A stretch of 42,876 bases of DNA from Thermoplasmata archaeon (lineage in GTDB: Archaea; Thermoplasmatota; Thermoplasmata; Lutacidiplasmatales; UBA184), in assembly GCA_021809545.1 (NCBI GenBank), contig JAKAYL010000012.1, positions 1 to 42,876 on the forward strand, in the 5' to 3' direction. This document shows, one piece after another, positions 1 to 42,876 of the stretch. Each line of letters opens with the position of its first letter. Positions within the stretch are counted from its first letter, which is position 1. The notes beneath the pieces are model-generated. The model made no database searches. It worked only from the letters and a program-made list of their open reading frames with translations, and was not told the DNA's origin. The translations under genes were made by a program, and so were the position numbers.

Positions 1-1911
1 CCCCAGTCCGTCCTTGAAACGGGCCGCCCGGTGGTCCAGGATGATCCCGATCCCGCGGTCCGTCTCCGTCCGGATCATGCGGCCCAGGGCCTGCTGCATC
101 GACCGGCGGGCAGGAGCGGAGTAACAGTGCTCCCAGCCGTTCCCCACGGTCGCCTCCAGGTAGCGGGAGAGCGCCTCCCGTCGGGCCGACGGGCGGGGAT
201 AGGGGATCCCCGCGAGGATCACCCCCCCGAGCTCCTCGTTGGGGAAGTCGATCCCTTCCGAGATGCGTCCTCCGCAGACCCCGAGGAGGACCCGCGCCTC
301 TGTGGAGCGCTTGAAGCCGTCGACCAGGCGCCATAGGTCCTCCGTAGAGAGTCCCCGCTGCTCGATCACGGCCCCGCGTCCGATCTCCTCCAGATCGTTG
401 ACAAGCCCCATCCCGAGGATCTTGCTGAGCAGCGCGAAGCTGGGGAAGAAGACCGCCGTCTTGACCGGGAGCACCTTCACCGCGTCCAGGATCTCCCGCC
501 GGAGGAGCTCTGCGCCCTCTTCCTTCTCCACGTCGTAGCGGCGGGAGGTCGCCTTCTCCGAGATGAAGATCCGGCGGTTCTCGGGAGGGAAGGAGGGAGG
601 GGCGACGAGTAGGTGGGCCCCCGGGGAGAGACCGAGCGCCTCCCGGTACTCCTCGAGGGGGGCGAGCGTCCCCGACATGTGGACGGTGCTGTGCGTGGAC
701 TTCGCCGCCTCCATCCTGTCCCCGACCTCGAGGGAGTAGAGGATGAGGGAGCGGGAGGGCTCCCGGCACGCGACCTTGAGGAACTGCGGCGGCTCGAGCG
801 CCCGCCACCGGAGAAGGAAGGCCGCCACGGTGTACGCGTAGGAACGGGGGAGCAATCGGTTCCGACGGCGGTTCTCCCGGAGCTCGTCCCCCCAGAGCAT
901 GAGGGCGGTGAGGGCCTGGTCCAGGCGCCGGGTGGTGGGGATCTCGCTGGAAAGTATCTCCTCCTCGAGCGCGCCCTCCGGAAGGAGGACATCCTCCTCC
1001 GTCGTCGGGATGACGGCGGCGAGCTCCTCCATCGCCTCCTTGACCTTCTGCAGGAGGGCGGCGGCATCGATCCCGTCGGCCAGCGTCACCCCGCCCGAGA
1101 CCGTGATCTCCCGCAGGGCCCGCTCGACCGTCTCCTCGCTGAGCTGGAGGGAGGAGAGCTCCCGGAGGTTCTCCGGCAGGTTGTGGGCCTCGTCGATCAC
1201 GAGGTCGATCTCGCCGAGGGACGCCCCGATCCAGGAGAGGAGCGATTCGCGGATCCCGGGATGGAAGAAGGTGATGTAGGGGGCGACCACGACGTGGGCC
1301 TCCCGGGCGAGGGACTTCGAGAGCTCGTAGGGGCAGTACCCCTCCTCCCGCGCCCAGGCCGAGAAGTCCGCCCCGGAGGGAGTGTGTTCGAGGGCCCATT
1401 GCCGCGCCTCCGCAGGTCCCCGGGCGAGGTTGGCAGCGAAGTACGGGCATCCCTCGATCTCGCGCAGGCTGATGCTGTCGTCCTTGCCCAGGCGGATCAC
1501 CCCCGTCCGCTCCGAGCCCAGGTTCTCGGCCGTGGCCCGCTTGCGGTCCCCGCAGAGCTTTCCCAGCTCCTCAGGGGTGGCTCCCCGCGCCACCTTCCAA
1601 CCGTCCATGAGGGGGCACCGCCCTTCCCGCCCCTCCAGCGTGACGGCGAGGACCTCGACGCCGGAGTTGCTCTTGATGGCCCGGACCTCCCGCAGCACCT
1701 GGGCGCCCTGGGCATGGGTGCGGACGAGGTAGAGCACCTTGTGGCGCGCCGCCAGGGCGTGCTCCAGGAGGGGAGCGAGGACGGCGACGGTCTTGCCTGT
1801 GCCGGTCGACGCATCGAGGAGGAGCGTCCCACCCTCGGAGGAGATACGGTTCACCTCCCGGATCACCGGCACCTGGGAAGGTCGGGGGCGGTAGGGGAAG
1901 AGGTCAATCAT
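1..1911 (-). CDS. XPD/Rad3-family (DinG-like) ATP-dependent DNA helicase, 3' end beyond window
   Basis: Superfamily 2 iron-sulfur DNA helicase; 637 codons are visible and the frame is still open at base 1. It starts MIDLFPYRPRPSQ. Walker A is STGTGKT at residues 35-41, the DEAH box is at 240-243 (VIDEAHNLPENLRE), and motif VI reads QALGRMIRTETDRG close to the window edge. Four cysteines lie between Walker A and DEAH (C99, C120, C155, C193; RCPL, LCGDRK, GCPYF, YCPYE), the position of the 4Fe-4S domain in XPD/DinG proteins. The ATG overlaps the stop of the CLC gene by 8 bases (1904-1911), so the two are probably co-transcribed. The family unwinds DNA 5'->3' in repair or replication-conflict resolution. 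XPD versus another Rad3-like paralogue cannot be decided, because the spacing of the cysteines is wider than in Sulfolobus XPD. Confidence 0.9.
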   Translation of the reverse strand, partial: MIDLFPYRPRPSQVPVIREVNRISSEGGTLLLDASTGTGKTVAVLAPLLEHALAARHKVLYLVRTHAQGAQVLREVRAIKSNSGVEVLAVTLEGREGRCPLMDGWKVARGATPEELGKLCGDRKRATAENLGSERTGVIRLGKDDSISLREIEGCPYFAANLARGPAEARQWALEHTPSGADFSAWAREEGYCPYELSKSLAREAHVVVAPYITFFHPGIRESLLSWIGASLGEIDLVIDEAHNLPENLRELSSLQLSEETVERALREITVSGGVTLADGIDAAALLQKVKEAMEELAAVIPTTEEDVLLPEGALEEEILSSEIPTTRRLDQALTALMLWGDELRENRRRNRLLPRSYAYTVAAFLLRWRALEPPQFLKVACREPSRSLILYSLEVGDRMEAAKSTHSTVHMSGTLAPLEEYREALGLSPGAHLLVAPPSFPPENRRIFISEKATSRRYDVEKEEGAELLRREILDAVKVLPVKTAVFFPSFALLSKILGMGLVNDLEEIGRGAVIEQRGLSTEDLWRLVDGFKRSTEARVLLGVCGGRISEGIDFPNEELGGVILAGIPYPRPSARREALSRYLEATVGNGWEHCYSAPARRSMQQALGRMIRTETDRGIGIILDHRAARFKDGLG

Positions 1912-3835
1912 CGGCGCGCGCCCCTTCCTCGATGATCCCGAGGATCATGGTGCGGGTGATGAGCCCGCGGTAATGCATCTCCACCCCGGCGCCGATGACG
2001 ACGGCCACGTCCGCCGAATGGGTCTCCATGGACTTGTAGGCCTCCGCGACCGAGGTCTCCTCGCTGACCACCGACCGGGGAACGGAGAGGATGTCGAACA
2101 GGGTCGTGGTCGCGGCGGCCGCGGGATCGAGGCGCTCCATGTCCTCCCGGCGCACGATGCCGAACCAAACCCCATCCCGGAGCACGGGGAGGATGGGCTG
2201 GTCTTTCCAGTGCGACCCCTCCCGGACCTCCGCCACGGTCAGGCCAGGATCGGCCGGCTCCACCCGGCTGTTCATGATGGTGCCGACCCGGAGCCCCCGG
2301 AGGGCGAACTCGATCGCCTCCTCCCGGTGGGCCTCGCTGTCCATCCGCGTGTCGACCTGCTCGGAATACAGATGGGTCCGTCCCGTGCCGGCGTACGCGA
2401 TGAAGATGGCGAGCATGGCCGGGATGAGGATGCTGTAGCTCGCGACCATCTCGATGACCATGACGAGCACCGCCAGGGGGGCTTTTGATATGCCGCCAAA
2501 GAAGGCCATCATCCCGACGATGGCGAAGACCGCGACGTAGCCGGCGGGCACGAGGTTGTAGATGCCGAACTGGGGGAAGAGCCAGTAGAAGAAGACCCCC
2601 ACGGCCGAGCCGAGGAGCGCCCCGATGACCACGCTCGTGCCGAAGAGACCCGCGGCCCCGCCGCTCCCGACGGTCAGGCTCGTCGCCACCATCCTCAGGA
2701 GGATCGCGAGGGCGAGCACGATGATGAGCACCGGGATGTAGGAGAGCACGGTGTACTGACCCAACATGATCGCCTGCACGAACCCGTAGCCGACGTTGAT
2801 GCTCGAGAGCGCAACGAAATGATTCTCCCAGGGCGAGAGGAAGTAGATGAGAAGGACGAGGAGACCGGCGATGAAGGCGCCCAGGGCGGCCCGCAGCGTC
2901 AGGGGGATCTTCAGGGACTGCATGACCGACCGGGTCATGTAGAAGACCCGGACGAAGCCCACCCCTACCCCCGCGCAGAGGAGACCGAGCAGGGCGAAGA
3001 GAGGGAGCTGGTAGACGTTCCCGCTCCACGAGATCCCCTGGGGGGCGGAGAAGAGCGGGTCCCAACCGAAGACGCTCCCGAAGATCGCGTAGCTGACCAC
3101 GGAGGACATGATCGAGGGGAAGATGACCTCCGGCTCGAAGTCCGTCATGTAGAAGATCTCGGCGGAGAAGAGGGCGCCGCCCAGGGGGGCTTTGAAGATC
3201 GCCCCGATGCCGGAACCCAATCCCACGGCCATCGCCACCCGGCGCTCCTTCGTCGGGAGCCCCAGGAAATCCGCCCAGAAGGATCCGAAGCTGGCCCCGA
3301 TCTGGCTCGTGGGCCCTTCCCTTCCCCCGCTCCCTCCGGAACCGAGTGTCAACGCCGAGGCCAGCATCTTGAGCGGGCCTACCCGGAGACGGACCTTCCC
3401 GTCGTTGCGGTGGAAGGCGCGGATGGCCTGATCCGTGCCATGCCCCTCGACCTCGGGGGCGAGGAACTGGGCGATCGCCCCCGCACCGAGACCGCCGAGG
3501 GCCATCACGAGGGGGAGGAGAAGGATGCTGGGGTACGTGCTGGTCCACACGACGACACCGCCGGGGGAAAGACCGGTCACCCCCGGTTCGGGATAGCGGA
3601 TGTTCACCAGGTACCCGAGGAAGAACTCCGTCGAGCCCTGCCACAGCCACATGAAGGCGACGGCCCCGAGGCCCGAGATGATCCCGATCGGGATGGCGAT
3701 GACGAACCAGTGGACCAGGTTCTTGTAGATCGACGGCCAGGGCCCCATCCCGGTCTGGATCCCCCGTCGCAGGGTGTCGAGCCGCTGCCCCAGCCGCTCC
3801 AAGTAGGTGCGGCGCCCCTGCCCTTTTGCCCGCAT
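1904..3835 (-). CDS. CLC-family chloride channel/transporter with C-terminal CBS pair
   Basis: Integral membrane anion channel or exchanger, 643 residues from ATG 3835. It carries the CLC signatures GSGGSGGREGP (gating-glutamate loop, E173), GSGIGAIFKAPLGGALF, and GGAAGLFGTS in the second half, about ten hydrophobic helices, then two CBS-like regions in the last ~130 residues, which in this family sense nucleotides. The segment equivalent to E. coli IIEEMR reads FSAEIFY, so the internal proton glutamate (E203 in E. coli) seems to be Ile, as in CLC channels. An upstream TTG (3880) would add 15 residues but would read through the palindromic promoter at 3853-3870. The TAAATA core of that element is 26 bp before ATG 3835, which favours the ATG and a leaderless message. 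The stop overlaps the helicase start. Confidence 0.88.
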   Translation of the reverse strand: MRAKGQGRRTYLERLGQRLDTLRRGIQTGMGPWPSIYKNLVHWFVIAIPIGIISGLGAVAFMWLWQGSTEFFLGYLVNIRYPEPGVTGLSPGGVVVWTSTYPSILLLPLVMALGGLGAGAIAQFLAPEVEGHGTDQAIRAFHRNDGKVRLRVGPLKMLASALTLGSGGSGGREGPTSQIGASFGSFWADFLGLPTKERRVAMAVGLGSGIGAIFKAPLGGALFSAEIFYMTDFEPEVIFPSIMSSVVSYAIFGSVFGWDPLFSAPQGISWSGNVYQLPLFALLGLLCAGVGVGFVRVFYMTRSVMQSLKIPLTLRAALGAFIAGLLVLLIYFLSPWENHFVALSSINVGYGFVQAIMLGQYTVLSYIPVLIIVLALAILLRMVATSLTVGSGGAAGLFGTSVVIGALLGSAVGVFFYWLFPQFGIYNLVPAGYVAVFAIVGMMAFFGGISKAPLAVLVMVIEMVASYSILIPAMLAIFIAYAGTGRTHLYSEQVDTRMDSEAHREEAIEFALRGLRVGTIMNSRVEPADPGLTVAEVREGSHWKDQPILPVLRDGVWFGIVRREDMERLDPAAAATTTLFDILSVPRSVVSEETSVAEAYKSMETHSADVAVVIGAGVEMHYRGLITRTMILGIIEEGARADD

Positions 3836-3852
3836 CCGGCGTTGCCAACCGT

Positions 3853-3870
3853 CAATCGTATTTACGATTG
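3853..3870. promoter_or_regulatory. Palindromic, probably bidirectional promoter/operator
   Basis: CAATCGTATTTACGATTG is a perfect 8-bp inverted repeat around TT. Its AT core reads TATTTA on plus and TAAATA on minus. The centre is 26 bp from ATG 3835 (CLC, minus) and about 33 bp from ATG 3895 (glycosyltransferase, plus), the spacing of an archaeal TATA box for both genes. A regulator bound to the palindrome would control both directions; that part is inference. Confidence 0.55.
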
Positions 3871-3894
3871 CGGCTTTCAAGAGGACGAGACATC

Positions 3895-5247
3895 ATGATC
3901 CGCCTGTGCATCAACACCCAGACGCCCCCCTTGCGGCTGGAGGAATTGGGGGGGCAGAGGACCCCGGAACGCATCTCGCTCGAGACCCATGCGAAGAGCG
4001 TCGGCGGTGTCGTCCCGATGATGTTCAGTCTTCTGCGCACCTCCGCGGGAAAGTGGGTGGCCCCCAACCCGGTCTGGGTCTCGAGCGGGCGGGAAGGCAT
4101 GGCCCACGAGATCGTGACCGAAGAGGGCTTTCGCCTGGATTTCGTCGAGGTCCCGTCCCGCGTCCTCCCGGGCTACCTCCGGTTCAAGCGGGAGATGTGG
4201 GACGCCTTCCACGGCATCAGTCATTTCTCCTTCGACAACCAGGACTACCTCGCCTTCGTCGAGTATTCCCACCTGTGCGCCACGAAGCTCCTGAAGTTCA
4301 TCGACGAGGTGGACGCCTACTACGTCAATGACTTCCAGCAGATCCAGATCGGTTCCCTGATCGGGCCCGTCGCCCCCGCCCTCCTCCGCTGGCATATCCC
4401 CTTCCAGCTGGGCGGGATCCCCCGACCGCTGCGGAACTTCTTCCTGAAGAGCGTCGAGGGCTTCGATGCCGTCGTGCTCTCCACCCGGCGCGAGATGGAG
4501 GACCTCATCCGGTCCGGGTACCGCGGGCGGGCGTACCAGATCTATCCTTACATCGACGTGGCGACCGTGCCCCAGACCACCCCGAACCGGTCGCAAGAGT
4601 TCCGGTCGCGCTGGAAGCTCGGGGAAGGACCGGTGATCCTCATGGTGGCGCGGATGGATGCGCAGAAGCGGCACGACCTGGCCCTCCGTGCGTTCGCCCG
4701 GATCCGCCGGCGCTTCCCCAGCGCTGTGCTCGTCCTCGTGGGGAACGGAAGCTTCACCGCCTCTCAGGAAGCCCGGGTGCAGACCAAGGCGGGCTCCGCG
4801 AACTGGAAGGACCAGCTCCAGAAGCTCTGCCGTGCCCTCCGGATCGAGGGTAGCGTCCGCTTCGCCGGGTACCTCAACGAGGAGGACATCCACGCGGCCT
4901 ACGAGACCTGCGACGTCCTCGTGCTCCCCTCCATCCGCGAGGGCTTCGGCCTCGTGGGGATCGAGGCGTGGCTCCACCGGAAGCCCATCGTCGTGAGCAG
5001 CGGGGCGGGCATCTCCGAGCTCGTCATCGACGGGGTCAACGGCTACATCGCCCAGTCCGGCTCCGTCGAGGAGCTCTCCGGTGCGCTGGCCCAAGTGCTG
5101 CGGCAACCCTCCCTGTCGGAAAAGATGGGAGAGTTCGGGTTCAATTCCGCCAAGCAGTGCCATGTGGATTACGCCTCCAAACGGCTGCGACGTATCTTCA
5201 CCGAGGTGGTGGAGGAGTACGCTCCCCACAAGCACCCTTCCCGCTGA
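3895..5247 (+). CDS. GT4-type glycosyltransferase, possibly TreT-like
   Basis: Retaining GT-B glycosyltransferase of 450 residues, predicted cytosolic. The C-terminal Rossmann half shows VILMVARMDAQKRHDLALR, VLVGNGS, VRFAGYLNEEDIHAAYETC and the donor-sugar motif REGFGLVGIEA, with the E-x7-E pair at E349/E357 that binds the nucleotide sugar. The N-terminal half contains VNDFQQIQIGSLI, resembling the acceptor-side region of trehalose glycosyltransferring synthases (TreT), so trehalose or glucosylglycerate synthesis is possible but unproven. Start: ATG 3895, which has GAGG about 10 bases upstream and the palindromic promoter 33 bp upstream. A longer TTG-started frame (from 3826) would cross that promoter. 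It is transcribed divergently from CLC; a joint osmotic role (ion flux plus compatible solute) would fit. Confidence 0.85.
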   Translation: MIRLCINTQTPPLRLEELGGQRTPERISLETHAKSVGGVVPMMFSLLRTSAGKWVAPNPVWVSSGREGMAHEIVTEEGFRLDFVEVPSRVLPGYLRFKREMWDAFHGISHFSFDNQDYLAFVEYSHLCATKLLKFIDEVDAYYVNDFQQIQIGSLIGPVAPALLRWHIPFQLGGIPRPLRNFFLKSVEGFDAVVLSTRREMEDLIRSGYRGRAYQIYPYIDVATVPQTTPNRSQEFRSRWKLGEGPVILMVARMDAQKRHDLALRAFARIRRRFPSAVLVLVGNGSFTASQEARVQTKAGSANWKDQLQKLCRALRIEGSVRFAGYLNEEDIHAAYETCDVLVLPSIREGFGLVGIEAWLHRKPIVVSSGAGISELVIDGVNGYIAQSGSVEELSGALAQVLRQPSLSEKMGEFGFNSAKQCHVDYASKRLRRIFTEVVEEYAPHKHPSR

Positions 5248-5296
5248 CGCTCCGGTGCCCTCCGTACTCCTTAAACCTCCGTCTCCTTGAGGGGTC

Positions 5297-6538
5297 ATGG
5301 CCTCCTCCCGCCCGTCCTCCCTCCTTCCCGCCCCGGAGAAAGGCCCGCTCCTCGAACTGATCCCTCCCCCGGGCCCCCGCCAGCCTGAAGGGGTCCTTCC
5401 GAAGAACGGAGGGATACCGCGATGGGAGGGGGAGCTCTGGACGGCCCAGCAACGTCAGGCCAATCCCCTGCACGAGATCTCGTACCGGGCCTGTTTCAAG
5501 CCCCAGTTGCCCGCGTACTTCATCCGGCACCTAACGGAAGAGGGGGACCGGATCTACGACCCCTTCATGGGACGGGGGACCACCCCGCTGGAGGCTGCGC
5601 TCGCCGGACGGGTCCCGGTCGGCAACGACGCGAACCCCCTGAGCATCCTGCTCACCCGGCCCCGGCTGAACCCTCCCACGCAAAAGGAGGTGGTGGCCCG
5701 TCTGCAGCAACTGCGGCTAGATGGTCCCGCACGCGGACCGGCCTCCCTGAGGGTCTTCTACCACCCCGAGACGCTCCGGGAGCTCGCGAACCTCCGCGAG
5801 TACTTCCGGAAACGGGAGACGGAAGGGACGTTGGACCCGCTGGACGACTGGATCCGCATGGTCGCCGTCAACCGACTCACGGGACACTCGAAGGGATTCT
5901 TCTCCGTGTACACGCTCCCCCCCAACCAGGCCGCCTCCGTAGCCTCCCAGAAGCGGATCAACCGGCGGCTGGGACAGACGCCTCCGCGCCGGGACGTCAG
6001 GGCCCTCCTGCAGCGGAAGAGCGCTGCGCTGCTCCGCGGGCTCACCCGGGCCGATAGGGACCGCCTGGGCTCCGTCGCGTCCCGGTCCCTCCTCCTCACC
6101 GGGGACGCGGCCCATACCCCGGCGATCCGGTCCCGTTCGGTCTCCCTGATCGTCACTTCCCCGCCGTTCCTCGACGTCGTGAACTATGCGCAGGACAACT
6201 GGCTCCGGAACTGGTTCTGCCGCATCGACACCGACTCCGTCGATTTCGCGTGCTTCCGAAGCCTGAGCTCCTGGGAGCAATACATGGGGCAGGTCTTCCG
6301 GGAACTCGCCCGGATCCTCACGCCGGAGGGTCACATCGCCTTCGAGGTGGGGGAGGTCCGGAAGGGGAAGATCCCCCTGGAGGAGAGCGTGGTGGGGTGT
6401 GGCCTCGGGGCGGGGCTGAAAGTGGAAGGGATCCTCGTGAACGCACAACGGTTCACCAAGACCTCCAACTGCTGGGGGATCACGAACGGGCAGCGGGGTA
6501 CCAACACGAACCGGATCGTGCTCTTCTCCCGGCGCTGA
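5297..6538 (+). CDS. Solitary DNA (N4-cytosine/N6-adenine) methyltransferase
   Basis: SAM-dependent DNA methylase of 413 residues. The SAM-binding motif DPFMGRGTT begins at D88 and the catalytic motif TSPPF is at 287-291, followed by DVVNYAQDNWLRNWF, the tail seen in TSPPY-type amino-methyltransferases. Motif I comes before motif IV, the reverse of classical beta-class N4C enzymes. No restriction endonuclease, specificity subunit or Vsr gene is adjacent: upstream is the glycosyltransferase (49-bp gap) and downstream, convergent, is IPP isomerase. An epigenetic or orphan role is therefore more likely than classical restriction-modification. Start ATG 5297 is the first in frame. Target base and sequence cannot be read from the protein. 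Confidence 0.82.
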   Translation: MASSRPSSLLPAPEKGPLLELIPPPGPRQPEGVLPKNGGIPRWEGELWTAQQRQANPLHEISYRACFKPQLPAYFIRHLTEEGDRIYDPFMGRGTTPLEAALAGRVPVGNDANPLSILLTRPRLNPPTQKEVVARLQQLRLDGPARGPASLRVFYHPETLRELANLREYFRKRETEGTLDPLDDWIRMVAVNRLTGHSKGFFSVYTLPPNQAASVASQKRINRRLGQTPPRRDVRALLQRKSAALLRGLTRADRDRLGSVASRSLLLTGDAAHTPAIRSRSVSLIVTSPPFLDVVNYAQDNWLRNWFCRIDTDSVDFACFRSLSSWEQYMGQVFRELARILTPEGHIAFEVGEVRKGKIPLEESVVGCGLGAGLKVEGILVNAQRFTKTSNCWGITNGQRGTNTNRIVLFSRR

Positions 6539-6547
6539 GCGCCGGGA

Positions 6548-7120
6548 CTATTCGAAGAGGCGCTCGACGTCCATCTCGCCGAGGTGGACGAGGATGATCT
6601 TGAACCAGGGGGCGTAGTCCTTCGAATCGGCCCGGACATCCCGGTACAGCTCTTCCAGGCTCACCCACCGGTACTCGGAGACCTCCTCCGGGCTCGGATG
6701 GGGCTGCCCGTCGAACTTGCCGACGAACACGTGGTCGTACTCGTGCTCGGTCATCTCCCCTCCGACGTCGATGCGGTAGGTGAAATCGAAAGCTTCCTTG
6801 AGGGAACAGTCGAACCCCATCTCCTCCCGGAGGCGGCGGTGGGCGGCCGTCTCGAGGCTCTCCCCGGGCCGGGGATGGGAGCAGCAGGTGTTCGCCCAGC
6901 GACCCCCGGAGTGATACTTCCCGGAGGAGCGGCGCTGGATCAGCATGCGTCCCTTGTCATCGAAGACGACGACCGAGATGGCGAGGTGGAGCTGGCCCCC
7001 GTGCTGGTGGGCCTCCATCTTCGGGGCCGTTCCGACCGGGTTCCCCGTGGAATCGACCAGGATCACCTGCTCTCCTCCGTCCGATGCGTGACTAGCGTGC
7101 TTTTCCACCGTAGCCGCCAT
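6548..7120 (-). CDS. idi: Isopentenyl-diphosphate delta-isomerase, type 1 (Nudix)
   Basis: Converts IPP to DMAPP, the last step before prenyl-chain assembly for archaeal ether lipids. 190 residues from ATG 7120. Type 1 features: NTCCSHP with the catalytic cysteine, a Nudix-like LREEMGF box, and EHEYDHVF carrying the catalytic glutamate and metal ligand. ATG 7120 has a GGAGG Shine-Dalgarno core a few bases upstream and a TATA-like CTTAACTA about 45 bp upstream (7163-7170). ATG 7147 would lie only ~20 bp from that element, so 7120 is preferred. Many archaea use the type 2 flavin enzyme instead. Mevalonate kinase, from the same pathway, is at 41384. Confidence 0.95.
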   Translation of the reverse strand: MAATVEKHASHASDGGEQVILVDSTGNPVGTAPKMEAHQHGGQLHLAISVVVFDDKGRMLIQRRSSGKYHSGGRWANTCCSHPRPGESLETAAHRRLREEMGFDCSLKEAFDFTYRIDVGGEMTEHEYDHVFVGKFDGQPHPSPEEVSEYRWVSLEELYRDVRADSKDYAPWFKIILVHLGEMDVERLFE

Positions 7121-7230
7121 GGTCTCTTTCCTCCGTCCTCCCTGCATGGATTCCCCCGGACCTAGTTAAGCTTGCCGTGAGGAGACGGACACGAACACAT
7201 CCGGGAGGAGCGGGGCGCTGTCCGAAGGCA

Positions 7231-8640
7231 CTAGAGCTTCTTCAGCGCCTGGATGACCTTTCCAAGGCTGTCCTGGGCGTCACCGTAGAGCATCTTGCAG
7301 TTGTCCCGGTAGAAGAGGTCGTTCTCGATGCCGGCGAATCCCTTCCCCTGGCCCCGCTTCAGGACCACGACATTGTGGGCTTGCTCGACCTCGAGGATGG
7401 GCATGCCGAAGAGCGGGCTCCCCTGGCGGTGGGCCGCGGGGTTGACCGTGTCGTTGGCCCCGATGACCATCGCGACGTCCGTCGTTGCGAACTCGGGGTT
7501 GATCTCGTCGATGTCGAAGAGCTTGTCGTAGGAGACCCCCGCCTCGGCGAGGAGCACGTTCATGTGCCCGGGCATCCGGCCGGCGACCGGGTGGATGCCG
7601 AACTTGACCGAGACCCCCTTGGCCTCGAGGATGTCGGTCATCTCCTTGACCTTCCCCTGGGCCTGGGCCACGGCCATCCCGTAACCGGGGGCGATGATGA
7701 CCTTCGCCGCGTAGGCGAGCATGACCGCCACGTCGTCCGGGTCCGTGGGCTTCATGCTTCCCTGGATCGTGGCCCCGGACTCTTCCTTCGAACCGAAGGC
7801 GCTGAAGAGCACGTTGGAGATGGACCGGTTCATGGCCTTCGCCATGAGGAGGGTGAGGAGCGAGCCCGCGGCCCCGACGATGACCCCTGCGATGATCATC
7901 GCGTAGTTGTTGAGCGCAAAGCCGTCGATCCCGACCGCCATCCCGGTCAAGGCGTTGTAGAGGGAGATGACGACGGGCATGTCGGCCCCGCCGATAGGGA
8001 GGGTCATGAAGAGCCCGTAGAGCAGGCCGAAGACGAAGAAGAGGATGAGGAAGCTCACCGGGATGCCGGAGAGGAAACCGGGCTGGGCGAGGAAGAACGC
8101 CCCGAAGAGCGCCGCAAGGAAGAGAATGACCAGGTTGACGACGTTCTGCCCGGGGAAGGTCACGGGCTTCTGGGTCATCCAGCCCTGGAGCTTCAGGAAG
8201 GCGACCAGGCTGCCCGCGAAGGAGATGGAGCCGATGAGCCCGCCGACGATGTCGAGCGGAGAGTACATGTTGGCCGGCCAGCCGCCCAGCATGAGGTCGA
8301 CCGCGGCGATGCCGGCCGCCGCGCCGCCACCCATGCCGTTGTAGATGGCGACCATCTGCGGCATGTTGGTCATCTGGACCTTGATGGCGGCGTAGTAAGC
8401 GATGGCCCCGCCGACAGCCACGGCGATGGCCATCAGGACGAAGTTCATCTCGAGCGTGGAGCTTGCGGGGAGGGTGGCGGGGATGAGCACCGTCGAGGCG
8501 ACGGCGAGGAGCATCCCGAAGCCGGCCCAGACGATCCCGCGACGGGCCGTCGCGGGGTTGCTCATGGCCCGGAGCGCCAGGATGAACAGCAGGGCGGCGA
8601 GGAGATAGATGGGCTCGATGATGTAGTAGATCCACTCCAT
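7231..8640 (-). CDS. pntB: NAD(P) transhydrogenase subunit beta
   Basis: Membrane subunit of the proton-translocating transhydrogenase, which drives hydride transfer from NADH to NADP+ with the proton gradient. 469 residues: about nine hydrophobic helices (residues 1-270), then the NADP(H)-binding domain III with PGYGMAVAQAQGKVKEM, GIHPVAGRMPGHMNVLLAEA, GANDTVNPAA and GMPILEVEQAHNVVVLKR, all family signatures. Normal full length. It lies 1 base after the small alpha2 subunit gene and is the last of a three-gene operon. Expected role: NADPH supply for biosynthesis. Confidence 0.97.
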   Translation of the reverse strand: MEWIYYIIEPIYLLAALLFILALRAMSNPATARRGIVWAGFGMLLAVASTVLIPATLPASSTLEMNFVLMAIAVAVGGAIAYYAAIKVQMTNMPQMVAIYNGMGGGAAAGIAAVDLMLGGWPANMYSPLDIVGGLIGSISFAGSLVAFLKLQGWMTQKPVTFPGQNVVNLVILFLAALFGAFFLAQPGFLSGIPVSFLILFFVFGLLYGLFMTLPIGGADMPVVISLYNALTGMAVGIDGFALNNYAMIIAGVIVGAAGSLLTLLMAKAMNRSISNVLFSAFGSKEESGATIQGSMKPTDPDDVAVMLAYAAKVIIAPGYGMAVAQAQGKVKEMTDILEAKGVSVKFGIHPVAGRMPGHMNVLLAEAGVSYDKLFDIDEINPEFATTDVAMVIGANDTVNPAAHRQGSPLFGMPILEVEQAHNVVVLKRGQGKGFAGIENDLFYRDNCKMLYGDAQDSLGKVIQALKKL

Positions 8641-8641
8641 C

Positions 8642-8971
8642 TTAGGCCTCCTTCTTCTTCTGGGGCTGCTTGGAGCGGTCGAACATCTCGAGGATCCGGT
8701 CGGTGACCGCGTAGCCTCCGGTCACGTTCGCCGCGGCGAGGAGCACGGCCACGAAGCCGGCGATCTGCTCCGGGAGGTTCTGCGCCAGCCCGAGCATCAC
8801 CATGGCGCCGGCGAGCACCGCGCCGTGGATGAAGTTCGAACCCGACATGAGCGGGGTGTGGAGCAGGGTGGGGACCCGGCTGATCACCTCGTAGCCCGTG
8901 AAGGCCGCGAGGACCGCGATGTAAATCAGGGGAAGGTAGAGGAGCACCCACTGGGGGATGTCGAGGATCAT
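8642..8971 (-). CDS. pntAB: NAD(P) transhydrogenase subunit alpha, transmembrane part (alpha2)
   Basis: 109-residue membrane subunit with three hydrophobic helices. It corresponds to the C-terminal part of the fused bacterial PntA, including the GYEVISRVPTLLHTPLMSG loop and the IHGAV segment before helix 2, and contributes to proton-channel domain II together with PntB. The ATG overlaps the stop of pntAA by four bases (ATGA, 8968-8971), showing translational coupling, and pntB starts 1 base after its stop. The split alpha subunit is the arrangement also found in Rhodospirillum and Thermus. Confidence 0.95.
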   Translation of the reverse strand: MILDIPQWVLLYLPLIYIAVLAAFTGYEVISRVPTLLHTPLMSGSNFIHGAVLAGAMVMLGLAQNLPEQIAGFVAVLLAAANVTGGYAVTDRILEMFDRSKQPQKKKEA

Positions 8972-10104
8972 TTCGGTCCCCCGAGCAGGTCGCGGACCAT
9001 CGCGTTCTTGACCTCTTTGCCTTGGACGAGCAGGCTGGCGACGAGGATCTCGTCGGCGAAGGGCTGGACGATCTGGTTGTCCTTGCCGATGATGAGACCC
9101 AGGAAGGAGAGTATGTTCTTGGAATACATCTCGCTCGAGTGGAACGGGAGATCGCTCGGGAGGTTCAGCGGACCGAGGATCACGACCCCGTTCACGACCG
9201 TCTTCTGTCCGGGCTGGGTGAGCTCGCAGTTGCCGCCGGATTCGGCGGCCATGTCCACGATGACGGCCCCCGGTTTCATGGCCGACACGACCTCCTTTCC
9301 GATGAGGCGGGGCGCCTTCCTCCCCGGGATGTTGGCGGTCGTGATGACGAGGTCGGCCGCGGCGACCGCCTTGTCGACCATGGCCTTCTCCATCGCCTTC
9401 TCCTCAGGAGTAAGCTCCCGGGCATATCCTCCGGTGCCCTCGGCATTGATCGGAAGCTCCAGGAACTTGGCCCCGAGACTGCGGACCTGCTCCCCGGCGG
9501 CGCGCCGGACATCGTAGCCGGTCACGATCGCCCCGAGGCGCTTGGCCGTTGCGATCGCCATGAGGCCCGCGACCCCGGCCCCGAGGATGAGAGCGTTCGC
9601 CGGGCGGATGGTCCCCGCCGCGGTGGTGAGCATGGGAAGGAGCTTCGGGGTCTCCTGAGCCGCGAGGAGCACGGCGCGGTAGCCGGCCACCGTCGCCTGG
9701 GAGGAGAGCACGTCCATGGACTGCGCCCGGGTGATACGCGGGAGCAGCTCGAGGGCAAAGGCCGTGAGCCCGAGGTCCCGCATCGCCTTCACACTGTCGA
9801 GGTTGCGGGAGGCGTTCACGAGGGCGATGACGATCGTGCCGGGAGCGTACGCGGCCGCCTCGGCCGGGGTGGGAGGCTGGACCTTGACCACGATCTGGGC
9901 ACCGGAATAGAGCGCCTTGGGATCGCTGACGAGCTTGGCGCCCACGGCTTGGTACTGAGAATCAGGATAGTAGGCAGATGCCCCGGCCCCGGTCTCCAAC
10001 CGGACCTCGGCCCCTCCCTTCACGAGGCGTAGGGCCACTTCGGGCACCATGGCCACCCGTTTCTCGCCGGGAGCCGTTTCCTTTGGGACCGCTATGATGA
10101 CCAT
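8968..10104 (-). CDS. pntAA: NAD(P) transhydrogenase subunit alpha, NAD-binding part (alpha1)
   Basis: Soluble NAD(H)-binding domain I of the proton-translocating transhydrogenase, related to alanine dehydrogenase. 378 residues from ATG 10104. Features: VPKETAPGEKRVAMVPE at the N-terminus, the Rossmann glycine motif ILGAGVAGLMAIATAKRLGA, and VITTANIPGRKAPRLI. An in-frame ATG at 10149 would add 15 residues (MIFLASSGIASSGRQ) that are not family-like and that span a 9-bp direct repeat, so 10104 is chosen. First gene of pntAA-pntAB-pntB. Confidence 0.95.
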   Translation of the reverse strand: MVIIAVPKETAPGEKRVAMVPEVALRLVKGGAEVRLETGAGASAYYPDSQYQAVGAKLVSDPKALYSGAQIVVKVQPPTPAEAAAYAPGTIVIALVNASRNLDSVKAMRDLGLTAFALELLPRITRAQSMDVLSSQATVAGYRAVLLAAQETPKLLPMLTTAAGTIRPANALILGAGVAGLMAIATAKRLGAIVTGYDVRRAAGEQVRSLGAKFLELPINAEGTGGYARELTPEEKAMEKAMVDKAVAAADLVITTANIPGRKAPRLIGKEVVSAMKPGAVIVDMAAESGGNCELTQPGQKTVVNGVVILGPLNLPSDLPFHSSEMYSKNILSFLGLIIGKDNQIVQPFADEILVASLLVQGKEVKNAMVRDLLGGPK

Positions 10105-10114
10105 CTGTCGACCC

Positions 10115-10138
10115 GAAGACGCGATGCCTGAAGACGCG
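10115..10138. repeat. Short direct repeat upstream of pntAA
   Basis: GAAGACGCG occurs at 10115-10123 and 10130-10138, 15 bp apart, directly before the preferred pntAA start. It could be a tandem regulator site or simply a local duplication. Confidence 0.35.
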
Positions 10139-10260
10139 AGGAATATCATACTTGCGCCAACTCCGGTCCCCCGCGGACGGAACGGAACTCCTCGGGCCGG
10201 GCGACCCCCTTCCTCCCGGGGACGATGCCCACGCCATCCGTGGGTGGAGATCGCAGCCGC

Positions 10261-10560
10261 TTACCCGTAGGCGTACCGTACGCCGAAGGGACCCCGGGGG
10301 AGGTTCCAGGTGACGGAGCCCTGGTCGCAGGCGATGTCGCACGTGCCGCATTCGACGCAGTCCTCGTACTTGAACACGAGCTTGCCGTCGATCCGCTGAT
10401 AGCACTGTGCGGGGCAGGCGATGGTACAGAACGAATGCGGGCACTTCGCGCAGATCGCGGGCTTGACGGTGATATGGGCGTGTTCGGCCGAGTCGGTGTT
10501 GTACCGAAGGGTCCCGAGACGCCGCTTGACATCGACGGCTTCGACCGCCCCTTCTGTCAT
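10261..10560 (-). CDS. fixX: FixX-type ferredoxin-like protein
   Basis: 99-residue ferredoxin-like protein that normally partners FixC/ETF-quinone oxidoreductase, passing electrons between electron-transfer flavoprotein and the quinone pool. Cysteines are arranged CAKCPHSFCTIACPAQCY and CVECGTCDIACDQG, and the C-terminus WNLPRGPFGVRYAYG is the usual FixX tail. Part of the first cluster pattern is degenerate, as in other FixX proteins. No fixA, fixB or fixC gene is in the window. It is 112 bp upstream of the transhydrogenase operon on the same strand. A TATA element is 30 bp before the start. Confidence 0.9.
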   Translation of the reverse strand: MTEGAVEAVDVKRRLGTLRYNTDSAEHAHITVKPAICAKCPHSFCTIACPAQCYQRIDGKLVFKYEDCVECGTCDIACDQGSVTWNLPRGPFGVRYAYG

Positions 10561-10586
10561 GGTGGAAGCAACAAAGCCTCCCCCCC

Positions 10587-10593
10587 ATAAAAG
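10587..10593 (-). promoter_or_regulatory. TATA-like element of fixX
   Basis: CTTTTAT on the minus strand, centred 30 bp before ATG 10560, consistent with a nearly leaderless transcript. Confidence 0.5.
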
Positions 10594-10643
10594 GATGGTG
10601 TTTCTCCCCCGGGAGCGGGCATAGGGTGGCCCGTGCCGAAAGC

Positions 10644-10661
10644 CTTTAGGGTCTGGGACCC
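10644..10661 (+). promoter_or_regulatory. TATA-like element and inverted repeat before ribK
   Basis: CTTTA (10644-10648) is centred 27 bp before GTG 10673. It is followed at once by GGGTCTGGGACCC (10649-10661), a perfect 5-bp inverted repeat around TGG, between TATA and start. RbkR-type proteins repress their own operons, so this is a candidate operator for the product of the gene itself (inference). Confidence 0.4.
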
Positions 10662-10672
10662 CTGGGGCCCCC

Positions 10673-11347
10673 GTGGCCGTCGCAGGACGATTGAACTATG
10701 GGGCCTGGGAGCTGCTGAAGCGTCTGGCCCTCCGGGGGGCCATCGCCGGCCCGGTGGTGCTCTCCTCCCGGGAGATCGGGGTCGAGCTGGGAGTGAGCCA
10801 GCAGACCGCGGACAACTACCTGCTCTCGCTCGAGAAGCACGGGCACCTCAAGCGAACCATTATATCCCGCAAGCAGCACCTCACCCTCACTTCCCAGGGG
10901 GTGGACGCGTTGCGCAAGGACTTTCTGGAACTCAAGGCGGTCTTCGAGGCGGCCAGCGAACTGGTCTTCTCGGGTACCGTCGTTTCGGGCGTGGGGGAGG
11001 GGCGCTACTATCTTTCCAAGAAGGGGTACAACGACCAGTTCGTTGCGAAGCTGGGCTACCTTCCCTTTCCCGGGACCCTGAACGTGCGCCTCGATCCGGC
11101 GCACGCCAACGCGCTCGAGGAGGTGCGGCGGATCCGGGGGATCCGCATCGAGGGCTTCGAGGCCGAGGGGCGGACCTTCGGAGGCGCCACCTGCTTCCAG
11201 GCGAAGCTTGCGGGAGGGGAGTGCCATCTCATTCTCCCGGACCGAACGCATTACCAGAACGTCTTCGAGTTCATCGCGGCCAAGAGCCTCCGGAGGACCC
11301 TGCGGCTCACGGACGGGGCGACGGTCCGCGTGGAGGTCCGGGCGTGA
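10673..11347 (+). CDS. ribK: CTP-dependent riboflavin kinase with N-terminal HTH (RbkR type)
   Basis: Makes FMN from riboflavin using CTP and probably also represses riboflavin genes. 224 residues. Residues 1-90 form a winged helix (SSREIGVELGVSQQTADNYL as recognition region, then a wing around RTIISRKQHLTLT). Residues ~95-224 are the archaeal riboflavin kinase domain: GTVVSGVGEGRYYLSKKGY, LGYLPFPGTLNVRL and ILPDRTHY are family signatures. GTG 10673 places the TATA element 27 bp upstream; upstream codons in the frame are not family-like. The stop overlaps the RaSEA start (GTGA), and RaSEA overlaps nadE (ATGA), giving a coupled three-gene operon. Confidence 0.95.
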   Translation: MAVAGRLNYGAWELLKRLALRGAIAGPVVLSSREIGVELGVSQQTADNYLLSLEKHGHLKRTIISRKQHLTLTSQGVDALRKDFLELKAVFEAASELVFSGTVVSGVGEGRYYLSKKGYNDQFVAKLGYLPFPGTLNVRLDPAHANALEEVRRIRGIRIEGFEAEGRTFGGATCFQAKLAGGECHLILPDRTHYQNVFEFIAAKSLRRTLRLTDGATVRVEVRA

Positions 11348-12366
11348 AGAGCCTCGTGCGCCCGGAGGCGCTCACGGTCGCGGCCGAGCGGAAACCCGAA
11401 CCCGCGGACGAGGGTGGGGAGTACCTCAAGGTCTGGCACGAGAAAGAGAGCCTGAACGGGACCCCCTGCGATGCCTTCGTGATCATCCTGCGCACCTCGG
11501 GCTGCTACTGGGCCCACACCCGGGGGTGCACGATGTGCGGGTACGCCCGGGAGACCCTGGGCCGGGAGGCGACCGAGGACGAGATCCTCAGTCAGGTCGC
11601 GAAGGCGATGACCCACTACCGGGACGAGCCGTACGTCAAGATCTACACCTCGGGGAGCTTCCTCGACCCGCACGAGGTCCCGCCGGCCGCCCGCCTCCGG
11701 GTCGCGAAGGCCTTCTCGGGCCGGGCCCGCCGGCTCCTCTTCGAGTCCCTCCCCGAGTTCGTGACCCCGGAGGCCATCGACGGGGTCCGGAAGGGGTTCG
11801 AAGGCGAGCTCGAGGTCGCCCTCGGCCTCGAGACGACCCAGGACGACGTGCTCCAGAAGGCCGTCACCAAGGTCTCGACCGTGGAGGAATACCTCGGGGC
11901 GGCCCGCCGCCTCCGCGACCTGCAGGTGCTCGGCAAGGCCTACCTGCTGCTCAAGCCCCCCTTCCTCACCGAGCGCCAGGCCATCGAGGATACCGTGCTC
12001 TCCATCGGAAAGGCGAAGGATCTCTTCCAGACCATCTCCGTCAACCCCGTGCACATCCAGGGAGGGACGCTCGTGGAGCGGCTCTGGCGCCGCGAGCTCT
12101 ACCGCCCCCCCTGGCTCTGGAGCCTCCGCGAGGTGCTCCTCCGGGGGAAGGAATCGGTGGGCGATGCGGTCCGCCTCGTGAGCTTCCCGACGTCCGGAGG
12201 GAATCCGCGGGGCGTCCACAACTGCCTCACCTGCGACGGAAGGGTGCTCCGGGCCATCGAGCGGGCGACGCTCTCCCAGGACTTCGAGCCCTTGCGGAAG
12301 GTCGCCGAATGCACGTGCATCGAGCGGTGGCGCTGGGAGAATTCGTTGGAGTATCTCGCGCCATGA
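11344..12366 (+). CDS. raSEA: Archaeosine biosynthesis radical SAM protein RaSEA
   Basis: Radical SAM enzyme that, with ArcS, converts the lysine adduct of preQ0 at tRNA position 15 into archaeosine. 340 residues. The cluster ligands are in SGCYWAHTRGCTMCGY, a CX7CX2C spacing instead of the common CX3CX2C, followed by YVKIYTSGSFLDP and ESLPEFVTPE; the C-terminus carries NCLTCDGRVLRA and a CTC pair. GTG 11344 overlaps the ribK stop by four bases; the longer open frame to the left only runs through ribK out of phase. ArcS and TGT are not in the window. Confidence 0.9.
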   Translation: MKSLVRPEALTVAAERKPEPADEGGEYLKVWHEKESLNGTPCDAFVIILRTSGCYWAHTRGCTMCGYARETLGREATEDEILSQVAKAMTHYRDEPYVKIYTSGSFLDPHEVPPAARLRVAKAFSGRARRLLFESLPEFVTPEAIDGVRKGFEGELEVALGLETTQDDVLQKAVTKVSTVEEYLGAARRLRDLQVLGKAYLLLKPPFLTERQAIEDTVLSIGKAKDLFQTISVNPVHIQGGTLVERLWRRELYRPPWLWSLREVLLRGKESVGDAVRLVSFPTSGGNPRGVHNCLTCDGRVLRAIERATLSQDFEPLRKVAECTCIERWRWENSLEYLAP

Positions 12367-13178
12367 CCGCGGTGCTCGAGCCCCGTCTCCCCCCCTATGC
12401 CCGGGAGGTCATCTCGGCCTTCCTCCAAGAGCACGTGACCGCGGCCCATGCCCAGGGCTGCGTGGTGGGCCTGAGCGGAGGGATCGACAGCGCCCTGGTC
12501 GCGCGGCTCGCGGCCGACGCGCTCGGACCTCAACGGGTCACGGGCCTCTCGCTTCCCGATGCCCGGGCTCCCGCCGCCCTCCGCAAGGAGATCGCGGAGT
12601 ACGCCACCTCGCTCGGGATCCGTTTCCGGGAACTCCCCATCACCCCCATAGAGGATGCGTTCGACCAGGCCCTCGGTTCTCCGGGGGACGACATGGTGGC
12701 CCGAGGGAACCGGAAGGCACGGATCCGGATGGCCCTCCTGTATGAGACCGCCCACAAGGAACGGCTTCTCGTAACGGGAACAGGGAACAAGTCCGAGCTC
12801 TTGTTGGGATACTTCACCAAGTACGGCGACGGAGGCGTGGACCTCCTTCCGTTGGGCGACCTCTACAAGACGAGCATCTTCGCCCTTGGCCGGGAACTCG
12901 GGCTGCCGAAGTCCATCCTGGATGCCCCTCCCACGGCGGGACTCTGGGAGGGACAGACCGACGAGCAGGAACTTGGCTTCACCTACGCCTTTGCCGACCG
13001 GGTGCTGCTCGGTCTGGAGCGGCTCCTCCACCCCGAGGAGATCGCCGAGAAGCTCGGGGTCCCGCTGCCCGAGGTGGAGGCGGTCTCGCGCCGGGTGGAG
13101 ACCTTCCGCCACAAGCGCCGGCCCCCTCCGATCCCCAAGCTCTCCCAGCGCACCATCGGAGTGGACTGGCGGGACTGA
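12363..13178 (+). CDS. nadE: Ammonia-dependent NAD+ synthetase
   Basis: Amidates nicotinate adenine dinucleotide (NaAD) to NAD+, the last step of NAD synthesis. 271 residues, the length of stand-alone (non-glutaminase) enzymes. The PP-loop VVGLSGGIDSALVARL is at about 37-52; GTGNKSELLLGYFTKYGDGG and PLGDLYKTSIFALGRELGLP are substrate-site signatures; the tail HKRRPPPIPKLSQRTIGVDWRD is standard. ATG 12363 overlaps the RaSEA stop (ATGA). It sits two genes after riboflavin kinase and close to the transhydrogenase, so redox-cofactor genes cluster here. Confidence 0.96.
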   Translation: MTAVLEPRLPPYAREVISAFLQEHVTAAHAQGCVVGLSGGIDSALVARLAADALGPQRVTGLSLPDARAPAALRKEIAEYATSLGIRFRELPITPIEDAFDQALGSPGDDMVARGNRKARIRMALLYETAHKERLLVTGTGNKSELLLGYFTKYGDGGVDLLPLGDLYKTSIFALGRELGLPKSILDAPPTAGLWEGQTDEQELGFTYAFADRVLLGLERLLHPEEIAEKLGVPLPEVEAVSRRVETFRHKRRPPPIPKLSQRTIGVDWRD

Positions 13179-13356
13179 AGGGAAGGACGCGGCTGCGACA
13201 CAATCGTCCGAACCCGGGTAGCGGAGCAAACCCGCTCCCAGCCCGAGGGATGCTCATCTCCCACGAGCAAATTCCTCTCCTCACCGGATCTCTCGAAGGA
13301 GGGGCCCGATCCTCTGCCGGTTTCTCGCCGTAGGAACCACGAAAAAACCAAAGGTT

Positions 13357-13362
13357 CTTATA
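13357..13362 (+). promoter_or_regulatory. TATA-like element of the 1965-residue surface protein
   Basis: CTTATA, about 32 bp before ATG 13392. The gap 13179-13391 holds no gene; nothing else is evident apart from a weak 5-bp stem near 13222. Confidence 0.5.
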
Positions 13363-13391
13363 GGGGGCAAACGATACCGCAACCCCCCAGT

Positions 13392-16300
13392 ATGGGAACC
13401 GATGCGATGAGCGGCAATAACAGAACGGAAGAGCCCCTTTCTCGTAAGAACAACCAACCGGGCCGCGCGAGCACCGCCCGGAACCTCCAACTCGCCTACC
13501 TTCTCGCGTTGACCTTGGTCGCGGTGGCGGGCTTCACGATCCCGATGAACGCGGTGGTGAACGCTTCGATCCTCACCAGCGCCCATTCGACCCACTCTTC
13601 CCTGGCTGCTGCTCAATCGCTGGGGGGGTCTCCCCTCGCCGGCCTGAAAGTGACCTTTGACACCGAGCCCATCTCCTGCGGTTCGATCACCTTCAACGGG
13701 ATCAATTACACGACGGGGCAGAGCGTGGTGATTGCGGGAGGTACTTACCCGATCGTGGGCAACAGTTGCCTCAACTTCGAGTTCAAGACGTGGGGGAACG
13801 GAGGATCGACCGGCATAAGCCCCGCAACCCCCTCGCTTGCCTCCACCACGGTGACCGTCAGCTCGGCGGGCACCCTGTATGCCTGGTTCAGCTCCCCCCA
13901 GCAATTCACGGTGGGCCTCGACCTTGGCCCCATGAACTGCGGCGCCTCCGTCGTCTTGGGCGGAGCCGTTCAGGGAGATTCGACGAGCATCGGCTGGGTC
14001 TCTCCCGGAACGTACAACCTGTCTGCACTTCCCTGTTCGGGCGGTGGGTGGAACTTCGCAGGATGGGGTTCGGCCCCTGCTGGCGGGGCAACCTTCGGCT
14101 CTTCTTCCTCGATCACCACCACGGTCACGCTCAGCTACGGGACCACGCTCACGGCGAACTTCCTCGATGCGAAACCCTACACCCTCACCTTAGAGAACGG
14201 ACCGATCGGTTGCGGTTCGATCATCTTCAGTGGAACCAACTACACCTACGGGCAAACGGCCCCGGTCGCCTCCGGCGGTTCCTATCAGTACCACATCTCT
14301 GAGAATCCGTGTGCGCGCTTCAGCACCAGTAACTACTGGGGCGGCCCGGAGTGGGGAACGGGCAGCACCGGCTCGCTCTACGTCACCAGCACGACCCCCA
14401 CGATCCTCACCGAAACGGGGAATGGGACGCTCTCCGCGACCTACTACTCCCAATCCACGACCTCCCTGGGATTCGCCACGGGCCCCACCGCCTGCGGAAC
14501 CATCTACGTCGATGGTGCCCCGTTCACGAATGGCCAAAACTACCCCTCGGGTGGATCGGCGATCACCCCGGGCGTGTACAACCTCACGGCCGTGCCCTGC
14601 ACCGGTTTCTCCTTCTCCAGCTGGAACCTAGGGACGTCCCCCGGGCTTTCCGTGAAGAACAACCGCTCGGCGCAAACGCTCCTCACGGTCAGTTCGGGAG
14701 GAGGAACCCTGACGGCCAATTTCACGGCTACGGCGAAATACCTTGTCAACTTCGTCGCGAGCCCCCAGGGGTGCGGCCAGATCGAGTTCAACGGGAAGCT
14801 CTACTCCACCGGACAGAGCACCCCGGTATCGGCCGGAACCTACGACATCCTGGCGGTGCCTTGCGCCAATTTCCAGGCCCGTAACAACTGGGGGGGAAAT
14901 GTCTGGGGCACCGGCCCCGGCAGCGGACTCTCGGTGGCCGGCCCCACGAGCGCAGGAACCACCATCACCGTGAGCGGCAGCGGCACCCTCCAGACCACGT
15001 TCATCTCGGACTGGACGTACTCCCTCTCGACCTTCACGGGTCCCACGACCTGCGGAACCATCTACGTGGACGGGAATTCTTTCGGCAACGGCGGGAGCTA
15101 CCCCGGCGGGATCTCCGAGGGGGTCTACAACATCACGGCCGTCCCCTGCAGCGGGTACACTTTCTCCCAGTGGAGCTACAGCGGCGGACTCGTAGTGGCC
15201 GCGGCCGGCAAAGCCACCACGACCATGAATCTCACCGGATCCGGGAACCTGGGGGCGATGTTCATCGCCGGTTCCCCGGTCACCGTGACCTTCTATACCA
15301 TTCCCATGGCCTGCGGGGGGATCCAATTCGACGGAGGGAGCTATACGACCGGTCAGACGGTCAGTGTCGCCGCCGGATTGAGCTATCCCATCTCGGCGGA
15401 GCCTTGTGGCAACTACACGCTCAGCGGGTGGAGCTCCACGTCCGGACTCACCGTCGCGAGCCCCACGGGCTCCCCAACGACGGTCATCGTGAACGCGGCC
15501 GGGGACCTCAATGTTAGCTACGCCTACGTTTCTCCGACGTACACGGTCACCTTCGACACCGGCCCGACCACGTGCGGATCGATCACGGTCAACGCCACCC
15601 TCCCCTCTGCGGTCACCTACACCAACGGTCAGAGTGCCACCTTCCGACCCGGGGTCGTCTACAACGCGACCCCCAACCCGTGCGGAAACACCTTCAGCTA
15701 CTGGACCCCGGGGGGAGGAGTGAAGCTGGGCGGTAGCCCTGGGATCGCAGCGAACAGCTTTACGGTGAGCGCCCCAGGCTATCTCGTGGCCACGTTCGTC
15801 TCCACTACGGTCTACACGGTGGATTTCCACCTGGCTCCCGTCGGGTGCGGAGCCATCAACTTCAACGGGGCCATCTACACGGACGGTCAATCGGTCCAGC
15901 TGTCCCCGGGGACCTACAATCTCGGGGCCACCAGCTGCCGGAACTACAACTTCCAGAGCTGGGAATCGATCGGAGCGATCGCCCTCGGATGCCCAACCTG
16001 CAGTACGACCACGGTCACGCTGAGTTCCTTCGCCAATCTGACGGCGCTCTTCTCCTCCTACACCAGCTATACCGTCCAGACGACCCTGGAACCGACGACC
16101 TGCGGCAGCATCTCGCTGGCCAACATATCGATGGGAGATGCCGCGAGCGTTGCGCTCTCCCCCGGGACCTACCACATCGACGACCTTCCCTGTGCCAACT
16201 TTGCCTTCCACGGATGGAACACGACCGGCGGTGTGGCCCTCCTCAGCGGGGTCACGAGCTTGTCGAACATCAGCGTCACGGGGTCGGGGAGCCTGTCCGT

Positions 16301-19289
16301 CACCAACGTGGGGCTCACCACCTATCCCATCACCTTCGCCACCGACCCCACCACGTGCGGGGGAGTCTACCTGGGTTCGATCCTGTACACGACCGGGCAG
16401 AGCTTCCGCCTCTCTCCCGGAGTCTATGACATCGGATCGAGCCCCTGCAACAACACCGGATTCGGCAGTTGGGGAACTCAAGGGAACATCTCGGTGACCA
16501 GCAATCAGTTGACCGTCAGCGCCTCCGGGACCCTCACGGCGAAGTTCACCCACTACAATCTGCCCACCGTGAGCTTTTCGACCTCTCCGACGAGTTGCGG
16601 TTCCATCACGCTGGGAGGCACCACCTTCACGAACGGCCAATCGAGCACCTTCGCCCTAGGAAACGCTCTCCTTGTGGCCTCCGCCTGTCCTAATTTCGCC
16701 TTCCGAGGATGGAGCACCGCGGGCGGTGTCAGCATCATCAACCCCTCCGCGGCCAGCACGTCCGTCAACGTGAGCGGGAGTGGGACGGTCTATGCGAACT
16801 TCGTCGGAACTACCACGTACGCCGTGACCCTGGACAGCTCTCCGACGGGCTGCGGTTCGATCCTCTTCAACGGCGTCGATTACGTTAGCGGGCAGAAAGT
16901 GACCGTCACCTCCGGTGGAAACTACAACATACTGGCGGTCCCCTGCAACAATACGAACTTCCATATCTGGTCCACCGGGAACTCCGGTAACCTGTCGGTC
17001 TCCAACATCTATCTCAGTTCCACCACCCTTTCCGTGACAGGGAATGGAACGCTGACGGTCGTCTTCAATTCGTACAGCACCTACACCGTCGATTTCTCCA
17101 CCGGCCCCTCGACGTGCGGCTCGATCACTTTCGGTGGCCAGGTCTACACCAGTGGCCAGAATTCGGGGTCGACCACCCCTCCCGGGAACTCCACCATCCA
17201 GGCGAGCCCCTGCCCCGGTTACGCGTTCGCGTTCTGGTCGGCTACGGGCGGCGTGACGGTCCCCACCCCCTTGGTGGATGCCACCAGCGCTGACGTGACC
17301 GGATCCGGGAGCCTGACCGCCAACTTCTCGGCGGTGGGCACCTATCCGGTGACCTTCACGGAGACCGGGCTTCCCGCATACTTCTCCTGGTGGCTCAACG
17401 TCGGTGGAAACAATGTCTCCACGACCTCCGCGTCCAACTATCTGAGCCTCCCCAATGGTACTTACACCTATACCGTGGGTTCCGTTGCCCAGGGCACGGG
17501 GTCCCGCTACGGGCCTTCCCCGGGGAGCGGTACCTTCACGATCGCCGGTATCGGGTTCTCCCAGGCGGTCACCTATACCTCCCAAGTCTACCTCGCCACA
17601 AGCGAGAGCCCGGCCGGGGCGGGCACGGTCGCGCCGGCCAGCGGATGGTATGCGTCCGGCACCCCCATCACCCTGGACGCCACGACGGCGGCCGGGTATG
17701 TCTTTGCGGGTTGGTACGGTTCCGGGGTGGGGAACTACTCCGGAAGCTCCCCGACGAACGCCATGAACCTCTACTACCCGGAGACCGAGGTCGCTCTCTT
17801 CTCTCCCCTGAGCGTGAGCGAGTACCCGGTCACCTTCTCGGAGAGCGGGCTGCCCGCGAACACCACCTGGTCGGCCACGCTCAACGGGGTCACGAGCGCC
17901 TCCAATACCTCGTCGATCACCTTCCTCGAGACGAACGGCACGGGACTCCCCTGGTCGGTGGCGAATCCCCTGCTCGTGTCCCAGGGAGTCCGGTACAACA
18001 CGACGACCCCGACCGGCACGATCTCGGTCTACGGTGGTCCGACCTCCCAGTCGGTCTTCTACTCTCCGGCCTACTACCTCTCCGTCCTCGCCGCCCCGTC
18101 CGCCGACGGGACCGTCAGCCCCGGGAGCGGTTGGTACGCGAGCGCCGCCTCGGTCACCCTGACGGCCACCCCGGCCGCAGGCTACTTCTTCCAGAGCTGG
18201 ACGGGACAGGGAACCGGGAGCGGGTCGGGGACCGCCAACCCCCTGACCCTCACGATGAACGGTCCGATCAACGAGACCGCGGTCTTCTCTTCCCAGTCGG
18301 GCGGGGCCGCCCACTACACGCTCGGCTTCGTCACCGCCCCCGCCTCCTGCGGGAGCGTGAAGTTCGCGGGAACGAGCTACGTCTCGGGCAGTTCGAACAC
18401 CTCGGTGGTCGCGAGCGTCTACACGATCGACGGCGTCCCCTGCTCGGGATATTCCTTCGCCTCGTGGAGCACCACGGGATCCCTCACCATAGGAACGGCC
18501 ACCAGTGCCTCGACCACCCTCACCGTCTCGGGCAACGGGACGCTGACGGCGACCTTCACGGCCACCGGATCGAAGACCGGTTTCGTGGTGAGCTTCTCGA
18601 CGACCCCGGGAGGCTGCGGAACCATCTCGCTCGGAGCGAACACCTACGGTTCGGGGGGGAGCAACAGTTCCGTCCCCAGCGGGACCTACACTTTGTCGGC
18701 GACCCCCTGCCCCGGCTACACCTTCACTTCCTGGTCGGTCGCCGGGGGCCTGAGCGTCGCCTCCACGACGGGCCAGCACACCACGCTCACCGTGACGGGG
18801 GCCGGGACGCTCTCGGCCACCTTCACGGCCCAGCCGGGGTCCGGGACGAAGAACACCTCGACTTCGGGCGGCCCACTGGCCAACGAGTGGCTCACGATCG
18901 GGCTCCTCGTGGTCGTCTTGGTGCTGATCGCGGTGGTCGCCCTCCTCCTCCTGCGGGGCAAGAAGGGCGGGAGCGCGGGAACCCCGGCCCGGGGCGCCCC
19001 CGCACCCGTAGCTCCCCCTCCGCAGAGCCCGGCGGCGGCGCCGCCACCCCCACCGGCCTATCAACCGGCGCCCGCCGCCGTGCCTCCACCTCCGGCGGTC
19101 TCAGCCCCAATGCCCCCACCTCCCGCACCCTCCCCGGTCACGGCTCCGCCCGCTCCTCCGCCAGTGGCGGAAACCCACCAGGTCCCGAAAAGCACGGACG
19201 CACCCCCGCCCGCCTTCTGCCCCTACTGCGGGACGAGGCTGGTCGCCCACATTCCCACATGCCCCACCTGCGGGCGGGCGCCCAAGTAG
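13392..19289 (+). CDS. Giant cell-surface protein with 16 cysteine-paired repeats and cytoplasmic zinc ribbon
   Basis: 1965 residues, predicted outside-facing and anchored by one C-terminal helix. An N-terminal hydrophobic segment (~36-60) acts as signal peptide or anchor. Fourteen repeats of ~80-90 residues follow (about 80-1315) with the pattern V-x-F-x-T-x-P-x-x-CG-x-I-x-[FV]-[ND]-G ... Y-T-x-GQ ... Y-x-I-x-x-x-PC-x-x-[FY]-x-F-x-x-W ... SGTLxAxF, then two GLP repeats (YPVTFTETGLPA, YPVTFSESGLPA) alternating with two InlB-B-like repeats (~1317-1638), then two more cysteine repeats. Each of the 16 cysteine repeats keeps one Cys before Gly and one after Pro/Ser, suggesting one disulfide per repeat. 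A helix (~1831-1856) is followed by a Pro/Ala-rich linker and CPYCG/CPTCG, a cytoplasmic zinc ribbon. Adhesin or S-layer-like role likely; no enzyme domain seen. Confidence 0.88.
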   Translation: MGTDAMSGNNRTEEPLSRKNNQPGRASTARNLQLAYLLALTLVAVAGFTIPMNAVVNASILTSAHSTHSSLAAAQSLGGSPLAGLKVTFDTEPISCGSITFNGINYTTGQSVVIAGGTYPIVGNSCLNFEFKTWGNGGSTGISPATPSLASTTVTVSSAGTLYAWFSSPQQFTVGLDLGPMNCGASVVLGGAVQGDSTSIGWVSPGTYNLSALPCSGGGWNFAGWGSAPAGGATFGSSSSITTTVTLSYGTTLTANFLDAKPYTLTLENGPIGCGSIIFSGTNYTYGQTAPVASGGSYQYHISENPCARFSTSNYWGGPEWGTGSTGSLYVTSTTPTILTETGNGTLSATYYSQSTTSLGFATGPTACGTIYVDGAPFTNGQNYPSGGSAITPGVYNLTAVPCTGFSFSSWNLGTSPGLSVKNNRSAQTLLTVSSGGGTLTANFTATAKYLVNFVASPQGCGQIEFNGKLYSTGQSTPVSAGTYDILAVPCANFQARNNWGGNVWGTGPGSGLSVAGPTSAGTTITVSGSGTLQTTFISDWTYSLSTFTGPTTCGTIYVDGNSFGNGGSYPGGISEGVYNITAVPCSGYTFSQWSYSGGLVVAAAGKATTTMNLTGSGNLGAMFIAGSPVTVTFYTIPMACGGIQFDGGSYTTGQTVSVAAGLSYPISAEPCGNYTLSGWSSTSGLTVASPTGSPTTVIVNAAGDLNVSYAYVSPTYTVTFDTGPTTCGSITVNATLPSAVTYTNGQSATFRPGVVYNATPNPCGNTFSYWTPGGGVKLGGSPGIAANSFTVSAPGYLVATFVSTTVYTVDFHLAPVGCGAINFNGAIYTDGQSVQLSPGTYNLGATSCRNYNFQSWESIGAIALGCPTCSTTTVTLSSFANLTALFSSYTSYTVQTTLEPTTCGSISLANISMGDAASVALSPGTYHIDDLPCANFAFHGWNTTGGVALLSGVTSLSNISVTGSGSLSVTNVGLTTYPITFATDPTTCGGVYLGSILYTTGQSFRLSPGVYDIGSSPCNNTGFGSWGTQGNISVTSNQLTVSASGTLTAKFTHYNLPTVSFSTSPTSCGSITLGGTTFTNGQSSTFALGNALLVASACPNFAFRGWSTAGGVSIINPSAASTSVNVSGSGTVYANFVGTTTYAVTLDSSPTGCGSILFNGVDYVSGQKVTVTSGGNYNILAVPCNNTNFHIWSTGNSGNLSVSNIYLSSTTLSVTGNGTLTVVFNSYSTYTVDFSTGPSTCGSITFGGQVYTSGQNSGSTTPPGNSTIQASPCPGYAFAFWSATGGVTVPTPLVDATSADVTGSGSLTANFSAVGTYPVTFTETGLPAYFSWWLNVGGNNVSTTSASNYLSLPNGTYTYTVGSVAQGTGSRYGPSPGSGTFTIAGIGFSQAVTYTSQVYLATSESPAGAGTVAPASGWYASGTPITLDATTAAGYVFAGWYGSGVGNYSGSSPTNAMNLYYPETEVALFSPLSVSEYPVTFSESGLPANTTWSATLNGVTSASNTSSITFLETNGTGLPWSVANPLLVSQGVRYNTTTPTGTISVYGGPTSQSVFYSPAYYLSVLAAPSADGTVSPGSGWYASAASVTLTATPAAGYFFQSWTGQGTGSGSGTANPLTLTMNGPINETAVFSSQSGGAAHYTLGFVTAPASCGSVKFAGTSYVSGSSNTSVVASVYTIDGVPCSGYSFASWSTTGSLTIGTATSASTTLTVSGNGTLTATFTATGSKTGFVVSFSTTPGGCGTISLGANTYGSGGSNSSVPSGTYTLSATPCPGYTFTSWSVAGGLSVASTTGQHTTLTVTGAGTLSATFTAQPGSGTKNTSTSGGPLANEWLTIGLLVVVLVLIAVVALLLLRGKKGGSAGTPARGAPAPVAPPPQSPAAAPPPPPAYQPAPAAVPPPPAVSAPMPPPPAPSPVTAPPAPPPVAETHQVPKSTDAPPPAFCPYCGTRLVAHIPTCPTCGRAPK

Positions 19290-19383
19290 GGGGTGACTAC
19301 TCGGGCCCTCCGCGGTTCGGCAGGGACCCGACGGGAAGAGTTAACAGAGCCCGGGGGCTCACCTGTCGCAGGGTCTCACACGG

Positions 19384-20460
19384 ATGAGCAGCCGGGTCCT
19401 CACCCTTTCAACGAACGCCGTCCGGGTGGGTAGCAGCCTTCTTTCAGCCGGGCTCGTCCCGGGAGAGGAACGCATCCGTAGTTCGGGCCTTCCCCGGTCC
19501 TCCTACCGCTTTGCCCGGCGGCGGCTCTACGAATCGGGACTCTTCCAAGACCACTACATCCCCAGTCCAAGAGCGATGCACACGCCTCGGATTTTTGCGC
19601 TTCTCCTGCACCCCTTTACGGATTCGATGGTGCGTGTCTGCCGTGAGTTGCGACAGTGTCCCGGAGCGACTACCGTCGTGTCGGGAGGACAGTCCATTTT
19701 TGCGTTGATCTGGCCCTCCTCGACTTCCGAGGCAGAGAAGATCGTGAAGAAAGTCTCTGATGGGGACTGGGGGACCCCGCTCTCCAACCTCTCCATCGAC
19801 CCGCATCACCCGCAAGTACCCGTGTACTTCGATTTTGAGGGAGCATGGTCCCGATTCGCAGGTACCGGAGGAACCGTCCGCTATCCCCGGAAGTTCCCCG
19901 AAGGCGAATCCCTAGGAACCTGGGGGCGCTTGGCGGGGAACGGGGTTCGAGCCTTCCAACAACTCTTGGGACGCCCCTATGAGTCCTCCGACGCTTCGGT
20001 CCCGAAGCATCTGTCCGGACCCGACAGTCTGCCGCGCTCTCAGCGTCGGTTGCTCGAGCAGGGACTTGTCGACTGGAGAGTTCTCCTGAATCCCGAGGTC
20101 ATGCCCGAGTTTGAAGGTGTCAGCATCTCCCAGCTCATCTGGACCCGAGGCTCGCTGAAGCTCCCGGGAGATCTCGGCCCTCTTTTCCGTTCACTTACCT
20201 CCGAATGCGGGGTCTACCCCTTCCTTCTTGCGAGCGATGGGGACCAGGTTCTCATGGGGAACATGGGAATCGGGAGGGATCGCCTTGGGGGAGCACCTCC
20301 ACGCATACGCCCAAAAACCCCCGTGCTTCCAGTGGTGGCCCGCTACCTGCACGGCCTCGAGGTCATTCGCGAGCCCCTGGCCTCAGTGACCGCCCACCTA
20401 TGGCAACGATATGACCGGCTCACCGGTCTGGGCTCTCCGGACACAGCTGGGACACCCTAA
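19384..20460 (+). CDS. Unrecognised HTH-containing protein, paralogue of 35902-36918 (copy A)
   Basis: 358 residues, no family recognised. The N-terminus resembles an Lrp/AsnC-like HTH (about 13-55; helix SGLPRSSYRFARRRLYESG), followed by a ~70-residue region with the look of a RAM/ACT ligand domain (IFALLLHPFTDSM ... GATTVVSGGQSIFALIW). The centre carries VPVYFDFEGAWSRF (~145) and RYPRKFP. From ~216 the same HTH-start plus RAM-like order seems to recur (LPRSQRRLLEQGLVDWRV ... VYPFLLASDGDQVLMGNMG). Copy B at 35902 shares all these landmarks. No signal peptide or membrane helix. Both copies abut surface-protein genes, so a role in regulating them is plausible. ATG 19384; TTAAC lies about 41 bp upstream. 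Confidence 0.7.
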   Translation: MSSRVLTLSTNAVRVGSSLLSAGLVPGEERIRSSGLPRSSYRFARRRLYESGLFQDHYIPSPRAMHTPRIFALLLHPFTDSMVRVCRELRQCPGATTVVSGGQSIFALIWPSSTSEAEKIVKKVSDGDWGTPLSNLSIDPHHPQVPVYFDFEGAWSRFAGTGGTVRYPRKFPEGESLGTWGRLAGNGVRAFQQLLGRPYESSDASVPKHLSGPDSLPRSQRRLLEQGLVDWRVLLNPEVMPEFEGVSISQLIWTRGSLKLPGDLGPLFRSLTSECGVYPFLLASDGDQVLMGNMGIGRDRLGGAPPRIRPKTPVLPVVARYLHGLEVIREPLASVTAHLWQRYDRLTGLGSPDTAGTP

Positions 20461-20501
20461 CACGGAGGGCAAGAATCTGATCTGAGCCTTGCCCAACGGC
20501 T

Positions 20502-20509
20502 CATATATC
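20502..20509 (+). promoter_or_regulatory. TATA-like element of the Kelch/PKD surface protein
   Basis: CATATATC, centred about 27 bp before ATG 20532, implying a leaderless transcript separate from the preceding gene. Confidence 0.6.
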
Positions 20510-20531
20510 GTGGATTCCCCTGTCTGTATCG

Positions 20532-23500
20532 ATGACAAGCTCCTCCGGGCGCTCGACACGAGCTTTCGGGCATCGAGTCCCACTTCGGGCAGGTGGCTCC
20601 CTAGCGCTCGTAGTGTTTGTGTCCGTCGTCCTCGCAATCCCCTCCATCCCCTTCGTGTCCGGTGCCCTGCCCGAGGAGGTCCGGACAGCAGTTCCGGTGG
20701 CCCACAACCTGTCCCTCCCCTCATCTTCCGAGGGCAGCGCAACGTGGTCCTGGGCCGATGCGTCACCCACGGAGTGTGCGGGCTACCACCCCTCGATGGT
20801 GTTCCCGGTGCGCAGCAGCGAGCTTGCCCGGAACCTGGCCTGCGCACACCAGAGTTTGATTGGCCCCACGATGCCGCCCAACCTTGCCGCAGGCGCAAAG
20901 ACGGTTTCCTCGACAGCTTCCGCTCCATCGTTTGGCCTCTATAACTCTCAGATGGTGTACGATGTCGCAGACCACGAGCTCCTGCTCTTCGGTGCGACCG
21001 GGTCGGGCACCCTGAATGGGACCCAGACCTGGGCGTTCTCCCATGGGAATTGGACCCGCCTGAACCCCCCCAGCACTCCCGAAAGCTGTTTCGGATCGGC
21101 CATGACCTATGACAATGTGGACAACTACGTCGTCTACCTGGCGGGAGGCAACTTCGGCTCGGGCTCATGTTCCTCTGCGGGTCAGACGTGGAAGTTCTCT
21201 GGAGGAACGTGGACCCAGCTCTTTCCGGCCACGTCTCCATCGCCACGGCTGGCGGCCTCCTTCACGAACGATTCTGCGGATGGATATGACGTCCTCTTCG
21301 GAGGTGCCTGCGTTCAGGGCGCCCACCTCGGTCTCTGTGGTGACACATGGAAATACGTGGGCGGAAGCTGGACCAATATCACGAGCTTGAGCACCGTGCA
21401 CCCCTCCCCTCGGGCGGGCGCGGGGATGACCTTCGATGTTTCGGACGGGTACGTGCTCCTCTTCGGAGGCACGGCGTGGCCCTTGAATATCGGCGAGCCT
21501 TTGACCATGACCGACACATGGGTCTTTTCGGCGGGCACTTGGGCGCAGGTACCGATCAACGGAACTCTCTGCGGTGGGCCCTCCCAACCGCTCTGCTATC
21601 CCAACGCCCCGCCCGGGATGTACAATGATGGGCTGACGTACGACGCCTCCGACGGCAGCGTGCTCTATACTTGTGCCCACGACAATGGCTCAGGAGGGTG
21701 GCCGGAGATCTACTGGAGCTACCACGGCGGAGTCTGGACGAACCTCAACGATTGGTCGCTCTACCAGGTGAATTGGCTCCCCTCGAACCGGGTCGCCGAG
21801 GGATTGGCATACGATTGGGGCGATCAGTATTCGGTCCTCTTTGGGGGCGTGAGAACGAACTGGGCACTCCTGAACGACACCTGGACCTACCATGCCGACG
21901 AATGGACCAACCGTACGAACAATCCTTCCGGGGCGGTCTTCGCTTCCGCCTCGGCGAATGTCACCTCCGGAGTAGCTCCTCTCACGGTTGGCTTCTCGGG
22001 AAGCGCGACCGGGGGGACGGGGCCGTACAACTACACCTGGAGCTTCGGGAATGGAACCTCGGACGTGTACTCGCAGTATGCCACGCGCACCTTCTCCGCG
22101 GCGGGAACATACGACGCCAATTTCACCGTCCAAGGGCCACTGGAAGCTCCGGCCCATGCGTTCGTTGTGATCACGGTCAAGAATTACTCCGGACCGTTGT
22201 CCGCGAACATCTCCGCAAGCCCTTCCGCGGGCCCGGCTCCCCTCACGGTGACCTTCACCTCCACGGTCTTTGGGGGAACCTCCCCTTACACCTATTCATG
22301 GAACTTCGGGGATGCCTCTCCCCTTTCGACCCTCCCTGATCCCACGCACACCTACGGAGGTCCTGGATCCTTCATCGCGATGCTCACCGTCACTGACAAG
22401 GCTGGTGCCTCCCTCAGCCCCCGGCTCCTGATCTCAGTGAACGGCTCCGCCTCCAACCTCTCCGCCAACATCTCCGCCAGCCCGTCTTCGGGCGCTGCCC
22501 CTCTCACGGTAGCCTTCTCATCCATTGTCTCGGGAGGAACGGCCCCATATTCCTACCGATGGAACTTTGGCGACGGTTCGGCTACGTCCAGTATCCCAGA
22601 CCCGAGCCACACCTTCAACGTCACAGGAAGCTACCTTGTCGTCCTCAATGTCACGGATTCCGCCGGACATTCGGCCTATCCCCGAGTGGCGATTACCGTG
22701 GGAGGATCTCTCCACGCCTCGATTCTGTTCGATTCCCCGAGCCAGGGCTCAGCGCCTCTCAGCGTGGGTCTGACGGGGAATGCGAGCGGGGGAACGGCTC
22801 CCTACAACTATTCCTGGAACTTTGGCGACGGTTCCCAAGGGTGGGGCTTGACGGTCCTCCACACGTACCTCGCTCCCGCGGGATGTGCAACCGGAGGGAA
22901 CTGCAGCTACGATGTGTCGCTCACGGTCCGGGACAGTCAGGGGGCGACGGCCGCCTCGGGAGGCGTGATCACTGTCAACCCGGGAAGCACGAGTCTCTTC
23001 CAGGCAGGAATCCTGTTCGACTCCCCCAACATCGGGCATGCCCCCCTTACCGTCACTGTGACAGGAAACGCCACGGGGGGAACCGGCCCGTACGCTTACC
23101 TCTGGGAATTCGGTGACGGGAGCTCGAACGTGAGCTCGTCCTCCACCGTTTCGCACACCTACTCTCTTCCCCCGGGATGCGGCACCAACGGGACCTGCTC
23201 CTACGTGCTCTCCCTGCAGGTCACGGACGCGGGGGGGCGTGTCGCCAACGCCTCTACGGTCATCTCCCTCTGGCCGAACGGAACCGGTACCTTCGCAGCC
23301 TCGATTGCGTTGACCCCATCCTCGGGCCCGGCACCACTCCCGGTCAACTTCACCGGGACCGCGTCTGGAGGAGTGCCACCGTACACGTTCGTGTGGTCCT
23401 TCGGTGACGGAGCCACCGCAACAGGTGCCTCGACCCGACACACCTACGTTCAGACGGGGACCTCCACGGTGATTCTGACGGTAGTGGACTCCCGGGGTAC

Positions 23501-24374
23501 GGTAGCTCAGATCTCCTCGACCGTGCAGGTCAATCCCCCGTCGGGAGGGACAGGGGGTATGCTCGAACTGTCGATTGGGGCCTCCCCGGCCACTGGGCCA
23601 GCTCCCCTCACTACAGTACTGACCGCCAGCGCCCAGGGAGGTTCGCCTCCGTACTCCTTTGAATGGAGTTTCGGTGACAATTCGTCCTCTGCGTCAGGTT
23701 CCTCTGTCACTCACACGTACACAGTTCCCGGGGTCTATGTGGCGACGCTGTACGCCTCGGACTCCGCGGGCAACGAAGCGAGCACCGGAGTCTTCATCAC
23801 TTCCAACGGGAACGGAACCCTTGTCGGCAATCCATTGGCCGCCTTCGTCGCCGTCGGGTCGCTTCGGGGGACAGTTCCCTTCGAGGTGACCTTCACCCCG
23901 GTGGTGAGAGGAGGTTCGGTACCTTACCTTCTGCAATGGAACTTCGGTGACGGATCGCAGGTTCTCTCCCAGTTCGGAACCTCGGTGATCTTGCACACGT
24001 ACAACCTCTCGGGAAACTTCTTCCCTTCGCTCCGGGTCGTGGATGGAAAGGGGGCGGTGGCCGAGTGGAGTAGCCGGGGGGCCGGACACCCGGTCACAAC
24101 CGTCGCAACGACACCCAACCACGCATTACCTAGCAACCGTTTCGGATGGGGAGCGCTATGGCCCGGGCTGGTGGTATTGGGAGCGCTGGTGGTCGTAGTT
24201 GCACTTCTCGTTATTCGCCGTTCTCGCGGGATTCCCAAGAACGCCTCGGGAGCGCCCGATGATGTCGTCGAACGTGGTACGGGCCCCACTCCCCTTCTTG
24301 CTTCGAAGGGAGAGACTCCGGAGCCCATGCCTCCGGAACCCCCGGAAGACGACCCGCTCGAAGATGCCCTTTAG
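20532..24374 (+). CDS. Cell-surface Kelch/PKD multidomain protein
   Basis: 1280 residues, exported and membrane-anchored. Signal peptide at ~20-45 (SLALVVFVSVVLAIPSIPFVSG). Residues ~130-470 hold Kelch/galactose-oxidase-like blades (repeated YD...YVVYLAGG / DVLFGG plus TWKFSGGTWTQL, TWKYVGGSWTNI, TWTYHADEWTN), probably a beta-propeller. Eight PKD domains follow (~470-1190), each with APLTV..F....GG..PY.Y.W.FGDG and ending HTY......V.LTV.D; domains 4 and 5 carry an extra Cys-pair insert (CATGGNC, CGTNGTC). One helix (~1205-1231) and a Pro/Glu/Asp-rich cytoplasmic tail complete it. Carbohydrate or surface binding and adhesion are likely; no catalytic residues are claimed. It follows the HTH copy A gene. 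Confidence 0.88.
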   Translation: MTSSSGRSTRAFGHRVPLRAGGSLALVVFVSVVLAIPSIPFVSGALPEEVRTAVPVAHNLSLPSSSEGSATWSWADASPTECAGYHPSMVFPVRSSELARNLACAHQSLIGPTMPPNLAAGAKTVSSTASAPSFGLYNSQMVYDVADHELLLFGATGSGTLNGTQTWAFSHGNWTRLNPPSTPESCFGSAMTYDNVDNYVVYLAGGNFGSGSCSSAGQTWKFSGGTWTQLFPATSPSPRLAASFTNDSADGYDVLFGGACVQGAHLGLCGDTWKYVGGSWTNITSLSTVHPSPRAGAGMTFDVSDGYVLLFGGTAWPLNIGEPLTMTDTWVFSAGTWAQVPINGTLCGGPSQPLCYPNAPPGMYNDGLTYDASDGSVLYTCAHDNGSGGWPEIYWSYHGGVWTNLNDWSLYQVNWLPSNRVAEGLAYDWGDQYSVLFGGVRTNWALLNDTWTYHADEWTNRTNNPSGAVFASASANVTSGVAPLTVGFSGSATGGTGPYNYTWSFGNGTSDVYSQYATRTFSAAGTYDANFTVQGPLEAPAHAFVVITVKNYSGPLSANISASPSAGPAPLTVTFTSTVFGGTSPYTYSWNFGDASPLSTLPDPTHTYGGPGSFIAMLTVTDKAGASLSPRLLISVNGSASNLSANISASPSSGAAPLTVAFSSIVSGGTAPYSYRWNFGDGSATSSIPDPSHTFNVTGSYLVVLNVTDSAGHSAYPRVAITVGGSLHASILFDSPSQGSAPLSVGLTGNASGGTAPYNYSWNFGDGSQGWGLTVLHTYLAPAGCATGGNCSYDVSLTVRDSQGATAASGGVITVNPGSTSLFQAGILFDSPNIGHAPLTVTVTGNATGGTGPYAYLWEFGDGSSNVSSSSTVSHTYSLPPGCGTNGTCSYVLSLQVTDAGGRVANASTVISLWPNGTGTFAASIALTPSSGPAPLPVNFTGTASGGVPPYTFVWSFGDGATATGASTRHTYVQTGTSTVILTVVDSRGTVAQISSTVQVNPPSGGTGGMLELSIGASPATGPAPLTTVLTASAQGGSPPYSFEWSFGDNSSSASGSSVTHTYTVPGVYVATLYASDSAGNEASTGVFITSNGNGTLVGNPLAAFVAVGSLRGTVPFEVTFTPVVRGGSVPYLLQWNFGDGSQVLSQFGTSVILHTYNLSGNFFPSLRVVDGKGAVAEWSSRGAGHPVTTVATTPNHALPSNRFGWGALWPGLVVLGALVVVVALLVIRRSRGIPKNASGAPDDVVERGTGPTPLLASKGETPEPMPPEPPEDDPLEDAL

Positions 24375-24391
24375 TAGGGGCAGGGCGGCGG

Positions 24392-25240
24392 TCAGAGCTC
24401 TGCGGAGTTGGGTGAAAGGGGGAAGTTCTCCAGATTGCCCCTCCGGGTGAGACCCATCAGTGCGGAGAACCGTTGCGCGTTTCGGGGTGCGTACCCATGG
24501 GGATGGTTGTTGAAGACGACGAGGACCTCCTCTCCCTCGTCGACCAGTCCGCGGATCCGGTCGGACCACTCCGCGAGCTCCCCCTCGGAGTACTCGTAGT
24601 CGTACCAGTGCTCGGGATTCCGCCCGTGGAGCCGCACGTAGATCGGCTGGGCCGTCTTGTGGATCACCGGGGGGAGGAGGGGCTCGTCCACGACCGTGTA
24701 GGAAGATCCCTCCCGGCGCAGGAGCGACAGGGTCCGCTCCAGTTCGGACTCCTCGATCCAACTCGCGTGCCGGAACTCTGTCGCTGTCCTTAGCCCCCGG
24801 TCCCGGAGCTCCCCGAGCAGGCGTTCGAGGTCGTCGGCCCCGTCGGAAGAGAAGGAGGGGGCGAGCTGGACCAGGACGAGGAGGAGCAGTCCCCGCTCCT
24901 GGAGGGGAGCGACCGCTCGTCCGAAGTCGGCGAGGGCCTCCCGGGCCCGCGGCGTGTCCCGGACGAACTCGTCGTGGGTGACCGTCCCCGGAAGCTTGAC
25001 CGTGAAGCGGAAGCGGCGGGGAACGGTGGAAGCGATCCCCCGCATCGTCCTCTCCTCAGGGATCCGGTAGAAGGTGCTGTCCATCTCCACGAGGTCGAAG
25101 ACCCGGGCGTACTGGGTGAGCATCTTCTCCGCCGAGCGGTAGAAGGGCCCGACCCACTCCCGGTAGGACCACCCGCAGCAGCCGATGCGCAGGGGCCTGG
25201 GATGTCCGGGGGGAGCCGGAGGGAGGGAGCCCTCTACCAT
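24392..25240 (-). CDS. DUF72 family protein (full-length, copy B)
   Basis: 282 residues, TIM-barrel-like DUF72 (YecE) family of unknown activity. Signatures: RIGCCGWSYREWVGPFY, LVEMDSTFYRIP, FRFTVKLPGTVTHD, VRLHGRN and VFNNHPHGYAPRNA. ATG 25240 overlaps the polymerase stop by 7 bases (25234-25240), so it is the last gene of the damage-tolerance-like operon. The longer open frame to 27088 is only the out-of-phase shadow of the polymerase gene. A shorter paralogue lies three genes upstream (27516-28139). It ends convergently with the Kelch/PKD gene, 17 bp apart. Confidence 0.9.
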   Translation of the reverse strand: MVEGSLPPAPPGHPRPLRIGCCGWSYREWVGPFYRSAEKMLTQYARVFDLVEMDSTFYRIPEERTMRGIASTVPRRFRFTVKLPGTVTHDEFVRDTPRAREALADFGRAVAPLQERGLLLLVLVQLAPSFSSDGADDLERLLGELRDRGLRTATEFRHASWIEESELERTLSLLRREGSSYTVVDEPLLPPVIHKTAQPIYVRLHGRNPEHWYDYEYSEGELAEWSDRIRGLVDEGEEVLVVFNNHPHGYAPRNAQRFSALMGLTRRGNLENFPLSPNSAEL

Positions 25241-27279
25241 AGACCACCGACCGCTACCGGCCGCGGGACAGCTGGGTTGGCGGGTGTGACCTGCTCCTGC
25301 GCACGCTCCAAGAGGCGTACGTAGTGTTCCCGGTTCACGCCGGAGAATCCCAGGTCCGCCATATAGGGTGGGGATCCCTCGATGATCTGGACGAAGGGCA
25401 CGTCGGAGTATCCCCCGTGGCCCCGGGCCTGGCCGCCCGCGCGCCGTCCCCGGGCCACGGTCAGGACCCAATCCGCGGGGTCCACCGGCCCGCCCCGGAT
25501 GCGTGCCATCGTCTCCCCGAAGAGCATCCGGGCCTCTTGAAACATCTCCTTGAACTCCGCGGGAGAGCGGGCGCTCCCCAGGCGCTGCAATGCCGCGACC
25601 TGCGCCTTCCGCACGATGCCCGGGGTGTCCCTGCGGACGGCGTCCAGTCCCTTGACCTTGAGCGAGCCGTCCCGGAGCCGTCCGAAATAGCGGGCCGGGG
25701 AGCCGATCGTGTCCCCCCGGTTGTTGCAGAGGATGACCCAGTCGTAGTGGGCGTCGACCTTGAGGCGGAGCCCGGTCTCGGTCTGGATCGCGGCCCGGAG
25801 CTCCTCGAAATCCTCCGGCGTCGCCCCCTCCCGCTCCGCGAAGAGGCTGTCGACCATCACGTGGAGCACCCGGAAGCCGCGGTCGGTCGCCACCCGGATC
25901 GCCCGGCGCATGTAGTGCCGCGAGAGGGCGGTGACGCACTCGTGCGCCTCGATCTTCCCGAAACGGGCGTTCCGGAACCCGAGGTACCCGAAGCTGGCGA
26001 CGAGGAGCCACTTGATCGCGCCCTGGCGGAGGTCCTCGACGGGGTTCCCCTGGGCCCGCGCCCGCGTCTCCTCCCGCCGGAGGATGAGCCACTCCAGGGC
26101 CTCGGGGACGATCCCCCGGTGCGCGTCCCCCGGCTCGACCGTGTGCCGGGTCCCGGGCACGGAGATCGAGGTCGGGGAAGAGGAGTTCACGGTCTCCGGG
26201 GAGATGTTCCAGCGGGCGATGAGGGCCGGGTACATGGAGGCGAAGTCGAGTTGGGCCACGTTCCAATAGATCCCCGGGACAGGACGGAAGAGGACCCCGC
26301 CCCGGTCGTGCGTCAGCAGATCTTCCAGGGACTTCCGCCGCTCGACCTGCACGGGCTTCTCGGGGACAAGGTACCGCCGCTGGAAGGCAAGGCGGGTCTC
26401 GTTCGCCGTCAATGCCTTCCCGATCGATGCTCCGGAGAGCTCGCCCATGGGAAGGGACGAGACCCGGCTCCACTCGACGAGCTTCACCAGCTCCTCGGGA
26501 AGGGAGGACGAGCCCGGGGAGTGACGCTTCAGGGTGATCGGCACCGCCGCGAGATCGACCCCCGCGCGGTGGAGGAGCCACTGGAAGGCGGGAGGGTACT
26601 GGAGCACGTCGGCCGCCGAGATCGTGTCGGCGAAGTCCCGGAGGGCGGGGAGACGCCCCTCCGCTTCCCGGGGACCGTCCCCTCCGGAGACGGAGAGGAC
26701 GAAGCGCTCGGGAGGGCGGCGGGAGGGGGAGGCGGTGGTCTCCCCGAACCAGTCGAAGAAGCGGACCTCGACCCCGCGGAAGGGAGGAGAGGTGTACCCG
26801 AGGAGCAGCGGATCCTCGAGGAGCGCGATCTCGGGGCCCCGCAGATACTGACGCTCGGCGGGCACCTCCCCATCCGGGAGCACGCCGGCCCCCTCGACCC
26901 GGACCCAGGCGGTGGCGGGGAATCCCAAGCGATAGAGGGCTTGCGTGACGGGGCCCGGGAACGTGTTGAAGACCTCGCCCAGCCCCTCCTGGAGCACCCG
27001 CTCCGCGACCTCCTGCCGCCCCTCGACGGAGTGCAGCGAGAGGCGGTGGACGGGGACGGGAGCGGTGTACCACGGTGGAGGGTACCACGCCTCCTCCACG
27101 ATCCCGAGGGCCTCGGGATGGTCCAGGAGCCGCTCGGCGGTCCCGGGATCGCGGAGGCGGAGATAGAGGTCGTGGGCCGCCCCGACCCAGGCCCGGGCCC
27201 GCCGCTTCCCGTCCGAGAGGAGGAGGGAGAGGCCCCCGGGCTCAGCCCGGGCGTCCAGGATCCATCCTTCGAAGCGCAT
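25234..27279 (-). CDS. B-family DNA polymerase, PolB2-like, divergent active site, no recognisable exonuclease motifs
   Basis: 681 residues. Motif A is AQLDFASMYPALIARWNISP (catalytic D345). Motif B region is IKWLLVASFGYLGFRNARFG with K423. Motif C, YGDTDS in ordinary PolB, reads HVMVDS (473-478): the second Asp (D477) is kept, the first is Met. The exonuclease half is eroded: Exo I-like FDWFGET and, where Exo II normally has N-x3-FD, YPPAFQ. Archaeal PolB2 proteins share such changes; Sulfolobus Dpo2 is a damage-inducible, mutagenic translesion polymerase. ATG 27279 has GGAAGG upstream and overlaps the previous gene by 38 bases. Error-prone lesion bypass is the inferred role; loss of activity cannot be excluded. 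Confidence 0.85.
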   Translation of the reverse strand: MRFEGWILDARAEPGGLSLLLSDGKRRARAWVGAAHDLYLRLRDPGTAERLLDHPEALGIVEEAWYPPPWYTAPVPVHRLSLHSVEGRQEVAERVLQEGLGEVFNTFPGPVTQALYRLGFPATAWVRVEGAGVLPDGEVPAERQYLRGPEIALLEDPLLLGYTSPPFRGVEVRFFDWFGETTASPSRRPPERFVLSVSGGDGPREAEGRLPALRDFADTISAADVLQYPPAFQWLLHRAGVDLAAVPITLKRHSPGSSSLPEELVKLVEWSRVSSLPMGELSGASIGKALTANETRLAFQRRYLVPEKPVQVERRKSLEDLLTHDRGGVLFRPVPGIYWNVAQLDFASMYPALIARWNISPETVNSSSPTSISVPGTRHTVEPGDAHRGIVPEALEWLILRREETRARAQGNPVEDLRQGAIKWLLVASFGYLGFRNARFGKIEAHECVTALSRHYMRRAIRVATDRGFRVLHVMVDSLFAEREGATPEDFEELRAAIQTETGLRLKVDAHYDWVILCNNRGDTIGSPARYFGRLRDGSLKVKGLDAVRRDTPGIVRKAQVAALQRLGSARSPAEFKEMFQEARMLFGETMARIRGGPVDPADWVLTVARGRRAGGQARGHGGYSDVPFVQIIEGSPPYMADLGFSGVNREHYVRLLERAQEQVTPANPAVPRPVAVGGLW

Positions 27280-27523
27280 CGGGACCTTCCTGCCTCCGCG
27301 TCCCCTCCGTCTCGGAGAAGAGGTAGAGGAGGAGGGAGAGCAGGATCTCCTCCCCCGGGTCTCCCGTCTCCAGGGCGTACTCGTTCTCGAGGTCGCGGGC
27401 GTGGGCGAGGAGCCGTTGGAGGCGCTCCCGCTTCCGCGGGTCGGCCGAGCCCTCGGCGAGGCGCTCCAGCCGCACGATCTCCACGTCGAGCCCTTGCCGG
27501 AAGGAGGGGATGGTCCTACCCAT
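27242..27523 (-). CDS. Small helical protein of the PolB2-like operon
   Basis: 93 residues, mostly predicted helix, rich in Arg, Glu and Leu (VRLERLAEGSADPRKRERL, EEILLSLLLYLFSETEG). I recognise no family. It overlaps the end of the short DUF72 gene by 8 bases and the start of the polymerase gene by 38 bases, so all three are translationally coupled. A small accessory subunit bridging polymerase and RecA-like protein is a guess from position only. Confidence 0.7.
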   Translation of the reverse strand: MGRTIPSFRQGLDVEIVRLERLAEGSADPRKRERLQRLLAHARDLENEYALETGDPGEEILLSLLLYLFSETEGTRRQEGPDALRRMDPGRPG

Positions 27524-28139
27524 CGCCCGCCTCTCCGAGGAGCCGGCGGATCCGCTCGGCGTCCTCGTACATCTGCACCGTGTGCGTCACGACGCGCACC
27601 CGCTCCCGGCCCGCGGTCCCGTACTTCCGCGCCCAGGTGGCCGTCCGATAGACCATGCCGGAGCTCAGGTGGTCGAGGATCCCGTGCTCCGTGCCGAAGA
27701 CCCGGAGGTATGCATCCCCGCCCGAGGGGGAGGGGGGAGGCGGGGATGCACTGTGATCGAGGGAAGGAAGGGCCCCGGCCGGACAGGGAGTCTCTCCCTC
27801 CCGGCGGCCCCGGGCCTCCAGCACGGGGACGTACCCGTGGGCCTCCAGGAGCGCGAGCGCCTCGTCCCGCCAGGGTGAGGAGGCGTGGACCACCCCGTAG
27901 CGGGCCCCGAGCGCTTCCAGGAACGCGGGAACGGCCGCAGGGTCCCGGGGGCGCTCCCGGGGGAGCTTGACGGAGAACTCGAAGTCCCCGGGGACGGTAC
28001 GACGCCACTTCCGGGCGGTCGCCGGAAGGGGGAGACGGTAGTAGCTCGTGTTGACCTCGACGAAGTTGAATCTGCGGGCGTAGGCCGGAAGGCCCCCGGC
28101 GAGATCCCACCAGCCCCCACAACCGACCCGGAGATCCAT
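27516..28139 (-). CDS. Short DUF72-like protein (copy A)
   Basis: 207 residues, a reduced version of DUF72: MDLRVGCGGWWDLAGG, FNFVEVNTSYYRLP and FEFSVKLPRERP match the N-terminal half of the full-length copy at 24392-25240, and AYLRVFGTEHG plus a helix-rich end replace the usual C-terminal VRLHG/NNHP segment. The NNHPHGYAPRNA motif is absent. A Pro/Ser-rich linker (SASPPPPSPSGG) splits the protein. ATG 28139 lies 1 base after the stop of the RecA-like gene. Divergence of the copies suggests separate jobs, perhaps as partners. Confidence 0.8.
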   Translation of the reverse strand: MDLRVGCGGWWDLAGGLPAYARRFNFVEVNTSYYRLPLPATARKWRRTVPGDFEFSVKLPRERPRDPAAVPAFLEALGARYGVVHASSPWRDEALALLEAHGYVPVLEARGRREGETPCPAGALPSLDHSASPPPPSPSGGDAYLRVFGTEHGILDHLSSGMVYRTATWARKYGTAGRERVRVVTHTVQMYEDAERIRRLLGEAGDG

Positions 28140-28140
28140 C

Positions 28141-28809
28141 CTATCCTCCCCTCCCCGTCCACTCGGTGAGGAGCGTCTGCTTTCCCGGGCCGGCCGTCCG
28201 CGTGCCGTAGACCTCGGCATAGGAGAAGAGGACCCGGTCCGGGGGGCTCGAGGGATGCTTCACGATCCGGGCGCTCAGGGCGGAAGGGGTCGCGGTGACC
28301 TCGACAAGGACGGGGACGCTATGGTGGTGGTACGTCCCCCCCTCCGGCAGGCCACGGCCGAACTGGGAACGGCGGTTGAAGACGGCGACCGACTTCTTGA
28401 GCCCCAGCTCGCGGAGGGCGGCGGTGATAGGGGTGAGGTCCCCGTACCCCTCCGCCCCCTTGGGAGCGAAGAGGTAGGGGTCCACCACGGCGACGACGGG
28501 GACCGTGGAGGTGACGGCTCCCCGAAGGAGCTCGATGGTGGACTGCAGGCTGAAGGAGCGGGAGAGCACGGCCTCGGGCTTCACCCCGAGGTTCTTCCCG
28601 AGCCGGCGGAGCGCGATCGTGTCGAGCGCCCCGAACTCCTGGGTAAGGAGGATCTCGAGCTCCCCCGAGTGCTCCACGATGAACCGGTGGAGGAGGATCC
28701 GGATCGCCTCCCACTCCCCGAAGAACTCGACGAAGGAGAGCCCGCCGATCATCCGGTCCAGGGCCTGGACTCCGGTGGAGAGGACGGGTGGGGGGACCGC
28801 TCGCGACAT
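28141..28809 (-). CDS. RecA/RadA-like protein lacking Walker A
   Basis: 222 residues. STGVQALDRMIGG and VEFFGEWEAIRIL align with the RadA core STGSKALDxLLGGG...EFFGEFGSGKTQ, but the GSGKT loop is replaced by WEAIR, so ATP binding is presumably lost. A Walker-B-like strand remains (VPVVAVVDPYLFAP), and the C-terminal YHHHSVPVLVEVTATPSA...ARIVKHPSSPP matches the RadA segment after the L2 loop. ATG 28809 is 32 bp from the shared TATA element; the upstream codons in frame contain it. First gene of the operon. By analogy with bacterial ImuA, a RecA-fold protein acting with ImuB and DnaE2, it may recruit the polymerase to lesions or to RadA filaments (inference). Confidence 0.78.
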   Translation of the reverse strand: MSRAVPPPVLSTGVQALDRMIGGLSFVEFFGEWEAIRILLHRFIVEHSGELEILLTQEFGALDTIALRRLGKNLGVKPEAVLSRSFSLQSTIELLRGAVTSTVPVVAVVDPYLFAPKGAEGYGDLTPITAALRELGLKKSVAVFNRRSQFGRGLPEGGTYHHHSVPVLVEVTATPSALSARIVKHPSSPPDRVLFSYAEVYGTRTAGPGKQTLLTEWTGRGG

Positions 28810-28835
28810 AAGCAAAAGAGGAATATGGGCCGAAA

Positions 28836-28846
28836 GGTATAATATG
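28836..28846. promoter_or_regulatory. Shared divergent TATA element
   Basis: GGTATAATATG. Its centre is about 32 bp before ATG 28809 (RecA-like, minus) and about 30 bp before ATG 28871 (regulator, plus), so one AT element can serve both directions. Confidence 0.6.
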
Positions 28847-28866
28847 GTTCCGTACTTGTACGGAAC
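28847..28866. promoter_or_regulatory. Perfect 20-bp palindrome, candidate operator
   Basis: GTTCCGTACTTGTACGGAAC is a 9-bp inverted repeat around TT. It begins immediately after the shared TATA element and ends 4 bp before the regulator ATG. It therefore covers the regulator's start region and lies just upstream of the TATA for the polymerase operon. The adjacent ribbon-helix-helix protein is the obvious candidate binder. Confidence 0.65.
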
Positions 28867-28870
28867 AGAT

Positions 28871-29221
28871 ATGCCGCGTGCGGGATTCAAGTCCGTGACC
28901 CTCAAGGAGGAAACGTACCGGGAGCTCGAGGATACCTACCGACAGGAGAAGGAGATCCTGGCCCGGGAGGGTATCGGGAGCCTCACGGCCTTCGTCACCC
29001 GCATCGTCTCGAGCTACCTCCGGGAGCGGGAAAAGACCCGGCTCCGCCACTTCAACATCTACGAGAGCGTCATCCGGATCCAGGATTCCAAGATCGGACG
29101 GCTGGTGGACGTCGACTACCGGAACGGGGAGATGTTCTGCAGCCTCTGCCATTCCACCGAGTGCCTCCACACCGGCTTCGCGTGGGGGATCTACCGCCAG
29201 CACCACACGTCTCGGCAGTAG
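28871..29221 (+). CDS. Ribbon-helix-helix regulator with C-terminal Cys/His cluster
   Basis: 116 residues. The N-terminus (FKSVTLKEETYRELEDTYRQ ... GSLTAFVTRIVSSYLRERE, ~6-55) is a ribbon-helix-helix fold: a basic strand with alternating residues, then two helices. The C-terminus has DYRNGEMFCSLCHSTECLHTGFAWGIY, a C-x2-C-x4-C-x-H cluster that could bind zinc or sense redox state. Similar RHH plus C-x2-C proteins occur in archaea without defined roles. It is divergent from the PolB2-like operon, separated by a 20-bp palindrome, and is probably its autoregulated repressor or activator (inference). ATG 28871 is 30 bp from the TATA centre; longer frames to the left cross the promoter. Confidence 0.82.
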   Translation: MPRAGFKSVTLKEETYRELEDTYRQEKEILAREGIGSLTAFVTRIVSSYLREREKTRLRHFNIYESVIRIQDSKIGRLVDVDYRNGEMFCSLCHSTECLHTGFAWGIYRQHHTSRQ

Positions 29222-29400
29222 GGCGTTGGCTACGACCCACCGACGACATACCACACCCGTACAATCCACATAGTATCCGGCCCTTGAGCCTGCCGGGACG
29301 TCTCGCGCGCGGATGTTTGAGGGGGTCGGCTCCGCCCAGACCCGAGGGCAAAGGTCAAGAACGCGGAATCCTTCGAGCTACCCGAGCGAGCGAGGAGATA

Positions 29401-32103
29401 GTGGCCACGGAGGGTTCTGGGGAGTCTCGCCAGGGTGCGCGCTCTTTCTCCGTCCTGGTCCTGTTGGGAGTACTCATCCTTCCTTTGCTGATGGCGGTCA
29501 GCCCGGGGGCGAGCCCTCTCGGGGGATCCCTTCCCTCGGTCCGGACCCTGTCCCCCTCCGAAGCCTCCCACCAGCCCGCGGTCATCCGACCGTCCGCCGT
29601 CACGATCTCCTCCTTCACGATCTCCCCCAACCCGGTCGTCACCGGGGAGACCACCTACCTCAACATCACCGTGACGGGATCGAGCCCCCCCTACCTCGTG
29701 AACTACAGTAGCGGGATGCCCTCCTCCTGCCCCCAGTCCCTTGCGATCATCATCAATTCGACCTACTCGGTCGCCTGCACTCCGACCTTGGCAGGAACCT
29801 ACAACATCGTCGCCTTCGCGAGCAACTTCTCCGCCTACAACACGAGTACCGGGCAGCTCGTGGTGAACGCGGCTCCGACCGGGCCCTCCGTCACCTCCTT
29901 CCTCGCCTCCCCGGGCCAGATCACGCTGGGGGCCTCCACGTACTTCAACTCCACCGTCACCGGGGGCACGCCCCCCTACACCTACGCCTACGGGGGGCTC
30001 CCTCCCGGCTGTTCGAGTTCCAGCACCTCCTCGCTGTTCTGCACCCCGACCAAGACCGGGAACTACTCGATCGGGCTCACCGTGACCGACTCCACGGGGC
30101 TCTACACCACGGCCTCGACCACCCTGGGCGTGACCAATTCCCCGGGGCCGCTCATCTCCTCCTTCCTCGCCAGCCCCTCCTCCTTCACGGTGGGGCGGAG
30201 CACCCAGCTCACCGTCCAGGCGACGGGAGGCACCGTTCCCTACACCTACGTCTACGGCACGCTCCCCACCGGGTGCTCCTCGTCGAACGCTTCCACGCTC
30301 AGCTGCACCCCCACCGCCGCCGGGACCTTCCACGTGAACGTCACGGTGACGGACGCGAAGCACCTCAGCTCGGTCGCGACCACCACCGTGACCGTGAACG
30401 CGCTCCCGAGCGTCGCCTCCTTCGCCCCCTCCCCGTCCACCATCTCGGTCGGGGGCTCCACGATCTTCCGGGTGACGACGTCCGGCGGCACGGCGCCCCT
30501 CTCCTACGCCTACAGCGCGCTCCCGCCGGGATGCGCGACCCAGAACACCTCCGCCCTGAGCTGCTCCCCTACGACGCAGGGCACCTACACCGTCTCGGTC
30601 TCCGTGACGGATGCGGACGGCTACACGTCCAGCCCCTACTCGACCACCCTCACCGTCAATGGGCCCCCCACCGTCTCCTCTTTCGTCGCCACCCCGGCCA
30701 CCTTCCCGGTGGAATCGTCGACGTACCTCAACGTCACGGTCTCCGGAGGCGCCCCGCCCTTTTCCTACACCTACCTCGGGCTGCCGTCGGGCTGCCGGAC
30801 GATGAGCACCGCTTCCCTCCCGTGCACCCCGGTCTCCCCGGGCATCTTCCACGTCTCGGTGGTCGTCGTGGACGCGAGCGGACGGACCATCAACGGCTCG
30901 ACCCTCGTCACGGTCACGCGCGTTCCCGCCATCCTCTCCTTCACGGCGACCCCCCCGACCGTAGCCGCCCACGCCTCGACCGTCCTTTCGGTGCAGGCCT
31001 CGGGAGGCACTCCCCCCTACTCCTACTTCTACACCGGACTCCCGGTGGGGTGCACCACCGCGAACGTCTCCTCCCTCACCTGCCAGCCCGTCAGTGTCGG
31101 ACGGTTCAACGTGACCGTCACCGTCTCCGACGCCCGGGGCAACTCCAACACGAGCCTGCTCCAAGTGGTGGTGAGCGCCTCGGCCGGCCTCCCGCTCATC
31201 AACGCATTCTCCGCCAGCCCCTCGACGGTGTCCGTGGGGTCCTCCGTCACGGTCTCCGCGAACGTGACGGGCGGGAAACCGCCCTACACCTACGCCTACT
31301 CAGGCCTTCCCCCTGGCTGCTCGAGCCTTGACTCCGCCGTCCTCCTCTGCAACCCCAGCGCCCCGGGGACGTATCCCCTCCATCTGAGCGTGACCGATAG
31401 CGCCGGGGTCTCGGCCTCCGCCACGACGAACCTCACCGTCACCGGTACCGTCCAGTCCCTCGCCATCTCCCTCAACGCGAACCCGAAGTCCGTGTCGATC
31501 GGTGCCTCGGTCGCCCTCAACGCGACCCTCTCCGGGGGAGAGGGGCCCTTCTCCTTCGCTTGGTCGGTCAACGGGGCCAACGTCTCGGGGGCTCCCAACG
31601 GCACCTCCTGGAGGTGGACCTCCACAAAGGACGGGAGCTTCACGTTCCGGGCCTGGGTGAGGGACGCACAGGGGATCGTCGCAGGCAGTCCCCAGGTCGT
31701 GGTGACCGTCGGGAGCAGCGGCGGCGGTAGCGGCGGGGGCACCTCGAGCTCCTCCGCCTCCCCCTATCTCTGGCTGATCCTCCCCGCGGTGCTGGTGATC
31801 GCGATCATGCTCGGGTACTTCCTCTTCCGGCGGATGAACTCCCGCCGTCAACCTCCCCCCGAGAGCGAGGGACCGACGTCCCCGCCCGCGGGATTCTACG
31901 GTGCCCCTATCGGAGAGGTAGCTCCTGCCCCGGTTCCGGAGGGTGCGCCCCCGGAGACCCAAGCCCCGATGGCCCCCGAGGTCCCTTACGAGGAGACAAC
32001 TCCCCCGGAAGGGCACTATGGACCGGAGCTCGCCACGTCCTGCCCGCAGTGCCAGAACCCCCGCGATCCCGGGGCGCCCTGCGCCATCTGCGGATCCCCC
32101 TGA
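29401..32103 (+). CDS. Cell-surface protein with Cys-paired Ig-like repeats and cytoplasmic zinc ribbon
   Basis: 900 residues from GTG 29401, which has GAGGAG 3 bases upstream; the start is uncertain. Signal peptide about 16-35 (FSVLVLLGVLILPLLMAV). Eight Ig/PKD-like repeats of ~88 residues (69-773) follow the pattern SFxASPxxxxxG.ST....TGG.PPY.Y.Y..LP.GC.S....L.C.P...G.Y...V.VTD. The first seven have a conserved Cys pair, predicted to form an intra-domain disulfide; the eighth has none. A Gly/Ser linker, one helix (~787-810), a Pro/Glu-rich stretch and CPQC...CAIC (zinc ribbon) end the protein, the same plan as the 1965-residue protein. The 179-bp gap before it shows only a weak TATA-like element near 29270. 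Confidence 0.82.
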   Translation: MATEGSGESRQGARSFSVLVLLGVLILPLLMAVSPGASPLGGSLPSVRTLSPSEASHQPAVIRPSAVTISSFTISPNPVVTGETTYLNITVTGSSPPYLVNYSSGMPSSCPQSLAIIINSTYSVACTPTLAGTYNIVAFASNFSAYNTSTGQLVVNAAPTGPSVTSFLASPGQITLGASTYFNSTVTGGTPPYTYAYGGLPPGCSSSSTSSLFCTPTKTGNYSIGLTVTDSTGLYTTASTTLGVTNSPGPLISSFLASPSSFTVGRSTQLTVQATGGTVPYTYVYGTLPTGCSSSNASTLSCTPTAAGTFHVNVTVTDAKHLSSVATTTVTVNALPSVASFAPSPSTISVGGSTIFRVTTSGGTAPLSYAYSALPPGCATQNTSALSCSPTTQGTYTVSVSVTDADGYTSSPYSTTLTVNGPPTVSSFVATPATFPVESSTYLNVTVSGGAPPFSYTYLGLPSGCRTMSTASLPCTPVSPGIFHVSVVVVDASGRTINGSTLVTVTRVPAILSFTATPPTVAAHASTVLSVQASGGTPPYSYFYTGLPVGCTTANVSSLTCQPVSVGRFNVTVTVSDARGNSNTSLLQVVVSASAGLPLINAFSASPSTVSVGSSVTVSANVTGGKPPYTYAYSGLPPGCSSLDSAVLLCNPSAPGTYPLHLSVTDSAGVSASATTNLTVTGTVQSLAISLNANPKSVSIGASVALNATLSGGEGPFSFAWSVNGANVSGAPNGTSWRWTSTKDGSFTFRAWVRDAQGIVAGSPQVVVTVGSSGGGSGGGTSSSSASPYLWLILPAVLVIAIMLGYFLFRRMNSRRQPPPESEGPTSPPAGFYGAPIGEVAPAPVPEGAPPETQAPMAPEVPYEETTPPEGHYGPELATSCPQCQNPRDPGAPCAICGSP

Positions 32104-32155
32104 GATCGGACGTCGGAGGGCTGCGGAGGAACGTGGTCTCGTAGCGAGACCCGGC

Positions 32156-33202
32156 TCAGCTACGGACCTGCCAGGACTGGACCCCGTTCATCTCGAAGCT
32201 GAAGTCCACCACGTGCCCGCCCGCTTTCTCGACGACCTCCGCGATCTTGCGGCGCCGGGAGAAGTCCGCGAAGAGGAGGAGGTATCCGCCACCGCCCGCC
32301 CCCGTCAGCTTCCCGCCGAGGGCCCCGGCCTCCCGGGCCTTCTCGTAGAGGTGGTCGATGAGAGGGTTCGAGATCCCCGAAGTGAGACGCTTCTTGAGCT
32401 CCCAGCCCGCGTGGAGGAGGCGGCCCATCTCGTCGATGTTCCCGCGGAGGAGGTTGTTCTTCATCTCCACCGCGAGCGCCTTCATGGCGTCCAGGGATGC
32501 GACGGTGTCCTTCCTCCCTTCCCGGTAGTTGTTCTGCTGGCTCTTGATGATCTCGTCGTCCAGGTGCCGGGTCCCGGTGTAGCAGAGGAGGAGGCGGTAC
32601 TGGAGCTCGTTGAGGATCTCCCGGGGGATCTTGAGGGGGTTGACCACGGTCCCGTTCTTCCCGAACTCCATGAAGTTGAACCCCCCGAAGGAGGCCGCGT
32701 ACTGGTCCTGCCGCCCGCCCTTCTTCGCCATCTCCTCCCGTTCGATCCGGTAGGCGATCTCGGCCACGTCGTAGGAGGTCCACGGCATGCTGAGGTAGCG
32801 CTGGAGGACCCCCACGAGGGCGACGGCCATGGTCGAGGAGCCCCCGAGACCCGACCCGGGGGGTGCGTCGGAGTGGAGGAACATCTCGAGCCCGCCGAGG
32901 CGGCCTGCCACGGCGGGGTCCTTCTCGAGCGTGCGGAGGGCAGCGGTCACGAGGTCGAGTTCGCCGGTGTAGGTCCGGTCGTCGGAGGGCCCGTAGTTCA
33001 CCGACGTGTCGAAATCCAGGGAGTGGACCGTGGTCGCCTCGTTGTTCTCCCGGGTGGCGAGCGTGGCGTAGGCGTACTTGTTCACGGTGCAGTTGAGGAC
33101 GGCCCCGCCCCGCTCCTCGGGGTAGGGAGAGACGTCGGTACCTCCCCCGGCAAAACTGATCCGGAGGGGGGCCTTGGTGCGGAGAAGGGTGGGAGGGGAC
33201 AA
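32156..33202 (-). CDS. GHMP-family sugar kinase (heptose-7-phosphate kinase-like)
   Basis: 348 residues. RTKAPLRISFAGGGTDVSPY at the N-terminus and the ATP loop APPGSGLGGSSTMAVALVG are those of HddA-type GHMP kinases, which phosphorylate C1 of a sugar phosphate; KLTGAGGGGYLLLF is the third GHMP motif. The usual partners (GmhA, GmhB, nucleotidyltransferase) are absent, so the true substrate is unknown; a sugar for surface glycans is a reasonable guess. The start is uncertain: TTG 33202 has the CTATTTAG element about 32 bp upstream, whereas ATG 33265 would overlap the divergent L44e gene. Confidence 0.8.
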   Translation of the reverse strand: MSPPTLLRTKAPLRISFAGGGTDVSPYPEERGGAVLNCTVNKYAYATLATRENNEATTVHSLDFDTSVNYGPSDDRTYTGELDLVTAALRTLEKDPAVAGRLGGLEMFLHSDAPPGSGLGGSSTMAVALVGVLQRYLSMPWTSYDVAEIAYRIEREEMAKKGGRQDQYAASFGGFNFMEFGKNGTVVNPLKIPREILNELQYRLLLCYTGTRHLDDEIIKSQQNNYREGRKDTVASLDAMKALAVEMKNNLLRGNIDEMGRLLHAGWELKKRLTSGISNPLIDHLYEKAREAGALGGKLTGAGGGGYLLLFADFSRRRKIAEVVEKAGGHVVDFSFEMNGVQSWQVRS

Positions 33203-33230
33203 GGTTCTCCCCGTCCCGACGACAGCAAAG

Positions 33231-33238
33231 CTAAATAG
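33231..33238. promoter_or_regulatory. Shared divergent TATA-like element (GHMP kinase / rpl44e)
   Basis: CTAAATAG (CTATTTAG on minus) is centred about 30 bp before ATG 33264 and about 32 bp before TTG 33202. Confidence 0.5.
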
Positions 33239-33263
33239 GGTTTGCCCGGTGGGGGTTTTCCCC

Positions 33264-33548
33264 ATGCACTATCCCAAGGAAGTCTCCGCCTACTGTCCGA
33301 AGTGCAAGACGCACACGGCGCACGATGTGGAGAAAGGCAAGAAGCGCACCGCGAGCGAGCTCAAGTGGGGTCAGCGGCGATTCCGCCGGGCCCAGCGGGG
33401 CTACGGGGGTTTCCCCCGTCCGAAGCCCGAGGGACGCGCCAAGGCCGTCCGGCGGGTCTACCTCAAGTATCGCTGCCAGAAATGCAAGTACACCGTCCAG
33501 CCCCGGTCCTTCCGGGCCGCCGCGCTGGAACTGGTGGATGTGAAGTAG
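33264..33548 (+). CDS. rpl44e: 50S ribosomal protein L44e
   Basis: 94 residues, close to the family's usual length. It begins MHYPKEVSAYCPKCKTHTAH, has a second CxxC (YRCQKCKYTV) completing the zinc finger, and the basic GQRRFRRAQRGYGGFPRPKP core that binds 23S rRNA near the E site. ATG 33264; the leftward extension of the frame crosses the promoter. First gene of the archaeal L44e-S27e-aIF2alpha-Nop10 operon. Confidence 0.97.
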   Translation: MHYPKEVSAYCPKCKTHTAHDVEKGKKRTASELKWGQRRFRRAQRGYGGFPRPKPEGRAKAVRRVYLKYRCQKCKYTVQPRSFRAAALELVDVK

Positions 33549-33560
33549 GAGGCTAAGAAC

Positions 33561-33764
33561 ATGACAGGAACCACCTCCAATACCGCTTCGAAGGGAAAGC
33601 CCCGGGCGCCCTACTACGTCGTCAAGTGCCCGGACTGCTCCCGGGAGCAGACCGTCTTCAGCCGCCCTTCCACCAAAGTGACCTGCACCATCTGCGGATC
33701 GCTCCTCGCCACGCCCACGGGCGGGCTCGGGAAGTTCCGCTCCGAAATCCTGCGCACGGTGTAG
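33561..33764 (+). CDS. rps27e: 30S ribosomal protein S27e
   Basis: 67 residues with the S27e zinc ribbon: VKCPDCSREQTVFSRPSTKV, then CTICGSLLATPTGGLGKF. The N-terminal 15 residues (TGTTSNTASKGKPRA) are a low-complexity extension. It follows L44e by 12 bp in the conserved order. Confidence 0.97.
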   Translation: MTGTTSNTASKGKPRAPYYVVKCPDCSREQTVFSRPSTKVTCTICGSLLATPTGGLGKFRSEILRTV

Positions 33765-33781
33765 AGGGAGGGGAGTAGGCC

Positions 33782-34558
33782 ATGGCGCCCGCCGATCTTC
33801 CCGAGGAGGGCGAACATGTGGTCGCCACGGTGCAGAGCCTCCGCAACTTCGGCGCTTTCGTGACCCTGGACGAGTACGGCGGCCGGGAGGCCTTCATCCA
33901 CCTCTCGGAAGTGGCGACGGGCTGGGTCAAGTACATCCGGGACTACGTGCACGAGGGTCAGAAGATCGTCGCCCGCGTCATCCACGTCAATACCGAGAAG
34001 GGACAGATCGATCTCTCGCTCAAGCGCATCAACGAGCACCAGCGGCGGGAGAAGCTCCTCCTCTGGAAGAACGAGATCAAGGCCCGCAAGCTCTTCACCC
34101 AGGTGGTCCAGGCCCTTTCGACGTCCCCCGAGCAGGGGATGGAACTCTTCGGGGACGGGCTGGAGGAGAAGTACGGAAATCTCTACAAGGCCTTCGAGGC
34201 CGCCTCCTCGGACCCCAAGGTCTTCATGAAGGACAACGGGAAGGAGGTCTGGGTCGGGACCTTCGCCAAGGTGGCGAAGGACAACATCGCCCCCCGCCAC
34301 GTCTCCGTCTCCGGGATCCTTGAGGTCTCCCACCCCGCGCCCGACGGGCTCTACCGGGTCCGGGACGCCCTGCTCGAGGCGAAGAAGGTCGCTCCGGAGA
34401 GCATCAAGGTCCAGTACGTCGGCGCCCCGAACTACCGCATCATCGTCGAGGGACGGCAGTACAAGAACACCGAGATCCTGCTCAAGAAGGCGAGCGATGC
34501 CACCCTGAACTTCATCCGGAAGGAAGGCGGGAAGGGCGGCTTCACGCGCCACAAGTGA
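33782..34558 (+). CDS. eif2a: Translation initiation factor aIF2 subunit alpha
   Basis: 258 residues, normal length. S1/OB domain at ~10-85 (GEHVVATVQSLRNFGAFVTL, EYGGREAFIHLSEVATGWVK, GQKIVARVIHVNTEKGQIDLSLKR), helical middle domain, and a C-terminal alpha-beta domain that contacts the gamma subunit (VQYVGAPNYRIIVEGRQYK). Part of the ternary complex delivering initiator tRNA. It lies 17 bp after S27e; its stop is followed or overlapped by nop10. Confidence 0.97.
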   Translation: MAPADLPEEGEHVVATVQSLRNFGAFVTLDEYGGREAFIHLSEVATGWVKYIRDYVHEGQKIVARVIHVNTEKGQIDLSLKRINEHQRREKLLLWKNEIKARKLFTQVVQALSTSPEQGMELFGDGLEEKYGNLYKAFEAASSDPKVFMKDNGKEVWVGTFAKVAKDNIAPRHVSVSGILEVSHPAPDGLYRVRDALLEAKKVAPESIKVQYVGAPNYRIIVEGRQYKNTEILLKKASDATLNFIRKEGGKGGFTRHK

Positions 34559-34575
34559 GGCGGCGCAGGGGACCC

Positions 34576-34770
34576 ATGCCCGCGATGCGGAAGTGCCGCA
34601 CTTGCCTCACCTACACCTTCTCGGAGAGCTGTCCGAAGTGCGGGAACCCGACCGGCACCCCTCACCCCGCCCGCTTCTCCCCGCACGACCCGTACGGCAA
34701 GTACCGCCGGGCACTCCTTGCGCTCGACGCTCCAGCGCCGGAGAAGACCCCGGGCCCCACATCGGAATGA
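34576..34770 (+). CDS. nop10: H/ACA RNP protein Nop10
   Basis: 64 residues. MRKCRTCLTYTFSESCPKCG is the Nop10 zinc ribbon and HPARFSPHDPYGKYRR the linker binding Cbf5. It works in the H/ACA pseudouridylation complex. Possible starts: ATG 34576 (chosen; GGGGA upstream), ATG 34585, or GTG 34555, which would overlap the aIF2alpha stop by four bases. The archaeal order L44e-S27e-aIF2alpha-Nop10 supports the call. Confidence 0.92.
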   Translation: MPAMRKCRTCLTYTFSESCPKCGNPTGTPHPARFSPHDPYGKYRRALLALDAPAPEKTPGPTSE

Positions 34771-34817
34771 ACCTCCCGCGGATCGCGCGGTCCCACCCGA
34801 ACAATTCCGGATGAAGG

Positions 34818-34824
34818 ATTAAAA
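34818..34824 (+). promoter_or_regulatory. TATA-like element
   Basis: ATTAAAA, centred about 27 bp before ATG 34848; separates the winged-helix/aTrm56/HTH operon from nop10. Confidence 0.6.
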
Positions 34825-34847
34825 GGGGTCGCGCCCTACGTAAGCTC

Positions 34848-35369
34848 ATGAACCGAATCAAGGTCGTTAGCGACATTACCGATCTTGTTCCCGTGTTGCG
34901 GGCGGTCGATTCGGACATCAAGATTGCCCTCTTCGACCGGCTGTCGCAGGACTGGATCACCGAAGCGGACGTCAAGAAGGAGTACGGGAGCGACGGGCTC
35001 TACGTCCTGGGCTTCTTCGACCGGATGAAGCTGGTCGAGAGCCGGTGGACCTCCCCCAGCACCGGCAAGGAGCCGGTCAAGAGCTTCCACACCTACTACT
35101 CGACGGTGAGCATCAACACCACCGCGTCCCTCGCGGAATTCTCCGAGGTCCTCGCCATCGCCACGATGGAAGAGAAGGACTACGTCCAGGAGGAGAAGCG
35201 CATCCTCGAGGCGGTCGGGGACGAGGGAAGCCGCTTCTTCTCCGACGTCGCCGAGGAGCTCGGCATGTCCGGGACCCGTCTCAAGGGCCTGGTCAAGCGC
35301 TCCGAGAAATTGAACTTCCACGGCCACCGGGTAGAAGTCTTCAAAAAGGACCCCCCCTCTTCCCATTAG
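34848..35369 (+). CDS. Winged-helix protein, ArsR-like, function unknown
   Basis: 173 residues. The first ~75 residues look like a winged helix (VDSDIKIALFDRLSQDWITE, then DGLYVLGFFDRMKLVESRW), and the C-terminus has another HTH-like part (SRFFSDVAEELGMSGTRLKG LVKR). A middle segment YYSTVSINTTASLAEFSEVLA may be a dimerisation strand pair. No membrane helix or catalytic motif. It is acidic and lysine-rich and probably abundant: it has its own strong TATA element and a leaderless start. The stop abuts the aTrm56 start (TAGTG). Confidence 0.75.
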   Translation: MNRIKVVSDITDLVPVLRAVDSDIKIALFDRLSQDWITEADVKKEYGSDGLYVLGFFDRMKLVESRWTSPSTGKEPVKSFHTYYSTVSINTTASLAEFSEVLAIATMEEKDYVQEEKRILEAVGDEGSRFFSDVAEELGMSGTRLKGLVKRSEKLNFHGHRVEVFKKDPPSSH

Positions 35370-35905
35370 TGGGCGGGAAGGCACGTCGGGTCGAAGTCCT
35401 CCGTATCGGGCACCGGCCGGGGAGAGATCCCCGTCTCACTACGCATCTCGCCCTGACCGCGCGCGCCTTCGGCGCCGCCCGGATGTACCTGGAGCCGGCC
35501 GACGGAGCCGTCAGCGATCACCTGCGGGACGTGGTCCGTCGCTTCGGGGGGGATTTCCGTGTGGAGGGGATCTCGGAATGGAAACCGCTCCTCCGGAAAT
35601 GGCCGGGAACGAGCCTCCATCTGACGATGTACGGGGAGGACCTGGATGACGTCCTCCCGTCCCTGAACCTCGTCGAGCCGGTCCTGGTCTGTGTGGGGGG
35701 GGCCAAGGTCCCGCCCGAGCTCTACGAGCTCGCAACCCGCAACGTGGCGGTGACGCACCAGCCTCACAGCGAGGTCGCCGCCCTCGCGATCACACTGGAC
35801 CGGCTCCTCGGGACCCCCCGGGCCGGCCCGCTCCCCGGAGCCCGGATGGAGGTGCTTCCCACTCCCCGGGGGAAGCGGGTCGTAGAGCGGGAGAAAGGTC
35901 CGTGA
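35369..35905 (+). CDS. trm56: tRNA (cytidine(56)-2'-O)-methyltransferase, aTrm56
   Basis: SPOUT-class methylase making Cm56 in the T-loop of archaeal tRNAs, acting as a dimer. 178 residues. VEVLRIGHRPGRDPRLTTHLALTARAFGA is the diagnostic N-terminus; the C-terminal knot region reads VLVCVGGAKVPPELYELATRNVAVTHQPHSEVAALAITLD. GTG 35369 overlaps the previous stop by one base and leaves four residues before the family start. Its own stop overlaps the next gene (GTGA). Confidence 0.92.
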   Translation: MGGKARRVEVLRIGHRPGRDPRLTTHLALTARAFGAARMYLEPADGAVSDHLRDVVRRFGGDFRVEGISEWKPLLRKWPGTSLHLTMYGEDLDDVLPSLNLVEPVLVCVGGAKVPPELYELATRNVAVTHQPHSEVAALAITLDRLLGTPRAGPLPGARMEVLPTPRGKRVVEREKGP

Positions 35906-36918
35906 GAGAGCTCTCGGAGGGGGAGGCCGCCGTGGTCTCAGCCCTCCTCGGCACGGGGCTCGAGCCCCAGGCCACCGCCCTTCGGCGGAGCGGGGTCCCC
36001 CGGTCGACCTTCACTGTCATCCGCCGGAAGGCGTTCCAGGAGGGGTGGCTCTACGAGCGGTACCTGCCCTCCGCGGCCCTGGGGGCGGAACATGCGCTCT
36101 TCGCGCTCGGGCGTCCCTTCGCCGAGTCGGCGCGGGCCGTCCTCCAGCGGTGGTCGGAGGAGCCCTCGGCGGTCTACCTCACCGGAGGGGTGGATCTCCT
36201 CTTCGGGGCCTTCCTCCTGAAGGAGGGCCGTTCTGCTGCCCTCGCCACCCGGCTGGAGGCCGACCCCGGACTCGAGCAACTGAAGCTCTGGAAGGTCGAG
36301 GCGGCGCCTTCCTCGATCCCCGTCTACTTCGACTACGAGGGTGTCTGGTCCCACTGGACCGGGCAACGCTCCCTGCGCTATCCCCGTCCCTTCCCCCCGG
36401 GTCCCAGGAAGCCCTCCGGGGAGCCCCCTTCGCCGGGCCTCCGGGAGACGGCACGAGAGATCGTGGAGCGCCCCTTCCGAGAAACACCCGGATCCGAGGA
36501 GCTCCATCGGTTCGGCCCGGCCGGATTCCCCCGCTCCTGGCGACGTCTCCTCGCCCGGGGATATCTCGAGTGGCGGGTGTTCCCGGACTTCTCCACCATC
36601 CCTCCCTTCCAGGGGGGGAGGCTGGACCGGGTGGCCCTGCTCCACGGGACGCTGCGGGACGACCACACGCCAGCGGACCTCTTCCGGGACCTGGTCGGCC
36701 TGAGCCGGGTCTTCCCCTTCCTCTATGTGATCGAGAACCACCGGGTGCTCCTCGGCGCCCTGGGCAGAATGGGTTCGGGAGGCGGCGGAGCCGGGGAGGA
36801 CCGGGCTCCGGTCCTGCCCACGCTCGAACGCCACCTCTCCGGGGTCGGAGTTGCGGCGGTGGGCCGGGAGGGGCTCGCGATCCCCCGGGACCACCGCTAC
36901 GAGACGCTCCTCACATGA
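35902..36918 (+). CDS. Unrecognised HTH-containing protein, paralogue of 19384-20460 (copy B)
   Basis: 338 residues. It matches copy A along its length: RRSGVPRSTFTVIRRKAFQ (HTH, to ~50), LYERYLPS, FALGRPFAESARAVL and VYLTGGVDLLFGAFL (RAM-like), IPVYFDYEGVWSHW (~140), RYPRPFP, FPRSWRRLLARGYLEWRVFP (~209), and RVFPFLYVIENHRVLLGALG. The parallel HTH-RAM order in both halves suggests an ancient internal duplication. GTG 35902 overlaps the aTrm56 stop. The 3' end overlaps by 8 bases the convergent gene for a surface protein (36911-38374). A DNA-binding regulator of surface proteins is inferred; no substrate or family name can be given. Confidence 0.7.
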   Translation: MRELSEGEAAVVSALLGTGLEPQATALRRSGVPRSTFTVIRRKAFQEGWLYERYLPSAALGAEHALFALGRPFAESARAVLQRWSEEPSAVYLTGGVDLLFGAFLLKEGRSAALATRLEADPGLEQLKLWKVEAAPSSIPVYFDYEGVWSHWTGQRSLRYPRPFPPGPRKPSGEPPSPGLRETAREIVERPFRETPGSEELHRFGPAGFPRSWRRLLARGYLEWRVFPDFSTIPPFQGGRLDRVALLHGTLRDDHTPADLFRDLVGLSRVFPFLYVIENHRVLLGALGRMGSGGGGAGEDRAPVLPTLERHLSGVGVAAVGREGLAIPRDHRYETLLT

Positions 36919-38374
36919 GGTACGAGAGCGGGTCCTTCTCGCCCTCCTTCGAGGGCCCGTTCGACTTGGGGCCCTTCGCCGGAGCTCGCTCCACGGCCTG
37001 CCGGTAGGGGACCTGCTCGGGAGGCTGGCGGCCGCCCCGGCGCTGCTCGACCACCACGTAGGTCACTGCCACGACCGCGGCCACTCCACCGATGCCCGCC
37101 AGGAGGAGCAGCAGGGGATGTCCCGCCGTCCCGGTCGGGCCGCTCGAGTAGGTGAGGAGAGAGGTCGCGAGGTTCCAGGCCGACGGCACGCTCATCGGAG
37201 CGGCCTGCACGTAGGAGGAGGGAAGGGTGCTGGAGGTGAGCTGGCCCATCGGGGAGGGGCCGGTGCCTCCCATGCCCCCCATCCCGCCGGTGCCGCCACC
37301 CATGCCGCCGCCCATTCCGCCTCCCATCATGGTGTTGTTCATCATGTTCGCCGTGGGGAGGTACCCGAGGCGGGCCGAGGCGAGGCCGAAGTGCCCCATC
37401 CCGTGGTCGTAGTCGACCGTGTCGGTCCCCAAGTTCATCCCGAGGGAGCCGATCATCGAGCCCCACGGCATCTGCATCATGCTCCCGAACAGGTCGCCGT
37501 CCAGCGGCATGAGGAAGATCCCGTCCGACAAGCGGAAGGGCGCCAGCAGGTGGAAGGCGATCTCATAGGCCCCCTGGCCGTTCGGGAGGGTCGCGTTCCC
37601 CGTGTCCACCCCCGAGAGGTAGGCCGTTCCGTTCCGCTGCAGCGTTCCGGTGTGCGTCCCGGAACTGGTGCCCCGCATCGAGGTGTCCATGTAGAACTGG
37701 ACGGTCCACTGCCCGTTCCCGGTGAAATTGGCCGCCGAGCTCCACTGGCTTCCCGGAGTGGGGTCGATCGGGAAGAGCCCCAGGGCGGTGGTGAAGGCGA
37801 CCGATGCCTGCGAGTGCGCGCTGGCGCTCGCATAGGCATGGCCCGTGTACGTTCCGCTCCAGCTCGCGACCACGGTGAGGTTCGATCTCTCGGAGTCGGA
37901 GACATTGCTCAGCGCGAACGCCGGGACCGGGAGCCCGTTCTCGTAGACGGTCCCGTTCCGCGTGAAGTTCGCATACGCCCACTCCTGGTCCCAGCCCGAG
38001 GCGTTGATCTTCATCGTCTCGGAGGGGGCGGAGCAGGAGGGCCGGCAGAACTGCACGCTGTAGGTGAATCCGACGGTGCGGAGCCCGATCACCTGGAAGG
38101 TGGTGCTCGAGGTGTTGGTCTGGTTGAAGAGCACGGACATGGCCACGTGCGATGTGATCGTGTATTCGGCCGACTGCCCGCTCATGGTGACGATCGTCCC
38201 GTTGCCGCTGACCGTGCGGGAGCCCCCGTACGCCCAGGTGTTGTTCCCGTTCCCGAACTGACCCGGTATCGTGGTGGCCGCCACGGAGGAGGTCAGCAGC
38301 CCTCCCATCAGCAAGATCACGATCGCTCCCAGCACCCATCCGCCCATTCGACGAAGTCGCCCCTTTCCGGACAT
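36911..38374 (-). CDS. Membrane-anchored surface protein with Met/Gly-rich stretch
   Basis: 487 residues. Signal peptide ~8-33 (RMGGWVLGAIVILLMGGLLTS), then a beta-rich, Asn/Ser/Thr-rich ectodomain with about a dozen N-glycosylation-type sequons (NQT, NTS, NFT, NGT, NVS) and one likely disulfide (FCRPSCS). Residues ~344-375 form an unusual low-complexity stretch, NMMNNTMMGGGMGGGMGGG and similar, that could bind soft metals such as copper or be a flexible spacer. One helix (~419-443) and a Lys/Arg/Pro-rich cytoplasmic tail follow. No known family. The 3' end overlaps the HTH copy B gene by 8 bases, tail-to-tail. Confidence 0.78.
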   Translation of the reverse strand: MSGKGRLRRMGGWVLGAIVILLMGGLLTSSVAATTIPGQFGNGNNTWAYGGSRTVSGNGTIVTMSGQSAEYTITSHVAMSVLFNQTNTSSTTFQVIGLRTVGFTYSVQFCRPSCSAPSETMKINASGWDQEWAYANFTRNGTVYENGLPVPAFALSNVSDSERSNLTVVASWSGTYTGHAYASASAHSQASVAFTTALGLFPIDPTPGSQWSSAANFTGNGQWTVQFYMDTSMRGTSSGTHTGTLQRNGTAYLSGVDTGNATLPNGQGAYEIAFHLLAPFRLSDGIFLMPLDGDLFGSMMQMPWGSMIGSLGMNLGTDTVDYDHGMGHFGLASARLGYLPTANMMNNTMMGGGMGGGMGGGTGGMGGMGGTGPSPMGQLTSSTLPSSYVQAAPMSVPSAWNLATSLLTYSSGPTGTAGHPLLLLLAGIGGVAAVVAVTYVVVEQRRGGRQPPEQVPYRQAVERAPAKGPKSNGPSKEGEKDPLSYLM

Positions 38375-38396
38375 GTTCCAACCATTGGGCTTTCCC

Positions 38397-38406
38397 GGCT
38401 TAAGCC
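38397..38406 (-). promoter_or_regulatory. TATA-like palindrome before the Met/Gly-rich protein
   Basis: GGCTTAAGCC, a 10-bp palindrome centred 27 bp before ATG 38374. Confidence 0.5.
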
Positions 38407-38477
38407 GTGGTACAGAGATCTCGCCGCGCGCTGTACATCGTGCCCTACCCTAGCATGCCGGGAACCTCGGGCGGGGT

Positions 38478-38483
38478 CATATA
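38478..38483 (+). promoter_or_regulatory. TATA-like element of the M29-like gene
   Basis: CATATA, centred about 25 bp before ATG 38505; leaderless arrangement. Confidence 0.55.
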
Positions 38484-38504
38484 CCCTCCCACCCTGCTGG
38501 GAGC

Positions 38505-39617
38505 ATGCCCGCTCGAAAATCCCCTAAGATCCCCGTGGAGAACCGGCTCGCCCGCCAGGTACTGGTCGAGAGCCTCCGCGTGCGGCGCGGGGAGAATGTC
38601 GCCATCGAGACCTGGTCCCACACCCTCCCCTACGCCACCGCCTTCGTCTACGAGGCCCGGAAGATCGGGGCCCGCCCGATCCTCCTTCTCGAGGACGAGG
38701 AGACCTACTGGAAGAGCGTGGAGGACCTCCCCGCGAAGACGCTCGGGGAGGTGGGGAACCACGAGTGGGGGCTTCTCTCGAAGACCAACGCCTACGTCTT
38801 CTTCATGGGCCCCGCCGACCGCTCCCGCCTGCGCTCCCTCGGAGGGAAGGCCTTCGAGGCCCTGACCGCCTACAACCATGAATGGTACGAACGGGCGAAG
38901 AAGGCCCGCCTCCGGGGCGCCCGGGTCTATCTTTCGATGGCCACCGATGCGGCGGCCCGACGCTTCAAGGTCGACGGGAAAGCCTGGAGGAAAGAGCTCC
39001 TGGAGGCCAGCCTGGTCGATACCGCGGACATGGTCCGGGAAGGCCGAAAGGTGGCTCAGGCCCTCCGGCGCGGGAAGAGGATCACCCTCGAGCACGCCAA
39101 CGGCACCCACCTCGAGCTCCGGTTGAAGGGCCGCACCCCCGAGGTCCAGGACGGTGTCGTGGACCCCGAGGACGTGGCCGCGGGCCGGAACATGATCCCC
39201 ATCCCCTCCGGTGTCGTGGGCGTCGCAGTGGACGAGTCCTTCGCCGAGGGCACCGTCGTGGCCAACCGGACGAGCTTCCTCCAATCCGAACGCGCGGAAG
39301 GAGGGAAGTGGACCTTCCGGGACGGTCGCCTCGTGGAGTACTCCTACCGGAAGGGAGGGGACGCCTTCGAGGTCCCCTACAAGGCGGCCCCCAAGGGGCG
39401 CGACCTTCCCGCCTTCCTCTCCGTCGGGCTCAACCCCCGGCTCTCCCAGACGCCCCAGATGGAGGACCAGGAACGCGGGGTCGTCGGCGTCGCGGTCGGG
39501 GGGAACAAATTCCAGGGAGGTTCGAACGACTGTCCGTTCCTCTCGTGGCTCGCCGTGGGAGGATGCGATCTGAAGATCGACGGACGGACGCTCCTCCGAA
39601 AGGGATCCCTCGTGTAA
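38505..39617 (+). CDS. M29-aminopeptidase-like protein, probably lacking metal ligands
   Basis: 370 residues with the overall course of thermophilic aminopeptidases of family M29 (two-domain, cytosolic, dimeric): N-terminal ARQVLVESLRVRRGENVAIE, then DTADMVREGRKVAQAL, NMIPIPSGVVGVAVDESFAEG, VGLNPRL, ERGVVGVAVGGNKFQGGSND and DLKIDGRTLLRKG. Where active members read PSGEV, E-L-G-I-G-x-NP, GTVHIALG and HWD, this protein has PSGVV, FLSVGLNP, GVVGVAVG and SWL, so the two Glu, two His and Asp that hold the metals appear to be substituted. A non-peptidase role, or a different reaction, is likely. The length is slightly below the usual ~400. Confidence 0.78.
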   Translation: MPARKSPKIPVENRLARQVLVESLRVRRGENVAIETWSHTLPYATAFVYEARKIGARPILLLEDEETYWKSVEDLPAKTLGEVGNHEWGLLSKTNAYVFFMGPADRSRLRSLGGKAFEALTAYNHEWYERAKKARLRGARVYLSMATDAAARRFKVDGKAWRKELLEASLVDTADMVREGRKVAQALRRGKRITLEHANGTHLELRLKGRTPEVQDGVVDPEDVAAGRNMIPIPSGVVGVAVDESFAEGTVVANRTSFLQSERAEGGKWTFRDGRLVEYSYRKGGDAFEVPYKAAPKGRDLPAFLSVGLNPRLSQTPQMEDQERGVVGVAVGGNKFQGGSNDCPFLSWLAVGGCDLKIDGRTLLRKGSLV

Positions 39618-39772
39618 TCCCTGCCGGAGCCTTGGCCCACGACGGCCCTTGCTTCCGGAGGGCGAGTTCCTCGATCGCCTAGGCGTAACGAACAAGCTTC
39701 GCTGGGCTGAGTCTCCGCCCTCCGATCGCGCGTGCGCGCATGTCGGGCGATTACCCACCGACGGGGGTTTCC

Positions 39773-40180
39773 CTACCTGCCTTCGTGACTGGAGTCCCCG
39801 AAGTCCATCCCGAGAGATTCCCCGAAGGGGGGTGATATGAGGTAGATCCCCACGCCGAGGCCCCCCACGAGCATGCCCACTCCAAGGAAGACTGGCAAGT
39901 AGGCACTGCCGTTGAGAGCGGACTGGACTTGGGACAGTGGGCAACCGCCATAGGGGTTCGAGCCCGTCGGTGGGGAGTTCTGACAGCTGACCAAGCTGGC
40001 TTCAGCGACCCCATAATCGATCAACCCGATTCCGGCGATGATGATGCCGAGCATGATGAGGAGGGCACCCAGCTTCCTTCCGAGCGAAATGGTCTGTACC
40101 GCCTTGAGACCCAGAGGGCTGGGCCTCGTCAGGTATTTGTCCGCGGGTGGAACGTGGGGTTCGACTCCAGGGTCTGGCAT
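39773..40180 (-). CDS. Small membrane protein, two helices, unknown
   Basis: 135 residues: a 35-residue N-terminal cytoplasmic part rich in Pro, helix one (LGALLIMLGIIIAGIGLIDYG), an outside loop of ~35 residues with a likely disulfide (SCQNS ... GGCPLSQ), helix two (YLPVFLGVGMLVGGLGVGIYLI), and a short acidic tail. ATG 40180 is 29 bp from the minus-strand TATA-like TTAAAG (40206-40211); a GTG at 40201 would overlap it. No family recognised. The 155 bp between it and the M29-like gene hold nothing evident. Confidence 0.6.
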   Translation of the reverse strand: MPDPGVEPHVPPADKYLTRPSPLGLKAVQTISLGRKLGALLIMLGIIIAGIGLIDYGVAEASLVSCQNSPPTGSNPYGGCPLSQVQSALNGSAYLPVFLGVGMLVGGLGVGIYLISPPFGESLGMDFGDSSHEGR

Positions 40181-40201
40181 CGAACATGCCGCACATATCA
40201 C

Positions 40202-40588
40202 AGGTCTTTAACAATTTCCCTCTCCTGTGACCCAAGTACATAGACGTAGGTCATTGTGAAGGTAAGCATTGACAGGTGATGCTTTCGTGAAGGATAGTCT
40301 CCGCCACCGATAACCCCTGTGAATGGGTGTTAATGATGGGCTTATTGGTGGGGAACAGGAACCAAGTGAACGTGGCCCTTCGAACGTTCTCCGGCTACCG
40401 TTGCCCTGGCTGCGGTTACAATAACCGTACATACTCGCCGGAGATCGGAAGCCTTCGGAGATGTCCTTCATCATGTTGAGGACCTAGACCTTGACAAGGT
40501 CCCTGGAGGACCCTGAGGAGGGTGGGCCAACTTGACCGCGTCATCGCCCCACCACGCACCAACAGCCTCGTATCACAACAGCCTTAGA
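40202..40588. other. Lower-GC intergenic region with palindrome
   Basis: About 390 bases of visibly lower GC than the flanks. It contains the minus-strand TATA-like element at 40206-40211, a tiny open frame (40333-40479), and a perfect 15-nt palindrome GACCTTGACAAGGTC at 40487-40501. No tRNA cloverleaf or other RNA gene was found. An 88-codon antisense frame (40208-40474) has no protein-like features. Confidence 0.5.
40333..40479 (+). CDS. Possible tiny zinc-ribbon protein
   Basis: 48 codons from ATG 40333. The second half reads YRCPGCGYNNRTYSPEIG and RRCPSSC, a plausible C-x2-C ... C-x3-C zinc site. No promoter or ribosome-binding site is convincing, so this may be chance or the remnant of a larger gene. 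Confidence 0.25.
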   Translation: MMGLLVGNRNQVNVALRTFSGYRCPGCGYNNRTYSPEIGSLRRCPSSC

Positions 40589-40606
40589 TCAATTGGTGGC
40601 AATTGA
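40589..40606. promoter_or_regulatory. Inverted repeat before the toxin-antitoxin pair
   Basis: TCAATTGGTGGCAATTGA is a perfect 7-bp inverted repeat with a 4-bp spacer. It lies between a TATA-like CTTAGATC (about 40583-40590) and ATG 40613, the place expected for antitoxin autorepression. Confidence 0.5.
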
Positions 40607-40612
40607 TGTTTG

Positions 40613-40837
40613 ATGTCCACTGCGCTGAGCCACCCCACCACGATCACGGTCTCCGAGAGAACTCGCCGCCTGCGGGAATCAGTGAAGGGATCCGGTGAGT
40701 CCTTCGATGACCTGCTCCAGGATCTTCTCGAGGAATCCTACTTCGATGACGAATTCTACCAGGAGATCGAACGGCGCTGGTCGACTGAGAAGCGTGTTCC
40801 CGGTCATGCCGTGATGAAGAAGGCGGGTCTCGCGTGA
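40613..40837 (+). CDS. Antitoxin of a RelE-type pair (VapB/RelB-like)
   Basis: 74 residues. TTITVSERTRRLRESVKGSG followed by ESFDDLLQDLLEESY is the short ribbon-helix antitoxin pattern common in archaea; the acidic C-terminal half would wrap the toxin. ATG 40613; a TTG one codon upstream is also possible. The stop overlaps the toxin start (GTGA, 40834-40837), the usual coupling. Confidence 0.75.
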   Translation: MSTALSHPTTITVSERTRRLRESVKGSGESFDDLLQDLLEESYFDDEFYQEIERRWSTEKRVPGHAVMKKAGLA

Positions 40838-41175
40838 CCCTCTACGAATACGAATTCCTCGAGTCGGCCGAGAAGGAGTTCCTCTCGCTACCGAAGAGGC
40901 TCCAGCGTCTCTTTCACGAGACGCTGTTCTACCTTCGGCGAAACCCCTTCAAGTCGTACCCTTGGCTCCGGGTTCGGCAGGGGGCACGGCACCCGGGGGA
41001 GTGGCGCTCCCATCTAGGAAGCCACCGAGTGTTCTTTCGAGTGGACGGGACCCCGATCGTCTTTACACGGATTGTTGAGCGCCCCAGGGCATACCCAAGG
41101 CGACCTCCGAAGGTGCCCCTCCCACGGCCACCTCGTCGTGACAAGGGTGTGCCGTCGGGGAAGGGCAAGTCCTAG
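40834..41175 (+). CDS. RelE/ParE-superfamily toxin
   Basis: 113 residues. YEYEFLESAEKEFLSLPKRLQRLF, then ETLFYLRRNPFKSYPWLRVR, GEWRSHLGSHRVFFRVDG and PIVFTRIVERPRAY follow the RelE fold (two helices, then a sheet with basic residues). The family cleaves mRNA at the ribosome or, as ParE, inhibits gyrase. A ~25-residue Pro/Arg/Lys tail is extra. GTG start coupled to the antitoxin. Confidence 0.78.
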   Translation: MTLYEYEFLESAEKEFLSLPKRLQRLFHETLFYLRRNPFKSYPWLRVRQGARHPGEWRSHLGSHRVFFRVDGTPIVFTRIVERPRAYPRRPPKVPLPRPPRRDKGVPSGKGKS

Positions 41176-41178
41176 GAG

Positions 41179-41211
41179 CCCGGTTCCTCTCGCCGGGTCC
41201 CTCTCTTTCTC
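41179..41211 (+). terminator. Possible terminator after the toxin gene
   Basis: A CCCGG/CCGGG stem with a 9-base loop (41179-41197) is followed by a pyrimidine tract TCCCTCTCTTTCTC. The stem is weak and T content moderate. The remaining gap to 41383 holds no gene. Confidence 0.3.
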
Positions 41212-41383
41212 TGCGCGAGGACCACGAGCCCAAGATATCGTCCGAAGCCACAGTCTTGAGAATGTTGCGGGCGAGGGCTCTCCGGCCTGGCCAGGCCCGG
41301 GTCGAAGGTCGGGAGGCAAAGGGTGAAATAGCGGGCTCCGGTGAGAGTCTGGGGCCCTACCCGGGACTTGCCCCGCACTTGCA

Positions 41384-42346
41384 ATGGACGTGAAACCGCT
41401 CTGGAAACGCACCGCGACCGCCCCCGGGAAGGCCATCCTTTTCGGGGAGCACGCAGTGGTCTTCGGTTTCCCCGCGGTCTCGCTCGCGGTGGACCTTCCC
41501 ACCACCGTCACGACCCAGGCCTACGACCGGGAGCCCTGCACCCTCGAGGGCTCGGCGGAAGCTTTCCAGAGGATCCCCTACCTTCGGGAGACGGTGCGCT
41601 GCTGCGGGGGACGGGGGCTCGATGTGCACGTCCGATCCGCGCTTCCGCGGGCCTCGGGCCTCGGCTCCTCCGCCGCCGTCACGTGCGGCCTTGCGGCCGC
41701 TCTCCTCTCCCAAGGGAGCTCTCCGCTCGATCGCGCAGCCCTGGCCAAGAGGTCCTTCGAGGCTGAGTTCTCGGCCCAAGGGGTCGGGAGTCCCGTGGAC
41801 ACCAGCACCCTCTGCGCCGGAGGGATCGTGAGCGTCGGGGGAAAGGGCTACGGGAAGAGCCTGTGGGAGATCCCCGCCACCGGGGGAAAGGGACCCTGGA
41901 AGGTGGACCGCCTCCCGGATCCGGGTTGGGACTGGGTGGTGGCGTACACCGGGAGCCCGAAGGCGACCGGCAAGGTCGTCTCCGCGGTGGGGAAGACGGT
42001 GGCCACGTCCGGGACCGCCGTGGTCGAGAAGATCGCCGCGATCACCGAGAAGGGCATCGCCGCCCTCTTCAAAGGGGACCGGGAAGAGGTGGGTCGCCTC
42101 ATGAAAGAGAATCACCATTGGCTCGGGGAGCTCGGCGTCTCGAATCCTCGCCTCGAGGAGGTCGCGGAGGCGGTGCGGGAGGTGGCCCTCGGGGTCAAGA
42201 TCACGGGGGCGGGACTGGGCGGTTCGCTCCTCGCCCTGGCGCGGCCGGGAGAGGAAACGCGCGTGGCCCGGGCCTTCGCACGGCAAGGGACCGTCCCCTT
42301 CATCGTCAAGATCTCGGAAAGCGGAGTTCGCCTCGAGACCAACTGA
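41384..42346 (+). CDS. mvk: Mevalonate kinase
   Basis: Phosphorylates mevalonate at C5 in isoprenoid synthesis. 320 residues, normal for archaeal enzymes. The three GHMP motifs are APGKAILFGEHAVVFGFPAV at the N-terminus, LPRASGLGSSAAVTCGLAAAL (ATP loop, ~86-106), and KITGAGLGGSLLALARPG; SPVDTSTLCAGG contains the catalytic Asp region. Classical Thermoplasma species use mevalonate-3-kinases instead, so this lineage has the standard first kinase. ATG 41384 is the family start. Confidence 0.95.
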   Translation: MDVKPLWKRTATAPGKAILFGEHAVVFGFPAVSLAVDLPTTVTTQAYDREPCTLEGSAEAFQRIPYLRETVRCCGGRGLDVHVRSALPRASGLGSSAAVTCGLAAALLSQGSSPLDRAALAKRSFEAEFSAQGVGSPVDTSTLCAGGIVSVGGKGYGKSLWEIPATGGKGPWKVDRLPDPGWDWVVAYTGSPKATGKVVSAVGKTVATSGTAVVEKIAAITEKGIAALFKGDREEVGRLMKENHHWLGELGVSNPRLEEVAEAVREVALGVKITGAGLGGSLLALARPGEETRVARAFARQGTVPFIVKISESGVRLETN

Positions 42347-42361
42347 GAGAGCCCCGGGGCC

Positions 42362-42876
42362 CTACTTCCGCGAGACGATGCGGACGATCTGCCCATCGAC
42401 CAGGGGGTGGTCCGCGCTGAGCGCCCGGTGGGTCCGACCATCGATGGCCCGTACGAACCCTTCTCCCAGGTCCGTGTGGACCCGGTAGGCCAGCTGCTGG
42501 GCCGTGATGCCCTCAGGGACGAGATGGGCGTCGGGGAGGACCCGCCCCTTCCCGTCCGTCCACCGGGACTCGTCCTCCACGGGGTAGATGGTGATCAGGT
42601 GCAGCCCTTCGAAGACCAGCTTCTCGAGGCTCTCCACGACCCCGGTGGTCTTCCAAGCGGTCAGGAAAGCTTGGATGGCGTCCAGGGCCTCCCGTTGCCG
42701 GGGGCTGAGACGCGGAGGGTCTTTCACGGTGAAGGAGGAGGAACCGGGAAGATAGTCCACGAGCCCCGCCTTGGCGGCCTTCCGCAGGGTGAGCTCCATC
42801 TCCGCGCTCGTCGGCTGGACGAGCACCCCGGGAAGGTTCCCTCGAAGCTTCTCCAGGTCCTCCGCCCGGGAACGGT
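42362..42876 (-). CDS. ychF: YchF-like GTPase/ATPase, C-terminal part (5' end beyond window)
   Basis: About 170 C-terminal codons of an Obg-family nucleotide-binding protein; the frame stays open at the right edge, so the G domain is outside. The end is a TGS domain: LVFEGLHLITIYPVEDESRW, LPDAHLVPEGITAQQLAYRVHTDLGEGFVRAIDGRTHRALS, QIVRIVSRK, which matches the archaeal YchF/OLA1 C-terminus. The family binds ribosomes. It is convergent with mvk, 15 bp apart. Confidence 0.88.
   Translation of the reverse strand, partial: RSRAEDLEKLRGNLPGVLVQPTSAEMELTLRKAAKAGLVDYLPGSSSFTVKDPPRLSPRQREALDAIQAFLTAWKTTGVVESLEKLVFEGLHLITIYPVEDESRWTDGKGRVLPDAHLVPEGITAQQLAYRVHTDLGEGFVRAIDGRTHRALSADHPLVDGQIVRIVSRK

Follow-up and report, generated by a model that had tools for sequence, protein, structure and literature searches.

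Tandem Lrp-like proteins of Thermoplasmata encoded beside surface-protein genes, with a candidate operator and a common cytosolic tail on their partners

The window analyzed here, a stretch of 42,876 nucleotides from a Thermoplasmata archaeon, carries two related genes on its forward strand, P0001 (19384..20460; supported by its ORF, by BLASTP, and by an AlphaFold2 [AF2] model) and P0002 (35902..36918; an ORF). Their products are paralogues, with 32% identity over 347 columns in BLASTP (132 bits, E = 3e-40), which is far beyond chance. A first-pass annotation made from the DNA letters had described both ORFs, with correct coordinates, as sharing an ordered set of landmarks, and every landmark that it named is present in both proteins: SGLPRS in P0001 corresponds to SGVPRS in P0002, VPVYFDFEGAWS to IPVYFDYEGVWS, RYPRKFP to RYPRPFP, PRSQRRLLEQGLVDWRV to PRSWRRLLARGYLEWRV, and VYPFL to VFPFL. 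In a family tree, the two copies fall into different well-supported groups, and old paralogous clades are seen in the two genera that have many copies.

Both copies adjoin genes for anchored surface proteins, as the same annotation had noted. P0001 lies on the same strand between two of them. Upstream is the gene for a giant InlB-type B-repeat surface protein (13392..19289, + strand) with a signal segment and a C-terminal transmembrane (TM) segment, and downstream is its cis partner, an exported Kelch and PKD-repeat protein (20532..24374, + strand) with a signal segment, a C-terminal TM segment, and a cytosolic tail that ends in the motif DPLEDAL (24351..24371, + strand). P0002 is convergent with its partner, an anchored surface protein of about 480 amino acids (36911..38374, − strand) whose C terminus bears the motif DPLSYLM (36914..36934, − strand). 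Its predicted ectodomain consists of very long antiparallel beta strands, for which a search of the PDB gave no convincing structural match. P0002 is also the last gene of an rpl44e-rps27e-aIF2alpha-nop10-ArsR-aTrm56-like run, overlapping aTrm56 by 4 bp (ArsR and aTrm56 were assigned by Pfam and the other names by eye); this order recurs at two other loci (L135 and L147) and, less tightly, at a third (L150). The 13392-19289 product has a zinc-ribbon C-tail and has neither the DPL tail nor the operator-like motif described below. This protein and the product of 29401-32103, both window surface proteins without the motif, carry paired zinc-ribbon CxxC tails behind the TM segment, which might represent another class of cytosolic tail and mark a further system.

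The AF2 model of P0001 (pLDDT 85, pTM 0.88) shows two successive units, each a winged helix-turn-helix (HTH) followed by a RAM-like domain. In the first unit, an Lrp/AsnC-like winged HTH (19411..19533, + strand; residues 10 to 50, wing 54 to 60), which has a profile match to PH1519, precedes a RAM-like domain with the order beta-alpha-beta-beta-alpha-beta (19591..19797, + strand; residues 70 to 138). The helix closing this repeat holds the signature YFDFEGAWS (19825..19851, + strand; residues 148 to 156), of which Y, F, D, and W are invariant in alignment A1. The second winged HTH (19939..20088, + strand; residues 186 to 235, modeled as 186 to 225 plus a wing at 229 to 235) has a profile match to double-HTH proteins, and after the second RAM-like domain (20119..20376, + strand; residues 246 to 331) the model places a closing helix with HxY. 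The recognition helix of the first HTH (PRSTYHAxRRRAY) is basic and strongly conserved; that of the second is shortened in the model, and this HTH may be degenerate and not bind DNA. Members of the family are about 330 to 400 amino acids long, with two HTH-RAM units per chain.

A profile of 19 members matched the Pyrococcus Lrp protein PH1519 (E = 6e-5, positions 11 to 98), and the best Foldseek matches in the PDB were the fused HTH-RAM pair NirDL and then single Lrp proteins, including ST1022 and PH1519. In addition, a wider set of Thermoplasmatota proteins (alignment A2) aligned end to end with the family over 322 columns in hhalign, and several of them have two clear Pfam HTH matches. Their two repeats are closed by FFDFAPLL and DHxY, from which we infer that YFDFEGAW and DHRYDRL are the paralogous repeat ends of the family. 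The AF2 model, the Foldseek matches, and the end-to-end alignment together support the tandem HTH-RAM layout that the first-pass annotation had suspected; it had named a structure prediction as the check, and HTH folds are predicted in both halves. Sequence and predicted fold thus point to Lrp/AsnC-type regulators in which two units are fused.

The window's own genome (1.96 Mb in 83 contigs) has eight places that match the family. Two of them (L005 and L008, which share an identical 42-amino-acid overlap) belong to a single gene that is split between the ends of two contigs, so the genome holds seven genes. A search for further copies, proposed at the outset, was also positive in relatives. 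With one genome per species scanned, relatives were found only in Thermoplasmata or similarly labeled metagenome-assembled genomes (one is labeled "bacterium" and one "Euryarchaeota"). The 60 relatives examined include 37 genomes of the window's GTDB family; 35 of these carry the regulator family, with at least eight matches in each genome of the window's own genus, four to seven per genome in a second genus, and mostly one or two elsewhere. In a phylum-wide sample of 243 genomes, full-length matches were confined to this one GTDB family. Pfam and NCBIfam scans gave no model matching the family, in keeping with the earlier remark that it has no name; in Pfam, none of the 19 members matched at E ≤ 0.1, models of the HTH_AsnC-type/AsnC_trans_reg, TrmB, and MarR groups included. 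A literature search over open-license papers found no description of such a regulator/surface-protein system. The best reading is that this is a new, previously unnamed family of Lrp-like regulators.

We examined gene neighborhoods by calling genes with a purpose-written small codon-model caller in stretches around about 80 copies and in control stretches; background rates derive from these fetched stretches. By a criterion devised here, a gene was counted as surface-like if its product had at least 150 residues, one to three TM segments, low charge, and many small or polar residues. Tabulated in this way, 67 of 80 copies adjoin a surface-like gene, compared with 6% of background genes, and they are thus enriched near such genes rather than scattered. 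A divergent surface-like gene lies directly upstream of 53 of 77 copies against 1.6% in the background (Fisher P = 7e-48, with counts inflated by relatedness). This divergent layout, to which P0001 and P0002 are exceptions, occurs in all seven genera, and adjacency is also seen where a genome has a single copy, in several genera. Three local features may be added. In four genomes (L126, L130, L133, and L154), the gene immediately downstream of regulators from one clade encodes a homologous secreted protein of 187 to 188 amino acids. At L112 (G000:C35:11200-30900), the regulator and its tailed partner at 9025-13121 have a GC3 of 0.46 to 0.52 against a genome median of 0.87, which suggests recent acquisition. 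P0001 and its partner have mildly low GC3 values (0.69 and 0.73).

At least seven classes of partner, without mutual BLASTP similarity at the cutoff used, can be distinguished, including the proteins of about 480 amino acids, Kelch/PKD giants, 4-TM proteins, and several small singletons. Most of them end in the same way, with a proline-rich cytosolic linker (a median of 43 residues after the TM segment) followed by [DE]xDPL[GSD][HND]L[WLM] at the extreme C terminus, a feature that the first-pass annotation did not mention. A neighbor with the tail (DPLxxL[WLM]) was found at 61 of 79 copies, and all 61 obey the positive-inside rule; at several of the other 18 copies, a contig end truncates the locus. 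The strict tail motif is present in 53 of 92 adjacent tailed membrane proteins but in only 3 of 237 nonadjacent ones, and two of these three actually adjoin a family gene that the caller had missed, which leaves about 1 in 235. The tail is thereby ruled out as a general feature of surface proteins. Paralogues of the 480-residue proteins that lie away from family copies are mostly tailless, and one protein of G016 and G021 (L164 and L243) has kept the tail without an adjacent regulator.

An expectation-maximization run on 66 divergent intergenic regions yielded a 24-bp motif, TGNGACGNTNTAGCAYGCNGTCCA when read toward the surface gene, with a log-likelihood of 398 compared with 83 in shuffled sequence. 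Neither window copy is divergent, so the window promoters were outside the training set. Even so, the best intergenic matches in the window are 38432..38455 (+ strand, score 15.6), upstream of 36911-38374, and 20448..20471 (− strand, score 14.2), which overlaps the P0001 stop codon and lies upstream of 20532-24374; these precede the two tailed surface genes, and the motif faces the surface gene in the orientation seen at the other loci. When the motif was trained without the two multicopy genera, scores above 10 were obtained for 16 of 35 tailed genes, 0 of 43 other surface genes, and 8 of 775 other genes; with this other-genera matrix, a weaker test that goes in the same direction, the two window sites score 11.6 and 7.7.

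The motif stands at a fixed distance from the TATA box. A TATA box appears at +30 from the motif in 38 of 45 sites, compared with a mean of 1.3 at other offsets, whereas the start codon ranges from +25 to +375. In the window, this conserved spacing marks the TATA boxes TCATATATC (20501..20509, + strand) and CTTAAG (38399..38404, − strand); the respective ATG codons (20532 and 38374) follow about 26 nt later, as for leaderless archaeal genes. GNAC is weakly conserved at +20 to +23 and might belong to the BRE or represent an additional half-site. In divergent pairs, the motif lies immediately next to the start of the regulator gene. Taken over all sites, the motif shows weak dyad symmetry (80 of 2,000 shuffles were as good), and a perfect palindrome, seen at a few sites only, was therefore dropped as a description of the motif. 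No good match was found upstream of 17 tailed partner genes, including those of the whole genus g6, and in some subclades of the regulator the intergenic region has another conserved element, or none that we recognized. Two sister regulators (L140 in G002, genus g1, and L090 in G023, genus g5) are transcribed divergently from genes for homologous 4-TM proteins whose tail reads DPLDHLV. Between the genes, both have a distinct conserved element, ACATGAAATCCGAAAAANCNTATAGTCG, which is possibly a second class of operator.

The motif is also found far from any regulator copy. In the single-copy genera g4 and g7, it lies upstream of a distant, tailless 480-residue paralogue with scores of 20 to 25 (L227 and L229 to L236), which indicates that two promoters, that of the partner and this one in trans, are probably under the regulator's control. 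In one genome (G031), the matches with 0 or 1 mismatch are exactly two, at the partner and distant paralogue promoters. With up to two mismatches, 20 motif matches against 1 control match were counted in 13 genomes containing the family, and 6 against 13 in 13 genomes of other families; two genomes of the same GTDB family in which no regulator copy was detected had no match at this threshold. Because surface genes without a nearby regulator have the motif upstream, it is not merely a 5' element of the regulator gene, and because the tailless paralogues carry it in trans, tail and operator are separable.

With an operator-like motif common to the promoters of these surface genes, control of surface-protein expression is the best explanation. 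We put the probability at roughly 70% that, as a whole, tandem Lrp-like regulators control neighboring surface genes through the 24-bp operator. Each copy would bind the operator, whose end lies some 30 bp before the TATA box, and would thereby control the adjacent surface gene; in some genera, it would also act in trans on a second, distant surface-protein paralogue. That the family itself reads the motif is what its distribution among genomes suggests. Activation is the mode of action that we slightly favor, since a motif that precedes the TATA box by a fixed distance suits an activator that aids TBP/TFB, as for archaeal Lrp activators such as Ptr2. Archaeal activators of the Lrp type bind just upstream of BRE/TATA at a constrained position and recruit TBP (PMC2995911); the geometry is similar here, but the candidate site is somewhat further upstream. 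An operator abutting the regulator start in divergent pairs makes autorepression likely. Cis partners carry the tail and most trans targets do not, which suggests a dedicated regulator-partner interaction, in which the cytosolic DPLxxL[WLM] peptide might be a ligand of the regulator that serves for feedback or sensing. That the regulator senses the tail of its partner is a tentative proposal. Equally tentative is a novel archaeal type of membrane-to-DNA signaling pair, in which an anchored protein with an exchangeable ectodomain would present its DPLxxLW tail to the linked regulator. Transcription of the gene for the surface protein, and of related ones, would in this way be coupled to the state of the surface or the amount of protein there.

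The same regulator and operator could instead work by repression, release by the tail or by a small ligand of the RAM domain turning the gene on. Many Lrp-type proteins do repress, and the abutment of the operator on the regulator's own start would fit; however, archaeal repressors usually act over the TATA box or start, and the motif lies upstream of the surface-gene TATA box at fixed spacing, so we consider a repressor unlikely. Still less probable is a role of the family in the cytosol as an adaptor or assembly factor for proteins with DPLxxLW tails, which it would bind, the motif being read by an unrelated transcription factor. The near exclusiveness of the tail to the family's neighbors would be as expected of such a protein, and HTH folds can be reused without DNA binding, but the motif also precedes tailless surface genes in family-containing genomes, and falls to control level where the family is absent; the recognition helix of the first HTH, moreover, is strongly conserved and basic.

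Two further readings appear very improbable. NirDL, the best fold match, is likewise a pair of HTH-RAM units. In siroheme decarboxylases, a conserved HXYXR points into the cavity of their beta-sheet domain. H-x-Y-x-R has been reported as a motif of AhbA/B, with His98 and Tyr100 the residues named in AhbB (PMC4145669), and such a string occurs near the C terminus of 52 of 77 members. Fold and string urge caution, but a siroheme-decarboxylase-like enzyme (AhbA/B, NirDL) was rejected: none of the 19 members scanned matches a Pfam model, and the window's own genome has no PF17805 match. Moreover, the string sits in the C-terminal helix after the second RAM-like domain, unlike His98/Tyr100 of AhbB, its Arg is not conserved among members, the corresponding position in the A2 proteins frequently reads H/F-x-Y/F, and seven copies beside surface genes would make no sense for a heme enzyme. 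As for phase-variation cassettes, in which paralogues in invertible or recombining loci swap the expressed surface protein, there are several copies per genome in two genera, ectodomains are varied, gene order differs, and codon composition is divergent at some loci. Yet only short, imperfect inverted repeats surround the two window loci, single-copy genomes retain one conserved regulator-partner pair, and no recombinase was seen beside the two window copies, neighbor functions being judged by eye. The early suggestion of "switches for surface-protein expression" is supported as far as control of expression goes; its reading as ON/OFF switching or phase variation gains no support, as the genes have no long near-perfect inverted repeats around them.

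Little is known of how archaea control their cell-surface proteins, or of how signals cross the membrane in those archaea that have no classical two-component systems. In the present case, sequence is enough to name a family of regulators, the likely operator, the putative targets, and a cytosolic peptide common to these targets. If the tail is indeed the ligand, RAM domains would gain a peptide-sensing role.

Among known systems, the family most resembles the archaeal Lrp/AsnC regulators (Ptr2, Ss-LrpB, LysM, and PH1519/FL11) in its unit of a winged HTH and a beta-alpha-beta-beta-alpha-beta RAM domain. Genes of Lrp/AsnC regulators often lie beside their target, with activator sites upstream of the promoter at a constrained position (PMC2995911), and the family appears to be alike in this. 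In contrast, those regulators have one HTH-RAM unit per chain (about 150 amino acids) and dimerize through RAM, whereas two units are fused here, no Pfam or NCBIfam model matches, the putative targets are surface proteins, and one peptide tail is common to them. Lrp/AsnC regulators also bind DNA sequence-specifically and take up effectors in RAM; the counterpart for the present family is the candidate operator. Fused or paired HTH-RAM units are shared with NirDL and AhbA-AhbB, but the family has no match to their models, has H-x-Y-x-R elsewhere in the chain, and has no heme context. The apparently unnamed double winged HTH-RAM proteins of alignment A2 (L062 to L072), which occur across Thermoplasmatota mostly beside metabolic genes, have the same layout and length, profile similarity from end to end, and similar closing signatures (FDF/DHxY). 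Unlike the family, most of them still match Pfam HTH models, with weak to moderate TrmB/MarR matches, and no partnership with surface genes was seen in the 11 loci inspected.
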